45,472 nt of DNA. Source: a virus. Both the position numbers and the translations under genes were made by a program. Under the pieces are notes generated by a model. The model was not told the DNA's origin. It did not search any database and was given only the letters and a program-made list of their open reading frames with translations. Positions 1-45,472 of this stretch are shown in pieces. Numbering within the stretch: position 1 is the first letter of the stretch; each line of letters starts with the position of its first letter. The DNA is taken from positions 1 through 45,472 of the IMG/VR virus record IMGVR_UViG_3300027979_000003; one strand, given 5' to 3'.

Positions 1-98
1 TCCTCGTAGCTTGTCTCATCCTCGTAGGATATGCCTATGGACAGGGCAATGGAGGGGATCAGCCAAAGGGATAGGAGTAAAAGAAATAACTTTTTCAT
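1..98 (-). CDS. Partial secreted or membrane-anchored protein, N-terminal 32 codons only
   Basis: This is the start of a leftward gene that runs off the left edge. The ATG at 98 follows a good ribosome site (AGGGGAGC). The visible residues are a classic signal peptide: MKK, a Leu-rich hydrophobic core, then a small-residue region (SIALS). The mature start is acidic and holds a repeated SYE element (SYEDETSYE), which is also visible as the DNA repeat TCCTCGTAG. It begins 2 bases after the stop of the fibre-like gene at 101-1192, so the two are co-transcribed. Function is unknown. It could be another exported fibre-like protein or a lysis-related lipoprotein, but too little is visible to decide. 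Confidence 0.6.
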   Translation of the reverse strand, partial: MKKLFLLLLSLWLIPSIALSIGISYEDETSYE

Positions 99-100
99 GG

Positions 101-1192
101 TTAGCTCCCCTTATTCTCCCATATACCATTGCAACTATCGCACGCCCAATCATAGGTTGTGCCGTCTATGGTAAAGGTATGGCAGGTAATGGACTCACCC
201 ACGGCAGGCTGTTGCGTCCATACTTGGTGGCCGTCAGTTAAAGCTGTCCCGTCCAAGTATATCTTAGTAGTCGAACCTTCAGGATCTAAGTAGCAGTCAG
301 CAGTACCCCCTGAAGCATCGACAATAAGCAGTTTGAACTTGAGACCTTCGCCAACCGAAGTGTCTGCGTCAGGGAGAGTAAATATCTGGTCATTTGCTCC
401 GCCCCAATCTTTATTAGTTATCAGGGTATCAGTACATTCAAGAGCGGTCAGAGTAACATTGTCAGCAGACTTTTCTACCGTATCAAAGCGGAATTGAGCT
501 GTCCCATTGCTGTCTAAATTCCCATCCCCGTCAATAGACATAAATGAGCCAGTGCCTATCGAGTTGCCCTTGCCCATGTACCACAGGTCATCATCTACAG
601 CATCATTGTCGCTGGTCTGACCCATCCAGAACCATGTATCACCTGTCTGGCCATCCTCAAATACATACCCATCTACTGCATTAAAGTAGGTCGATGCTAA
701 TATTGGACCTGTTACGTTCATGCCAGCGAACATATCAACTGAGCCATCATCGTTTATGCGGAATCTCAGGTCCGTTGGAACAGTACCATTGCCATCTCCA
801 CCATAGATTTCAAATCTACTACCAGCCTTTAACAGCCAGTCATATTTACCGGCATACCGCCTTTCAAGAAAAAGACTTACATAGCCATCTGTGTCTCGAC
901 CTACGGTGAACAGGTCCGAAATCGATTCAAGATCAGTAAATGTGGCAGGAGCCGGAGTTGTCCCACCAATCTCCCCCGGTGCAGCCATCTTTGCCGTGAT
1001 ATTGGCAGGAGTTGTCACCTTGTCTGTAGCTGTTCCAGTTACAGTTTCAGCATCAGTAGCAAGTTCTACCTCCCCGGCAACTGTCTCTGTGGCAGCTCTT
1101 GATGGATAAACCTCAGTCTCTACAGCAATAGCAGGCATCGCTATTAGCATGGAGAAGAATAAAACATACGTTATTGATATAAATTTTTTCAT
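101..1192 (-). CDS. Tail-fibre-like protein with an N-terminal signal peptide
   Basis: The protein is 363 aa. Residues 1-24 look like a Sec signal peptide: MKK, a hydrophobic stretch, then a probable AIA cleavage site. Residues 33-70 (ATETVAGEVELATDAET, later VTTPANI) match the repeat pattern of phage tail-fibre proteins of the Phage_fiber_2 type. The rest is Gly/Asp/Thr-rich and probably beta-structured, with aromatic clusters (DTWFWMGQT, DDDLWYMGKG) and late cysteines (CDSCNGIW). It is the last complete gene of the late module, where fibres are expected. The signal peptide is odd for a virion protein, because tails assemble in the cytoplasm. It might instead be an exported decoy, a cell-surface modifier or an envelope-anchored protein. 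Fibre-like character is moderately sure and export is inferred. Confidence 0.65.
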   Translation of the reverse strand: MKKFISITYVLFFSMLIAMPAIAVETEVYPSRAATETVAGEVELATDAETVTGTATDKVTTPANITAKMAAPGEIGGTTPAPATFTDLESISDLFTVGRDTDGYVSLFLERRYAGKYDWLLKAGSRFEIYGGDGNGTVPTDLRFRINDDGSVDMFAGMNVTGPILASTYFNAVDGYVFEDGQTGDTWFWMGQTSDNDAVDDDLWYMGKGNSIGTGSFMSIDGDGNLDSNGTAQFRFDTVEKSADNVTLTALECTDTLITNKDWGGANDQIFTLPDADTSVGEGLKFKLLIVDASGGTADCYLDPEGSTTKIYLDGTALTDGHQVWTQQPAVGESITCHTFTIDGTTYDWACDSCNGIWENKGS

Positions 1193-1211
1193 TTGCGAAC
1201 TCCTGTTTACC

Positions 1212-4200
1212 CTATTTCACTGAACCAGACGAAATTTTCCAAGGTGAATACCCTACCACTGAACTTTTCTTTTTCTTTGGTTTATCATGTTTAAATTGAC
1301 TTATGGCTGCTGGCTCAAATTGTTTCTTTAATGCCGTGGCGCCCTTGAGTTCATCTCTGGTTTTGTATTTTTCAAGAGTCATAAGTAGATAAAGGTTTTT
1401 AGATAATTTTTCCAAGAAAGCTATAGTAACGCCAAATGTCAGCAGAGTAAATGGAGTTAAGGCATTATACAGAGTCCCCAACTCTCTTATTGCATAATAT
1501 TTCAGCTTTCCGGCAAAACTGTCTTTATCGTAATCATCAGATGTCAAAGACAAAATAGCTGTTAGAATTGCCCCCGTTTCTGCAAACCGGTAAAGTTCTT
1601 GAAATTGTTCTCGTGTAAGCCTTTTCTTCGGATTCCCAAGTCTTGTCAGTGTCCGTGCCAATGAATTCACATCCTGTATGGTGGAACTGGCAATCGGTAT
1701 AGCCCATCCTTTGAATTTTGTAATAGCTGCACCCGTTGACGTAGATCCCAAAATACTCTTAGAGCCTTCGATGTCAAGCCATCTGCCAGCTAATTTTGTA
1801 ACTTCAGCCAACTTTTTGGGGTCAATTGTCTCTGCCTTAAATTCTTCCCTGGTCATGTTACCCAGGAGAATATCTTGTTTTGTAACTTTGCGACTCCACT
1901 TAAACAGCCCGTACAAAACCATGTTTATATTTTCGCCTATATTCCTCGCAGGCTGCATAACTTCTTCGAATACTCCTTCTCCAGTAAAAGCTTTGTATTT
2001 CTTTAGTATCCGTCTTCCTTTCGGAGTATGTCTTCTTATGTTCGCAAGTATAAGTTTTCTGTTTCCCAATGCAGGCAATTTTGCAGTTGTCTCACCAACA
2101 ATAGCTGCCAACTCAAGGGGAATATTAAGAGCGATGTATCGGAGAGAAATCATCTGATTTACAAACCTGATTACAGTATCTATTTTGCCACCTTGTTGTA
2201 TGCCAATATTGAGAGTTCTTCCTTTTTTGTTATTCAGATATTCCTTAACAAATGTTATTAAGCTATCATTTAAAAAAATTCCCGTTTTTGTTTTTTCCTT
2301 TGGTCTTAAAGCCAAAGCAAGAGTTTCTATTGCAGGAACAGATTCATCAAGTGCCATTTTTTTGAAAAATTGCTGCATATATATATCTGTGGCTTTGATA
2401 ATATTTTTAGTAGGGGTTAGTTCTCCGGTTCTGTATAGTGTTTGCCGGAAAAACTTTTTCATCCTTAGTATCTTGCCTGTTTTGCTGTCAAGTATTTTGA
2501 ATTGTGCTTCATCTAATTGCCACCTACGCAACAAATCTTTTGCAGCACTTTTAATCCCAGTATCTTTTAGATCAACCAACATTTCACTTATAGGTCGCTT
2601 AGAATGGAAAACATATTTACTGTCAGCAAAGCGAGAGTTTTTCAGTTCTTGATTTATAAGCAACCAATTATAGGCTCTGCGGTAAAAATCCTCTATCCCG
2701 TCTGCAAGAGCTATTTCTTCTGTAGTTAGTTTTGTTGCGATTTCTATTTTGGCATCTTCTTCCGCTTCCAAATATTCCATCAATTCTTTTTGACGTGGAA
2801 TCAATCTTCCAATTATTCCTCTTTTTTTTGATTTTAACGCTAATTTGGCAAGGCTATAGAGCTTTTCTCTTTCTTTAAAATATTTGAATTGATTTTTAAT
2901 TTCTGCTGTTTTTATCGTATCAACCATGAAGTTATAGAAGGCATTTTGCTTGGCAAGGGAAGTATCGTATCTAAATCTGTCAATTTCATGTACCCGAATT
3001 TTTGCAAGTTCTGACATTGGAATATCAAATTCTTTTGAAGCTTTTTCTAATACTTCACGTATAGTTTTTGAACCTGCCCAAAGTGTTTTTTCTATTCCCT
3101 TTATCCTTTTTGGAGTTAAGAATTGATCCCCTTTTTCATATTTGCTTAAAATGCCCAAATATTCGGTTAACTGATTTTTGGTCATGTTTTTGATAGTCGG
3201 AAGTTTGTGGAATTTTCGGATATTGTCTTCAGCGATAAAAGCCTTTTCTTTCCTAAGCAATTCCAGTTCATTCATAGCTTGCTGTCTCTCGACAAATTTT
3301 TCAGCAATTGTTTGTTCTCTACCTTCAGGGGTTACAAATATGTTTCCAAGGTAGCGATCTTCTCCAAACTTCACTTTTATATAATCAATGAACTGTTCAA
3401 ATTCATAGTTAGACATCAACCGAATATCTTTCCATGATATTTTCTTTAAATCATTATCCGACAAGTTAAAATAGTCTCTGATAGCTTTGATTTTTTCTCT
3501 ACGTCTTTTAATAATATCCTTTTCTGCCCCAATTTCGATTGCCCCTCTTTCGCTTTTAAGCACCTTCTTGGCAGCATCATACGCCCTTAGCATTAAGGGT
3601 TTAACTCTGTTCCAAACATCTTTAAGTTCTGCCTTCATATAAGAAACAAAGTCTTTATAAGATTTGTGCCCTCTCTTGATAGCATCCGCCCCCAACTGAG
3701 ACAGATCATTTATGAGATCGGACGAACCTTTCTCTGACTTGATATTTTCGAAAAGATTTGCCTTGGCATCGCCCAGCCTTATGGTGTCAAGCTTCTCACC
3801 ATTACGCTCAAGAAGGGCCATGCGATCGAGAACAGTCTGATCCCAAATGACAAAATTTGAAGTTTGTTTTGGTGGGATTAATTCATATTCAGGGTTACGC
3901 TTAATAAAGGCTTCGGCTTCCCCTTTGGTATTAAAAACGTTCTCTCCGCCCTGTGGATGTTTTGCAACCCACTCAGTTCTGTTACGGCTCCCTGCATCGA
4001 GATATTTGTTACCAGGAATACCTATAGAAGCAAGATATTCGGAGGCTTGTGATTGTCCTCCCATCTTTGCGGACAATTCGTAGTAAATGCGTTCTGGATT
4101 TAGGTCTTTTGGTCTCCATACTCCGAATCGGTCATGAAGTGACGCATTTTCTGGATCTTTACCGCTCAAGAATGGTGCGTACTCAGTCTTCGCAAGAACT

Positions 4201-7200
4201 TCCTTTACATACTCACTCTGTTCACTGAGCGGTTTATCCCAATCCAACAGTTTGGGAAGGACATCGTCAGGAAGTTCGAGGGTGTAGAGAGAACCTTCTT
4301 GTATCGGAACCTCTTTTATCTTAGAAAAAACATTGTGTAGCCTCTCCAGGCCACGATCAGCCGCCATGTTTTTATTTTCTTTTAGCCCTTTATTCATCAA
4401 CCAATCGGCAGCCGTCCATGCTAAGTCATGCTCGTACCCCATATCCTCAAGTGCCCAAGCGACATCGTTTCTTTCAAAGCGATCTATTTGCTTTCCGTCT
4501 ATTACTATCTTATCAGCTATAGCTCGTTGCAAGGTTTCTTTATAGCTTCTCGCTACCTCTTCTGCCTCTGCAACATAAAACCCATGCCCATAAGCAGCAG
4601 CCCCTTCTCCGGTCCCGATTTTATCCAGTCTTGGCCTGCCATGAGGGTATCCCTTTTCTGGAGGCCATACATGAGGCGTACCATGCTTGAGTGCCTGATA
4701 TTGCTCAAGAGCTTTTACCCTTACTTTCCGTGAAGGCTTGCCCAAGTCACGATCAAAAACCTTACCGCTCTCAATATCCCTCATTACTCCCTTGGCGGTA
4801 CGCTTAAACAGGTTTACAAAGGCATCAATCAAGTCTGAGATTTTCTGCAATATCCTGCCAAGAGGCCCCTTTATGGATCTGTCGCGCAGATTCTCGGTTA
4901 TGAATACCGCTCTGTCTTCTTCTCCACCAACCTCTCTGTTCCCTGAATCCCACTTACCTTCTTTTTGCAGTCTCTTGATATGGTTGCTCATAATGGCTTT
5001 TTCAATAGAAGAGATATAGCCAAGGTCTTCAAAGAAATGGATTGATTCGTGAGTAGCTGTCCACGGTTCTTCTCCTGTACCACGGACAAGCTCTATTGAA
5101 CTATCTTTATATTTTCCGGTAATAAACTCACCCTTTTCCAGCATCTTCCCATGACTGATTAATAAGTCTGCCTTATTAGGCTCGATCTGCTTTACGCTCC
5201 GAACAACAAAACCTTTTCCGTTCTTGTTGCGTACCCATACAGAACCATCGGGAGAAATCCCCATAGTGGTGTTCTTTAATGGCGGGGCCTTGCGGAGAAT
5301 ATCAAGAAGGGATTCGTCGCCCTTGACTGGTATTGACTTGCCGAATTCGTATTGCTCAGGTTTTAATAAATTATCTTCTAATCTTTCGGTGTCTTTATAA
5401 GCCCCTGTCTTTGCATCTCCCCTACCGATCTTAATATCCGTTCCTTTGCCTCCCTTGATAAACTCATTGATAGTTTCCCGAAGTCGCTCAAGAAAGTCTC
5501 TTTTGATTCTGTCTTTTTCTCCTTTGCTTCTGACATTTGACAATTCCTCCGCATATTTATTTAGTTCATTACTAATTTCACCCTTTGAACCTGCTAATTT
5601 TTCAAAAATATCTTTAATTAATGCAGCTTTTTCTGCCACAGTTTTGCTTTTGTTGACATCAATTATGTTGCCACCAATAGTCAATTTCTTGGCAGCACCT
5701 TCTTGCCCTACAGTGCCGAAAAGTCTTTTTTCTTTTGCTAATTCATTAACAGCATAATCTCTGAGTTCAGCTCTCTCCATAAGAAGAGGACGCTCGAAAG
5801 ATTCTGGACCAAATATAACACCGTCTTTAACCTCAACTGTTCCAACAACTTCTCCATTAATATCCTTAATTAATTGTTCAAGAACCCCTATATTAACCGT
5901 CTTTCCTGATCGTTTTACCTTGTCCAGATAACGGATTAAATCAATTTGCATATCCTGATTATCAAGATTTTCTCCAATAGTAACTCCCCAATTTTGAGGA
6001 ATCTCTCTCTTCTCTACTGAATTAAAAATAGTGGGATGCAACCTTGATAAAGCCAAACCCTTTCTGGCTATATCTCCTTTAAGAGAAATATGGTATTTCT
6101 TATTTACATCATCTGCCGTTAAACCATATTCCCTAAAAATAACTGCCGCATCTTCTGGGGAACCATTATTCTCAGCTATATTGATTAAGGCTCCCTCATA
6201 TTTAGCTTCTTCTGCTGTTTTTACTTTTGAAAAACGAACTGGTACTGTTTCTTTCCCCGTTCTTTGGGCTATATCGTATCTTTGGTGTCCATTTGAAACA
6301 AATACTTTACCAGTTTTTGGATCTCTCCATACAGTTAATACTCCGCCGAATTTCTCATCAAATTCTTCTGCGTCACTTAATTTCCCTGTTACTCCTTTTT
6401 CATCTGTAAATCGTTTATACTGCAATGTCTTGGCATCAATAAAAAGGTCTTTAACTGGAAATTTAGGATCTATGCTTCCCGGTTCCTGGGTAGCTGGCGG
6501 GGCAACTGGCTCAGTTTCTTTAGCCTCAGCAGGCATGAACTCTTCTAATGGCCCATAGTCTTTTTCGTGAAGTTCTGTATAGCGTTCAGGGGTAAGATTA
6601 CCTTCAGAAAGAGCTTGCTTGATAATTCCTTTATGCCCCTTATTATCTAAAGTCCCAAGTGCAATTAGTTCTGCTCTTCGTTGTGCAAAACCTTCTAATT
6701 GCCCACGTTTTGTTTTGTCCAAACTACGGCTAAGAATAAGTTTATCTTGGCCTGTAATCCCTTTCTTTTTAAATGTTGCACCAATAATTCGTATTTCGTC
6801 ATTAATTACTTCTTGTTTAGCATTTTTTAACCGTTCTTGGCCTTCTGGTGATGCAAGCCATTCATCTCCCCCCATCTCCCACGATTGTTTCTCAGCTTTA
6901 GCCTCAGCAGGCTTAACCTCTCCTTCAGCCTCTATGGTTTCAATTCCTTTTGGCCTTGTCCCCGGAATTATCGGAGTCATCGGAGGCGGGCCTGTCAGTT
7001 TGCCCTCAGAGGCGTCTATGGCCTCCCTGTAAAGGTTTGCTTTTGAAGACGCAATTACCGCATCATTAAGCTTGTTCTCCCCTGTAAGCCCGTCTCCCCC
7101 AGCATAAGCCTCTTTAGCTTCAGCTTGTAATCTGTCTGATTCAGCGTAAGCCTCGTCTCTCTTAACCTTCAGTTGCTCTACCTGCTTAGGCGTTGCAGTC

Positions 7201-9485
7201 TTGCCAAACTCTACTGCCTCTGGAGAACCTTTGAGTTCTGGAATTTCGATAGCAGGAGCTTCAACCTTTGCTGTTATTTCCCCCTCACCCTTAATCCCTC
7301 TTAATGTCTCTTCTAAGTTCTTCCTGATACCAGCCCTTTGTTCTTTAGGAGCATCTGCGATAGCTTTCAGCCCCTTGTTACGCAACCCCTCTATGAGCTT
7401 GTCTTTAGATACAGTGGCTTCAGAAGCATGTTGTATAGCCTTAGCAGGGTCTTTAGAAGCATATTCCACCAAAGTACCAAGCTCTACATCATTAACCCTG
7501 TCAGACTCTTTAAGCATGGCAGGAGTTTGAGCCTTGATTTTTTCTGAGCTTGTTCTTAATTTGCTTTCTTTCGCAATTAATCCAGGAGGAACTTTAGAAC
7601 CTAATTCTGGTCCGTATTTAGCGGTAAAAGCATCCGCCATAGTCTTGCCTACTACTTGTTCTGCGACAAGCTCTTTTGGAGTTTCAGCAACAGGTTTCAG
7701 CAAAGAAGGTTTCTTTATCGCTTCTTCTATGTTAGGCGATATAACAGGTTCAGTTTTGGCACTTGGCCCAGCTTGAGGCGGTTGTTCGGGAGCCATTCTC
7801 TTTTTAATGGCTTCTTGGAAGAGCTTGTCTCGTTCCGCAGGATTATTGATTGTTCTTAATATGGTCCCTTCGCTATGGCCTGCTTGCCTTAAATCATCAA
7901 TAGATTGGACTACAAGACCACGTTCTTTTACTTCTAAATTTCTGTACCAATTTGTAGAAAATATTTTCTTAAAGATTTGTCCAGTTGCCCCTAATGCTCC
8001 CTCTAATGTACCAAAGAAAGCGGCATCTTTAGCTACACCCTCTGGTGTCCCTTCTTCAAGCAATCCATAAAGACCACCGGCAAGACCGCCTCTTACTATA
8101 TGCCCTGCTATTTGGTCTATAACCGGTCCAGTTTTTAAAACTAAATCAATAGGAAGACCAAAGGCTTTCATCATTGCGTTAGCTACTTTAAATGACATAC
8201 TGATAGGAGCTATCGCACCTGCCATTTGGGATGCACCACCAACTACTTTTTGTGTATCTTCAGGCAGGTATTCGCCAAACTTAGAAATTCCCTTATCTAT
8301 ATAAGAAGTATAATCTTTGCCGGTAACAGCTTTTGTAATAGGTTGTGCAATAGCTTTTTCTGCGGCTCTCGGGATCATACCACGGGCAAGAGAAACAGCC
8401 CCATAAGGAGCAAGAGCCATTGCAGCCTTACCACCCTTTGCTACTTCTTCAGGTGTGGGAATAGGCTTGCTGGTAATAGTTGAAACAGGATGAATCATTT
8501 TGATACCATATTCAGCTTGCTTCAAATCTTCTAATTCACCTATTAAGTTTTTGGCTTCTTCTATCCTAACATTATGAGCGTTTATCTCGACATTATAATC
8601 TTCGATAGCTTTTTCATATTGTGGACGAAGTTTAGTATATTGTTCATACAAATCAGGAGGCAAAGCATTATCAACAGCCTTAGAAGTTATTTCTCCTATT
8701 TTTATTTCTAAGCTCTTAATATTACCTAATCTTTTTTCAATAGCTTTACGGTCATCTTGCTCATCTTTTTGCTTTGGTCTTGTAAGCTCACCAAGCCTTT
8801 TATTAATTTCCTCTTTGCGGGCAGAAATATCATTAGGAATACCAGCAGGAATAGTTGATTCAGGCATTCCCTCCATACCTTTTGGGACATTCGATTCAGG
8901 CGCAAATTGAGTAGTAAAATCAGGAACCTTGCTAATAGTTTCTTTTACAAACTCTTTGCCACGTTCAAGCATAGAAGAAGATTTACCTTGATCTAAAGTT
9001 GCCGTGTCCCCAGATATACCCAAAAACTCATCCACTGACATTTTCTTAGCCGGTGATATTTGAGTATCAGGCAAATCTTCTTTTTGAGCAAAAGGATTTT
9101 TACCTTCTGCAAGTCTCATCTTTGCATGGTCAACAGCTTTTCTAACTATTGTCTCAGTAGGCGACTTACCGCTAAGCAAATAGTTTCTTTCTTCTAAACT
9201 TAGAGTCGGAACTAAGCTTGGGATTTCCAAATCTTTACCATCTATATTAACCCCTATAGATAACTCAGTTGAAATATTGCCGTCTGGCCTTGATAATGGC
9301 CCAAAATATCCTTGTCCTTTCTGTGTATTATCTTCCCTTAAACCATAATTTTTAACAGATACTTTTTTGTCTGAAGGTTCTTTAGCTTTATCTGGTGCAG
9401 ATATGCCCAAGAACTCATCCACTGACATCTTCTTGGGAGCTATCTGATTACCAGATGCGGAAGCTAAATATTCATCAACATTCAT
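1212..9485 (-). CDS. Giant polyvalent internal virion protein (ParB-like, zincin-like and ART domains)
   Basis: This 2757-aa protein is by far the largest gene here. Polyvalent proteins of this kind are packed in the capsid and injected with the DNA. Visible parts, in order: short repeats MNVDEYLA (residue 1), then KKMSVDEFLGIS near 18 and again near 149; a conserved phage N-terminal domain near 58-125 (GYFGPLSRPDGNISTE); helical and hydrophobic segments near 350-490; a long charged coiled region; a ParB/sulfiredoxin-like domain near 1010-1120 (SNGHQRYDIAQRTG); a zincin-like motif HESIH near 1478; an ADP-ribosyltransferase-like PolyVal domain near 1600-1850 (HGTPHVW, IGTGEGAAAYGHGFY, then GIPGNKYLDAGSRN); long helices; and hydrophobic segments near 2458 and 2685 that could insert in a membrane. 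Start and stop are clear. Enzyme activities are inferred from motifs only. Confidence 0.85.
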   Translation of the reverse strand: MNVDEYLASASGNQIAPKKMSVDEFLGISAPDKAKEPSDKKVSVKNYGLREDNTQKGQGYFGPLSRPDGNISTELSIGVNIDGKDLEIPSLVPTLSLEERNYLLSGKSPTETIVRKAVDHAKMRLAEGKNPFAQKEDLPDTQISPAKKMSVDEFLGISGDTATLDQGKSSSMLERGKEFVKETISKVPDFTTQFAPESNVPKGMEGMPESTIPAGIPNDISARKEEINKRLGELTRPKQKDEQDDRKAIEKRLGNIKSLEIKIGEITSKAVDNALPPDLYEQYTKLRPQYEKAIEDYNVEINAHNVRIEEAKNLIGELEDLKQAEYGIKMIHPVSTITSKPIPTPEEVAKGGKAAMALAPYGAVSLARGMIPRAAEKAIAQPITKAVTGKDYTSYIDKGISKFGEYLPEDTQKVVGGASQMAGAIAPISMSFKVANAMMKAFGLPIDLVLKTGPVIDQIAGHIVRGGLAGGLYGLLEEGTPEGVAKDAAFFGTLEGALGATGQIFKKIFSTNWYRNLEVKERGLVVQSIDDLRQAGHSEGTILRTINNPAERDKLFQEAIKKRMAPEQPPQAGPSAKTEPVISPNIEEAIKKPSLLKPVAETPKELVAEQVVGKTMADAFTAKYGPELGSKVPPGLIAKESKLRTSSEKIKAQTPAMLKESDRVNDVELGTLVEYASKDPAKAIQHASEATVSKDKLIEGLRNKGLKAIADAPKEQRAGIRKNLEETLRGIKGEGEITAKVEAPAIEIPELKGSPEAVEFGKTATPKQVEQLKVKRDEAYAESDRLQAEAKEAYAGGDGLTGENKLNDAVIASSKANLYREAIDASEGKLTGPPPMTPIIPGTRPKGIETIEAEGEVKPAEAKAEKQSWEMGGDEWLASPEGQERLKNAKQEVINDEIRIIGATFKKKGITGQDKLILSRSLDKTKRGQLEGFAQRRAELIALGTLDNKGHKGIIKQALSEGNLTPERYTELHEKDYGPLEEFMPAEAKETEPVAPPATQEPGSIDPKFPVKDLFIDAKTLQYKRFTDEKGVTGKLSDAEEFDEKFGGVLTVWRDPKTGKVFVSNGHQRYDIAQRTGKETVPVRFSKVKTAEEAKYEGALINIAENNGSPEDAAVIFREYGLTADDVNKKYHISLKGDIARKGLALSRLHPTIFNSVEKREIPQNWGVTIGENLDNQDMQIDLIRYLDKVKRSGKTVNIGVLEQLIKDINGEVVGTVEVKDGVIFGPESFERPLLMERAELRDYAVNELAKEKRLFGTVGQEGAAKKLTIGGNIIDVNKSKTVAEKAALIKDIFEKLAGSKGEISNELNKYAEELSNVRSKGEKDRIKRDFLERLRETINEFIKGGKGTDIKIGRGDAKTGAYKDTERLEDNLLKPEQYEFGKSIPVKGDESLLDILRKAPPLKNTTMGISPDGSVWVRNKNGKGFVVRSVKQIEPNKADLLISHGKMLEKGEFITGKYKDSSIELVRGTGEEPWTATHESIHFFEDLGYISSIEKAIMSNHIKRLQKEGKWDSGNREVGGEEDRAVFITENLRDRSIKGPLGRILQKISDLIDAFVNLFKRTAKGVMRDIESGKVFDRDLGKPSRKVRVKALEQYQALKHGTPHVWPPEKGYPHGRPRLDKIGTGEGAAAYGHGFYVAEAEEVARSYKETLQRAIADKIVIDGKQIDRFERNDVAWALEDMGYEHDLAWTAADWLMNKGLKENKNMAADRGLERLHNVFSKIKEVPIQEGSLYTLELPDDVLPKLLDWDKPLSEQSEYVKEVLAKTEYAPFLSGKDPENASLHDRFGVWRPKDLNPERIYYELSAKMGGQSQASEYLASIGIPGNKYLDAGSRNRTEWVAKHPQGGENVFNTKGEAEAFIKRNPEYELIPPKQTSNFVIWDQTVLDRMALLERNGEKLDTIRLGDAKANLFENIKSEKGSSDLINDLSQLGADAIKRGHKSYKDFVSYMKAELKDVWNRVKPLMLRAYDAAKKVLKSERGAIEIGAEKDIIKRRREKIKAIRDYFNLSDNDLKKISWKDIRLMSNYEFEQFIDYIKVKFGEDRYLGNIFVTPEGREQTIAEKFVERQQAMNELELLRKEKAFIAEDNIRKFHKLPTIKNMTKNQLTEYLGILSKYEKGDQFLTPKRIKGIEKTLWAGSKTIREVLEKASKEFDIPMSELAKIRVHEIDRFRYDTSLAKQNAFYNFMVDTIKTAEIKNQFKYFKEREKLYSLAKLALKSKKRGIIGRLIPRQKELMEYLEAEEDAKIEIATKLTTEEIALADGIEDFYRRAYNWLLINQELKNSRFADSKYVFHSKRPISEMLVDLKDTGIKSAAKDLLRRWQLDEAQFKILDSKTGKILRMKKFFRQTLYRTGELTPTKNIIKATDIYMQQFFKKMALDESVPAIETLALALRPKEKTKTGIFLNDSLITFVKEYLNNKKGRTLNIGIQQGGKIDTVIRFVNQMISLRYIALNIPLELAAIVGETTAKLPALGNRKLILANIRRHTPKGRRILKKYKAFTGEGVFEEVMQPARNIGENINMVLYGLFKWSRKVTKQDILLGNMTREEFKAETIDPKKLAEVTKLAGRWLDIEGSKSILGSTSTGAAITKFKGWAIPIASSTIQDVNSLARTLTRLGNPKKRLTREQFQELYRFAETGAILTAILSLTSDDYDKDSFAGKLKYYAIRELGTLYNALTPFTLLTFGVTIAFLEKLSKNLYLLMTLEKYKTRDELKGATALKKQFEPAAISQFKHDKPKKKKSSVVGYSPWKISSGSVK

Positions 9486-9490
9486 AATAC

Positions 9491-10594
9491 TTACTCGTCA
9501 AAAAGCTCAGGGAATCTTTGTAACAATAATTTACGTTTTGTTTCAGCAGAAAGACCAGATGCTTTAACTTTCTCCGGTGTAGAAACATCAACCTTTTTAA
9601 TAGCTACAGAATCAGGCCAAAAAGGCTTTTTTTCTTCTCCTATTGCATAAATATAAGGTTTCCCTGAATTTTCATTGAAAAAGTCTATATCCACTTCAGC
9701 CGTTGCCATATCTTCACTTTCAAGTATTCTCCGCTCTGATTCTCTTATTTCCTTGGCTCTTTGCCTCTCTTCTGAAAAAGGCATCATTCGTTCTTTATCT
9801 TCTTTAGGAGGAGCCCTATGTCTTGCTTTTGCGCTTTCACTTGCTTCTGCTTCTCTTTCTTTCATTTTTATATATGCATCAGGATCAGTATAAGCAAATT
9901 CAGTAGCAGAAGAAGGGACTTTAGTCTTTGGAGCCGCAACAAAAGTTTGAGGTTTCTGATACCCTGTTAATGTACCCTCAGTAGTTCCCGCAGATTGATC
10001 TTCACTTACCTGCCCTGGTTCAGTATAAGGGTTAATACCAAAATTTTTAGCTTTTTCCACTCCCTTTTCATTTAAAGATACTCCCAATTCTCCTAATCCT
10101 TTTACTACATTAAATTCATGTTTTTCCCTTTCTATCTTTTGTTCAGAGGTAGGGAGGATGCCTGACTCTTGCAGTAGTTTTAACGTCATAATCGTATCGC
10201 CAAAACCCAAGCCATACTGACTTGCAATGGAAAAAATTTCTCCTGTAGGGATTTCTTTCCCTTCATTAAGATATGAAGAGATTGTATCAGCTATTATCGG
10301 TCCAACAGTTTGCAGTTGTTGTCTTTTCTGATTAGCCAATACAGGTTCTATGCTCTGCATTATAGCAACAGGGTCAATGTCAACATCAGCAAGTAACCTG
10401 TTTACTTCATCCCACGGAATATCTTTTTGCTGAACTAAGCCAAGTATAGCCTGATGCGTTCTTTCCTGACGTTTTTTCTGCATAGAATCAATCCATGTCT
10501 GCATCCCCTGATTAAGACTTTGGATGCCTCCAGCCAAATCGTTTGATCCCTGTGATTGATTCTCATATAATGAAGCTGCTAATGAACTTCTCAT
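9491..10594 (-). CDS. Putative internal virion (ejection) protein
   Basis: The protein is 367 aa, with a helical, Gln-rich N-terminus (SLNQGMQTWIDSMQKKRQERTHQ) and a charged C-terminal half. The middle has a Gly/Thr/Pro linker. No catalytic motif or membrane segment is seen. It lies 5 bases upstream of the giant polyvalent gene and downstream of a 765-aa structural protein, the position where short-tailed phages encode the smaller ejection proteins. The family was not recognised; the assignment rests on position and composition. Confidence 0.6.
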   Translation of the reverse strand: MRSSLAASLYENQSQGSNDLAGGIQSLNQGMQTWIDSMQKKRQERTHQAILGLVQQKDIPWDEVNRLLADVDIDPVAIMQSIEPVLANQKRQQLQTVGPIIADTISSYLNEGKEIPTGEIFSIASQYGLGFGDTIMTLKLLQESGILPTSEQKIEREKHEFNVVKGLGELGVSLNEKGVEKAKNFGINPYTEPGQVSEDQSAGTTEGTLTGYQKPQTFVAAPKTKVPSSATEFAYTDPDAYIKMKEREAEASESAKARHRAPPKEDKERMMPFSEERQRAKEIRESERRILESEDMATAEVDIDFFNENSGKPYIYAIGEEKKPFWPDSVAIKKVDVSTPEKVKASGLSAETKRKLLLQRFPELFDE

Positions 10595-10616
10595 AACCTG
10601 TTACCTCTTAATAATA

Positions 10617-12914
10617 TTAATACATCGGATCATAAAACCAACCACCATTATACATTGTAGCAGTATCCGCTGATTTATTCCAAGAATCCCATAAATTACT
10701 GGCTGTTGTTGCAGCACCAAGTCCTGCCCCGGCTATATCCAGCCAACCTCCAACCTTAGACATTGTTGACTGTTCCGGCCCCTCATACGTCATATTAGTA
10801 TCTTGTGACGGAATACCGTATGCTAATTGCTGTACTCCCATACCTGCTTTCGCAAGTATATCTGCATATTGCATAAAGGCCGTATACGGGGTATTTTGCT
10901 GTGCATATTCCCACTGAGCCGCAGGAGCCAGCATATTTGTAGCCATACGCTGTTGTTCAGCCCCCATACCACCTGTCATCATTACATTGCCAACGGGTTT
11001 ACCGCCAAAAGAAATATTAATGGGATTAGCTTTTGCAGTATCAATGGCTTGATTGACTGGCTGTGCATTCTGTTTGATAGCATCAACATATTGCTGATTC
11101 TGCTGATCGAGATATTGTTGCTGCCCACTCAAGGCTTGAGCTAAATAAGAAGGCTGCCCTTCCCCCGGAGAACCAAAAACATTATTCAGAAACATCTCCC
11201 AGATTGCTTCTCCGCCGGCAGGCAATGGCCCCGGAGTCTTTATTTGTTTTTCTTCCCCTGATACATTATTGTCACTCATGTTATTACTCCCGGTTGATCC
11301 CGCCAATCCTAAAAAGCTACTCGAATAAGGAGTAGAACCTAAAAAAGATTGTGGCATCATATTTTGCAGAGGTTGTGATGTTGTACTTTGTTCTGGCAAA
11401 GTTGGCAAAGCCGATGAAGTTCCCAAAGAATTTGTTTGCGGTTGTACACCCTGTGATGGTATCAAAAAATTAGCATCAGAAGGAGGCATCCCTTGTGCAG
11501 AAAGTAAAAAATTAGCATCAGAAGAACCGGGGATACCACTCCCAGCCGTGGCAACAGGCTGTGTTGACCCCCCAAGCAAAGCGTTGGCATCAGTGGGAGG
11601 TTGCCCAAATACACCACCTTTACTAACAGGTGACTGGGGAAGACTTTGTTTTACCTGATCCCAATTATCTATATACCCTAAATATGTACGACCGCCCTGT
11701 TGTATTTCCGAATCTTTGGAAAACCCACTACTATCATCTTTGCGAATACGATCTTTACCTTTCGTACCATAAAAATCTAATACCTGTCCATTTTCAGGAT
11801 TAATAACACCAGATAAATATCCAGAACCAGCATCAGCTAAATAGCCGTCCTGATTCATTAAATATTCTTTTCCACCCACGGTTACAGGTTGCCATCCGCT
11901 TTCAACGCTTGGCTTCTCTACATAACCTTGGGGGATAAGTACCTTGTTATATATCTCAGATTGGAACGCAGATGGATCAAACAAAACAGGATCAGTATTA
12001 GTTCTTTCATTCCAGTTCTCAGACAGATCAACAGTTTCCCATTCATCAGATGAAAAATATTTCTCAAAATCCTCTTTGCTATTTATTCTTCCTTCTATTC
12101 TTTGCAATTCATTGGTTGCAGGATTATATCTTAAAAGAAATCCCCTCTCTACATCAAATGCTTCATCAAACTCTTCCCTTGGCATAAAGTTTTGGCGTCC
12201 CTGCATCGGGCCACCAGTAAATCCACGACCATACGATGTTTGGTAAGCTGCCAAACGTTTATCAGAATCAATATCTTCTAACCTACTATAATCACTCTGT
12301 TGCCCTGATTTTAATGCGTTAATGTCTTCATCAGTCCCAAACTTATCCCCCTCATCGGTAAGGCTGGAATTTGTATCATAAAGGTATGTCCATCCATTAT
12401 CGTCCTGACCAACTACATCTAAAACAGGTGTATGCCAGTAAATATAGTGTTTCTTGTGTTTATTTTTTTGAGAACTGTAATATTGGACACCAAGAGTTAA
12501 GGCTTCCAGTGCCGCATACATTGGGGCCGCAGGCCCGGCAAAAGCCATCCCGGCAAAGTTGGCAATATTCCAAGCCCCTTCATGAGAAGGATCTTTAAGA
12601 AAATCATAAGAGGATAAACCAAGACCTATATACGGCAACCAGTTACCTATTGATCCAGCTCCAGCCATTTGAGCATTTTGAGCAGCCTGATTCGCATATT
12701 GAGTAGCGGCAGTACCGGTAAGTCCCATTTCTGTGGCAGCTTGCAAACCTTGTTGAAAAGCTTGCTCCGCAGCCATTGAACTATAAGCACTATACGCACC
12801 AAGCCCTTGGTATGCCCCCTGTGCCGTTTGTTCTATGTCACCTTCCCGAAGCCCCTGGTACAAACCAAGCGCCCCTTGTGCCCCGCCTAATCCTGGCCCT
12901 ATCGTTGTTGCCAT
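10617..12914 (-). CDS. Large virion structural protein, probably internal or ejection protein
   Basis: The protein is 765 aa from ATG at 12914 (MATTIGPG). An upstream in-frame TTG at 12935 lies inside the preceding gene and is less likely. Residues 1-160 are Ala/Gly/Gln-rich and amphipathic, with repeated GLxxG turns, as in proteins that insert into or cross membranes during DNA ejection. The centre is Tyr/Asp-rich. A low-complexity stretch near 440-500 repeats the motif (S/T)DANxLL three times, followed by Pro/Ser/Gln linkers, then an Ala-rich helical C-terminus. One base separates it from the upstream 414-aa gene, so the pair is translated together. Exact role unknown. Confidence 0.6.
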   Translation of the reverse strand: MATTIGPGLGGAQGALGLYQGLREGDIEQTAQGAYQGLGAYSAYSSMAAEQAFQQGLQAATEMGLTGTAATQYANQAAQNAQMAGAGSIGNWLPYIGLGLSSYDFLKDPSHEGAWNIANFAGMAFAGPAAPMYAALEALTLGVQYYSSQKNKHKKHYIYWHTPVLDVVGQDDNGWTYLYDTNSSLTDEGDKFGTDEDINALKSGQQSDYSRLEDIDSDKRLAAYQTSYGRGFTGGPMQGRQNFMPREEFDEAFDVERGFLLRYNPATNELQRIEGRINSKEDFEKYFSSDEWETVDLSENWNERTNTDPVLFDPSAFQSEIYNKVLIPQGYVEKPSVESGWQPVTVGGKEYLMNQDGYLADAGSGYLSGVINPENGQVLDFYGTKGKDRIRKDDSSGFSKDSEIQQGGRTYLGYIDNWDQVKQSLPQSPVSKGGVFGQPPTDANALLGGSTQPVATAGSGIPGSSDANFLLSAQGMPPSDANFLIPSQGVQPQTNSLGTSSALPTLPEQSTTSQPLQNMMPQSFLGSTPYSSSFLGLAGSTGSNNMSDNNVSGEEKQIKTPGPLPAGGEAIWEMFLNNVFGSPGEGQPSYLAQALSGQQQYLDQQNQQYVDAIKQNAQPVNQAIDTAKANPINISFGGKPVGNVMMTGGMGAEQQRMATNMLAPAAQWEYAQQNTPYTAFMQYADILAKAGMGVQQLAYGIPSQDTNMTYEGPEQSTMSKVGGWLDIAGAGLGAATTASNLWDSWNKSADTATMYNGGWFYDPMY

Positions 12915-12915
12915 T

Positions 12916-14160
12916 TTAATACCACATAATCCCAAATTGTTCAGGAGTTAAAGTAGCAGTTGTCGTGTTTAAAGGCTGTCCAGTATTAATATTAAATGTT
13001 TGTGGGTTAATGCCACTACTATTACTTGCCACCGGAGTTGTGGCAGATATTGTTGATGTGTCAGGATTCCCATATTGAGCCATATAAGGCAATGCTCCAT
13101 ATAACAAACTATATGGAGCCAACGGGTTACGTGATTCAGACTGAGAACCACTTGTTTGTGTAGTATATTTTCCAAGATCACTGACTATCCCACCAAGAGT
13201 TACAGGATATGCTGTTTGGTACGCAGCTTCCTGCCCTGAAAGCTGGCCTAAAAGTTCAGCCTGTTGCCCAGCTAAAGCCGCCTGTTGCGGTAAAATACTT
13301 TGGTAAGCCATATTGGCCGCACCTGCCAAAGCTCCCGAACCAACTGTTGAATTAATCATATTTTTAGACGCAAGTTGGTTAATAGCACCTTGTAAGGCAG
13401 GCTGTATCTGTTGCTGATATACAGACGGCAAATAGTTTTGAGCATTTTCATAGCCTTGTGTCGTCTGGTTTCTTGCTGTATCATAAGCACCTGAAATTAA
13501 TGCGCTGAACTCTTCAGGCGTCATGCTCTTCTGTAATTGCGCCATCCATGCAGCGATAGTAGGCGAATACTGTTCACCTATTCCAGAATATGAAGCCCCT
13601 TGTGCCTGAGAAGTACTCCAAGGGCCTTCTACTCCTGAAACATCAGGCAAATTAAAAACAGATCCGGTTGATTGAGAACCGCTCGTACCTCCGCTACCAC
13701 TATAAGTACCAGAGATTACATTGCCCTTTTCTGTAGTGTAAACAGCCTTACCACTGGCATCTGTGGTTATTTTCCCCATAGATTGACCAGAAGTACTTGT
13801 CAATTCACCTGTGTTAAAATCATATCGCCCAACTACCTGACCTGTATTCTGGTAAATAAAATTACCACTGCTGTCCACATAATACCTATCATCCCATTGC
13901 CCTGTTGGATCTTGACTCGATCCCTGCGAACCAAAACTAAAAGATAATGCAGGTGTTGTATCTGGATTTCGTACTCCACCACCAGCTATCATATCAAGAT
14001 CTCTGACATCAGGATTTGTTGAAGATACCCCCTGAGCTAAATTGATACCAGTATTACTGACACCTGTCCCTGTATTTACATTGGTCTTGTCTGTAGCGTC
14101 AGAATTTTGACTAAGCTCAACTAACTTCTTTATAAAATCCGCAAGTGCTGATGTTGCCAT
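12916..14160 (-). CDS. Putative virion structural protein, Gly/Ser/Gln-rich
   Basis: The protein is 414 aa. The first half is rich in Gly, Ser and Thr, with short beta-like repeats resembling YVDSSGNFIYQNTGQVVG, which suggest a fibrous or flexible part. The second half (near residues 200-330) is helical and Ala/Gln-rich (AGQQAELLGQLSGQEAAYQ). This disordered-then-helical layout is common in podovirus internal core or tail-associated proteins. Its stop lies 1 base before the start of the next structural gene. No enzyme motif was found and no family was recognised. Confidence 0.55.
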   Translation of the reverse strand: MATSALADFIKKLVELSQNSDATDKTNVNTGTGVSNTGINLAQGVSSTNPDVRDLDMIAGGGVRNPDTTPALSFSFGSQGSSQDPTGQWDDRYYVDSSGNFIYQNTGQVVGRYDFNTGELTSTSGQSMGKITTDASGKAVYTTEKGNVISGTYSGSGGTSGSQSTGSVFNLPDVSGVEGPWSTSQAQGASYSGIGEQYSPTIAAWMAQLQKSMTPEEFSALISGAYDTARNQTTQGYENAQNYLPSVYQQQIQPALQGAINQLASKNMINSTVGSGALAGAANMAYQSILPQQAALAGQQAELLGQLSGQEAAYQTAYPVTLGGIVSDLGKYTTQTSGSQSESRNPLAPYSLLYGALPYMAQYGNPDTSTISATTPVASNSSGINPQTFNINTGQPLNTTTATLTPEQFGIMWY

Positions 14161-14178
14161 AATATCACGTCCTATGTA

Positions 14179-14679
14179 CTAAAATTTTACACCATACATT
14201 GTATTGGCAAGAGTTCCCGGCATAGAGTTTATGCCATAAGCACCTAATGGTTGCTGAACTGGAGACATAGCATACGGTTGATTATAAGCCCCTGCATTTT
14301 GTCTATATGCACCTGCCGGTGCAGTATTTATCCCATATTGAGATGCAGTATGTACTCCATATTGATTAGGGCGTCCTGCCATAGTAGTATTTACGCCATA
14401 TTGCTGAGGAGTAGTATTTACGCCATACTGATTTTGAGTGTTTACCCCATAGGCATTGGCAGGAGACCTTCTCAAAGCCATTAAAGCCGCAAGTGTATTA
14501 ACGCCACCAGGCTGAGAAGAAGAAGGATTAATCTCACGGGCTACAGGTGTACCCCCAGGAGGCGAAACTGTGTATATGCTACCCGTACCAGATGGAGCAA
14601 CATTAGTTCCTGTTCTTGAGTTCGGTACTGAGTAAGTCTGTTGTGACGGGTTTCTCGTGTAATGGGGGAATATTGCCAT
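14179..14679 (-). CDS. Small repeat protein built on QYG(V/I)NT units
   Basis: The protein is 166 aa. ATG at 14679 follows a near-perfect ribosome site (GGAGGT, 8 bases upstream). The C-terminal two thirds consist of degenerate repeats: YGVNT, QYGVNTT, QYGVHTA, QYGINTA and AYGINS, separated by Gln/Pro/Gly linkers. No Cys or transmembrane segment is present. The start overlaps the end of the upstream 85-aa gene by 77 bases in another frame. It lies among virion genes, so a structural or fibre-associated part is plausible; function unknown. Confidence 0.6.
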   Translation of the reverse strand: MAIFPHYTRNPSQQTYSVPNSRTGTNVAPSGTGSIYTVSPPGGTPVAREINPSSSQPGGVNTLAALMALRRSPANAYGVNTQNQYGVNTTPQQYGVNTTMAGRPNQYGVHTASQYGINTAPAGAYRQNAGAYNQPYAMSPVQQPLGAYGINSMPGTLANTMYGVKF

Positions 14680-14860
14680 CGTCTTTTACCTCCGATGCTA
14701 TTTCATAATATATTTTTACGATAAACTCTTCTAAAAAGCCAGCCAAGCCAGCTATCAATTCCTTGCTTAACCTATTGCCTCTATTAGAAATATCAAACTC
14801 CTGTATAAACTTTCTAAGTTTTTTCTGTACTACAGGTCTTAAATCTTTATCTTTAACCAT
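14603..14860 (-). CDS. Small helical protein of unknown function
   Basis: The protein is 85 aa from ATG 14860 (MVKDKDLRPVV). This start has a GAGGA site about 8 bases upstream and overlaps the upstream stop by 8 bases, a sign of translational coupling; the longer in-frame reading from 14911 lacks support. It is charged and helical (VQKKLRKFIQEFDI, LIAGLAGFLEEFIVKIYYEI). The last 26 codons overlap the start of the QYGVNT-repeat gene in a different frame. No motif was recognised. It could be a chaperone or a tail-assembly component. Confidence 0.5.
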   Translation of the reverse strand: MVKDKDLRPVVQKKLRKFIQEFDISNRGNRLSKELIAGLAGFLEEFIVKIYYEIASEVKDDGNIPPLHEKPVTTDLLSTELKNRN

Positions 14861-15197
14861 TACTATCATCCTCATCAGGATATGGCGGCACACCTTCAGG
14901 CAATGGATCACACAAAGCCTCTTTTGGAAGTTTGCGGTCTATTTCCAGCTTTCTTAACAACATCTGGAGAACCTTGTCTGCCATGTTGGCATTAAGGCAA
15001 AAATCTATTGCCTTCTTGTATCTTTCATCCCTGAAAAGCAGTCTTATCGGTTCTTTGTTTATCAGTTCACCGGCAGCATTATATTTTTTGTTAACTGCTT
15101 CAACCTGCATTTTCTTTACTTCAGCGTCAAATGCAAAACGCAATATCTCTATTTTTTCACTTGCCACTTGTATCGTTTGTTTAATCTCTGTTTTCAT
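14853..15197 (-). CDS. Small acidic protein of unknown function in the tail module
   Basis: The protein is 114 aa, mainly helical, with a Lys/Glu-rich N-terminal half (KIEILRFAFDAEVKKMQVEAVNKKY) and a Pro/Asp-rich tail (PLPEGVPPYPDEDDSNG). No cysteine motif, signal or membrane segment is seen. It lies 11 bases downstream of the fibre-like 404-aa gene and overlaps the next gene by 8 bases. Family not recognised; part of the late operon by position. Confidence 0.55.
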   Translation of the reverse strand: MKTEIKQTIQVASEKIEILRFAFDAEVKKMQVEAVNKKYNAAGELINKEPIRLLFRDERYKKAIDFCLNANMADKVLQMLLRKLEIDRKLPKEALCDPLPEGVPPYPDEDDSNG

Positions 15198-15208
15198 TAT
15201 ATACCTCG

Positions 15209-16423
15209 TTAAGATGCTGCTGTAACTATACCCTTTTTTACTGTTAAATTAGTTATTGCCCCACTAAAATCACAACCAACTGTACCATCACTGTAAAAGG
15301 TTAATCCTCTTACATCACCAGACGAAGTAAAATAGGTGCAGTTGATGCCTTGTCCATAGAAATTATTAAATCTATAACTTGTACTGCCAAGATCATACGA
15401 CCCAGTTGTATAAGGATATATATGTTGTCTTGCAACTATTTTGTCAGTAGCATAAAGTTCAAGTATATCAGTTGAAGTTAATCTCATTATATATTGCGTA
15501 GACCCTAATACACTATATGAATCAGCATATAACCCGCCGGTAAGGGTACTGTCCCCGGAATAAAAACTAATGTCACATCCAACAGCCATGTGCAAATCGC
15601 CCTTAACTGTAAATGTCTGCCCTGATTGCGTTTCGGAGCCATTCACATAAGTTGTATTATTTGCTGTGTGTGTGCTGGTCTGATCCGCATTGGCATCTGT
15701 ACATTTGGCGTCTGTATTAGCTACCGGCAGAGAAGACCCCACCGCCTCGTTTAACCATGAAACCCCTTGGCTATGTGTACTTGTCTGGTCAGCATTGGCA
15801 TCTGTACATTTTGCATCGGTGTTGGCAACAGGTAATGATGATCCTACTGCCTCATCCAGCCAGGCTACACTCTGCCCATGTGCACTGGTTACATCAGCAT
15901 CATTTTCCGGTTTATGTGTATCATCGTCTACAATCTGACTCCAGTTCGCAGTACTGGCTGCGGTTGCTATAGAACCATCTCTAACTGAAATCCAGTTATC
16001 CCCATCATATCTGTATGCCTCATTATCGTTATCTGTGTCAAACCAAAGGTCTGCTTCACGCATCCCAACTGTAGGTATGGCGGCTTGGGCAAATACATTC
16101 TTATAATTACGGTTGCCCTCGGTGTCCTGCAATATCTGTAAAGAAGGCAGTCTTACTTCATCCGTAGTATCACATCTTGCGCTTGGCTGACAAACTACAT
16201 CGAAAAGCTGGCCCGTAGAATAGTCGTCCGGGTCAATGTAAAGATCCATAAATCCCGCACTGTCAGTATATAGCTGAGGAGCCGTATCATGCAGGTCATC
16301 ATTTGCGTCAAACACTCGTGCCGAATAAGATGTCCCTGCAAGATAAATAGACACAGCGGCATTTTTAAGCAAAGAATTCGTTTCTTTACTTTTGAATGTC
16401 TGCCTCCAGTTTGTTTTAGCCAT
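15209..16423 (-). CDS. Tail fibre or adhesin-like protein with internal tandem modules
   Basis: The protein is 404 aa. The N-terminal ~100 residues (SVYLAG-like SIYLAGTSYSARVF, QLYTDSAGFMDLYIDP) resemble an attachment domain that docks fibres to a tail. The centre holds two near-identical ~36-residue modules containing WL(N/D)EAVGSSLPVANTDAK and a third partial one, encoded near 15690-15938. The C-terminus (TGSYDLGSTSYRFNNFYGQG, then SSGDVRGLTFYSDGTVG) is the repeated-turn style of beta-helical phage fibres, close to the SxxLGSxxxRWxxLY type. It ends 1 base after the tail protein at 16425. Fibre assignment is fairly sure; the receptor is unknown. Confidence 0.7.
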   Translation of the reverse strand: MAKTNWRQTFKSKETNSLLKNAAVSIYLAGTSYSARVFDANDDLHDTAPQLYTDSAGFMDLYIDPDDYSTGQLFDVVCQPSARCDTTDEVRLPSLQILQDTEGNRNYKNVFAQAAIPTVGMREADLWFDTDNDNEAYRYDGDNWISVRDGSIATAASTANWSQIVDDDTHKPENDADVTSAHGQSVAWLDEAVGSSLPVANTDAKCTDANADQTSTHSQGVSWLNEAVGSSLPVANTDAKCTDANADQTSTHTANNTTYVNGSETQSGQTFTVKGDLHMAVGCDISFYSGDSTLTGGLYADSYSVLGSTQYIMRLTSTDILELYATDKIVARQHIYPYTTGSYDLGSTSYRFNNFYGQGINCTYFTSSGDVRGLTFYSDGTVGCDFSGAITNLTVKKGIVTAAS

Positions 16424-16424
16424 T

Positions 16425-18473
16425 TCAGTAGCCCCGGCTCCGAATCGGCTGAATACTCAAAGTAATGCCTTGAATGTTTACAGGATTGGAAAGAGACAAA
16501 GAATCAAGTTTTATCTGCAAAGAATCACAAGAAAAACAAGACCTGTACCGAATAGGTAAAAGAGAAACAGAAAACTCATGCGTCAAAAAAGGAACGCTTG
16601 TATTCCCGTTTCTATAAAAACTTACTGTCCATGAAGCAGGTGTATCCCCATAATAATCATCATCTTCCCCATAATAATCGCCTTCCTCATCTGCGTAAGA
16701 CCCAGCCCAAAGACTTGCTATTGCCAGAAACATATCTTTTACAATAATTGACGACCACGGAAACTCGATATACGCTGATTTCATCTCATAATCAGGCGTA
16801 GTACCATCATCTTGAACTATCGTATCATCCAGCCTGTATAAATAACCGTTTGAACACCCGACATAAAACTTGTTATTGAAAGACCTGAAAGCAGTAGCGG
16901 TAAGATCTTTAAATTTGTAAGTACTCCACGGATACCTTGTTGGCCCTTGATCCATCTGGACCGGATAAGAAGTATGGCAAACAAGGATATTGTCATATCC
17001 GTTAAGCTGTAGTAAATACTGCCCGTCAACAGGATTATACTCGGCAAATGCGTCATCGTCGAAATATGTAAATATTTCATTCTTGACAGGATCTCCAGGA
17101 GAATAAGTCCTCACATCTCCATATTCCTGGACACCTACCATATTGTGTACGCTTTCACCGCTCGCAAACCATACATCATTTCTGAGGCTTTTTATGGTCT
17201 TGTGATTAGTAAACATTTGCTGGGACAAAGAAGGCAAAGAATAATTATTCGGAGTCTGCCCTGTCAATCTTGAAATAAACGGCTGTTGTTTTTTCCCGAA
17301 AACAAATACTTCTCCATAATGAACCACAATGCCACCTATGGGATATGAATTGGCATTATCATCTATTGAAGAAACATACCCACCACCATCAGTGTCATAT
17401 CCTGTATTAGTAGATAAAACAGAAGTAGCTGTTGACCAGTCAAAAACAGTGTTTACGTTCGAGTACCATAGATAGCCAGGGTTATCAGGATCACCTGCAA
17501 CAAAAAGCCTGTTATCCTTAACATCACCGAACGACGCCTTTGGGGGGAGGCCCGGCTTTACACCAAGATTGGTATTGGCAGTAGTTACTGCGTGCCATGA
17601 ACCATCATAATAATATTGATCTCCACCGGAAGCCACCGTAGACCCGTGAACACTGACATAATTAGCTGCATCACCGCCTGAATATTCTACACAAACAATA
17701 AATGACGTAGCCGAAGCCATAGAATAACTGCCGTCAAAAACAAGCTGTTTCTGGGTGGCGCTCGTAGTAAGCGTTGTCGCACTGATAGCGGTAGAAGTAG
17801 CAACCAAAGAACTGCCGGCAGAATTATATAGCTTGGCAGTAACATCACCTGTAGGTGAACCCGTCTTGCTTAACCAGATGTCAAGAGCCGTAAGCGGTAT
17901 AGTATATCCTGTAAAGGTATCTGTGGTAAATTTAGATCCGCAACGAGTTTTAGAGCCTGAATACAGAGTTTGAGAATTATCATCATCAGCACATAAATTG
18001 CTGTGCTGATATGCAGAAAGTCCGGCTCCGTCATCATAAGCAAGGCTTACCGTTGTTCCCTGAGTAACCTTGATATAATCACCATCAAGTATTACACAAT
18101 ATCCATTAAACGGCACAAGAGTTGCTTCACCTTTTAATGTAGCAAGGGCGGCTCCTGGATTAATAGTTGCTTCTGCCCCTGTACATTTGTATATTTTGTA
18201 ATCATCATCAACCAGAAAAATATAGGTATTAGCCCCTATCGGTATATAGGCAATATGCTTTATGCCCGCACCGGTAGCTACACTGCTTACCTTTTTAAGC
18301 CCATCTCTTGTTACCCATTTGCCGAAATCATTTAATTTAAAATTGAGCAACGCAGCATGTTCATCAGGTAAAAGCAATCTCTCGTTTTCAACCAGATTAA
18401 GGCCAAGAGGTTTTGACCAGAAAGATAATGGCTGAAGTTGCGCTGGCTGTCTGCTTGGAGTAGGCCACTTCAT
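16425..18473 (-). CDS. Tail tubular/nozzle-like structural protein (beta-propeller type)
   Basis: The protein is 682 aa from ATG 18473, which overlaps the stop of the adaptor gene as TGATG; the TTG one codon upstream is less likely. The sequence is beta-rich and holds the pattern (KDNRLFVAGDPDNPGYLWYS, then NTVFDW) found in podovirus tail stabilisation or nozzle proteins. There is also a Tyr/Asp-rich acidic insert (DYYGEDDDYYGD). The direct coupling to the adaptor gene fits a protein that plugs below the portal-adaptor. Assignment to a specific fold is by motif memory. Confidence 0.65.
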   Translation of the reverse strand: MKWPTPSRQPAQLQPLSFWSKPLGLNLVENERLLLPDEHAALLNFKLNDFGKWVTRDGLKKVSSVATGAGIKHIAYIPIGANTYIFLVDDDYKIYKCTGAEATINPGAALATLKGEATLVPFNGYCVILDGDYIKVTQGTTVSLAYDDGAGLSAYQHSNLCADDDNSQTLYSGSKTRCGSKFTTDTFTGYTIPLTALDIWLSKTGSPTGDVTAKLYNSAGSSLVATSTAISATTLTTSATQKQLVFDGSYSMASATSFIVCVEYSGGDAANYVSVHGSTVASGGDQYYYDGSWHAVTTANTNLGVKPGLPPKASFGDVKDNRLFVAGDPDNPGYLWYSNVNTVFDWSTATSVLSTNTGYDTDGGGYVSSIDDNANSYPIGGIVVHYGEVFVFGKKQQPFISRLTGQTPNNYSLPSLSQQMFTNHKTIKSLRNDVWFASGESVHNMVGVQEYGDVRTYSPGDPVKNEIFTYFDDDAFAEYNPVDGQYLLQLNGYDNILVCHTSYPVQMDQGPTRYPWSTYKFKDLTATAFRSFNNKFYVGCSNGYLYRLDDTIVQDDGTTPDYEMKSAYIEFPWSSIIVKDMFLAIASLWAGSYADEEGDYYGEDDDYYGDTPASWTVSFYRNGNTSVPFLTHEFSVSLLPIRYRSCFSCDSLQIKLDSLSLSNPVNIQGITLSIQPIRSRGY

Positions 18474-19096
18474 CAAAAGTCCAGCTTTACCTTTGCAGGC
18501 ATTGTAGGCATATATCTTCGCATAATGCTCTTTTCCATTACTTCCTGGCTGAAAAATTTCATTAATGCACCGTCCATGTCCGAATCCTGCTCGTTACGAT
18601 GTTTTGCCTGTATAATTATCGCCTGCCTTAAAGCATTATTAAACTGATCGGCATAAGGCAAAGTACCGGCTAAAGCCAGATCACCGGTTGCCTTGTCATA
18701 ATATATGGTCAGGTCATAATCATCATCTGCATCTCTCTCAAATTCTATATTGCTCCCTATCTGACACCAGTATAGAGGCTGTCCCTCTGTAGAAAATTTC
18801 CTTTCATAATAAAGACTTGCAGGAGGGTTTAATACTGTAAGCTGATCTGTGTCAATCCATACATCGGTAATAATTATAGTATTGGCTGGGACAGCTACAG
18901 AATCATCATCTTCAGCAAGTGTAGTAGTTGTATCCTCAGCCATTACAAGATCACTGCCTAACCCTGATAGAGCATAATCAAGCTGAAAGATAGCCCTGTT
19001 GAGATACTCTAAAAGCTCGGCATCACTATATTCAGATTCAGAGGTATCTCTTAAATCATATCTCGCAGATGTTATTAAAGTGCTTGGAGTCGTCAT
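18473..19096 (-). CDS. Head-tail adaptor (connector) protein
   Basis: The protein is 207 aa. The N-terminus (TLITSARYDLRDTSESEYSD, then ELLEYLNRAI) is the helical pattern of phage adaptor proteins that dock under the portal ring, as in the P22 gp4/SU10 adaptor group. A middle beta part (PANTIIITDVWIDTDQL) is followed by helices (YADQFNNALRQAIIIQAKHR). Length suits the family. It is encoded between the capsid group and the nozzle-like protein, the expected order. The downstream gene starts within its stop codon, implying coupled synthesis. Confidence 0.72.
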   Translation of the reverse strand: MTTPSTLITSARYDLRDTSESEYSDAELLEYLNRAIFQLDYALSGLGSDLVMAEDTTTTLAEDDDSVAVPANTIIITDVWIDTDQLTVLNPPASLYYERKFSTEGQPLYWCQIGSNIEFERDADDDYDLTIYYDKATGDLALAGTLPYADQFNNALRQAIIIQAKHRNEQDSDMDGALMKFFSQEVMEKSIMRRYMPTMPAKVKLDF

Positions 19097-19124
19097 CTAC
19101 AACTACCTTCACATGGATTAAAGA

Positions 19125-19148
19125 GGGACGTAGTTATTACTACATCCC
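19125..19148 (-). terminator. Hairpin between structural genes, possible weak terminator
   Basis: On the minus strand GGGATGTAGT and ACTACGTCCC form a 10-bp stem (one G-U pair) around the loop AATA. It is followed by TCTTTAAT, a poor U-tract. It lies between the 240-aa gene and the adaptor gene. It may attenuate or stabilise the capsid-side mRNA rather than fully stop transcription. Confidence 0.5.
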
Positions 19149-19155
19149 ATTATAT

Positions 19156-19878
19156 TTACGCTACTCTACAGCAAAGAGCATATACTTCCACTATCAGCCC
19201 ATCGAAATCAACCGCACCAGCACACGAAAAATCAATGGTATCGGCAGAAGAAAAATACAAAGGAACCTGTCTCAACGGAGCTTTATTCACCAATACCGAC
19301 AATGTGGCCGATGCAAGATCAATGGCCCCGCCAGTATTATTAAGAAGTTGAGCAGTCACAGTGTCAGCGGCAGTAACAGCGGCAGTCAAGGCCAGATCAG
19401 CGACATCAATACTGTAATAAGCAGTGGCAATATCACCCAGCCTTGCACCATCAACCGTAACCTCTTTAGCCTCTTCATCGCCATCAGCGATAGACCCTGC
19501 GTCCCATGTGGAAGTTGCCGACAAAAGTGTGGCAATCAGCCCTGTAGCATCCATGGGAAGCTCATGCCCCCACCTGTCAACATCTGAACCATATCCCAAA
19601 TTCAGGATCGCTCCTGAACCTTCAGCAGTTGTTACCCTGCACCAGCAATCAAGAACAGTAGTCCCTGCTGCGACAATCAATGCCTGAGCAACATCCACAT
19701 CTGATGCATCAAGAGTTTGTTTGGTACAATCGACAACATTTCTAAGTAGAAAAATATGTTGGCCGATAGATTCTATTCTCCGTATAGCAGTACGTTTTGT
19801 CTTGATCTTCGCATACTGATCTGGAATCATCTGCCCGGCTATAGAACCATCTGTAAAGTTAAAAGTTTCTGCACCCAT
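19156..19878 (-). CDS. Putative head decoration or virion protein, paralogue with an inserted domain
   Basis: The protein is 240 aa. Its N-terminal half (FNFTDGSIAGQMIP, FLLRNVVDCTKQTLDASDVDVAQ, LGYGSDVDRWG) and C-terminal end (VPLYFSSADTIDF, DFDGLIVEVYALC) align with the next upstream gene (19984-20433). Between these parts lies an extra ~75-residue beta-rich segment starting TSTWDAGSIADGDEE, which resembles a small module seen in other phage virion proteins. The gene lies just downstream of the capsid gene. A decoration or head-fibre role is inferred from position and copy number, not from a recognised family. Confidence 0.6.
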   Translation of the reverse strand: MGAETFNFTDGSIAGQMIPDQYAKIKTKRTAIRRIESIGQHIFLLRNVVDCTKQTLDASDVDVAQALIVAAGTTVLDCWCRVTTAEGSGAILNLGYGSDVDRWGHELPMDATGLIATLLSATSTWDAGSIADGDEEAKEVTVDGARLGDIATAYYSIDVADLALTAAVTAADTVTAQLLNNTGGAIDLASATLSVLVNKAPLRQVPLYFSSADTIDFSCAGAVDFDGLIVEVYALCCRVA

Positions 19879-19898
19879 TTTATTACCTCACATTATTC

Positions 19899-19964
19899 AA
19901 AAGGAAAGAGGCGAGGCAGCCATTCATCATGCCCCGCCCTGTATGATTACAATTCTTTCCTTTT
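19899..19964 (-). terminator. Extended double-stem hairpin between the two paralogous genes
   Basis: An outer perfect 11-bp arm (AAAAGGAAAGA with TCTTTCCTTTT) encloses an inner 9-bp G/C-rich stem (GGCGGGGCA with TGCCTCGCC, one G-U pair). The descending arm gives TCTTTCCTTTT on the minus strand, so it could act as a terminator, an mRNA-end stabiliser or an RNase III site. It lies 20 bases upstream of the 240-aa gene and just downstream of the 149-aa gene. It could set their relative expression. Confidence 0.6.
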
Positions 19965-19983
19965 CATTATTTAGCGACCTGCG

Positions 19984-20433
19984 CTAAAAAGAATCAACAT
20001 TTTTGACGCACATTGCCACAACTTCTACTTTAAGGCCGTCAATATCAACGTCTGCTGTATCAGTGGTTGCCGTAATATCAATGGTATCAGCGGAAGAAAA
20101 ATACACCGGAACCCAAAGATACCCGACAATACTTCCAGCTGTAGAATCACCAGTCAAAGCATCACCCCATACATCAGGGTTGCCGCCATAACCAAGATCA
20201 ACCGTACCATTGGCTGTTTCAGCCGTCATTATTCTCAGCCATGCAGTAATAACAGTGGTCTTGGCAGGGATGTCGATAACCTGAGCAACGTCAGCTTCGC
20301 CAGCTTCCAAATCCTGCAAAGAAAAATCCACAATATTGCGGAGGAAAAATACTTCGTTTTCCTCGGCAGTCTTAACTCTGGGGATAGCTGCACCCCCTAT
20401 AGAACCATTTGTAAAATCATAAGTAGTAGCCAT
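19984..20433 (-). CDS. Putative head decoration or virion protein, short paralogue
   Basis: The protein is 149 aa. It begins ATTYDFTNGSIGGAAIPRV and contains FFLRNIVDFSLQDLEAGEADVAQ, LGYGGNPDVWGD and VPVYFSSADTIDI. These blocks recur in the same order in the downstream 240-aa gene, which carries an extra module in the middle. The two are therefore tandem duplicates. It is beta-rich, acidic and without enzyme motifs. Placement directly after the major capsid gene fits a capsid-decorating or head-fibre protein. No family was recognised. Confidence 0.6.
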   Translation of the reverse strand: MATTYDFTNGSIGGAAIPRVKTAEENEVFFLRNIVDFSLQDLEAGEADVAQVIDIPAKTTVITAWLRIMTAETANGTVDLGYGGNPDVWGDALTGDSTAGSIVGYLWVPVYFSSADTIDITATTDTADVDIDGLKVEVVAMCVKNVDSF

Positions 20434-20460
20434 TATTCATTACCTCTTTGTGTTATTATG

Positions 20461-21573
20461 TTAGTGAGCAGCGGCATAAGACGTGATTACCATTGTGGCA
20501 AAATCGATGGAATTAAAGATATTCTTTTTAATCCCACATACCATGCCACCGCAGATGCCCTTCTCATTACCATAATCGTCTCTATCCTCGGCCCAACTCA
20601 TATAGTTGTTAGGGCCATACTTCTTTTGATCCACCTTGTCGTAAGGATTGGCAAGAGCAAATGAACCGGCTTGCGCTCCGAGCATCACTGCCCTGCGGAC
20701 ACTGGTGGTTGGTGAATATATATGATGGCTTTCAAAAATTATCATGCCATGATAAACACCAAGCGCACCTGTGAAAACAGGGTTCTTCAGCCCACGCACA
20801 TTCGCATATTGCTGAATTGTAGTCCAGTCAATATTAGTTCCTGCCCCAAGACCCAACCTTAAATCAGTGGCTTGATACGGATGGACAACCACGACAAAAT
20901 ATTCACCGCCTTCTATCCTTACCGGCCTCATGGGAGGCACACCGGCAACTGAAGGCACAGTTGCTTTTTCTTTTGCGTAGTCAAGTTCCTCAAGGCTGAT
21001 CTGGTCATTACTGCCCAGACTTGCCTCATCGGTGGCGATAGTCCCTGTATGTGTCACATCACCACATACATAATAATGATATGTTTCAGGAGCTACAACA
21101 ACCTGACCAAAAGTCAATGTCGCATCCCCGCAAAAATTGCGGAACATATAACTCTCAAGAGTATCAGCACACTTGTCGCTGATATTTTCCTGAGCGTCTT
21201 TTCTCAAATCATGCAGGGTACGCTGTTGAGACATTCTTTTAAATTCATGGGGAAATCTCATCTGATCTATTACCAGTGAATCCTGATAGTAAACCAGAGC
21301 TTCGCCCATCCCCTTGGCCCTGTTATCGCCAGTAATGGGGTCTTGGGTCATCTGCATCAACAGGTCATATTTAACCGTGTCTCCGCTTCCTTTGTCCATC
21401 TCGTCAAAAAATTCTATAACGGCACGTTTGCCAGTAGGCATACCATTGACCTTCTTCCCGAAACCCACAAGCTGCTTAAACAAATGCGTGCTTTTCAGAG
21501 CTTCCCTGAAGGTCTTGGTAGACCAATTAAGTACATTTTGTGATGACGCTGTTGCAAATTCAGTTGCAGCCAT
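20461..21573 (-). CDS. Major capsid protein, N4-gp56-like
   Basis: The protein is 370 aa and forms the icosahedral shell. The pattern MTQDPITGDNRAKGMGE then YYQDSLVIDQMRFP is typical of the N4-gp56 family of major capsid proteins. FVVVVHPYQATDLRLG and IFESHHIYSP mark the later core strands, and RRAVMLGAQAGSFALANPYD is a conserved stretch near the C-terminus. Length fits the family. It follows the scaffold gene with a 20-base gap, as expected for scaffold then capsid. Confidence 0.88.
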   Translation of the reverse strand: MAATEFATASSQNVLNWSTKTFREALKSTHLFKQLVGFGKKVNGMPTGKRAVIEFFDEMDKGSGDTVKYDLLMQMTQDPITGDNRAKGMGEALVYYQDSLVIDQMRFPHEFKRMSQQRTLHDLRKDAQENISDKCADTLESYMFRNFCGDATLTFGQVVVAPETYHYYVCGDVTHTGTIATDEASLGSNDQISLEELDYAKEKATVPSVAGVPPMRPVRIEGGEYFVVVVHPYQATDLRLGLGAGTNIDWTTIQQYANVRGLKNPVFTGALGVYHGMIIFESHHIYSPTTSVRRAVMLGAQAGSFALANPYDKVDQKKYGPNNYMSWAEDRDDYGNEKGICGGMVCGIKKNIFNSIDFATMVITSYAAAH

Positions 21574-21593
21574 AATTCTTTACCTCGTTAAAG

Positions 21594-22616
21594 TTATTCC
21601 TCCGCATCCATCAGGTCATATAGCTTTTCAGCCTGAGAATCACTTAGAGAAAGCAAATTCTCAAGCGGCAGGTCAGCAATACTTGTTAAATCCATCCCTG
21701 ACTTCTTGCTGTTCGGGGCATTACTGAAATTAGACTTACGCCCCAAAGCTTTTGCCTGAGCCAAAGAGGATTCTTTTTTTTGCAAATTAACAGGCGGTTG
21801 TTTTTTTGAAGCCACCATTTTTAATGCCTTACGCAATTTATTAGGGATAATCGCAGGGATGTTAGTCATGAAAGCATCCACTACTACATCAAAATCAGAA
21901 TCGGGGAATTGTTCCCCAAATGCTGAATTAATTCCCGAAGCATAAAGCATTTCCATTGCTTCTTTGTGGCTGTTGGGAGGTCTATTACCGTTTTTCACAA
22001 ACTCATCAAAGTTGCGGCTTATCCACTCCCATTGCCCTGTTAATTCACCAATCCCGGTTTGAAAAGCAGGATCTTCCGATATTACGTTTTTAGCTAAAGA
22101 CCCTATATTAGAAGCCTGAGACTGATACATCTGCTGTTGCCTGCTGCTCATTATTTCCATCTGGAGCGGGGCAAGTTCTTGTCTTATAATGTCCTTTATG
22201 CGGTCGGATTTAATTATAGGTTTTTCATCTTCATCAAATTCAACCGCTAAAATATCCTGGTTTTGTTGTAACTCTGCTTCCTGGCGTCCTGCCTGTTGAG
22301 CCTGTTCCTGTTTGCGCTGTTCTATTGTTGATAGAAATTCATTGATCTGGCTGAATCTTCCTTCAAGGTTTTGCCTCTTAGACCTTTCTTTAGTAAGTTC
22401 TGCGAGTAACCCCTTGTTAGCTTTTTCAAGTTCGTCAAACCTTCTATTTACCGGATCATCCGGTTTAGTCTGGCTTTCATCAACAACTTCACCTTCTTCG
22501 CCCGGTGGAGGCGCTTCTTCTTCACCTGAAGGTTCAGCTTCAGAAAGTTCAACTTCGGTTTCCTCAACTTCGGCAGTTGTATCTTCTGTTGTCATAACAT
22601 CTTCTATTGTCGCCAT
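21594..22616 (-). CDS. Scaffolding protein
   Basis: The protein is 340 aa. The first ~55 residues are strongly acidic and disordered (Glu/Ser/Pro/Thr). A long coiled-coil region rich in Gln/Glu/Lys follows (ELEKANKGLLAELTKERSK, QRKQEQAQQAGRQEAELQQ). A Lys-rich C-terminal part (NAPNSKKSGMDLTSIADLP) could contact the capsid. This composition and its position between the portal and major capsid genes are typical of phage scaffolds that guide procapsid assembly. It starts with AAGGAAAT upstream and sits just after the portal-side terminator. Confidence 0.75.
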   Translation of the reverse strand: MATIEDVMTTEDTTAEVEETEVELSEAEPSGEEEAPPPGEEGEVVDESQTKPDDPVNRRFDELEKANKGLLAELTKERSKRQNLEGRFSQINEFLSTIEQRKQEQAQQAGRQEAELQQNQDILAVEFDEDEKPIIKSDRIKDIIRQELAPLQMEIMSSRQQQMYQSQASNIGSLAKNVISEDPAFQTGIGELTGQWEWISRNFDEFVKNGNRPPNSHKEAMEMLYASGINSAFGEQFPDSDFDVVVDAFMTNIPAIIPNKLRKALKMVASKKQPPVNLQKKESSLAQAKALGRKSNFSNAPNSKKSGMDLTSIADLPLENLLSLSDSQAEKLYDLMDAEE

Positions 22617-22704
22617 TTTTATTTCCTTTCACTCTTTCGGGAGTGTACCGATGCACCTTTTACAGTGGTGAACTGAATACGTCCTTTAACAGAGACGACC
22701 CGGT

Positions 22705-22755
22705 TAATAAAAAAGGCCCGGCAAACAATTCATTCAAGAACTGCCAACCGGGCCT
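22705..22755 (-). terminator. Intrinsic terminator after the portal transcription unit
   Basis: On the minus strand AGGCCCGG pairs perfectly with CCGGGCCT (8 bp, G/C-rich) around a ~26-base loop and runs directly into TTTTTTATT. It lies 26 bases after the 48-aa ORF and before the scaffold gene. It would end or reduce transcription from the terminase-portal unit, so the abundant scaffold and capsid proteins may need a further promoter between 22617 and 22704, where none is obvious. Confidence 0.8.
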
Positions 22756-22780
22756 ATATGATCCTCGTGTTAGTTATTAA

Positions 22781-22927
22781 CTATTTAATTTTAAAAGTTA
22801 TTTTAAGTTCTGCGTTTTTAAGGCATGGCTTGTTCTCCTTTGTTATCGTAAACCATAATTGTTCACGTTCGCAAATATCAATTATTTCTTTTAATATCTT
22901 TTCTGCTTCAACTATATCGTTAAACAT
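22781..22927 (-). CDS. 48-aa protein of unknown function, coupled to the upstream mini-ORF
   Basis: The ATG at 22927 shares its A with the TGA stop of the upstream 39-aa ORF (TGATG). The protein starts MFNDIVEAEKILKEIIDI and ends ELKITFKIK; it is amphipathic and charged, with two Cys and one Trp. AAAGG lies close upstream. The intrinsic terminator follows 26 bases later, so the ORF is the natural end of the portal transcript. No family was recognised. Support comes from stop-start coupling, composition and fit with the terminator. Confidence 0.6.
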   Translation of the reverse strand: MFNDIVEAEKILKEIIDICEREQLWFTITKENKPCLKNAELKITFKIK

Positions 22928-23046
22928 CAACCTTTCAATACCCGTCTCATGGGATTGGTATATACTCTATCAGTTTCATTCTTATGCCAGACATGATAAT
23001 ACTTAGACCAGAACTTTGCAAGTGATAAACTCTTAGTGTTAATCAT
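22927..23046 (-). CDS. 39-aa basic protein of unknown function, coupled to portal
   Basis: The ATG at 23046 overlaps the portal stop as ATGA, and AAGGT lies 8 bases upstream. The protein (MINTKSLSLAKFWSKYYHVW at the start, RRVLKG at the end) is basic and aromatic-rich. It overlaps the following 48-aa ORF by one base. Such tightly coupled tiny genes behind a portal gene are plausible assembly factors or toxic host-directed peptides, but no function can be named. Confidence 0.55.
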   Translation of the reverse strand: MINTKSLSLAKFWSKYYHVWHKNETDRVYTNPMRRVLKG

Positions 23047-25127
23047 TGCACAATACCTTGACGCTGCTGTTGTGGCTGTGGCTGTTGTCCGCCCATAGGT
23101 AATTGCTGCTGCATGGCCTGACGTTCCGCATCCTGCTGGCGGGCCATTTCCTGCCCTCTCTGGTTAATAAAGTCAGCTACTATCTGTTGAGCAGCCAACC
23201 GCTCTGTCTGACTAAGTTTAGCCATACCAACCGCATAATCCTGAGCATTCTCTTCCTGTTTTACTTCAAGTCTGGATTGCTCAATGACCGCCTTGGCTTG
23301 TTCTTTCATAATTTCAAGCTGGCTCTCCATCTCCTTCATCTTTTTGCCTTGTTCATTGGTCTGGTTTATAAATTCCATCCAATCCATTTTATCCCCGGCA
23401 CTAAGATCAAGTTTCTCGATGAGAGTTTCAGGATTGACTGGGAACCCAAGCTTCAGCATTTCCATAAAAATGGCAAGCTCAGACATGGTTTTTGTAATAT
23501 TGCCCGGAGAATCTTCAACCTTGATATTGTATTTAAGATCCTTGAAATTCCTTATATCAGTCTGCAAACCATGTTTATCATCAAACACCATGCCATTCTC
23601 AATTCTATACTTATCATTATTACCAATAATGCGGAGTAGTTGTTCTTCCGGCATATACTTCATTATTGTAAGGAGTTTGCGCCTGTATATCTCAAACCTC
23701 ATCTTCTTGAAATTATCGAAAGCCCTTGCCAGCATCACAAGACCCTGCTGAATCCTAAGCCGGATAACAACTCCTGATTCCTGCTTATTCCCTATCTCCC
23801 CCATGAGATTGGGATTAAGACCGCTGATAGTCTTTATGGCATCCTGGGACAATGCTTCCATCTTCATACAGGCATCAGGAAATATAAGAGCAGGTTTTTC
23901 CTGAACTTTGCCCTGAGACAGCGCACCTTCTTTCAGCCATGTAATCTGCGTCGGGTCTGACCAGCTTTCTTCGGCCTGCCTTGGATCAACAAACGCCCCT
24001 ATCTCAGCCATTACCCCCTGCCCCTGGCTGACCAAGGAATTAAGAGCCTGACACCATCTTTTGTTGACTTCTCTGTTGGGGTCTTTCAGCGGCCTTACTA
24101 TCCCATAGTAATCAATGCTTTTGCCGCTTTTGTCTTTTGTCCAGAAAAACGGAACAAGGGAAAACCCATCAACAGGAATAGGGGAATCATTATCAAAAAG
24201 AATCCTGTCGCCCGTAAACTCAAGCCACTTAACCTTTTTATCCCATAAAGTAGTATAATCAAAATTAGGAATTTTCTCTTTTAACGCACTAAGCTTTTCT
24301 TCAGGAAATTCTTCAACCTGCCGGGTAACAGGGTTAAACCCATAATATCTCTTGTAATTATCCCAATACTGCATACGGATTACCCTGATAAGCTGCTTGT
24401 CAAGATTATAAAAATCAGGGTCAACCTGACGCTCATAATCGCTATCTTCAGGATCATCAACCGCTATCCCGTCAATATCATGGGTATCTACTTCATCAAG
24501 AAAAGGAAAGGCAATCTTCCCTGATTTCATTATGTCTTCAATATCCCCTGCATGTTCAGGATAATTTATTTTAAAGTCTTCAGTACTTAACCACTTTTCC
24601 CTGAATACCCACCTTGCATCCTTCCAATCATCACGCCTGCTTGACGGATCAATGGATACTTCATAGAATGGAACTTCAGTCTCGGACATAAGTATCTCAG
24701 TTGGTCTTTCAGGGTCGGCCATTACATCAACATCAATATAACCGGCCCCGCAGGTAGCACCATCGTCAAACGCTTCGATCTCTTCCTTTTCAGCACCGAT
24801 TCTGTCATCGATAAACTCAATGGCTTCCTCCATTATGTCGCAAAGTAGCTGGTCTGAAGATTCCCTCGGTTCAGGTATAACCTTAAAGGGATTCTGGATT
24901 ATAGTACCGACAGCCAGCTTTACACATGGCTCAATCATGTTCCACACATAAGCAGGCCGTGGAGGATTCCCCTTTTCAAGAGCATTTCTCTCCTGGCTGG
25001 TCCACATATGCCCGGCCTTGAAAGCGAAGTCAGACCATTTGTCCCTGTTCGTCTTCTGTGATACACTCACAGATTCACGAAACTTGTCGATAGCATCCCT
25101 TAGTTTTTCGGGTAGTAATTCAGACAT
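23043..25127 (-). CDS. Portal protein, P22-like
   Basis: The protein is 694 aa. It forms the dodecameric DNA entry-exit ring at one vertex. Evidence: N-terminal pattern WTSQERNALEKGNPPRPAYV then WNMIEPCVKLAVG, and ATCGAGYIDVDV, both typical of P22-type portals. A central wing/stem follows (VNKRWCQALNSLVSQGQG), then GLNPNLMGE and RIQQGLVMLARAFDNFK. A Gln/Glu/Met-rich helical C-terminus resembles a barrel. The length suits a podovirus portal with barrel. Spacing to the terminase and scaffold genes is as expected. Confidence 0.87.
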   Translation of the reverse strand: MSELLPEKLRDAIDKFRESVSVSQKTNRDKWSDFAFKAGHMWTSQERNALEKGNPPRPAYVWNMIEPCVKLAVGTIIQNPFKVIPEPRESSDQLLCDIMEEAIEFIDDRIGAEKEEIEAFDDGATCGAGYIDVDVMADPERPTEILMSETEVPFYEVSIDPSSRRDDWKDARWVFREKWLSTEDFKINYPEHAGDIEDIMKSGKIAFPFLDEVDTHDIDGIAVDDPEDSDYERQVDPDFYNLDKQLIRVIRMQYWDNYKRYYGFNPVTRQVEEFPEEKLSALKEKIPNFDYTTLWDKKVKWLEFTGDRILFDNDSPIPVDGFSLVPFFWTKDKSGKSIDYYGIVRPLKDPNREVNKRWCQALNSLVSQGQGVMAEIGAFVDPRQAEESWSDPTQITWLKEGALSQGKVQEKPALIFPDACMKMEALSQDAIKTISGLNPNLMGEIGNKQESGVVIRLRIQQGLVMLARAFDNFKKMRFEIYRRKLLTIMKYMPEEQLLRIIGNNDKYRIENGMVFDDKHGLQTDIRNFKDLKYNIKVEDSPGNITKTMSELAIFMEMLKLGFPVNPETLIEKLDLSAGDKMDWMEFINQTNEQGKKMKEMESQLEIMKEQAKAVIEQSRLEVKQEENAQDYAVGMAKLSQTERLAAQQIVADFINQRGQEMARQQDAERQAMQQQLPMGGQQPQPQQQRQGIVQ

Positions 25128-25142
25128 TGGCTATATCGCCTT

Positions 25143-25478
25143 CTAATTGCGCTCCCAGAATATAATCACTTCAACGTCTTCAGTACCGGCCTCACTCTTC
25201 TTAATCTTCAACAAGTCACCTCTTGCTACAGGCTTGGGAGGATCAAAAATCAGGTCATGTGTAGTGCTTTCAGCCTTAGTCCCCGAATTCCACCTTTCAT
25301 CACCATCTGTAAGCTGAGCCTGGTCAAATAGCCCAAAGGTTACAGTAGATGTCCCGGTTAAAGACGGAACTTTGGCCCATATCTCACTTATTTTACCTCT
25401 AAATTCAAAAGTCTTGACTGTTACCCATGCCGTCCCTGCCAAAGTCGCAGTTACAACATTTCGCCTTTCTAAGCTCAT
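25143..25478 (-). CDS. Small beta-rich protein of unknown function
   Basis: The protein is 111 aa and starts MSLERRNVVTATLAGTAWVT. It is rich in Thr/Val/Gly with alternating beta-like strands (EFRGKISEIWAKVP, STVTFGLFDQAQL) and ends VEVIIFWERN. No Cys or membrane segment is present. It lies between the portal gene and a 105-aa gene with short gaps, inside the packaging/head module. It may be a head-associated or decoration protein; family not recognised. Confidence 0.5.
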   Translation of the reverse strand: MSLERRNVVTATLAGTAWVTVKTFEFRGKISEIWAKVPSLTGTSTVTFGLFDQAQLTDGDERWNSGTKAESTTHDLIFDPPKPVARGDLLKIKKSEAGTEDVEVIIFWERN

Positions 25479-25480
25479 GT

Positions 25481-25798
25481 TTATTTATCCTTTTTAGGGC
25501 GTCCCGCAGGTCTGCCAACCTTGGCTTGATTGTCAACAGATTCAGTGGCAGGAGCGAAAGTTATGGGAGCAGTACCGACAGACTCCCCTATTGCAGGACC
25601 TTGAGGAATTTCGAAAGCAACCCGGGGTCTTGGATCATCCCTATAAAGAGCTACCACATAGTTGCCAACAAACCCTTCACCTGTCTCCGGGTCATAATGT
25701 ACTATCACAGGGTTGATCCTGTTAGTCCTCATCAATCCCTTAAACTTAGGCTCTGTCACTTCCATAATGTCACCAGTTACTAATTTTACGAATGGCAT
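25481..25798 (-). CDS. Small protein with an AT-hook-like basic tail
   Basis: The protein is 105 aa. The N-terminal part is beta-like (MPFVKLVTGDIMEVTEPKF); the C-terminus ends in VGRPAGRPKKDK, which contains two GRP units flanked by Lys, like an AT-hook that binds the minor groove of AT-rich DNA. It lies between the large terminase and portal genes (10-base gap after terminase). A role in packaging or DNA contact is possible but inferred from the tail only. Confidence 0.5.
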   Translation of the reverse strand: MPFVKLVTGDIMEVTEPKFKGLMRTNRINPVIVHYDPETGEGFVGNYVVALYRDDPRPRVAFEIPQGPAIGESVGTAPITFAPATESVDNQAKVGRPAGRPKKDK

Positions 25799-25808
25799 AA
25801 ACTCTCCT

Positions 25809-27164
25809 TTATCTGCCCATGAATCCGGCGTTATAGTGTTTTATTGGTAAATCGAAAACCTCTTCCTGAACTTTATACCCTGCCGCAAAAGTTCTGAACG
25901 CATCAGCCGGGTTACTGGTCCAGTCATGCAACGGCCTGTCACCAAGCTTCTTTTTCTTCTCGTCATACTCGGCCCTGTAATTCTCCAGACCGGCAAGGCC
26001 CTTATAGCACTTCTGCTCATCAAACCAGCTTCGGGCAATGGCATTTCGACCGGCAGGAATATGCTCTTTGATAATTACGTCCATATTGCGTGCCCTGTCA
26101 ACAATCATTACAGGCTTGATACCAAGATCCTCCGCTGTCTGTTTCACAGTCTTGGCAATTATCCCTGTACTTGATTCCCTGCGTTTAGCATCATGAGGCA
26201 TCCAGTGATTGCCATAGACATAAGGTTTTTCTTTGAGGACATTGGCATAATGTTCCATACCAAAGCCCCTGCCCTCATAATAGTCAATCCAATGGTACGA
26301 CTGACCTCTTGGCTGCATGAACCATATTGCCATCGCATCATTAAGGCCCAGATCCCAGAAGGTATCAACTTCAACTCCGGGGTCCCAAGGGACTGAAGTT
26401 ACTCTACCCTCGGTCCTTGCAGTAACCAGAGCAGAAGCATAATACGCCCCCATCACCGCACCGGAAAAGTTACAGAGGTATTCCTGAGAATAGAGCGCAC
26501 TGCCAAGAGCAGTGCCGAACATATTGATATTCTGCTGAAGGATCTCGTCTAACTGCTCTTTTGAGAATACAGGAGTGTCAAGAGCGGTTAACCGTTCGGC
26601 AAACCATTTGGGAGATTTCAGGGCATTTTCGTAAGTCGTTTTACCATGGTTGTCGCCGCGACTGGTAAAAACGAACATTGCCCACCCACCATTTTCTTCA
26701 AGGATAGGCGACAGATAAGCCCATGCCATAGGGTCTGCCAAGGCCCACTCCGATAATACTAAGCCAACAGGAGGGCTGCCAACGATAGCATTATAATTGT
26801 CTGAACCCACCAACTGCCAGGTTGAGCCGTTACGGAATTCTATAAACATCGAATCATTACGGGTTCTGGTTCTGAGTTCGGGAGGGAATGCCTCATCTAT
26901 CCGGCGCATTGAAGTACGGGGATTGACCGCATCCCAGATTGATTTACGGGCCTGATCGTATTTGGGAAGTAAGTGCCAGTAGTTACCTATACGCTTAAAA
27001 GCGGAAACAGCGGTATAATGTAAAGCGCAATCATCCTTTCCCCAACGTCTATGCGCCACTTCAACAGCACGAGTACCACCGTTTTCCATGTAGTTCCACA
27101 GCTTCATCTGGTCCGGTCTCGGCCTCCAGTTGTTAGGGAGCGTTATTTCTACAGCTTTACCCAT
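25809..27164 (-). CDS. terL: Terminase large subunit (packaging ATPase and nuclease)
   Basis: The protein is 451 aa. It drives DNA into the procapsid and cuts the concatemer. The ATPase Walker A region is HRRWGKDD (residues 38-45), a variant loop with Asp in place of the usual Ser/Thr after GK. Walker B-like VGLVLSEW ends with Glu139, and the coupling region is FTSRGDNHGKTT. The RNase H-like nuclease has Asp271 in WDLGLNDA and HDWTSNPADAFR (413-424) carrying the last acidic site. It is preceded by a strong promoter at 27210-27238 and a weak ribosome site. Its start is only 1 base upstream of a 20-base motif repeated at 29327. Confidence 0.9.
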   Translation of the reverse strand: MGKAVEITLPNNWRPRPDQMKLWNYMENGGTRAVEVAHRRWGKDDCALHYTAVSAFKRIGNYWHLLPKYDQARKSIWDAVNPRTSMRRIDEAFPPELRTRTRNDSMFIEFRNGSTWQLVGSDNYNAIVGSPPVGLVLSEWALADPMAWAYLSPILEENGGWAMFVFTSRGDNHGKTTYENALKSPKWFAERLTALDTPVFSKEQLDEILQQNINMFGTALGSALYSQEYLCNFSGAVMGAYYASALVTARTEGRVTSVPWDPGVEVDTFWDLGLNDAMAIWFMQPRGQSYHWIDYYEGRGFGMEHYANVLKEKPYVYGNHWMPHDAKRRESSTGIIAKTVKQTAEDLGIKPVMIVDRARNMDVIIKEHIPAGRNAIARSWFDEQKCYKGLAGLENYRAEYDEKKKKLGDRPLHDWTSNPADAFRTFAAGYKVQEEVFDLPIKHYNAGFMGR

Positions 27165-27184
27165 TCATACCACTATATATTGTA
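27165..27184 (-). promoter_or_regulatory. Repeated late-gene upstream motif, TerL copy
   Basis: The minus-strand sequence TACAATATATAGTGGTATGA ends immediately before the TerL start codon. It matches 18 of 20 bases with a copy at 29327-29346 in front of the first late gene. This could be a binding site for a phage regulator, a conserved mRNA leader element, or a phage-specific promoter. Function inferred from conservation only. Confidence 0.5.
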
Positions 27185-27185
27185 C

Positions 27186-27199
27186 GTCAAAGTTTTGAC
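27186..27199. promoter_or_regulatory. Operator-like palindrome downstream of the TerL promoter
   Basis: GTCAAAGTTTTGAC is a perfect GTCAAA-N2-TTTGAC inverted repeat. It lies about 4-17 bases downstream of the predicted start of the 27210-27238 promoter, where a bound repressor would block transcription. The half-site GTCAA resembles that of the inverted repeat at 41115-41137, so one regulator may read both. Binding is inferred. Confidence 0.45.
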
Positions 27200-27209
27200 A
27201 CCATACATC

Positions 27210-27238
27210 TATATAAACATGATTTTTATATCTGTCAA
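27210..27238 (-). promoter_or_regulatory. Sigma70-type promoter for the terminase-portal unit
   Basis: On the minus strand a perfect TTGACA (27233-27238) is separated by 17 bases from TATATA (27210-27215). Transcription would start near 27203, giving a leader of about 39 bases before TerL. It lies in the gap between the 65-aa gene and TerL, the only promoter-sized gap here. Confidence 0.72.
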
Positions 27239-27261
27239 GTAGTTTGTGAAAATATTTTTAT

Positions 27262-27459
27262 CTATACCACCTCCGCCCTGAAGTGGCTGAACTTATTGCC
27301 CTCTTCAAAACACCATGCTATATCAACGATTTCCCATAGCTTGCCGTGCCTTGATAACTGGAGTTTATCCCCTATTCTCGGCTCATAAGCAGTATTTACC
27401 TCCGGCGGGGTAATCCAACTGTTTGTAATAAAGAGATGTTTATAGAATTTAATCTTCAT
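27262..27459 (-). CDS. Small protein of unknown function (65 aa)
   Basis: The start has GGAGGG five bases upstream. The protein (MKIKFYKHLFITNSW, then RIGDKLQLSRHGKLWEIVDI) is beta-like and of mixed charge, with one Cys and three Trp. RIGDKLQLSRHGKLWEI may form an SH3-like small barrel, but this is not certain. It precedes the TerL promoter. No family recognised. Confidence 0.5.
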   Translation of the reverse strand: MKIKFYKHLFITNSWITPPEVNTAYEPRIGDKLQLSRHGKLWEIVDIAWCFEEGNKFSHFRAEVV

Positions 27460-27508
27460 TGTTACCCTCCAATATCATCAGTAAATTACTCATTAGACCC
27501 CTCCCATA

Positions 27509-27784
27509 TCAGACCAATCCCTCAGACACAAATAATGCAGGACTTATATCAGGCTTAACCATTAATACACCATTATCATCTAAATAATAGTCAGTGCAAC
27601 AATTCCGGTAGAGTGCCAACTTAGCACGTCTATCAAGCGCAGATCCTTTTAAGACCTTGAGAGATTCCTTTACTTCATCATGTTCTTTGATCCCAGGGGA
27701 AAAAACAACCCCTATTCTCCCCCATTTTTCATAAAGTACACCATTACGGCTTATTGTTTGTAATGCTATTCTTTCTTTTTCCAT
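27509..27784 (-). CDS. Small protein of unknown function (91 aa)
   Basis: ATG at 27784 overlaps the nuclease stop as TGATG; the TTG one codon upstream is less likely. The protein has an N-terminal beta part (TISRNGVLYEKWGRIGVVF), a charged helical middle (KEHDEVKESLKVLKGSALDRRAKLA, spanning about 25 residues) and CCTDYYLDDNG. It is coupled to the Vsr/DUF559-like nuclease, so a shared role in DNA end processing or packaging is possible. Family not recognised. Confidence 0.5.
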   Translation of the reverse strand: MEKERIALQTISRNGVLYEKWGRIGVVFSPGIKEHDEVKESLKVLKGSALDRRAKLALYRNCCTDYYLDDNGVLMVKPDISPALFVSEGLV

Positions 27785-28263
27785 CAAGATCCCTCCCGTC
27801 TTAACTCGTTAAAATATACCCTCGATTCAGGACATACCTTTAATATGATCTGTTCCAGTATAGCTAAAGGATCACCACTAAGCACCTCTTCATTAGAGAA
27901 TCGTATGACATCCTTTCCCCTCTTCTCTATGGCTCTCGTACGTTTATCGTCATCAACTTCCCTGCCTTCATGGCAGCCACCATCTATTTCTATCACCAGT
28001 CTATACTTGATCAGGTAAAAATCAGCTATCTTATAACCATCATCAGTCTTGATAATCTTCTGGGCCTCATACTTAAAACCTAACACTTTTAACAGGGCGC
28101 CAAATTTCTTTTCAGCAGGTGTCGGATTAACTAAATGCTCAGACCTGAACTTATCGACTGCCTTACAACCACAACCCTTTACAGCCTTTCGTTTCTTCCT
28201 TATCCTCTTCTTTTTAGAAGATTTCCCTGCACCATACAATTCTATTTTACATAAATAATTCAA
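27784..28263 (-). CDS. Vsr/DUF559-like endonuclease
   Basis: The protein is 159 aa as read from a TTG at 28263. No ATG is available upstream or in the first 60 residues and the ribosome site is weak, so the exact start is uncertain. A Lys/Arg-rich N-terminus (SSKKKRIRKKRKAVKG) is followed by TPAEKKFGALLKVLGFKYE. A restriction-endonuclease-like core follows: KIADFYLIKYRLVIEIDGG carries the D..E.D signature, then HEGREVDDDKRTRAIEKRG and VIRFSNEEVL. This is the layout of DUF559/Vsr-type nucleases that nick or cut DNA. It lies between the two terminase genes, suggesting a packaging-linked role. The nuclease fold is fairly sure, the role is not. Confidence 0.7.
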   Translation of the reverse strand: MNYLCKIELYGAGKSSKKKRIRKKRKAVKGCGCKAVDKFRSEHLVNPTPAEKKFGALLKVLGFKYEAQKIIKTDDGYKIADFYLIKYRLVIEIDGGCHEGREVDDDKRTRAIEKRGKDVIRFSNEEVLSGDPLAILEQIILKVCPESRVYFNELRREGS

Positions 28264-28405
28264 AATATTTTCACTTTTCTCTTGACAGATTCAGATTTTC
28301 ATGGTACTTAACTCTGTTAAGGCGCCCGAAGCTATTTCGTTTATCCCCTTAAACTGCACAGAACCTTAAATTCAAAAGCGAAGCAGACTCTCAGCAAAAA
28401 CTGAA

Positions 28406-28690
28406 TCATATCAAACATTTAGCTATCTTGACCTTACGTAAGTGCTTAGGATTACAACACAATTTATTTCCACATGTCTCAACTACACGCTCATGACCAT
28501 AGACCGGTTCAGGACCGAAGACTATCATAGCCGATTTCTGAGCTGGGAACTTCTGATGTCCCCCCGGATAGATACAGTTGAAGACACCTTGACCTTTCTC
28601 GTCCACCTCACCCTGCCATGTCCAGCACTTATCAGGCTCAGTAGTGGATAAGAACTCCGTCATGTCCTGCCTTAGTAAGGTTTTAGGCAT
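28406..28690 (-). CDS. HNH-type endonuclease
   Basis: The protein is 94 aa. The core CWTWQGEVDEKGQG, then HERVVETCGNKLCCNPKHLR, is the compact phage HNH/recombination-nuclease pattern (H..C....CxNPxHL) with Cys zinc ligands. The start overlaps the small terminase stop by 8 bases with AAGGAA close upstream. HNH genes beside terminase genes often help cut cos-type ends, and that role fits here, though a homing nuclease is possible. Confidence 0.7.
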   Translation of the reverse strand: MPKTLLRQDMTEFLSTTEPDKCWTWQGEVDEKGQGVFNCIYPGGHQKFPAQKSAMIVFGPEPVYGHERVVETCGNKLCCNPKHLRKVKIAKCLI

Positions 28691-29168
28691 CTTCCTTATC
28701 TTTATCCTGTTCTGAAAACCTTACCAGATTGACAACAAGATCCCCTGTAACCTGGTGATCGTGCTTATCTCTCCAATTCTCTCTATCCCTGTTCTTTAAC
28801 CAGAATATCATAGAGGTTGGGTCTGGTGGATAGTACTTCGTTATTCTCATAGTATGTTCCTTACCGTCCTCATCTATGATTGTTTTCTCTTCTGAAGGGC
28901 ATTCAAACCCACATGCTCTCTCGTATAGTGAGCGGACTACATTCTGATCTGCTATTCTCTTATTTTCCTTTAAGGACGTAAAAAAATCAGGATATTTTTT
29001 TTTCCAATGTGTCAATGTTGCCTCAGTTATGTGAAGAATATCGCATACTTCCACATCTGTAAAGCTTTTCTTAGCCATTGCAAGAATTTGGCTCTTGACA
29101 CCTTCATTAAACTTGGTAGGTCGGCCCATGCTTTTTTGTGAAGGTTTTTTCTTCTTGGTGGTAGTCAT
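28683..29168 (-). CDS. terS: Terminase small subunit
   Basis: The protein is 161 aa. After a basic start (TTTKKKKPSQKSMGRPTKF) it has a helix-turn-helix (AMAKKSFTDVEVCDILHI, then TEATLTHWKKKYPDFF) for recognition of the packaging site. The C-terminal pattern YYPPDPTSMIFWLKNRDREN, then WRDK, is typical of phage small terminases. It overlaps the upstream 50-aa gene as ATGA. It is separated from TerL by the HNH and Vsr-like genes and two small genes. Confidence 0.85.
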   Translation of the reverse strand: MTTTKKKKPSQKSMGRPTKFNEGVKSQILAMAKKSFTDVEVCDILHITEATLTHWKKKYPDFFTSLKENKRIADQNVVRSLYERACGFECPSEEKTIIDEDGKEHTMRITKYYPPDPTSMIFWLKNRDRENWRDKHDHQVTGDLVVNLVRFSEQDKDKEDA

Positions 29169-29317
29169 TTTCCCTTCTTCTTTGGTGGTCCCTTTCTTGA
29201 TTCTCTCGCCTCATTCAGGGCAGCAGCTATTGACTGACTCTTGGGATGTCCGGTCTTGAGCATCTCTTCAATATTTCTCTCTATTGTTTTTTTAGATCTA
29301 CCTTTTTTTAATGGCAT
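29165..29317 (-). CDS. Small basic phage protein, MPLKKG type (50 aa)
   Basis: ATG at 29317 has GGAG seven bases upstream; an in-frame ATG lies one codon earlier. The protein starts MPLKKGRSKKTIERNI, holds GHPKSQSIAAALNEARESRK and ends in PPKKKGK. Proteins of this pattern are very common in phages, with unknown function; they are probably DNA- or RNA-contacting because they are so basic. It is the first gene of the leftward late module, ahead of the small terminase (ATGA overlap). Confidence 0.7.
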   Translation of the reverse strand: MPLKKGRSKKTIERNIEEMLKTGHPKSQSIAAALNEARESRKGPPKKKGK

Positions 29318-29326
29318 CATTTTTCT

Positions 29327-29346
29327 CCATACCACAATATATTGTA
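29327..29346 (-). promoter_or_regulatory. Repeated late-gene upstream motif, first late gene copy
   Basis: The minus-strand sequence TACAATATATTGTGGTATGG lies just upstream of the 50-aa gene and matches 18 of 20 bases with the TerL copy at 27165-27184. Inside it ACAATATATTGT (29334-29345) is a perfect palindrome that could be an operator. Confidence 0.5.
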
Positions 29347-29382
29347 TAATCATAAGCTTATACCACAAGAGCAATTTGTCAA
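29341..29382 (-). promoter_or_regulatory. Probable promoter for the leftward late module
   Basis: A minus-strand TTGACA at 29377-29382 is followed by TGGTATAAG (extended -10 type, but spacing only 14) and by TTATACAAT (TACAAT at 29341-29346, 16 bases from TTGTGG). Neither pair is ideal. The location just before the first late gene and divergent from the strong rightward promoter supports a promoter, but the exact boxes are uncertain. Confidence 0.45.
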
Positions 29383-29480
29383 GTCTTTTTTTTATATCTA
29401 CTGGTAAAAGATTTATTTCCTATCATTACAACCACTTATTATTTATTTTAAATTATTTTTAAATATTATCAAAATAACTG

Positions 29481-29509
29481 TTGACAAAGTAAATAGAGTT
29501 TGGTATAAA
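29481..29509 (+). promoter_or_regulatory. Strong sigma70 promoter for the rightward small-gene cassette
   Basis: TTGACA (29481-29486), a 17-base spacer and TATAAA (29504-29509) preceded by TGG form a near-consensus promoter with an extended -10. The start would be near 29516, leaving a ~165-base untranslated leader before the first recognised gene. It diverges from the late module. It is likely an early promoter used by host polymerase. Confidence 0.8.
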
Positions 29510-29609
29510 GGAATCAACAAAACAAAATGAGCGGCAGATGGGCCGACCGACCAAGCGACCGCCTCTCTGAGACATGAGGGGATAAAGGGGTAAGCAGAAA
29601 GACCTAACG

Positions 29610-29668
29610 GATTAATTATTAGCGCAGACTCCTACTATATATATAGGATTCGGTTTTAACAATTAATC
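29610..29668 (+). promoter_or_regulatory. Structured 5' leader hairpin upstream of the first cassette gene
   Basis: GATTAATT (29610-29617) pairs with AATTAATC (29661-29668). An inner imperfect arm, GACTCCTA with TAGGATTC, encloses an AT-rich loop. The stem ends directly at the ribosome site GGGAG. Upstream, at 29527-29600, there is a G/C-rich stretch with a 16-codon reading frame (MSGRWADRPSDRLSET) that could be a leader peptide. The whole 29516-29682 leader may control translation. Confidence 0.55.
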
Positions 29669-29682
29669 AAGGGAGAAAAATC

Positions 29683-29820
29683 ATGGGAAAATCTGAGGTT
29701 CTTTATTTTTACACTTTTGGGCAAGCTCAATCTTACTATCTGCACACCCTGCAAATAGGGCAAACAGTATCTCATCCGTTTGAACATAATAAGGGCTGGG
29801 CAGTAATAATACTATACTAA
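29683..29820 (+). CDS. 45-aa protein of unknown function
   Basis: ATG at 29683 follows GGGAG. The protein starts MGKSEVLYFYTFGQAQSYYL and ends HNKGWAVIILY; it is aromatic-rich (six Tyr) with beta-like spacing and no Cys. It is the first gene behind the strong promoter and the structured leader. No family recognised. It may be an early host-directed protein. Confidence 0.55.
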   Translation: MGKSEVLYFYTFGQAQSYYLHTLQIGQTVSHPFEHNKGWAVIILY

Positions 29821-29827
29821 TCACACA

Positions 29828-29845
29828 GCCCTGGGCAACCAGGGC
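29828..29845 (+). promoter_or_regulatory. GNRA-loop hairpin just before a ribosome site
   Basis: GCCCTGG and CCAGGGC form a perfect 7-bp stem closed by the loop GCAA, a stable GNRA tetraloop. AAGGAGG, the ribosome site of the next gene, follows at once. It could separate the translation of neighbouring genes or protect the mRNA after cleavage. Confidence 0.65.
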
Positions 29846-29857
29846 AAGGAGGAAATC

Positions 29858-30103
29858 ATGGCTAAAATAACAGTATATTCGCAGAAACATGGAAAGGTAA
29901 TTACCTTAAAAAAAGGTATTACTATGGAAAGGTGCAAAGAAGTGATCCCAGACGCAATCCAAGTTAAAAAACCGTCTGTATCCACACTGGAAAGATGGTC
30001 TAATGATTGCGGATGTGAGGCCATCGACGGCTGCTGGGTAGAACCGGACGGAACTTGTGAACATGGATACCCATCCTGGCTATCTGCTCTTGGATATATT
30101 TAA
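29858..30103 (+). CDS. Small cysteine-containing phage protein (81 aa)
   Basis: The protein begins MAKITVYSQKHGKVITLKKG and ends with a conserved-looking tail: CGCEAIDGCWVEPDGTCEHG then YPSWLSALGYI. The four Cys and one His in this tail could bind zinc. The same tail pattern occurs in small proteins of other phages as far as I recall, without known function. The ribosome site AAGGAGG is strong and sits behind a GNRA hairpin. Confidence 0.65.
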   Translation: MAKITVYSQKHGKVITLKKGITMERCKEVIPDAIQVKKPSVSTLERWSNDCGCEAIDGCWVEPDGTCEHGYPSWLSALGYI

Positions 30104-30105
30104 TC

Positions 30106-30168
30106 TGTCTCAGTCTCAGTTCAGGGCTTCGGTCCTGGACTGGAGCGGAGATAGAAACTTAATACACA
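30106..30168 (+). repeat. Leader element with UUCG hairpin, copy 1
   Basis: CTCAGTCTCA is followed by a perfect 11-bp stem (30117-30127 with 30132-30142, two G-U pairs) closed by the super-stable loop C(UUCG)G, then GCGGAGATAGAA and TACAC. The flanks recur at 30466-30526 around a different hairpin. The element ends shortly before the ribosome site of the 89-aa gene. Confidence 0.65.
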
Positions 30169-30184
30169 TAAAAGGGAGAAAAAT

Positions 30185-30454
30185 ATGAAACGAATACACG
30201 GAGAACCGATACCACCTTGGAAGAAATTAGGATTACAACAATTTCCACCCATAGAATGCAATTTTTCTGTTGGTGATGAAGTTGTTTATACTAATACCAA
30301 TGGATGTTCCTTTGATAGTATCGTAATTGGGTTTTCAGAAAATGCCAATTTTTACGGTCGTTTTATCCATATTTTTTCATACGGAGCAGACAAAAAGATA
30401 GATGTAGGAGCTTGGTGGTTTCCTCATACTCCACAAGAACTTACAAAAAAATAA
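30185..30454 (+). CDS. Small protein of unknown function (89 aa)
   Basis: GGGAG precedes the ATG. The protein (MKRIHGEPIPPWKKLGLQQF, then FSVGDEVVYTNTNGCSFDSI) is beta-like in the middle and could form a small barrel of the KOW or Tudor kind (VGDEVVY...G...IVIGF). It is aromatic-rich towards the end (GAWWFPHTPQEL). No catalytic motif. It lies between two copies of the repeated leader element. Confidence 0.55.
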   Translation: MKRIHGEPIPPWKKLGLQQFPPIECNFSVGDEVVYTNTNGCSFDSIVIGFSENANFYGRFIHIFSYGADKKIDVGAWWFPHTPQELTKK

Positions 30455-30465
30455 GTTTAAAATAA

Positions 30466-30530
30466 ATCTCTCTCAGTCTCAAGACAGGACATGAGGAGCC
30501 TGCCTTGGTGCGGAAATAGAATACACTAAA
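30466..30530 (+). repeat. Leader element with hairpin, copy 2
   Basis: CTCAGTCTCA is followed by a hairpin (AAGACAGG with CCTGCCTT, one A-C mismatch, loop acatgaggag) and then GCGGAAATAGAA and TACAC, as in copy 1. The flanking sequences are conserved while the stem sequence differs, which suggests selection for structure. The 46-aa gene starts 20 bases later. Confidence 0.6.
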
Positions 30531-30549
30531 GGAAAAGGAGAAAAAGACA

Positions 30550-30690
30550 ATGGACGAGCACGAAACAGAACTCAAAATAATGGCACTTGAAAGCAAGCTC
30601 CACGATCTCGAAGATGAGCTTGCCATCATCAAGCGTGTTTTGCGAGAAGCAACCCGTGCATTAAGCTTGATTGAAGGTGAAGAAAAATGA
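30550..30690 (+). CDS. 46-aa coiled-coil protein
   Basis: The ATG follows AAAGGAG. The protein (MDEHETELKIMALESKLHDL, then EDELAIIKRVLREATRALSL) is a continuous heptad-like helix of Leu/Ile and charged residues, so it likely forms a dimer or binds a helical partner. Its stop overlaps the next start as ATGA (30687). No known family. Confidence 0.6.
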   Translation: MDEHETELKIMALESKLHDLEDELAIIKRVLREATRALSLIEGEEK

Positions 30691-30884
30691 ACCTCACAAC
30701 GCTCAAAAACAAGGTGAAGGCCGGAAAGGTGCGACAACTGCATACTGCCTTGGCAAATGAATACGTCTCACGCAAGGCAGGACCATATGTCCGGGAATAT
30801 CAAGGACGTTACGGCAAGGGCTTTGCGCTACTATCACCTAACAGGCATAGCAATAATTTCAGTTTTATAACTTATTTTGTGTAG
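30687..30884 (+). CDS. 65-aa basic protein of unknown function
   Basis: Coupled to the 46-aa coiled-coil gene by an ATGA overlap. It is strongly basic (MNLTTLKNKVKAGKVRQLHT, YVSRKAGPYVREYQGRYGKG), which fits nucleic-acid or RNA polymerase binding. It has no Cys. It probably works together with the coiled-coil protein. Family not recognised. Confidence 0.55.
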   Translation: MNLTTLKNKVKAGKVRQLHTALANEYVSRKAGPYVREYQGRYGKGFALLSPNRHSNNFSFITYFV

Positions 30885-30896
30885 GAGAAAAGGACA

Positions 30897-31130
30897 ATGG
30901 CTCACAACTCAAACCCATTACTCAAGCTTGGGACTTTCGGAACTCATATCCTGCACAATCCGGCAGGCACATATTCTTTTGTTGGTGAAGTTCCTAAAGT
31001 TTGTAAAGGTGTTTATCAGACTTATCAAAAAGCTCTGAATGCCTTTGTCCAGTTTTACCACGATCAAGACAAGGGCTGGCAAGATGCCAATTTTAAGAAT
31101 CTACGGGAAGACATACAACCGTTAATCTAA
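30897..31130 (+). CDS. 77-aa protein of unknown function
   Basis: The ribosome site GGAG lies in GTAGGAGAAAAGGACA. The protein starts MAHNSNPLLKLGTFGTHILH, includes PAGTYSFVGEVPKVCKGVYQ and ends helical (FVQFYHDQDKGWQDANFK). Mixed alpha/beta, one Cys. No motif recognised; part of the early small-gene cassette. Confidence 0.55.
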   Translation: MAHNSNPLLKLGTFGTHILHNPAGTYSFVGEVPKVCKGVYQTYQKALNAFVQFYHDQDKGWQDANFKNLREDIQPLI

Positions 31131-31173
31131 TCCAACGCCCTGAGCATGGCAATAAAAGGCTCGGAGGAAAACT

Positions 31174-31332
31174 ATGAATATAGAAATACATAATCTTGCC
31201 CTGCAAATTTATAATGATTTAAATGAAAAAGGAGCTAACTTAGGCAATTTTTCGATAAACATTATAGAATCTGCCATTGAAAAATTTGTCCAACAAGCAC
31301 AAATAAGGAGGAATCATGCTGAAAACAGTTGA
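31174..31332 (+). CDS. 52-aa helical protein of unknown function
   Basis: ATG 31174 follows GGAGG, which itself lies on the descending arm of a short hairpin (CTGAGC with GCTCGG). The protein starts MNIEIHNLALQIYNDLNEKG and ends VQQAQIRRNHAENS; it is mainly helical. Its 3' end overlaps the next gene by 17 bases and contains that gene's ribosome site (AAGGAGG). Family unknown. Confidence 0.55.
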   Translation: MNIEIHNLALQIYNDLNEKGANLGNFSINIIESAIEKFVQQAQIRRNHAENS

Positions 31333-31657
31333 TCGTGCCAGATCCCTCCGCAATCTGCAATCAAGGGCAAGAATACGCAACAAAGAACTTGCCAAATTGA
31401 CCGGCCTTGCTGAATCGACTATATTTGCTTATCGATCAGGCCGTCTCAGAGTGCCGGACCATGTTCTGGACCTGCTGAGCGAGAGGGCAAGACGATACAA
31501 AAAACCCTATACTGAACAGCAAGGGAATACCTATCTTGCTGCCCAAATACAAGCATATATCCACGACCTTGTATCATGGGCAGGACCAGAGTATGTCACA
31601 GAAGAAATATTGCCGGAAATAGACCAAATCAGGCGATATGCGAACAGGAGGATATGA
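31316..31657 (+). CDS. Helix-turn-helix DNA-binding protein (XRE-like)
   Basis: The protein is 113 aa. Residues ~10-50 form a helix-turn-helix: SRARIRNKELAKLTGLAEST then IFAYRSGRLRVPDHVLDLLS, as in Cro/CI-type regulators. The C-terminal half is helical (YLAAQIQAYIHDLVSWAGPE) and may dimerise. It is in the middle of the rightward cassette and may regulate the divergent late or early promoters. Ribosome site AAGGAGG is excellent. Confidence 0.7.
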   Translation: MLKTVDRARSLRNLQSRARIRNKELAKLTGLAESTIFAYRSGRLRVPDHVLDLLSERARRYKKPYTEQQGNTYLAAQIQAYIHDLVSWAGPEYVTEEILPEIDQIRRYANRRI

Positions 31658-31661
31658 TACT

Positions 31662-31832
31662 ATGAACACCAGAACTTGTGCGGTATGCGGAAAAATCAAA
31701 CCAATTAATCAATTTGGCAATGGCATAAAAAGCTCTAAGAATACCTGTCTTGAGTGTGTAAAAAAAGCACACAACAGGGATAAGCCGCCTAAAGTTGATC
31801 CAATTATGGAATATCTAAAGGAGTTAAACTAA
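31662..31832 (+). CDS. 56-aa zinc-finger protein (CxxC...CxxC)
   Basis: ATG 31662 follows AGGAGG; the open frame extends to 31638 but that start is inside the upstream gene. The protein has CAVCGKIKPINQFGNG, then CLECVKKAHNRDKP. The two CxxC pairs make a treble-clef zinc site like that of small phage recombination endonuclease VII-type or HNH-related proteins, but no nuclease residues are clear. Probably a nucleic-acid-binding protein. Confidence 0.65.
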   Translation: MNTRTCAVCGKIKPINQFGNGIKSSKNTCLECVKKAHNRDKPPKVDPIMEYLKELN

Positions 31833-31833
31833 T

Positions 31834-32013
31834 ATGATAAGTCTATTTCGTATATGTGGAATTTTATTAGGCTTTTCCTTTATGACACTGGCCCTATTCT
31901 GGGGCCAGGACTTTAGCGCACATTCAGGACTACTCATGGCTGGAGGAGCCTTGATTGTAATGGGAAGCCTGATAAAGATAATAACTGTTAACATAGAGGA
32001 CAAGAAAGAATAG
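31834..32013 (+). CDS. 59-aa membrane protein with two transmembrane segments
   Basis: ATG at 31834 overlaps no gene and follows GGAG. Segment one is near residues 4-23 (LFRICGILLGFSFMTLALF), then a short loop GQDFSAHS, segment two near 32-53 (LLMAGGALIVMGSLIKIITV), then a charged tail EDKKE. This topology fits a small holin-like or a host-membrane-directed protein. It is the last cassette gene before the terminator. Confidence 0.6.
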   Translation: MISLFRICGILLGFSFMTLALFWGQDFSAHSGLLMAGGALIVMGSLIKIITVNIEDKKE

Positions 32014-32045
32014 ACTATATCTACTTTCTTCTCCCTTTCCTCCTT

Positions 32046-32082
32046 AAGCCCCTCGTGCTGTAAAGCAGGGGGGCTTTCTTTT
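32046..32082 (+). terminator. Intrinsic terminator of the rightward cassette
   Basis: AAGCCCC pairs with GGGGCTT, and inside it TGCT pairs with AGCA around GTAA, followed by TCTTTTT. The stem lies 32 bases after the membrane protein gene. The remaining ~160 bases up to the convergent operon's last gene at 32242 hold only a short inverted repeat (CTGTGC...GCACAG near 32200-32236). Confidence 0.85.
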
Positions 32083-32241
32083 TATCCTATTCCAAAATTA
32101 CCCCTATGGCCTATAAGTAATTTAAAAAATAGTTCAAACATAAATTACCCCCTAAATTTACGTTCTGATCTTCAACGTGACGCAACACACATACCCAAGC
32201 CTGTGCGTTAAATCCTGATAAGTTTTCACGGCACAGTCCTA

Positions 32242-32583
32242 TCATTTTTGAGATTTAAAACCTACTTTCTCCACCTGCTCTGCTCTCCTTTTTCTTGTCT
32301 CTTCCGATATGTTCGGATTCGTCCCCATTCGGAAAGGATGAAGAGGGCATGATTCCTTGTCACATTCCCGAACGAACTGGAACGAATTGTTGGCACACAA
32401 AAGCATACAATGTTTGCGGATTGCCTTAACTGAAGGACGTCCTTTTCTCATCCTATACGGCCATAAAGGGCAAGACTTTACCTGCCCACCCATAAGCGGT
32501 TTATTGGCAGTACAGTTTTTTACGTCCTGCCCCGACCCTGCACACTCAACACAAAATTTGCGAATTGCATGGCCTGGTGTCAT
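32242..32583 (-). CDS. Cysteine-rich protein with two zinc-binding modules (113 aa)
   Basis: ATG 32583 overlaps the upstream stop as ATGA; an apparent extension to 32643 is inside the upstream gene. Module one has CVECAGSGQDVKNC, then SCPLWPYRMRKG. Module two has CMLLCANNSFQFVREC, then SCPLHPFRMGTNPN. Both follow the pattern C-x2/3-C...C...CPL-x2-(Y/F)R, common in small phage proteins. It is the last gene of the leftward early operon. A zinc-binding, DNA- or protein-binding role is likely; exact function unknown. Confidence 0.65.
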   Translation of the reverse strand: MTPGHAIRKFCVECAGSGQDVKNCTANKPLMGGQVKSCPLWPYRMRKGRPSVKAIRKHCMLLCANNSFQFVRECDKESCPLHPFRMGTNPNISEETRKRRAEQVEKVGFKSQK

Positions 32584-32927
32584 TTGTTTATCTCCTTCTC
32601 TTGTTTTTCCAATTTCTCTTTTAGTTTCCGTAAATTCATCCACGGTTTATTTGCCTTTCCGCTACCCCAGCACACATCACATATCCCGGAAGTAACCATC
32701 TGCCCACCTGCACCGCCTCCCCAAAGTGAAGTATCGCCATAAGCACGAACTCCTGCACCACCACAAACAGAACAAGGGACATCCCCCATTTCGCGGTCAA
32801 TATCTCTCCATAAAAGCATGTCGTTATATATGATGTCCTGTCGCCGATTACAGCATTCCTGTAATTGCTTTACCTGTTCTTTTAGTTGAGCATTTTCTTC
32901 CAAAACATCAGCTTTTTCTCGTGTCAT
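32580..32927 (-). CDS. Coiled-coil protein with a DnaJ-type zinc finger (115 aa)
   Basis: ATG 32927 has GAGGTG six bases upstream and overlaps the previous stop as ATGA; an in-frame GTG three codons earlier is less likely. A coiled coil (ENAQLKEQVKQLQECCNRRQ) is followed by CSVCGGAGVRAYGDTS and CDVCWGSGKANKP, two CxxCxGxG pairs as in the zinc region of DnaJ. A basic helical C-terminus follows. It may bind unfolded protein or nucleic acid; it is not a DnaJ co-chaperone because no J domain is present. Confidence 0.65.
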   Translation of the reverse strand: MTREKADVLEENAQLKEQVKQLQECCNRRQDIIYNDMLLWRDIDREMGDVPCSVCGGAGVRAYGDTSLWGGGAGGQMVTSGICDVCWGSGKANKPWMNLRKLKEKLEKQEKEINK

Positions 32928-33112
32928 CGTTTCCACCTCTCCATACTAAAAACTAAATCCCTTGTATCAGTCCTCATATCAAATCCTATCTCCCATAAAT
33001 AATATCCATGAGATTTCATTACCTTGATTATGTCTTTATCTAATTCGGCATTTACTTCCCCTACGAGGGTCTTATAGCACAATCTTGCTTCACCCTTCTT
33101 TAGCTCAATCAT
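32924..33112 (-). CDS. 62-aa protein of unknown function
   Basis: Its start and stop both overlap neighbours as ATGA (33112 and 32924). The protein (MIELKKGEARLCYKTLVGEV, then KVMKSHGYYLWEIGFDMRTD) is mixed alpha/beta with one Cys. The tight stop-start chain on both sides shows that it is translated as part of the operon. No family recognised. Confidence 0.55.
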   Translation of the reverse strand: MIELKKGEARLCYKTLVGEVNAELDKDIIKVMKSHGYYLWEIGFDMRTDTRDLVFSMERWKR

Positions 33113-33279
33113 CGTTTCGCCTCCCCAAAAGTAACTTTATGACCTTTTTCGTCACGCACTTCTACAACAAAATCCTGCAAAGATGCGTGCTTAATTATGT
33201 CATAAAACCCTGATTTACGGTGGATTATTTTAAACAGTAGCACTCCCTTCTTGTCTTTTATGGTTACGGACTTAATCAT
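33109..33279 (-). CDS. 56-aa protein of unknown function, linked by ATGA overlaps
   Basis: ATG 33279 overlaps the upstream stop (ATGA) and its own TGA at 33109 overlaps the next start (ATGA). The protein starts MIKSVTIKDKKGVLLFKIIH and ends VRDEKGHKVTFGEAKR; it is beta-rich with alternating hydrophobic residues. The stop-start chain on both ends makes a real gene very likely. Function unknown. Confidence 0.65.
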   Translation of the reverse strand: MIKSVTIKDKKGVLLFKIIHRKSGFYDIIKHASLQDFVVEVRDEKGHKVTFGEAKR

Positions 33280-33506
33280 CTCTTAATGAACTCTTCTATC
33301 GTGTTTTCGCATTTTTTAAGACAAAGTATTGCCTGAATCTCAATTTCATGCAAAATTCGTTGTTTGGTTATACTTTCAGGCTTTAAAACTGATAGCATTT
33401 TTAACCGTGACGCACAATCACGGTAAGCATCGGCCTTGCCTTTAAGATACATCCGATCCATTAAAACAGCCATTCTATATTGTAAATCCTGTAAATTATT
33501 TTCCAT
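33276..33506 (-). CDS. 76-aa helical protein of unknown function
   Basis: The protein (MENNLQDLQYRMAVLMDRMY, then LKGKADAYRDCASRLKMLSV) is helical throughout, with three Cys and a Met-rich first helix, and no membrane segment. It overlaps the next gene as ATGA and follows the zinc-ribbon gene with a 9-base gap. A small helical adaptor or regulator is possible. Family not recognised. Confidence 0.55.
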   Translation of the reverse strand: MENNLQDLQYRMAVLMDRMYLKGKADAYRDCASRLKMLSVLKPESITKQRILHEIEIQAILCLKKCENTIEEFIKR

Positions 33507-33515
33507 AGTCCCCCC

Positions 33516-33731
33516 CTATCTTATACTGAAACTCTCGTTACTCCCACACTTCGGACACTTGATTTTGCTATCATCTGCGCCATAATACAGCCATTCATTG
33601 CCACACATATTGCAAGTCACGATCTTCGGCTGGCTCAGTCCTGATTCAGTCTTATCCATGTTTTGTTCCTCCCCATTGACTTTGCATTTTAACGTGCTTA
33701 ATAAAATGGTTGATAGGTGTTCCAAGTCCAT
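33516..33731 (-). CDS. 71-aa zinc-ribbon protein
   Basis: From ATG 33731 (GAGGAGG five bases upstream, inside the end of the methyltransferase gene) the protein is 71 aa. The C-terminal ribbon is CNMCGNEWLYYGADDSKIKC then PKCG (two CxxCG pairs about 20 residues apart). An internal ATG at 33659 also has a strong site (GGGGAGG) and would make a 47-aa ribbon-only form, so two products are possible. It likely binds DNA, RNA or a polymerase. Confidence 0.65.
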   Translation of the reverse strand: MDLEHLSTILLSTLKCKVNGEEQNMDKTESGLSQPKIVTCNMCGNEWLYYGADDSKIKCPKCGSNESFSIR

Positions 33732-34520
33732 TTATGCCTCCTCAGTATAATATACGGACTCAAAATCGATACCATACTCAATAACAACAATACGGCAACT
33801 TACACCAGTACCACTCTTCCGAAAAGAATCCTCTGGCAATTTTTCTGAATATCCACCAACTTCATCGAACCATTCACGAAACGCTTTTGCCTTCGTATTG
33901 CTTCGGAAGAAAGCAGCTTCACACATAACAGAAACAAGGACACCTTCATCTCTCAAAAACTTATGAGCGTGCATAACGTGAGAAATATCCTGCAATTCTT
34001 CAAATGGTGGATTCATTACAACAACATCGTACTTTCTTTCAGGTTTAATACTAAGAAAATCCTCATTTTTTACTTGATACCCCATTTCAGAAAGTGCTTT
34101 TGCCCGCTGTTCATTCTTTTCAACGCAAAAGATTTCTGCTCCGATTGACTTAACATGCTTGGCAATCGCACCCAAACCGGCAGACGGTTCTAACACAATA
34201 TCACCAGACCTTATATCAGCAAGTGCCAGCATTTTATTTACTACTTCGAGAGGTGTTTCAAAAAATCCATCACGCTCTATAGTTAAAGCTCCATTTTCCA
34301 GTAAACCAACAACCTGTAAGCGTGGATCGAGCTTAAACACATGAGCTTTTGCAGAACGATTCCACTTGCCGCCCATAGCTTTCAGAGCCTTATTTACACG
34401 CTCATAAAGTTTACGGTCAAGTTGACCGACAAGAACTCCATGCAAACCGTCATTGCTCCACTCCATTGCTTTTAAAACTTCAAGCACATCATCTTCAAAT
34501 TTCAATGTTTTTGTCAGCAT
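33732..34520 (-). CDS. Orphan DNA methyltransferase, N6-adenine type
   Basis: The protein is 262 aa from ATG 34520 (AAGGAG upstream); the open frame reaches 34571 but without support. Motif I is VLEPSAGLGAIA (about residues 109-120) and motif IV is MNPPF (about 169-173), the (N/D)PP(F/Y) signature of amino-methyltransferases acting on adenine or cytosine N4. The N-terminal ~95 residues (LDRKLYERVNKALKAMGGKW then NRSAKAHVF) are a separate domain often seen with phage methyltransferases. No matching restriction gene is present, so protection from host restriction or gene control is the likely use. Confidence 0.8.
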   Translation of the reverse strand: MLTKTLKFEDDVLEVLKAMEWSNDGLHGVLVGQLDRKLYERVNKALKAMGGKWNRSAKAHVFKLDPRLQVVGLLENGALTIERDGFFETPLEVVNKMLALADIRSGDIVLEPSAGLGAIAKHVKSIGAEIFCVEKNEQRAKALSEMGYQVKNEDFLSIKPERKYDVVVMNPPFEELQDISHVMHAHKFLRDEGVLVSVMCEAAFFRSNTKAKAFREWFDEVGGYSEKLPEDSFRKSGTGVSCRIVVIEYGIDFESVYYTEEA

Positions 34521-34587
34521 ATTTTTCTCCTTGTTTCTGCTTTCTTGTATTCGTATCGCTGTAACAGCCAATCAACCCATAAACTTG

Positions 34588-34797
34588 TCATGTGGCAAGG
34601 ACAACCATAATTTGGGGTTTTTTCATCCACTGTTTTCCCCATACCATAAGATCATTAACCGTTTCCATCCCGGTAAGCGGTTTTGCCTCTCTAAATGTCA
34701 ATGACTGGTCAAAGCCAACCTGATCGGTATGGTCAAGTATAGCCACATACCCGACCGCCGGGACACTGGCAGTTTCAACATCTTTACTGTTTTTCAT
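34588..34797 (-). CDS. 69-aa protein of unknown function
   Basis: The ribosome site is GGAGGTTTGGAG. The protein (MKNSKDVETASVPAVGYVAI, then TFREAKPLTGMETVNDLMVW) has no Cys and no membrane segment. It lies between the helicase part and the methyltransferase. No family recognised. Confidence 0.55.
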   Translation of the reverse strand: MKNSKDVETASVPAVGYVAILDHTDQVGFDQSLTFREAKPLTGMETVNDLMVWGKQWMKKPQIMVVLAT

Positions 34798-34837
34798 TCT
34801 CCAAACCTCCTTACTGCTAATTTGTAAAGTTTAATAC

Positions 34838-35881
34838 TCATCCTGATTCTCCCATGCCACAAGATGCTGTTTCGTTTTCTTTGCTGAGAATAGCTGGTAT
34901 CTGAAAAATATATCTATCATGCAGGAAATCTCTCTGCATTGAATCAGCCGCTATTTGTTCCAGTCTGGTAAAAACATCAATGTAAGGCATATTCTCTGCC
35001 CATTCCTCAGCCTGTTTTCTGGTTATCCTGACTTTCCTGAAAGCACCGTTACCATTCTTGGCCCTGAAAATAAAATCATCCTCTTCAGCTTTTTTATAGG
35101 ATTTGGCAAGATCATCATTTTCGTAATCCCTGATACACTTATCCCTGTTTACCCTGCTCGAAAACATCCAGTCAGTAAGCGGAGTAATCTTAGAGCCATG
35201 CTCAAGCCTGAAATGGAGTTCCTTACCCTGCATAGTCTCGTCAATAGACTGTTTTACTTTCGTCAGTGCAACCGCACACACAACGCCCCTTTGACACGCA
35301 CAGAGATAATCCACAGTCATATAGAGCCTGGCCTTCTCTGCCGTACCTTCGCCCCCACGTCCCATTGTCTGGTTTGATTTCTTCTGCAAAGCTATCATAG
35401 CAACCCCAGTCTTGAGGCAGTCATAAATATCTCTTATCTGGCTCGTAAGCATATAATATTGCCCCTCGGTTGGTTCGAGGTAGTCAATACAAGTCAGCCC
35501 GTCAGTATTGTAATTCTCAATAACAGTATCAAAGTTATCAGACTGTGAAGCAATCATGATATTGTCTTTCCAGAAATCAACCGGATCACCAAAAGATTTT
35601 ATTCTGCCCTTGATTTCACCAGCACCTTCCGAGACGAGAAACAGTTTCTCAAACTGGGAATTAATATTCAGTCTCAGTGTATTTAGAATCAAGGCTGTTT
35701 TTGCACTGTTGGTAGTTCCTGCCACAATGATGATTGACTTGGGCGGGATTGAGATTTTCTTATCAAGATCGAATGGCAGTTTTATAGGGAAGCTTTCTTC
35801 AGTCGGGAGGGATAAATCAATCCAGTCAACCTCAGTTGGGATAATATGGTAAACATTGTTCTTACAGGATCTTTCTTTAAA
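34838..35881 (-). CDS. RecA-like helicase/ATPase part of the primase-helicase, read in the -1 frame
   Basis: This frame carries a RecA-fold ATPase with Walker A AGTTNSAKTALILN, a Walker B-like acidic strand (LTCIDYLEP) and later conserved features. The only in-frame start codon is a GTG at 35725, inside the Walker A strand, so it cannot be an independent gene. Upstream of it 52 sense codons are open in frame and fit the family: FKERSCKNNVYHIIPTEVDW then LSLPTEESFPIKLPFDLD. These continue a winged-helix wing whose first half is in the 454-aa ORF. The two frames overlap at 35782-35881 and meet at U UUA AAG (35875-35881). A -1 shift there gives one 769-aa primase-helicase. Confidence 0.75.
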   Translation of the reverse strand, partial: FKERSCKNNVYHIIPTEVDWIDLSLPTEESFPIKLPFDLDKKISIPPKSIIIVAGTTNSAKTALILNTLRLNINSQFEKLFLVSEGAGEIKGRIKSFGDPVDFWKDNIMIASQSDNFDTVIENYNTDGLTCIDYLEPTEGQYYMLTSQIRDIYDCLKTGVAMIALQKKSNQTMGRGGEGTAEKARLYMTVDYLCACQRGVVCAVALTKVKQSIDETMQGKELHFRLEHGSKITPLTDWMFSSRVNRDKCIRDYENDDLAKSYKKAEEDDFIFRAKNGNGAFRKVRITRKQAEEWAENMPYIDVFTRLEQIAADSMQRDFLHDRYIFQIPAILSKENETASCGMGESG

Positions 35882-37146
35882 ATAATATTATTATTCTTAT
35901 TCTTATATTTATTATTAATATACTTAAGTAATATATAGGAGCGTTGCTGACGATGGCTCCGGGTTGTCAGGTTTAATTCCCGGTCAAGACTTTCGACAGT
36001 GAATGAACCCTTAGCGGTTCTAAGGAAAGCGTGAATGTCGTCAGCCAAATTTTGATTTCCCACAGTTTTTTCAACTGTCATTACTGTCATTCTTTTTGGC
36101 TCAACTGTCATTCTTTTGTCTTCAACTGTCATGTCCTTGTCATGTGCTGTCATTACTGTCATTCTTTTTTGTTCTATGTCATTAGTGTCATTTAAAATAT
36201 CGTCTGAAACGCTGATTTTACGTTCATCATCATACCTGTTTAGGTCTTCTAACTCAATAGGCAATACCCTGCCATACTCAATTCCGTTCTTTACTGTCTT
36301 CATGGCCTGGGCTACATTCGGAGTGCCACTTGCAATTATGGCTTGCTCGAACATAGACAAAACTTCCCCCTCGTCTAACCACTGGAGATAACCACCAATC
36401 AATCTTGATTGCTTGAGACGGGTTATGTGCTTATTCCCTTTTGGACACTCCAGTAATTTTCTGCAACAGGATTCAAGAACTTTCCTTGCATATTTTTCCT
36501 GGCCCTTTCCACCATTGCCATTAATCGGGCAATAAACAGGTTCAGGTGGGCTTGGAATAATGTCAGTCCATTGTTTGATATTAAAAAACTGAGGCTGAGG
36601 GTTGATCCATAGTTCAGGATCATGCGAAACGAAAGTAAGGCGTGATATATCCTTGCAGGCTGTGTCTATCTCAATACCGTAAAGTTCCTTGAAATACTCT
36701 TCAACTGCCGTATAAAACAGTTTATGATCTTCGTCATTCGAGATATTCTCTGCACGGACCCCAACTTTAAGCCCCTCATTAGATGGAGAACGAAAAATAA
36801 ACCATATATTCGTGTCTTGGATTAATAAGTTAAAGAGATTTCTAACTTGTTGAGGGATGTTATCCATATCCGGTATAATGAATCCGGTGGGCTGGATAAT
36901 CTTGGCATTTGCCCTGTGTGAGAATGTGCCGCCAAACGTGATGCCAGGAAGATTGCACTTTGCTTTTTTATATTCTTCTGACTTTACACCATGTTTTGAG
37001 ATAATATTGCGGACTGAATTTATTGAGGCTTTATACTTGTCTGACCTGATATGATCCAACACCTTTTGCCATGTAATTGTAGCAACAGGCTTGGGATTAA
37101 TACCCTTGAACCCTGAAATGGTATCGTTATTTACAAGAATTTCCAT
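35782..37146 (-). CDS. Primase N-terminal part (VirE_N/BT4734-like AEP), zero frame
   Basis: The zero-frame product is 454 aa. Residues ~60-200 match the BT4734-like (VirE N-terminal) archaeo-eukaryotic-type primase-polymerase domain: GGTFSHRANAKIIQPTGFI, DMDNIPQQV, IFRSPSNEGLKVGV, DTACKDISRLTFVSHDPEL. A helical PriCT-like part follows (HITRLKQSRLIGGYLQWLDE). Then comes a linker with four (R/D)MTV repeats (~329-362) and a winged helix (SFTVESLDRELNLTTRSHRQ). After residue 424 the frame leaves family-like sequence and stops at 35782, so the zero-frame end is probably a truncated minor form. It begins 20 bases inside the 60-aa gene, with AAGGAT upstream. Confidence 0.78.
   Translation of the reverse strand: MEILVNNDTISGFKGINPKPVATITWQKVLDHIRSDKYKASINSVRNIISKHGVKSEEYKKAKCNLPGITFGGTFSHRANAKIIQPTGFIIPDMDNIPQQVRNLFNLLIQDTNIWFIFRSPSNEGLKVGVRAENISNDEDHKLFYTAVEEYFKELYGIEIDTACKDISRLTFVSHDPELWINPQPQFFNIKQWTDIIPSPPEPVYCPINGNGGKGQEKYARKVLESCCRKLLECPKGNKHITRLKQSRLIGGYLQWLDEGEVLSMFEQAIIASGTPNVAQAMKTVKNGIEYGRVLPIELEDLNRYDDERKISVSDDILNDTNDIEQKRMTVMTAHDKDMTVEDKRMTVEPKRMTVMTVEKTVGNQNLADDIHAFLRTAKGSFTVESLDRELNLTTRSHRQQRSYILLKYINNKYKNKNNNIILKKDPVRTMFTILSQLRLTGLIYPSRLKKASL
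35875..35881 (-). other. Candidate -1 ribosomal frameshift site U UUA AAG
   Basis: The heptamer TTTAAAG is in the zero frame as T TTA AAG (X XXY YYZ). A -1 slip re-pairs the two tRNAs on TTT and AAA and continues GAA AGA TCC TGT, exactly the frame of the helicase part. The surrounding DNA is very AT-rich with AATAAG/AATAAT runs. No strong downstream hairpin was seen, so a true mutation or an assembly indel is the alternative. Confidence 0.6.
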
Positions 37147-37309
37147 TCTTTTTATCCTTATCAGTTCCTACTGCTTCCTCAACGTCTTCGAAGACAAACC
37201 TATACGCCCGCTTAATGTCTTTCTCAAGCTCAACGGTAAGTTGTCCTGTTTTTTGGAGATGTGCCAAGAATCTGGCTAATTGTCTGTTTCTGATTTTTTC
37301 AAGGTCCAT
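37127..37309 (-). CDS. 60-aa helical protein of unknown function
   Basis: The site AAGGA lies 7 bases before the ATG. The protein (MDLEKIRNRQLARFLAHLQK, then TGQLTVELEKDIKRAYRFVF) is charged and helical and overlaps the primase start by 20 bases. It may help primase loading. Family not recognised. Confidence 0.55.
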   Translation of the reverse strand: MDLEKIRNRQLARFLAHLQKTGQLTVELEKDIKRAYRFVFEDVEEAVGTDKDKKNGNSCK

Positions 37310-37334
37310 ATCATGTCCTTATTTGTATCTCTAT

Positions 37335-37364
37335 ATTTTAATATGTACAGGCAGAATATGTCAA
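37335..37364 (-). promoter_or_regulatory. Probable promoter at the right end of the insertion element
   Basis: TTGACA (37359-37364) directly adjoins the predicted IS right end (TTCAAC, 37365-37370) and is followed after 18 bases by TAAAAT (37335-37340). It would drive the 60-aa gene and the primase-helicase from near 37328. Whether the -35 box is native or created by the insertion is unknown. Confidence 0.5.
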
Positions 37365-37500
37365 GTTGAACTCCATAAAAGACATGGTTCTTCCTTCATC
37401 CGCTGGCATTAAGACACCACACGTCGAGAAGCACACCCGACAGTTCCTGCCGTGAATAAGTTCTGTTTCTGTAATCCGAATTTCAAAATATTCTGTGCAG
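37365..37500 (-). ncRNA. Candidate omegaRNA (TnpB guide RNA) scaffold
   Basis: In IS200/IS605-type elements the guide RNA spans the 3' end of tnpB and the right end of the element. Here the region after the RuvC-III motif, including GGGTGTGCTTCTCGACGTG and CCAGCGGATGAAGGAAGAAC, resembles such scaffolds and ends with TTCAAC at 37365-37370. The roughly 16-20 bases beyond it (37345-37364) would be the guide. Boundaries are approximate. Confidence 0.45.
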
Positions 37501-38566
37501 CAAGGTGATCCCTGTCATGGACTGTTCCGCACGCCTCACACGTCCATATACGGTCAGAGAGCGTTAAACGAGTATTCACCTTGCCACATGTACACATCCG
37601 GCTTGAAGGCTCAAATTTGCCTATCTCCAGATAGTTCTTGTCACTGTCTGCAAGTTTATACTGGAGCATTTGGTAAAAATCCCCAAGTCCTAAGTCAGAA
37701 ATACTCTGTGCAAGGCAGTGATTTTTTACCATGCCTTTAATATTAAGGTCTTCACACACAACCGTATCGAAACGGTTGACTATCCCGCTTGTCGTTTTGT
37801 GTAAAAAGTCCTTTCTCTGATTCGCTACGTGTTCATGTTGCAGCGCAAGATGAAGAACTGCCTTGCGTCTGTTTGCGCTTCCCTTCACCTTCCGGCTTGC
37901 CCTGCGTTGTAAAACCTTCAGCCTTCCGAGTGCCTGCTTTAAGTGCTTCGGGTTTTCTATCTCCGTTCCATCTGAAAGAACGGCAAACATCTTGATGCCT
38001 GTATCAATCCCGACCGCCGTTGCTTTACGGATCGCCTTTTGCTTCACCTTCTTGTCTTCTATTTCAACAGCAATACTCACAAAGAATTTTCCCGTTGCCG
38101 TCTTCTTGATTACAGCCGTTTTTATGGTCCCCTCGAATGTCCGGCTTATCCGTGTCGGTATCCACCCGAGTTTAGGGGCAAAAACCCTATTCTCATCAAA
38201 CTTGACCTTCACGTTTTGCGGAAAGCCTACCGTATGCCGTTTGTTATGTTTGCGTTTGAATTTCGGGAATCCGTGTTTTTCACGGAAGAAACGGGTAAAG
38301 GCTTTTTCCATATTCACGATGGACTGTTGAAGACTCTGAGCAACGGAAAGATTTAACCATTCATATTCAGGCTTCTTCTTTATCTGTGTCAATTCCGTCA
38401 TCAGGGTAAAGGCACTCATGGTCTTCTTGTCTTTTTGGTATGCCTCAATCCTTCGGGCAAGAGCCCAGTTATACACCCACCGGGCATTGCCAAGCATCTG
38501 TTCAAGCTGCCCCGCCTGCTTCTGATTCGGGTATATCCTGTATTCGTAACCACGTATTTTTGCCAC
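37409..38566 (-). CDS. tnpB: TnpB (RNA-guided nuclease, IS605 OrfB family)
   Basis: The protein is 385 aa from a GTG at 38566. It has the N-terminal helix-turn-helix (KIRGYEYRIYPNQKQAGQLE). The RuvC-like catalytic residues are present: Asp188 in VGIDTGIK, Glu272 in CEDLNIKG and Asp353 in HDRDHLAAQNI. The zinc ribbon reads SSRMCTCGKV...WTCEACG, so the first pair is CxC (Cys325, Cys327) rather than the usual CxxC, one residue short. The usual DRDxNAA has Leu in place of Asn. It is otherwise full length. It nicks or cuts DNA next to a target-adjacent motif under RNA guidance; the altered ribbon may reduce activity. Confidence 0.85.
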   Translation of the reverse strand: MAKIRGYEYRIYPNQKQAGQLEQMLGNARWVYNWALARRIEAYQKDKKTMSAFTLMTELTQIKKKPEYEWLNLSVAQSLQQSIVNMEKAFTRFFREKHGFPKFKRKHNKRHTVGFPQNVKVKFDENRVFAPKLGWIPTRISRTFEGTIKTAVIKKTATGKFFVSIAVEIEDKKVKQKAIRKATAVGIDTGIKMFAVLSDGTEIENPKHLKQALGRLKVLQRRASRKVKGSANRRKAVLHLALQHEHVANQRKDFLHKTTSGIVNRFDTVVCEDLNIKGMVKNHCLAQSISDLGLGDFYQMLQYKLADSDKNYLEIGKFEPSSRMCTCGKVNTRLTLSDRIWTCEACGTVHDRDHLAAQNILKFGLQKQNLFTAGTVGCASRRVVS

Positions 38567-38572
38567 GTTTAG

Positions 38573-38602
38573 AGTTTATCATAATTCTATAAAGAATGTC
38601 AA
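38573..38602 (-). promoter_or_regulatory. Promoter of tnpB
   Basis: TTGACA (38597-38602) is followed after 18 bases by TAAACT (38573-38578), preceded by TGA. An overlapping TATGAT lies only 13 bases from the -35. With TAAACT, transcription would start at the GTG codon itself, so tnpB might be read from a nearly leaderless mRNA; no ribosome site is visible. Confidence 0.5.
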
Positions 38603-38730
38603 GTCTTTTTAGAAAATAAATAAATATGGGGCTCAATAAAGGTTTTGAGCGGACGGGATGAAGCTCCGCCGTTCAAAACGCCTCCATTAATATTTTAGCT
38701 CTTGGGATGAAGAGCCTGGCCTCTGCCTAA

Positions 38731-38759
38731 ATGCCCCGTCCGCTTGCGGCGGGGAGCAT
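38731..38759 (-). repeat. Left-end subterminal hairpin of the insertion element
   Basis: CCCCG-t-CCGC-TT-GCGG-CGGGG forms a long G/C-rich stem with one bulged base, flanked by ATG...CAT. Such imperfect hairpins at the left end are what IS200/IS605 transposases bind. A further hairpin (GCTCTT with AAGAGC) lies near 38698-38715, and an imperfect GTTTTGA...TCAAAAC stem lies near 38645-38682. Confidence 0.65.
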
Positions 38760-38966
38760 TCACAAATCTTTTCTTGCTTTGCATAAGCGTTCTTTAATTT
38801 CTTCAGTACCTTCAGGTAGTAGTTTCCCGGCCGCATATATTAGTTCTTTCGCTAAGTCTATTGACTCCAGTTCATCAAGCAACCCACTTGAAATATTGGT
38901 ACTATCAGCCATTACAACTAATTCCATATATGTTAAGTTATGCTTTACATCAAAACAAAAGATCAT
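38760..38966 (-). CDS. 68-aa acidic helical protein, possibly shortened by the insertion
   Basis: ATG 38966 has GGAGG five bases upstream. The protein starts MIFCFDVKHNLTYMELVVMA and ends EEIKERLCKARKDL. It is acidic and helical (LLDELESIDLAKELIYAAGK). Its stop codon abuts the left-end hairpin of the TnpB element, so the original gene might have continued. It lies in the early operon. Family not recognised. Confidence 0.6.
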   Translation of the reverse strand: MIFCFDVKHNLTYMELVVMADSTNISSGLLDELESIDLAKELIYAAGKLLPEGTEEIKERLCKARKDL

Positions 38967-38979
38967 TTATGCCTCCTTT

Positions 38980-39138
38980 CTATTGATTCATTAACCAATC
39001 CTCGATCATCAAAGCCGCTCTCCATAGTTCGTTTCCGTGCTTATACATCTCTCCATCATCACAGGTACACATCAAGTTTGAAGCTCGGCACATGACTATC
39101 TGTGCTTCCAATAATGCTTCTATTATTTCTTTATCCAT
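38980..39138 (-). CDS. 52-aa acidic helical protein with CxC
   Basis: ATG 39138 has GGAGG four bases upstream (AAAGGAGGAATT). The protein starts MDKEIIEALLEAQIVMCRAS, has LMCTCDDGEMYKHG in the centre and ends RAALMIEDWLMNQ. Two helices flank a Cys-containing turn. The next gene (38966) follows after 13 bases. Start site and coding composition are good; function unknown. Confidence 0.6.
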   Translation of the reverse strand: MDKEIIEALLEAQIVMCRASNLMCTCDDGEMYKHGNELWRAALMIEDWLMNQ

Positions 39139-39158
39139 AATTCCTCCTTTATTTTTCC

Positions 39159-39305
39159 TTTAAGCAACTCTGGGCGGGGCGACAGTAACCATTGTGCACA
39201 TACCATCATTACCGCTGCCCTTTCCAGATCAGGCCGTTTGCAAAGTGACCCTCACTGTTCCGGTTTTACAATTTCGGCTGTCAGCACCCCCCACAGTTGC
39301 TTAAA
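39159..39305 (-). repeat. Long inverted repeat, first structured block of a non-coding gap
   Basis: Arms at 39159-39185 and 39278-39305 pair over ~24 base pairs (11 perfect bases TTTAAGCAACT, then three mismatches and one bulge). The loop of ~92 bases contains a smaller hairpin (AGTGA-CCC-TCACT) and a TGTGCACA palindrome. There is no credible gene. The block lies in the transcribed leader of the 52-aa and 68-aa genes and is visibly more G/C-rich than its surroundings. It could be an RNA element, an origin or a small non-autonomous mobile repeat. Confidence 0.6.
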
Positions 39306-39470
39306 ATTGTTATACGCCCCGTTTCTCATTTTCACCGTGTATTATGATATACTTTATCTGTACTCTCATCTGGCCCTTGAGACCTAAACCCTGTAAGTGT
39401 CGTCTCAAGCCGTACCCAGGGTTAGAATGGCCAAGCGCACGGGATCATCCACTGACGGGCGTATAACAAT
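39306..39470 (-). ncRNA. Second structured block, with inverted repeat ends and possible pseudoknot
   Basis: Arms at 39306-39322 and 39455-39470 pair over 16 bp with one bulge (ATTGTTATACGCCC with its complement). Inside, 39371-39375 pairs with 39429-39433. Within that, stem a (TTGAGAC 39377-39383 with GTCTCAA 39402-39408) interleaves with stem b (AACCCTG 39387-39393 with CAGGGTT 39417-39423), the pattern of an H-type pseudoknot. No gene of useful length fits; the best readings are 25 and 34 codons without ribosome sites. The functional strand is assumed minus because the operon is leftward. Confidence 0.5.
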
Positions 39471-39535
39471 ACTTTTCTCCTTTATGTCTCATAAATCAGA
39501 AAATATGAGTCACAAGTTAGTTTGTTGCTAATAGA

Positions 39536-39757
39536 TTACTCATAATCTCCCATGCACCATTCCCACTCTACCGAAGCCCCACAACAATCAGTTACCGGAT
39601 CACCCCATGTATCAGGATAATGAGTACCTGACAGGCCATGAGTAACATAATGACCTGCATAGTCAAACTCGTTCTGTAACGCAACAATCTTGCAGAGTTG
39701 CCCACATTCAGGACAGACAAAACCTTCTGGTGTATCATACTCAGGTATTTTTCTCAT
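39536..39757 (-). CDS. 73-aa cysteine-rich protein
   Basis: ATG 39757 overlaps the previous stop as ATGA; the longer frame to 39793 is within the upstream gene. The protein has PEGFVCPECGQLCKIVAL, then HYVTHGLSGTHYPDTWG, CCGASVEWEWC and a short acidic tail. Six Cys and several His could bind one or two zinc ions, as in a zinc ribbon. It is the gene just upstream of the structured non-coding gap. No family recognised. Confidence 0.6.
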   Translation of the reverse strand: MRKIPEYDTPEGFVCPECGQLCKIVALQNEFDYAGHYVTHGLSGTHYPDTWGDPVTDCCGASVEWEWCMGDYE

Positions 39758-40014
39758 TCCGTAACATCCAGTGGTGTACCACAAGTTTGGCAAAACTTGA
39801 TTTCAGGTTGTTTCACTGATTCAGTAGATACTCTATACAAATTTCTTTCCAAGATTTTGATACTGATTTCATATTCAATATCGTTAAGAGTATCGAACAT
39901 GAAAAGAATTTTGAGACTCATTGCTTTGGTCGGCACATCAAACCTGCATAGTGGCTGGATAGCTCGTTCCCATACCTTAAGTTCATCTATTGACTTGTCT
40001 TGCCAGTAATTCAT
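39754..40014 (-). CDS. 86-aa protein ending in a CxxCG motif
   Basis: The protein starts MNYWQDKSIDELKVWERAIQ, is helical in the middle and ends FCQTCGTPLDVTE. A single CxxCG pair near the end suggests half of a zinc ribbon, perhaps completed by a partner. A GAGGG site lies upstream; ATGA overlap with the next gene. Family not recognised. Confidence 0.55.
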   Translation of the reverse strand: MNYWQDKSIDELKVWERAIQPLCRFDVPTKAMSLKILFMFDTLNDIEYEISIKILERNLYRVSTESVKQPEIKFCQTCGTPLDVTE

Positions 40015-40015
40015 T

Positions 40016-40363
40016 TTATTTTCCCTCTAATACTGCTTTTTCAATTTCATTCCATTTTGCAATGTCTTGCTCACCCCATTTTTGCCAGTCTATCCATAAT
40101 TGTTTATAGTAAGGCAGTCTTTCTTGCGGGGTTAATTCACTCCAGCATTTTTCACAAAGAGGAAAGCATCCAGAGTCATTATTATAACGAGTACTATGAT
40201 TCTGGGTAAATTTCCAAGGCATACCACAGCGATAACACCGACTATAATTGGGAGCTATCAAACTTAATACAGTCCCCTTTACTTGGCGAACAGGTAATTT
40301 GTCTGCATATAAACAACCACATATTAAGGAAATGCCAATTAATATAAAGATAAATGTTTTCAT
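40016..40363 (-). CDS. Exported cysteine-rich protein, possible lipoprotein (115 aa)
   Basis: Residues 1-20 form a signal peptide (MKTFIFILIGISLICGCLYA). ICGC could be a lipobox, with Cys17 lipidated. The mature part has RCYRCGMPWKFTQNHSTRYN, then GCFPLCEKCWSELTPQERLP, four or five Cys that fit a zinc ribbon, and an acidic helical end. I recall the CYRCG...CFPLCEKCW...LTPxERLPYY pattern from other phage small proteins. Its start overlaps the upstream membrane protein as ATGA. Possibly superinfection exclusion or lysis related; unproven. Confidence 0.65.
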   Translation of the reverse strand: MKTFIFILIGISLICGCLYADKLPVRQVKGTVLSLIAPNYSRCYRCGMPWKFTQNHSTRYNNDSGCFPLCEKCWSELTPQERLPYYKQLWIDWQKWGEQDIAKWNEIEKAVLEGK

Positions 40364-40518
40364 CTCGTTCTCCTTATTATTTTACCTATTCCTTTTCCTA
40401 TCCCTACCCCTATATACGTCACCAGATACATTGACACAGCCATCCCTGCTATGGCAACCAGAAGAAGCCCTGATATAACAAGGCCGGTATCAGGATGTTG
40501 GGTGATTTTTTGTGTCAT
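40360..40518 (-). CDS. 52-aa membrane protein with one transmembrane segment
   Basis: ATG 40518 overlaps the end of the upstream gene by 29 bases in another frame, and the TGA at 40360 overlaps the next start as ATGA. After a short polar start (MTQKITQHPDTG) residues 13-42 are hydrophobic (LVISGLLLVAIAGMAVSMYL), followed by Gly/Lys and a basic end (RRTR). Its ATGA link to the exported protein suggests joint action at the envelope. Confidence 0.6.
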   Translation of the reverse strand: MTQKITQHPDTGLVISGLLLVAIAGMAVSMYLVTYIGVGIGKGIGKIIRRTR

Positions 40519-40672
40519 TCTTCCACGGCCATGTAAACATTAAAAATCCTATTATAGTAATAAAGAAAAAACAAAGGTATGTAAACAGGTCCATGTCTTT
40601 AACTGGAATTGTCCATAATGCAAGTGAACCCCAAATAAACCACATTAATCCTATTTTTTCCCGTTGATTCAT
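40490..40672 (-). CDS. 60-aa membrane protein with two transmembrane segments
   Basis: The start overlaps the upstream stop as ATGA. Two hydrophobic helices are visible (IGLMWFIWGSLALWTIPV and LFTYLCFFFITIIGFLMF) with a short polar turn and a basic/polar end. Together with the following one-helix protein and the exported Cys protein it forms an envelope gene trio, which could serve exclusion or lysis. No family recognised. Confidence 0.6.
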   Translation of the reverse strand: MNQREKIGLMWFIWGSLALWTIPVKDMDLFTYLCFFFITIIGFLMFTWPWKNDTKNHPTS

Positions 40673-41010
40673 CTTATTTTTCCCCCTCCCTTTCTCCCAA
40701 CTCTTCTCCGTAATTGTTGCTGATATTTTCTTGTTAAATAAGGATCATGGAAGTGAGGGTTCTTTGAAACATCAATATTCCACGTTTTTGGTCTTTTCTT
40801 CCATCCATCACATACTCTTTTCATTCCCCAGTCATGTAATTGCGATAAATTACCAACTCCCATTGTTCTTCCTAAAAGTAAACATTCAGAGTTATTAATA
40901 TATTTTTCATGAACAACTCTGAAATATCTGCAATTAGCACAGGATTTATCCTGAAATCTCAGATGGACTATGTTTTGTAATTCCGTTGAGGACTGGTTAA
41001 AGGTTGTCAT
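40669..41010 (-). CDS. 113-aa cysteine-containing protein
   Basis: ATG 41010 has GGGGGAG three bases upstream; the frame extends to 41046 without a start signal. The protein has SCANCRYFRVVHEKYINNSE, then CLLLGRTMG and VCDGWKKRPK; CxxC plus two Cys is a small metal-site pattern shared with other early proteins here (CGACKYF at 42300). It ends basic (QQLRRRVGRKGGGKIR), fit for nucleic-acid binding. It is the first sizeable gene of the leftward early operon. Confidence 0.62.
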   Translation of the reverse strand: MTTFNQSSTELQNIVHLRFQDKSCANCRYFRVVHEKYINNSECLLLGRTMGVGNLSQLHDWGMKRVCDGWKKRPKTWNIDVSKNPHFHDPYLTRKYQQQLRRRVGRKGGGKIR

Positions 41011-41086
41011 TTTCTCCCCCTCCCTTTCCTGCCCGCAAACCGGCAATTCCGGTCTTTGGGCAAATTGTTGGTTTACGGTTTCTCAT
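40997..41086 (-). CDS. Possible 29-aa leader peptide at the start of the leftward transcript
   Basis: An ATG at 41086 lies exactly where the promoter at 41093-41121 would start transcription. The frame (MRNRKPTICPKTGIAGLRAG, then GGGENDNL) ends just inside the next gene, whose start codon it overlaps by 14 bases. It is basic and Gly-rich. It could be a leaderless regulatory peptide coupled to the 113-aa gene or a chance frame. Confidence 0.3.
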   Translation of the reverse strand: MRNRKPTICPKTGIAGLRAGKGGGENDNL

Positions 41087-41092
41087 GCTTTA

Positions 41093-41121
41093 ATCATACA
41101 TACAATCTTTTTTATTGTCAA
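41093..41121 (-). promoter_or_regulatory. Leftward early promoter
   Basis: TTGACA (41116-41121, minus) is followed after 17 bases by TATGAT (41093-41098), a strong sigma70 promoter. It would start near 41086 and drive the leftward early operon. Its -35 box lies in the same inverted repeat as that of the rightward promoter. Confidence 0.8.
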
Positions 41122-41137
41122 CGGTTTTTGTTGACAA
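41115..41137. promoter_or_regulatory. Operator-like inverted repeat spanning both -35 boxes
   Basis: TTGTCAAC (41115-41122) and GTTGACAA (41130-41137) form a perfect 8-bp inverted repeat with a 7-base centre. Each half contains the -35 hexamer of one divergent promoter. A dimeric repressor bound here would block both. The adjacent helix-turn-helix gene at 41165 is the natural candidate. Confidence 0.65.
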
Positions 41138-41158
41138 GATAAAAATTAGGTATAGAAT
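41131..41158 (+). promoter_or_regulatory. Rightward early promoter
   Basis: TTGACA (41131-41136) is followed after 16 bases by TAGAAT (41153-41158). Transcription would start close to 41165, which is the first base of the next gene's ATG, so the first gene may be leaderless. The -35 box shares an operator-like inverted repeat with the leftward promoter. Confidence 0.72.
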
Positions 41159-41164
41159 AAAGCC

Positions 41165-41416
41165 ATGAATAAAAAAACTATAGAACCACGCAAAGATAGG
41201 TCCGTAACATCGGCTATGATGAGGCGTCTCATCAAACATTATGGAGGGGGAATGCATGGCCCAGCCAACAAAAAAGCAAGAATAAAATTAGGGAAATTGC
41301 TTAAATGTGATCCCTCGTGGGTGTTTAAAATAGCTCAGGGGGAAAGAACGCCGGGTCTTTATCCTTGGATGGTAATGCTAAGAAAAATTAAAGAGATAGA
41401 GAAGAATGATTCATAA
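41165..41416 (+). CDS. Helix-turn-helix regulator, possibly from a leaderless mRNA
   Basis: The protein is 83 aa. Residues ~38-62 (ARIKLGKLLKCDPSWVFKIA) look like a Cro/CI-type helix-turn-helix, with QGERTPGLYPWMVMLRKIKE as the following part. There is no ribosome site; the ATG lies 7 bases after the -10 box, fitting a leaderless start as known for lambda cI. It directly adjoins the operator-like repeat, so it probably controls the two divergent early promoters. Overlaps the next mini-gene. Confidence 0.72.
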   Translation: MNKKTIEPRKDRSVTSAMMRRLIKHYGGGMHGPANKKARIKLGKLLKCDPSWVFKIAQGERTPGLYPWMVMLRKIKEIEKNDS

Positions 41417-41486
41417 TCTTCTCACCATTCTTGTTGTCTTGCTATTTTTTGTCCTCCTGCTCTTTCTACTTCAGATGGAGAAATAA
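41406..41486 (+). CDS. 26-aa single-helix membrane microprotein
   Basis: ATG 41406 is 11 bases inside the end of the regulator gene. The peptide (MIHNLLTILVVLLFFVLLLF then LLQMEK) is one uninterrupted hydrophobic helix with a charged end, fit to span a membrane. AGAGAAG lies upstream. Its TAA is 3 bases before the next gene. Real coding is plausible but rests on composition and coupling. Confidence 0.45.
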   Translation: MIHNLLTILVVLLFFVLLLFLLQMEK

Positions 41487-41489
41487 AGA

Positions 41490-41723
41490 ATGAATATTAT
41501 GAATCTCGTTGAAATGGTTGAGGAAGATCAACACCAATCGCCGTGCAGGTTTGGGAATATTGTGGATGGGCATAGTTGTTACTGCCACCATGACCAAGGA
41601 CCACGTAAATGTCCAATTTGGAGACATTATGGTGAACAACCCGACAAATGGCACAATCATGGTGATTGGAATAAAGAAGATTGGGATGGTGGTTGCCGGT
41701 TCTTTAAAAGGAGAAAAATGTAG
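41490..41723 (+). CDS. 77-aa Cys/His-rich protein
   Basis: The protein starts MNIMNLVEMVEEDQHQSPCR, then SCYCHHDQGPRKCPIWRHYG and ends WDGGCRFFKRRKM. Five Cys and many His and Trp suggest metal binding. A competing frame at 41509-41760 is less convincing because it lacks this pattern and overlaps the next gene more. GGAG lies nine bases upstream. The last base of its stop is shared with the next start (GTG, 41723). Confidence 0.6.
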   Translation: MNIMNLVEMVEEDQHQSPCRFGNIVDGHSCYCHHDQGPRKCPIWRHYGEQPDKWHNHGDWNKEDWDGGCRFFKRRKM

Positions 41724-42106
41724 TGAAAAGAAAGATCACAAAAAGTGCTTACAAGATTGATGTTAAAAATAGTAACGCACTTAAAGATGAAGAAATCAAA
41801 ACAAAATTGGCTCTTCGGTTTTTCCCCGATGTTCAGCCTGATGTTGATATTCCATTATCGTATAATGAAGGGATAAAAAATGGCTGGCTCTATAATGAAT
41901 GTTCAATGCGTGTTGAAAAGGCTTGTACTTCTTCTACAACTCATAGTTGTTGGGGATGGGACAAAACAACAACACAAAACCCTCGGAAACTTTATTCTAC
42001 AGAAAAGAAAGCATACGAGGCTCTTTTGTGTGAAATGGCTAAAAAATTTGCTCTTGCAATGCGCTCAGTTGAACGGCGTATGGAAAACTGTGATATTCCC
42101 AATTAA
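41723..42106 (+). CDS. 127-aa protein of unknown function
   Basis: Starts at a GTG that overlaps the previous TAG by one base (TAGTG), with GGAG upstream. The protein has a basic start (MKRKITKSAYKIDVKNSNAL), a Cys/Trp-containing centre (CSMRVEKACTSSTTHSCWGW) and a helical end (KKAYEALLCEMAKKFALAMR). No motif recognised. It is part of the rightward early/recombination operon. Confidence 0.55.
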   Translation: MKRKITKSAYKIDVKNSNALKDEEIKTKLALRFFPDVQPDVDIPLSYNEGIKNGWLYNECSMRVEKACTSSTTHSCWGWDKTTTQNPRKLYSTEKKAYEALLCEMAKKFALAMRSVERRMENCDIPN

Positions 42107-42115
42107 GGAGGAGCT

Positions 42116-42307
42116 ATGACTTTAAAAGAACTGCAAATAAAAATGGGTAACGTATTATATCAATATTGGGAAGAGTTGTCAGAGCCTAAGCCTACACAAA
42201 CTCAGTTTATGTATGGGCCTTATAGCCTGTTAAATGACGTGGGCAGGTGGATTGAAGATCAGGGAGAAGTAGAGCATCAGATGAATGGTGGTAAAGACAA
42301 TGGATAG
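42116..42307 (+). CDS. 63-aa protein of unknown function
   Basis: The site AAGGAGGAGCT is strong. The protein (MTLKELQIKMGNVLYQYWEE, then YGPYSLLNDVGRWIEDQGEV) is helical and aromatic-rich with no Cys. It overlaps the next gene start by 8 bases. Family not recognised. Confidence 0.55.
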   Translation: MTLKELQIKMGNVLYQYWEELSEPKPTQTQFMYGPYSLLNDVGRWIEDQGEVEHQMNGGKDNG

Positions 42308-42626
42308 GCCGTCATGTGGGGCATGTAAATATTTTAAAGACGTAGGTTATCGGGATTGGGGCGAATGTACAGCACAAGTCCCTTGCTGGGCGTGGAGCGA
42401 GTACATAGAAACAACACGACAAGTATTTCGAGACGGAAGCACAACCGATTTTGCGCCAGAATGTGAAGCATATACGCCAAACGCCATGCTTGACCAGTCT
42501 GACATAGAAACTTTAGTCCTAAGACTGTTATTAGAAGATGAAAACACCTTCGCTCCCGAAACTAAAGAAGTCATGGACAGGTGGAAAGGGCAAGTCATGG
42601 AGAAATTTAGGATTAAAAAAATGTAG
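42300..42626 (+). CDS. 108-aa protein with a CxxCKYF metal-site motif
   Basis: ATG 42300 (MDRPSCGACKYFKDVGYRDW) is preferred over 42285, which gives five extra residues; neither has a strong ribosome site, and coupling to the overlapping upstream gene is likely. CGACKYF...GECTAQVPC...PECEAY gives five Cys, a pattern seen in many small phage proteins that may hold an iron-sulfur cluster or zinc. The C-terminal half is acidic and helical. Function unknown. Confidence 0.6.
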   Translation: MDRPSCGACKYFKDVGYRDWGECTAQVPCWAWSEYIETTRQVFRDGSTTDFAPECEAYTPNAMLDQSDIETLVLRLLLEDENTFAPETKEVMDRWKGQVMEKFRIKKM

Positions 42627-42643
42627 GTAGAAAGGACAAAAGT

Positions 42644-42865
42644 ATGGATACTGAAGAAATTAAAGAAGTAGCCGAAAAGATTAAGAACCTTACACTCAAT
42701 CTCGAATCGAACGATGCTCGTGAGGTAGCGAAGCGGTATCTTATGTTAGACTTCATTGAGAACCAAGTATGCAACATTATTTGGACTCCTGCAGCGATTG
42801 GTCTTGCGTGGGTACTCTATGCAGCCGGTAAGTGGCTGATTGCCCTTAGCAATTACTTAAATTAA
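42644..42865 (+). CDS. 73-aa protein with one membrane-like helix
   Basis: AAAGGA lies upstream. A charged helical N-terminal half (MDTEEIKEVAEKIKNLTLNL) is followed by a hydrophobic segment (TPAAIGLAWVLYAAGKWLIA). It could be membrane-anchored, facing the cytoplasm. No family recognised. Confidence 0.55.
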   Translation: MDTEEIKEVAEKIKNLTLNLESNDAREVAKRYLMLDFIENQVCNIIWTPAAIGLAWVLYAAGKWLIALSNYLN

Positions 42866-42880
42866 GGGGCAAAAAAGAAT

Positions 42881-43234
42881 ATGGCTAAGAAATACAGGGT
42901 GGCTCGAACCAGATGCGGAGGCCAGTGGACAGAAAGCAGGTTTTGGGGTTTTATCCGGTCTGCGTTAAGAAGTGCTACACGAAAGTATCCACCAAAATGG
43001 CAAGCAAAACAAGCGGCAAGCAGACCCTCACAATTACTTGATAAGAGAACAAAAAAAGAATATCAATGCGCTATATGCCTTAAATGGTTTAAGGGTGCGG
43101 ATATTGAAATGGATCATATAAAGCCAGCCGGGGAACTTAGTTGTTACGAAGACTTGCCTGAATTTGTCAAGAATTTGTTTTGTGAATCAGAAGGGTTCAG
43201 GTGTCTTTGCAAGGAATGCCATAAAGGGAGGTAA
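42881..43234 (+). CDS. HNH endonuclease
   Basis: The protein is 117 aa. A basic N-terminus (RTRCGGQWTESRFWGFIRSA) precedes the HNH core: CAICLKWFKGADIEMDHIKP (first Cys pair, then the DH catalytic motif), ending EGFRCLCKECHKG with the second Cys pair and the final His. This is a compact zinc-stabilised HNH nuclease as often found among phage recombination genes. It lies upstream of a PD-(D/E)XK nuclease in the same operon. Confidence 0.82.
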   Translation: MAKKYRVARTRCGGQWTESRFWGFIRSALRSATRKYPPKWQAKQAASRPSQLLDKRTKKEYQCAICLKWFKGADIEMDHIKPAGELSCYEDLPEFVKNLFCESEGFRCLCKECHKGR

Positions 43235-43238
43235 TCCG

Positions 43239-43589
43239 ATGAAATTCGAGAATATAAAGGTTGGTGATGTTGTTGCAATGAGAGGTTTTGGCAGTCTTAT
43301 AAAATGCAAAGTAACTCGAATCTTCCTGACCTCATTAGAGGTTGATAACAGCTGTGCAAGATATTCTATCGAAACAGGAAATGAAGTAGATGAATATGGA
43401 AGTTTTTTTAGGACTAAAATTGAGCCTTGGACTAATGCACATGATGAAGAGTTAAGAAAAGAAGAGGATTGGAAAACAAAACGTGTCCTTGTCAGAAAGA
43501 TAGAGAATTATGACTGGTATTCACTGACCGTTGACAAATTGAAAAAAGTAATTTCTGCGCTCAAAGAAATAGGGGTTGATGTGGAATGA
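43239..43589 (+). CDS. 116-aa protein of unknown function
   Basis: ATG 43239 has GGGAGG upstream; the open frame from 43164 is inside the HNH gene. The protein starts MKFENIKVGDVVAMRGFGSL, a small barrel-like beta start (VGDVVAMRG), followed by mixed beta (KCKVTRIFLTSLEVDN) and a helical end (LTVDKLKKVISALKEIGVDV). It overlaps the exonuclease start as ATGA. Family not recognised. Confidence 0.6.
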   Translation: MKFENIKVGDVVAMRGFGSLIKCKVTRIFLTSLEVDNSCARYSIETGNEVDEYGSFFRTKIEPWTNAHDEELRKEEDWKTKRVLVRKIENYDWYSLTVDKLKKVISALKEIGVDVE

Positions 43590-44440
43590 ACATAACTAAT
43601 CGCCTGAATTTGCCCTTGCCGATTGTCCGTGCTGTAACCAATGATCCTTATAGCCAACGGGGGGACATAAGTATTACGGGTCTTATTCAACCGCCACGGA
43701 TCAGGCAACTTGCTATCCGGCACGGGAATAATATAACCATAGATGCCTCAGACCGGATATGGCCATTATTAGGCTCTAATGTTCATTACATTCTGGAACG
43801 TGCCCAAGTAGGTAATGCTCTTCAGGAAGAACCTTTGGCTATGGGGATGTTTGGGTGGACTGTAACTGGCAAACCAGACTTGTATTATGATGAAATTCTC
43901 TATGATTTCAAAGTAACATCTGTCTGGTCATTCATTAATGGCGTTAAAACTGAATGGGAATCTCAGTTGAATTGCTATGCAGGATTATTACGCTACTATG
44001 CATTCGAGGTAAAAGCTCTTGCCATTATTGCCATACTCAGGGATTGGTCAAAATATCAAGTATGCAAGTCAGCAAATTATCCAAAGACACAGGCAGTTGT
44101 TATGTCAGTCAAATTATGGGATGCAGAAAAGACTTGGGAATATATGAAAGAACGCATAAAGATACATCAAGAAGCTGAACACATGGTAGATACAGATTTG
44201 CCGATATGCACGGCTGAGGAACGGTGGGAACGTCCTACACAATATGCCGTAACCATAAAGGGGCAGAAAAGAGCGAAGAGATTATTGTCCACAATGGAAG
44301 AAGCCCAAGAATGGGGGGAGGAAAATATCAAAGACAAGAAATGGGAAATAATTACAAGAACAGGTGAATCTGTAAGGTGCTGTCATTATTGTGATGTGTC
44401 AAAAATATGTGGATTATTCCAAAATAAGGAGGATATGTAA
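43586..44440 (+). CDS. PD-(D/E)XK exonuclease, RecB/Cas4-like
   Basis: The protein is 284 aa. Nuclease motifs: GSNVHYILE (His67), GKPDLYYDEILYDFKVT (Asp98, Asp107 and Lys109) and SQLNCYAG (Gln127), the order GxxxH, (G)xPD, DxK, QxxxY of the RecB/Cas4 group. A C-terminal cluster CCHYCDVSKIC, plus an earlier Cys (ICTAEERW), could hold an iron-sulfur cluster as in Cas4/AddB-type nucleases. It likely resects DNA ends for the annealing protein encoded just downstream. Confidence 0.82.
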   Translation: MNITNRLNLPLPIVRAVTNDPYSQRGDISITGLIQPPRIRQLAIRHGNNITIDASDRIWPLLGSNVHYILERAQVGNALQEEPLAMGMFGWTVTGKPDLYYDEILYDFKVTSVWSFINGVKTEWESQLNCYAGLLRYYAFEVKALAIIAILRDWSKYQVCKSANYPKTQAVVMSVKLWDAEKTWEYMKERIKIHQEAEHMVDTDLPICTAEERWERPTQYAVTIKGQKRAKRLLSTMEEAQEWGEENIKDKKWEIITRTGESVRCCHYCDVSKICGLFQNKEDM

Positions 44441-44441
44441 T

Positions 44442-44759
44442 ATGGAATGGATACAAGTAAATGATTATGATGCCGTTGCTATAGATATTTACAAAGAGAA
44501 GGTATCTATTGTGGGAGGGCAAGTTGCCAAGAATGATGCAATCTATACCAAATGGGCAATAGCGTCTCAGTATGATAGAGATGCCGGTGGCCCTGTACCA
44601 ATGACTAAAAAAGATGGCAGTTATCAGGCCATGCCGGTTAAGGTCATGCTTGGCAATGCACAACAGGCGTTGGATAATCTCGATAAGCTGAGAGGACAGA
44701 TTTTAGAGCTTATCGGGCAAACACCGGAAAATACGGAAGATCCAGACGTTCCCTTCTGA
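44442..44759 (+). CDS. 105-aa protein with SSB-like acidic C-terminal tail
   Basis: ATG 44442 has AAGGAGG upstream. The body (MEWIQVNDYDAVAIDIYKEK, then QYDRDAGGPVPMTKKDGSYQ, then a helix LGNAQQALDNLDKLRGQI) is not a clear OB fold. The end TEDPDVPF is like the DDDIPF tail by which single-stranded DNA-binding proteins recruit partners. It lies between exonuclease and annealing protein, so it may bind DNA and recruit them. Function inferred. Confidence 0.55.
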   Translation: MEWIQVNDYDAVAIDIYKEKVSIVGGQVAKNDAIYTKWAIASQYDRDAGGPVPMTKKDGSYQAMPVKVMLGNAQQALDNLDKLRGQILELIGQTPENTEDPDVPF

Positions 44760-44769
44760 GGAGGAAGAT

Positions 44770-45472
44770 ATGAGTACAGAAGAAAATATGAAATATTGGG
44801 AACAACTTAAACAGCCACCTAAAGATGCCTTAAAGAAAATTACTGGTGGCAGAATAAGTGGAATGACCGACATACATCCTCAGTGGAGAATGAAGGTTGC
44901 TACTGAAATCTTTGGCCCATGCGGAACAGGGTGGAAATATGAAATAGTTAAATTGTGGTTAGAACCACCCATAGACAGCCAAATATGTGGTTTTGCTACA
45001 GTCAACTTTTATTACAAGGTTGATGGAGAATGGAGCGAGCCTATTCCGGGGATAGGCGGATCAAAATTATTATACAAGGAAAAAGACGGCCCATACGTCA
45101 ATGATGAAGTCTATAAAATGGCTGTTACTGATGCCCTGTCAGTAGCCATGAAGGCTCTTGGAGTGGGAGCCGATGTTTATGCAGGACGTTGGGATGGTTC
45201 TAAGTATAAAGACATACCAAGTGGTACTAATGCTACACCTGATACGCAAAAGGTTACTAACCAGAAGAAACAACCTGCGCCACCGATTAAACAACCTACG
45301 GCTGATGAGATTATTGATCTTGCCAGTAGTATGATGACCGAAATAGAACTTAAAAAATTATATCGGGAAAAGAAATCATCCATTAACAAGTTATCAAAGG
45401 AAGATAAAGCAAGAGTAATGAACGCATTTACTAACCGCAAACTTTATCTTCTGCCAGACGAAGCGAAGGATG
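44770..45472 (+). CDS. Single-strand annealing protein (Rad52/Sak-like), 3' end missing
   Basis: At least 234 codons are present; the gene runs off the right edge. The site GAGGAGG lies upstream. The pattern LKQPPKDALKKITGGRISGM, then DIHPQWRMKVATEIFGPCG and GWKYEIV, with NDEVYKMAVTDALSVAMKAL and GVGADVYAG, is typical of the Rad52/Sak family of phage recombinases. Downstream is a Pro/Lys-rich linker and a helical C-terminus. It would anneal single strands made by the exonuclease of the same operon. Confidence 0.85.
   Translation, partial: MSTEENMKYWEQLKQPPKDALKKITGGRISGMTDIHPQWRMKVATEIFGPCGTGWKYEIVKLWLEPPIDSQICGFATVNFYYKVDGEWSEPIPGIGGSKLLYKEKDGPYVNDEVYKMAVTDALSVAMKALGVGADVYAGRWDGSKYKDIPSGTNATPDTQKVTNQKKQPAPPIKQPTADEIIDLASSMMTEIELKKLYREKKSSINKLSKEDKARVMNAFTNRKLYLLPDEAKD

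Follow-up and report, generated by a model that had tools for sequence, protein, structure and literature searches.

In phage lambda, the start points of PRM and PR lie about 82 bp apart, and the PRM transcript of cI is leaderless. For PY54, RACE placed the first base of both the cI and the cro mRNA at the AUG, and PY54 Cro was found to bind one 16-bp palindromic site, while the gaps between cI and cro measure 116 bp in PY54, 81 bp in N15 and 80 bp in phiKO2 (PMC4488713). A leaderless transcript is also described for the controller gene of C.AhdI, and the C and M promoters of EcoRV are both divergent and overlapping (PMC5333194).

Here we describe a divergent control region at positions 41086-41165 of the window, by which we mean the whole stretch of DNA analysed, an IMG/VR virus record of 45,472 bases. 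An earlier note on this DNA had singled out two strong opposed promoters, an inverted repeat formed by their -35 hexamers, transcription starts on ATG codons and a size of about 80 bases. In view of the published precedents from PY54, N15, phiKO2, AhdI and EcoRV, none of these features is new as such; the size holds as a measurement, but is not special beside the N15 and phiKO2 gaps (PMC4488713).

Results and Discussion

The terminase, portal and major head genes occupy the minus strand of the window, and early genes flank the control region on both sides (Table 1). No tRNA was found in the window, and an Rfam search of the control region returned nothing beyond one chance match. Within the leftward early block, a TnpB-like transposase gene (37409-38566, minus strand) has its closest GTDB match in a Poribacteria MAG, and as this match reaches just 38 %, no host was assigned. 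The primase-like protein of the same block (35782-37146, minus strand) carries a recurring MTV motif (KRMTV, DMTVED, KRMTVEP, KRMTVMTVEKTV). A second HTH-like protein of 113 aa is encoded at 31316-31657 on the plus strand; it is 95 % identical in the relative contig G001, its Cro/C1-type Pfam matches stay below threshold, and it is possibly a further regulator belonging to a plus-strand cluster that adjoins the late genes.

Table 1. Positions of promoters, repeats and genes in and around the divergent control region.
Feature	Position	Strand	Remark
Leftward promoter	41093-41121	-	-35 TTGACA 41121-41116, 17-nt spacer, -10 TATGAT 41098-41093
Rightward promoter	41131-41158	+	-35 TTGACA 41131-41136, 16-nt spacer, -10 TAGAAT 41153-41158
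Inverted repeat TTGTCAAC-N7-GTTGACAA	41115-41137		perfect; mainly the two -35 boxes
Mirrored 14-nt stretches TTGACAATAAAAAA / TTGACAAGATAAAA	41121-41108 / 41131-41144	- / +	12/14 alike
83-aa HTH-like protein	41165-41416	+	first gene of rightward block; predicted leaderless start
29-aa frame	40997-41086	-	ATG at predicted leftward start
113-aa Cys-containing protein	40669-41010	-	GGAGG before ATG; first convincing gene of leftward block
Rightward early block	41490-45472	+	3' of HTH gene: small proteins, nucleases, recombination-type protein
HNH endonuclease	42881	+	rightward early block
PD-(D/E)XK-type exonuclease	43586	+	rightward early block
Small protein	44391 (frame)	+	rightward early block
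phrog_7838 recombination-type protein	44770	+	rightward early block
Leftward early block	32242-41046	-	small Cys-rich proteins, TnpB-like transposase, primase-like protein, methylase

Both promoters are of the sigma-70 type and stand back to back, each scoring 11/12 overall with a -10 box that matches in 5/6 positions. When divergent promoters of at least 11/12 each with -35 boxes within 40 bp were sought, this pair was the only one of its kind in the window. Shuffling produced none, whether the whole window (60 dinucleotide shuffles) or the local 250 bp (3000 shuffles) was randomised. Seven bases past the respective -10 box, positions 41086 and 41165 are each the A of an ATG, so the predicted starts do fall on start codons as had been noted.

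The sole close relative found, L002, encodes an HTH protein 92-93 % identical to that of the window and keeps both promoters at 11/12. Its leftward promoter has a 16-nt spacer, and its rightward promoter reads TTGACA-16-TATGAT, the -10 box having been altered by several changes (TAGAAT to TATGAT). Only 10/249 nt of the HTH gene differ between the two, the promoter block having changed faster, and the left flank of the control region differs as well. A search with a DNA pattern of the region's left half recovered L002 again together with chance matches only, and no comparable promoter pair was seen among relatives of the 44770 protein. With scores of 11/12, absence from all shuffles and retention in L002, the promoters are real, and the compact divergent control region proposed earlier is supported.

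The gene of the 83-aa protein lacks a Shine-Dalgarno sequence, while good ones precede many other genes of the window, and its -10-to-ATG gap is 6 nt in both the window and L002 despite the changed -10 box and intervening bases. From this we infer that its transcript is probably leaderless, starting at or beside the A of the ATG. Translation might also begin inside the gene, at Met30, from a GGAGGGGGA-ATG (41242-41254, plus strand), a start that is not kept in L002, where the codon is ATA.

The 83-aa protein found no match in Pfam or NCBIfam and a weak repressor match in PHROGs (phrog_6223, E=0.009). Its predicted model, built from two sequences, comprises four helices at a pLDDT of 75.6, and the best fold matches are mostly Cro/C1-type (XRE) proteins including restriction-modification controllers, with C.BclI on top and C.AhdI and C.Esp1396I lower down, all of them weak (E > 0.1). 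A sequence search of solved structures came back empty, and one relative was found in IMG/VR (L002), none in phage records and none in GTDB genomes. We regard the protein as an HTH-like orphan whose HTH assignment is weak.

On the leftward side, the leaderless peptide suggested by the earlier note is not supported. Behind the leftward promoter of L002 sits a DNA methylase gene with GGAGG before its ATG, followed by a 39-aa Cys-rich ORF whose start and the stop of the methylase overlap as ATGA. The ATG and the residues PTICPKTG of this ORF recur in the window's 29-aa frame, a copy that is missing about 40 nt and is frameshifted. Comparison of window 40997-41086 with L002 9266-9909 shows that the divergent methylase is absent from the window while the promoters are retained, and it is because of this absence that the ATG of the 29-aa frame falls at the predicted start. 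The leaderless left peptide thus seems to be incidental to the gain or loss of a gene. Leaderless initiation, claimed for both sides, stands as a prediction for the HTH gene and is not supported for the left frame, a shifted remnant. The gene starting at 41010 on the minus strand has a strong Shine-Dalgarno sequence, and its 113-aa product has a relative with 72 % identity on the L002 contig, to which the left gene as query also led.

The left gene showed no DNA-binding match in Pfam or PHROGs. Searches for integrase, resolvase and S24 repressor (PF00589, PF00239 and PF00717), whose controls worked, found none of them in the contigs G000 and G001, both of which may be fragments. A two-repressor switch of the lambda type is not supported, as no second repressor was found and the left gene, which is not DNA-binding by these tests, is a methylase in L002. 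The likeness to lambda cI/cro drawn by the earlier note accordingly survives as a general resemblance to a phage switch, without the two repressors, the integrase or the S24 repressor.

Distant phages sharing the exonuclease

With the exonuclease encoded at 43586 as anchor, 80 further loci were fetched. Of the 18 contigs searched, 16 carry a gene of the P22_Cro family that matches PF14549 above the gathering score; it lies opposite the recombination genes, with promoters standing back to back in the region between. Where it comes first behind its own promoter, the -10-to-ATG gap is 5-8 nt at 11 of 15 loci, which are mutually related, so that these gap counts are not independent events. The motif TTNAC-N4-GTNAA occurs in the region of 33/40 loci in 1-3 copies, at a density of 1.78 per kb compared to 0.09 elsewhere (20 times), and repeated copies are mostly 19-24 bp apart. 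At the clearest loci, each -35 box forms half of its own outward-reaching candidate operator, which leaves the mirror repeat between them as a side effect. In none of the 18 contigs tested, the complete Baldr genome included, was a tyrosine integrase detected. The set of motifs looks like an OR-type operator array within a Cro-only control region. This side result may outweigh the main one, as it provides a directly testable control region of that kind, including one in the cultured Pelagibacter phage Baldr. Candidate operator copies upstream of the P22_Cro-type gene were noted in L009 (three copies at ~6318-6376, with the Baldr protein WDQ27615.1), L031, L036, L040, L065, L077 and others.

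Homology of the window's HTH protein to the P22_Cro proteins was tested and rejected, with no PF14549 match and an hhalign probability of 0.6 %. The TTNAC-N4-GTNAA motif does not occur at the control region of the window. What the exonuclease-sharing phages have in common with the window is the layout, not the regulator.

Proposed mode of control

In our reading, the region probably controls early transcription in both directions in an uncultured tailed phage and is governed by a Cro-like autoregulator. Host RNA polymerase, presumably with host sigma-70, would read the two promoters in opposite directions, yielding a leftward transcript for the small genes together with primase and methylase and a rightward transcript for the nuclease and recombination genes. 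Leftward translation would probably begin from the Shine-Dalgarno site at 41010 and not at the ATG at 41086, and the rightward transcript would start at or beside the ATG of the Cro/C1-like HTH protein, probably without a leader. Small HTH genes standing first behind a divergent promoter typically encode autoregulators. Judging by its position and by the relatives, the HTH protein is most likely Cro-like and would build up early, bind at least one site that overlaps the -35 boxes, and lower its own promoter and probably the opposite one too. Because the protein is not detectably related to the P22_Cro proteins and their operator motif is absent here, the Cro-like mode of action is assumed purely by analogy. 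In this locus, an uncultured phage group has an early control region with clear limits, and its regulator is an orphan.

It is unlikely, in our estimate, that both early promoters act constitutively and have no operator nearby, with -35 boxes and UP-element-like A/T tracts that only recruit host polymerase while the HTH protein works elsewhere, for example in the late region. Such an arrangement would fit a central repeat that occurs in a single copy in the window and the finding that no operator motif is significant alone, but the distant positional counterparts carry clear candidate operators, and the first-position HTH gene points to an autoregulator.

We consider it improbable that the inverted repeat acts, as in the earlier note, as one palindromic operator over both -35 boxes, at which a single HTH dimer would shut off both promoters with both transcripts leaderless. 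The perfect repeat formed by the -35 hexamers was found as described: its 8-bp arms match throughout, each contains one TTGACA box, both predicted starts lie on an ATG, and L002 has an equivalent of the left frame's ATG and first codons. The symmetry, however, arises automatically from TTGACA boxes diverging on opposite strands. The extra pairs T41115-A41137 and C41122-G41130 appear in 15 % of local shuffles with the hexamers fixed (P=0.15), and the A/T complementarity of the outer arms is equalled in 8 % of such shuffles. In L002 the repeat reads TTGTCAAC-N7-ATTGACAA, the inner C-G pair having become C/A with both promoters retained. With the extra symmetry at chance level and the inner pair lost in the relative, a central operator is unsupported beyond the promoters themselves. 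Furthermore, the half-site centres are 15 bp apart, a wide spacing for a dimer of HTH proteins, the left frame is shifted with its L002 counterpart lying behind a methylase that has its own Shine-Dalgarno sequence, and the distant phages of the same geometry have their candidate operators outward of each -35 box. The palindrome GTCAAAGTTTTGAC at 27186-27199 lies immediately upstream of the terminase gene and has GTCAA/TTGAC in common with the switch; comparison of the two, as suggested earlier, identifies it as a different site, with a 4-nt spacer versus 9 nt. A relative is needed as a test before a mirror repeat built from two -35 boxes is called an operator.

A better candidate than the central palindrome is given by the mirrored 14-nt stretches, which are alike beyond the hexamers at P=0.052, are unchanged in L002 and are possibly two separate operators. 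If there is any site, it is more likely to consist of two mirrored TTGACAAKAWAAAA copies, one at each promoter, than of one palindrome in the centre. We give little credence to the further step of an orphan HTH family running a minimal one-regulator switch, with mirrored half-operators in both -35 boxes and both starts leaderless.

Least probable of all appears a circuit of the C-protein kind, in which the HTH protein would time a divergent DNA methylase as in restriction-modification: the methylase of L002, the fold matches to C.BclI, C.AhdI and C.Esp1396I and the precedents of the leaderless C.AhdI transcript and the divergent EcoRV promoters (PMC5333194) speak for it, but the promoters are kept in the window without a divergent methylase, no GACTNNNAGTC-like C-box (up to 2 mismatches) lies within 41086-41165, a restriction enzyme was not seen, and the fold E-values are weak.

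Comparison with described control regions

The Cro-like early control region that we favour can be set beside four groups of described or newly compared loci. The controller regions of AhdI, EcoRV and Esp1396I resemble it in their small Cro/C1-type HTH protein, and the divergence from a methylase in EcoRV recalls L002, whereas the window is without restriction enzyme, C-box and divergent methylase. The immB regions of PY54, N15 and phiKO2 are compact and divergent as in the window; these phages are temperate and use two repressors, whereas the window has one HTH gene, with neither a CI partner nor a lysogeny gene found. Unlike at lambda OR, there is no second repressor, recognisable triple operator or integrase in the window and L002, but the region is like PRM-PR in its back-to-back promoters about 80 bp apart and the small HTH regulator on one side. 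Among the P22_Cro regions, those of Pelagibacter phage EXVC032P Baldr (L009), L084, L090 and L037 are the ones to compare. Their P22_Cro gene points away from the recombination genes, whereas the HTH gene of the window reads with them, and they possess PF14549 proteins and candidate operators, the window protein forming a separate orphan family. Several of them have -35 boxes 7-9 bp apart with the regulator gene in first position, and they share with the window an HTH gene with a short -10-to-ATG distance, 5-8 nt in many of them, as well as nuclease and recombination genes on one side.
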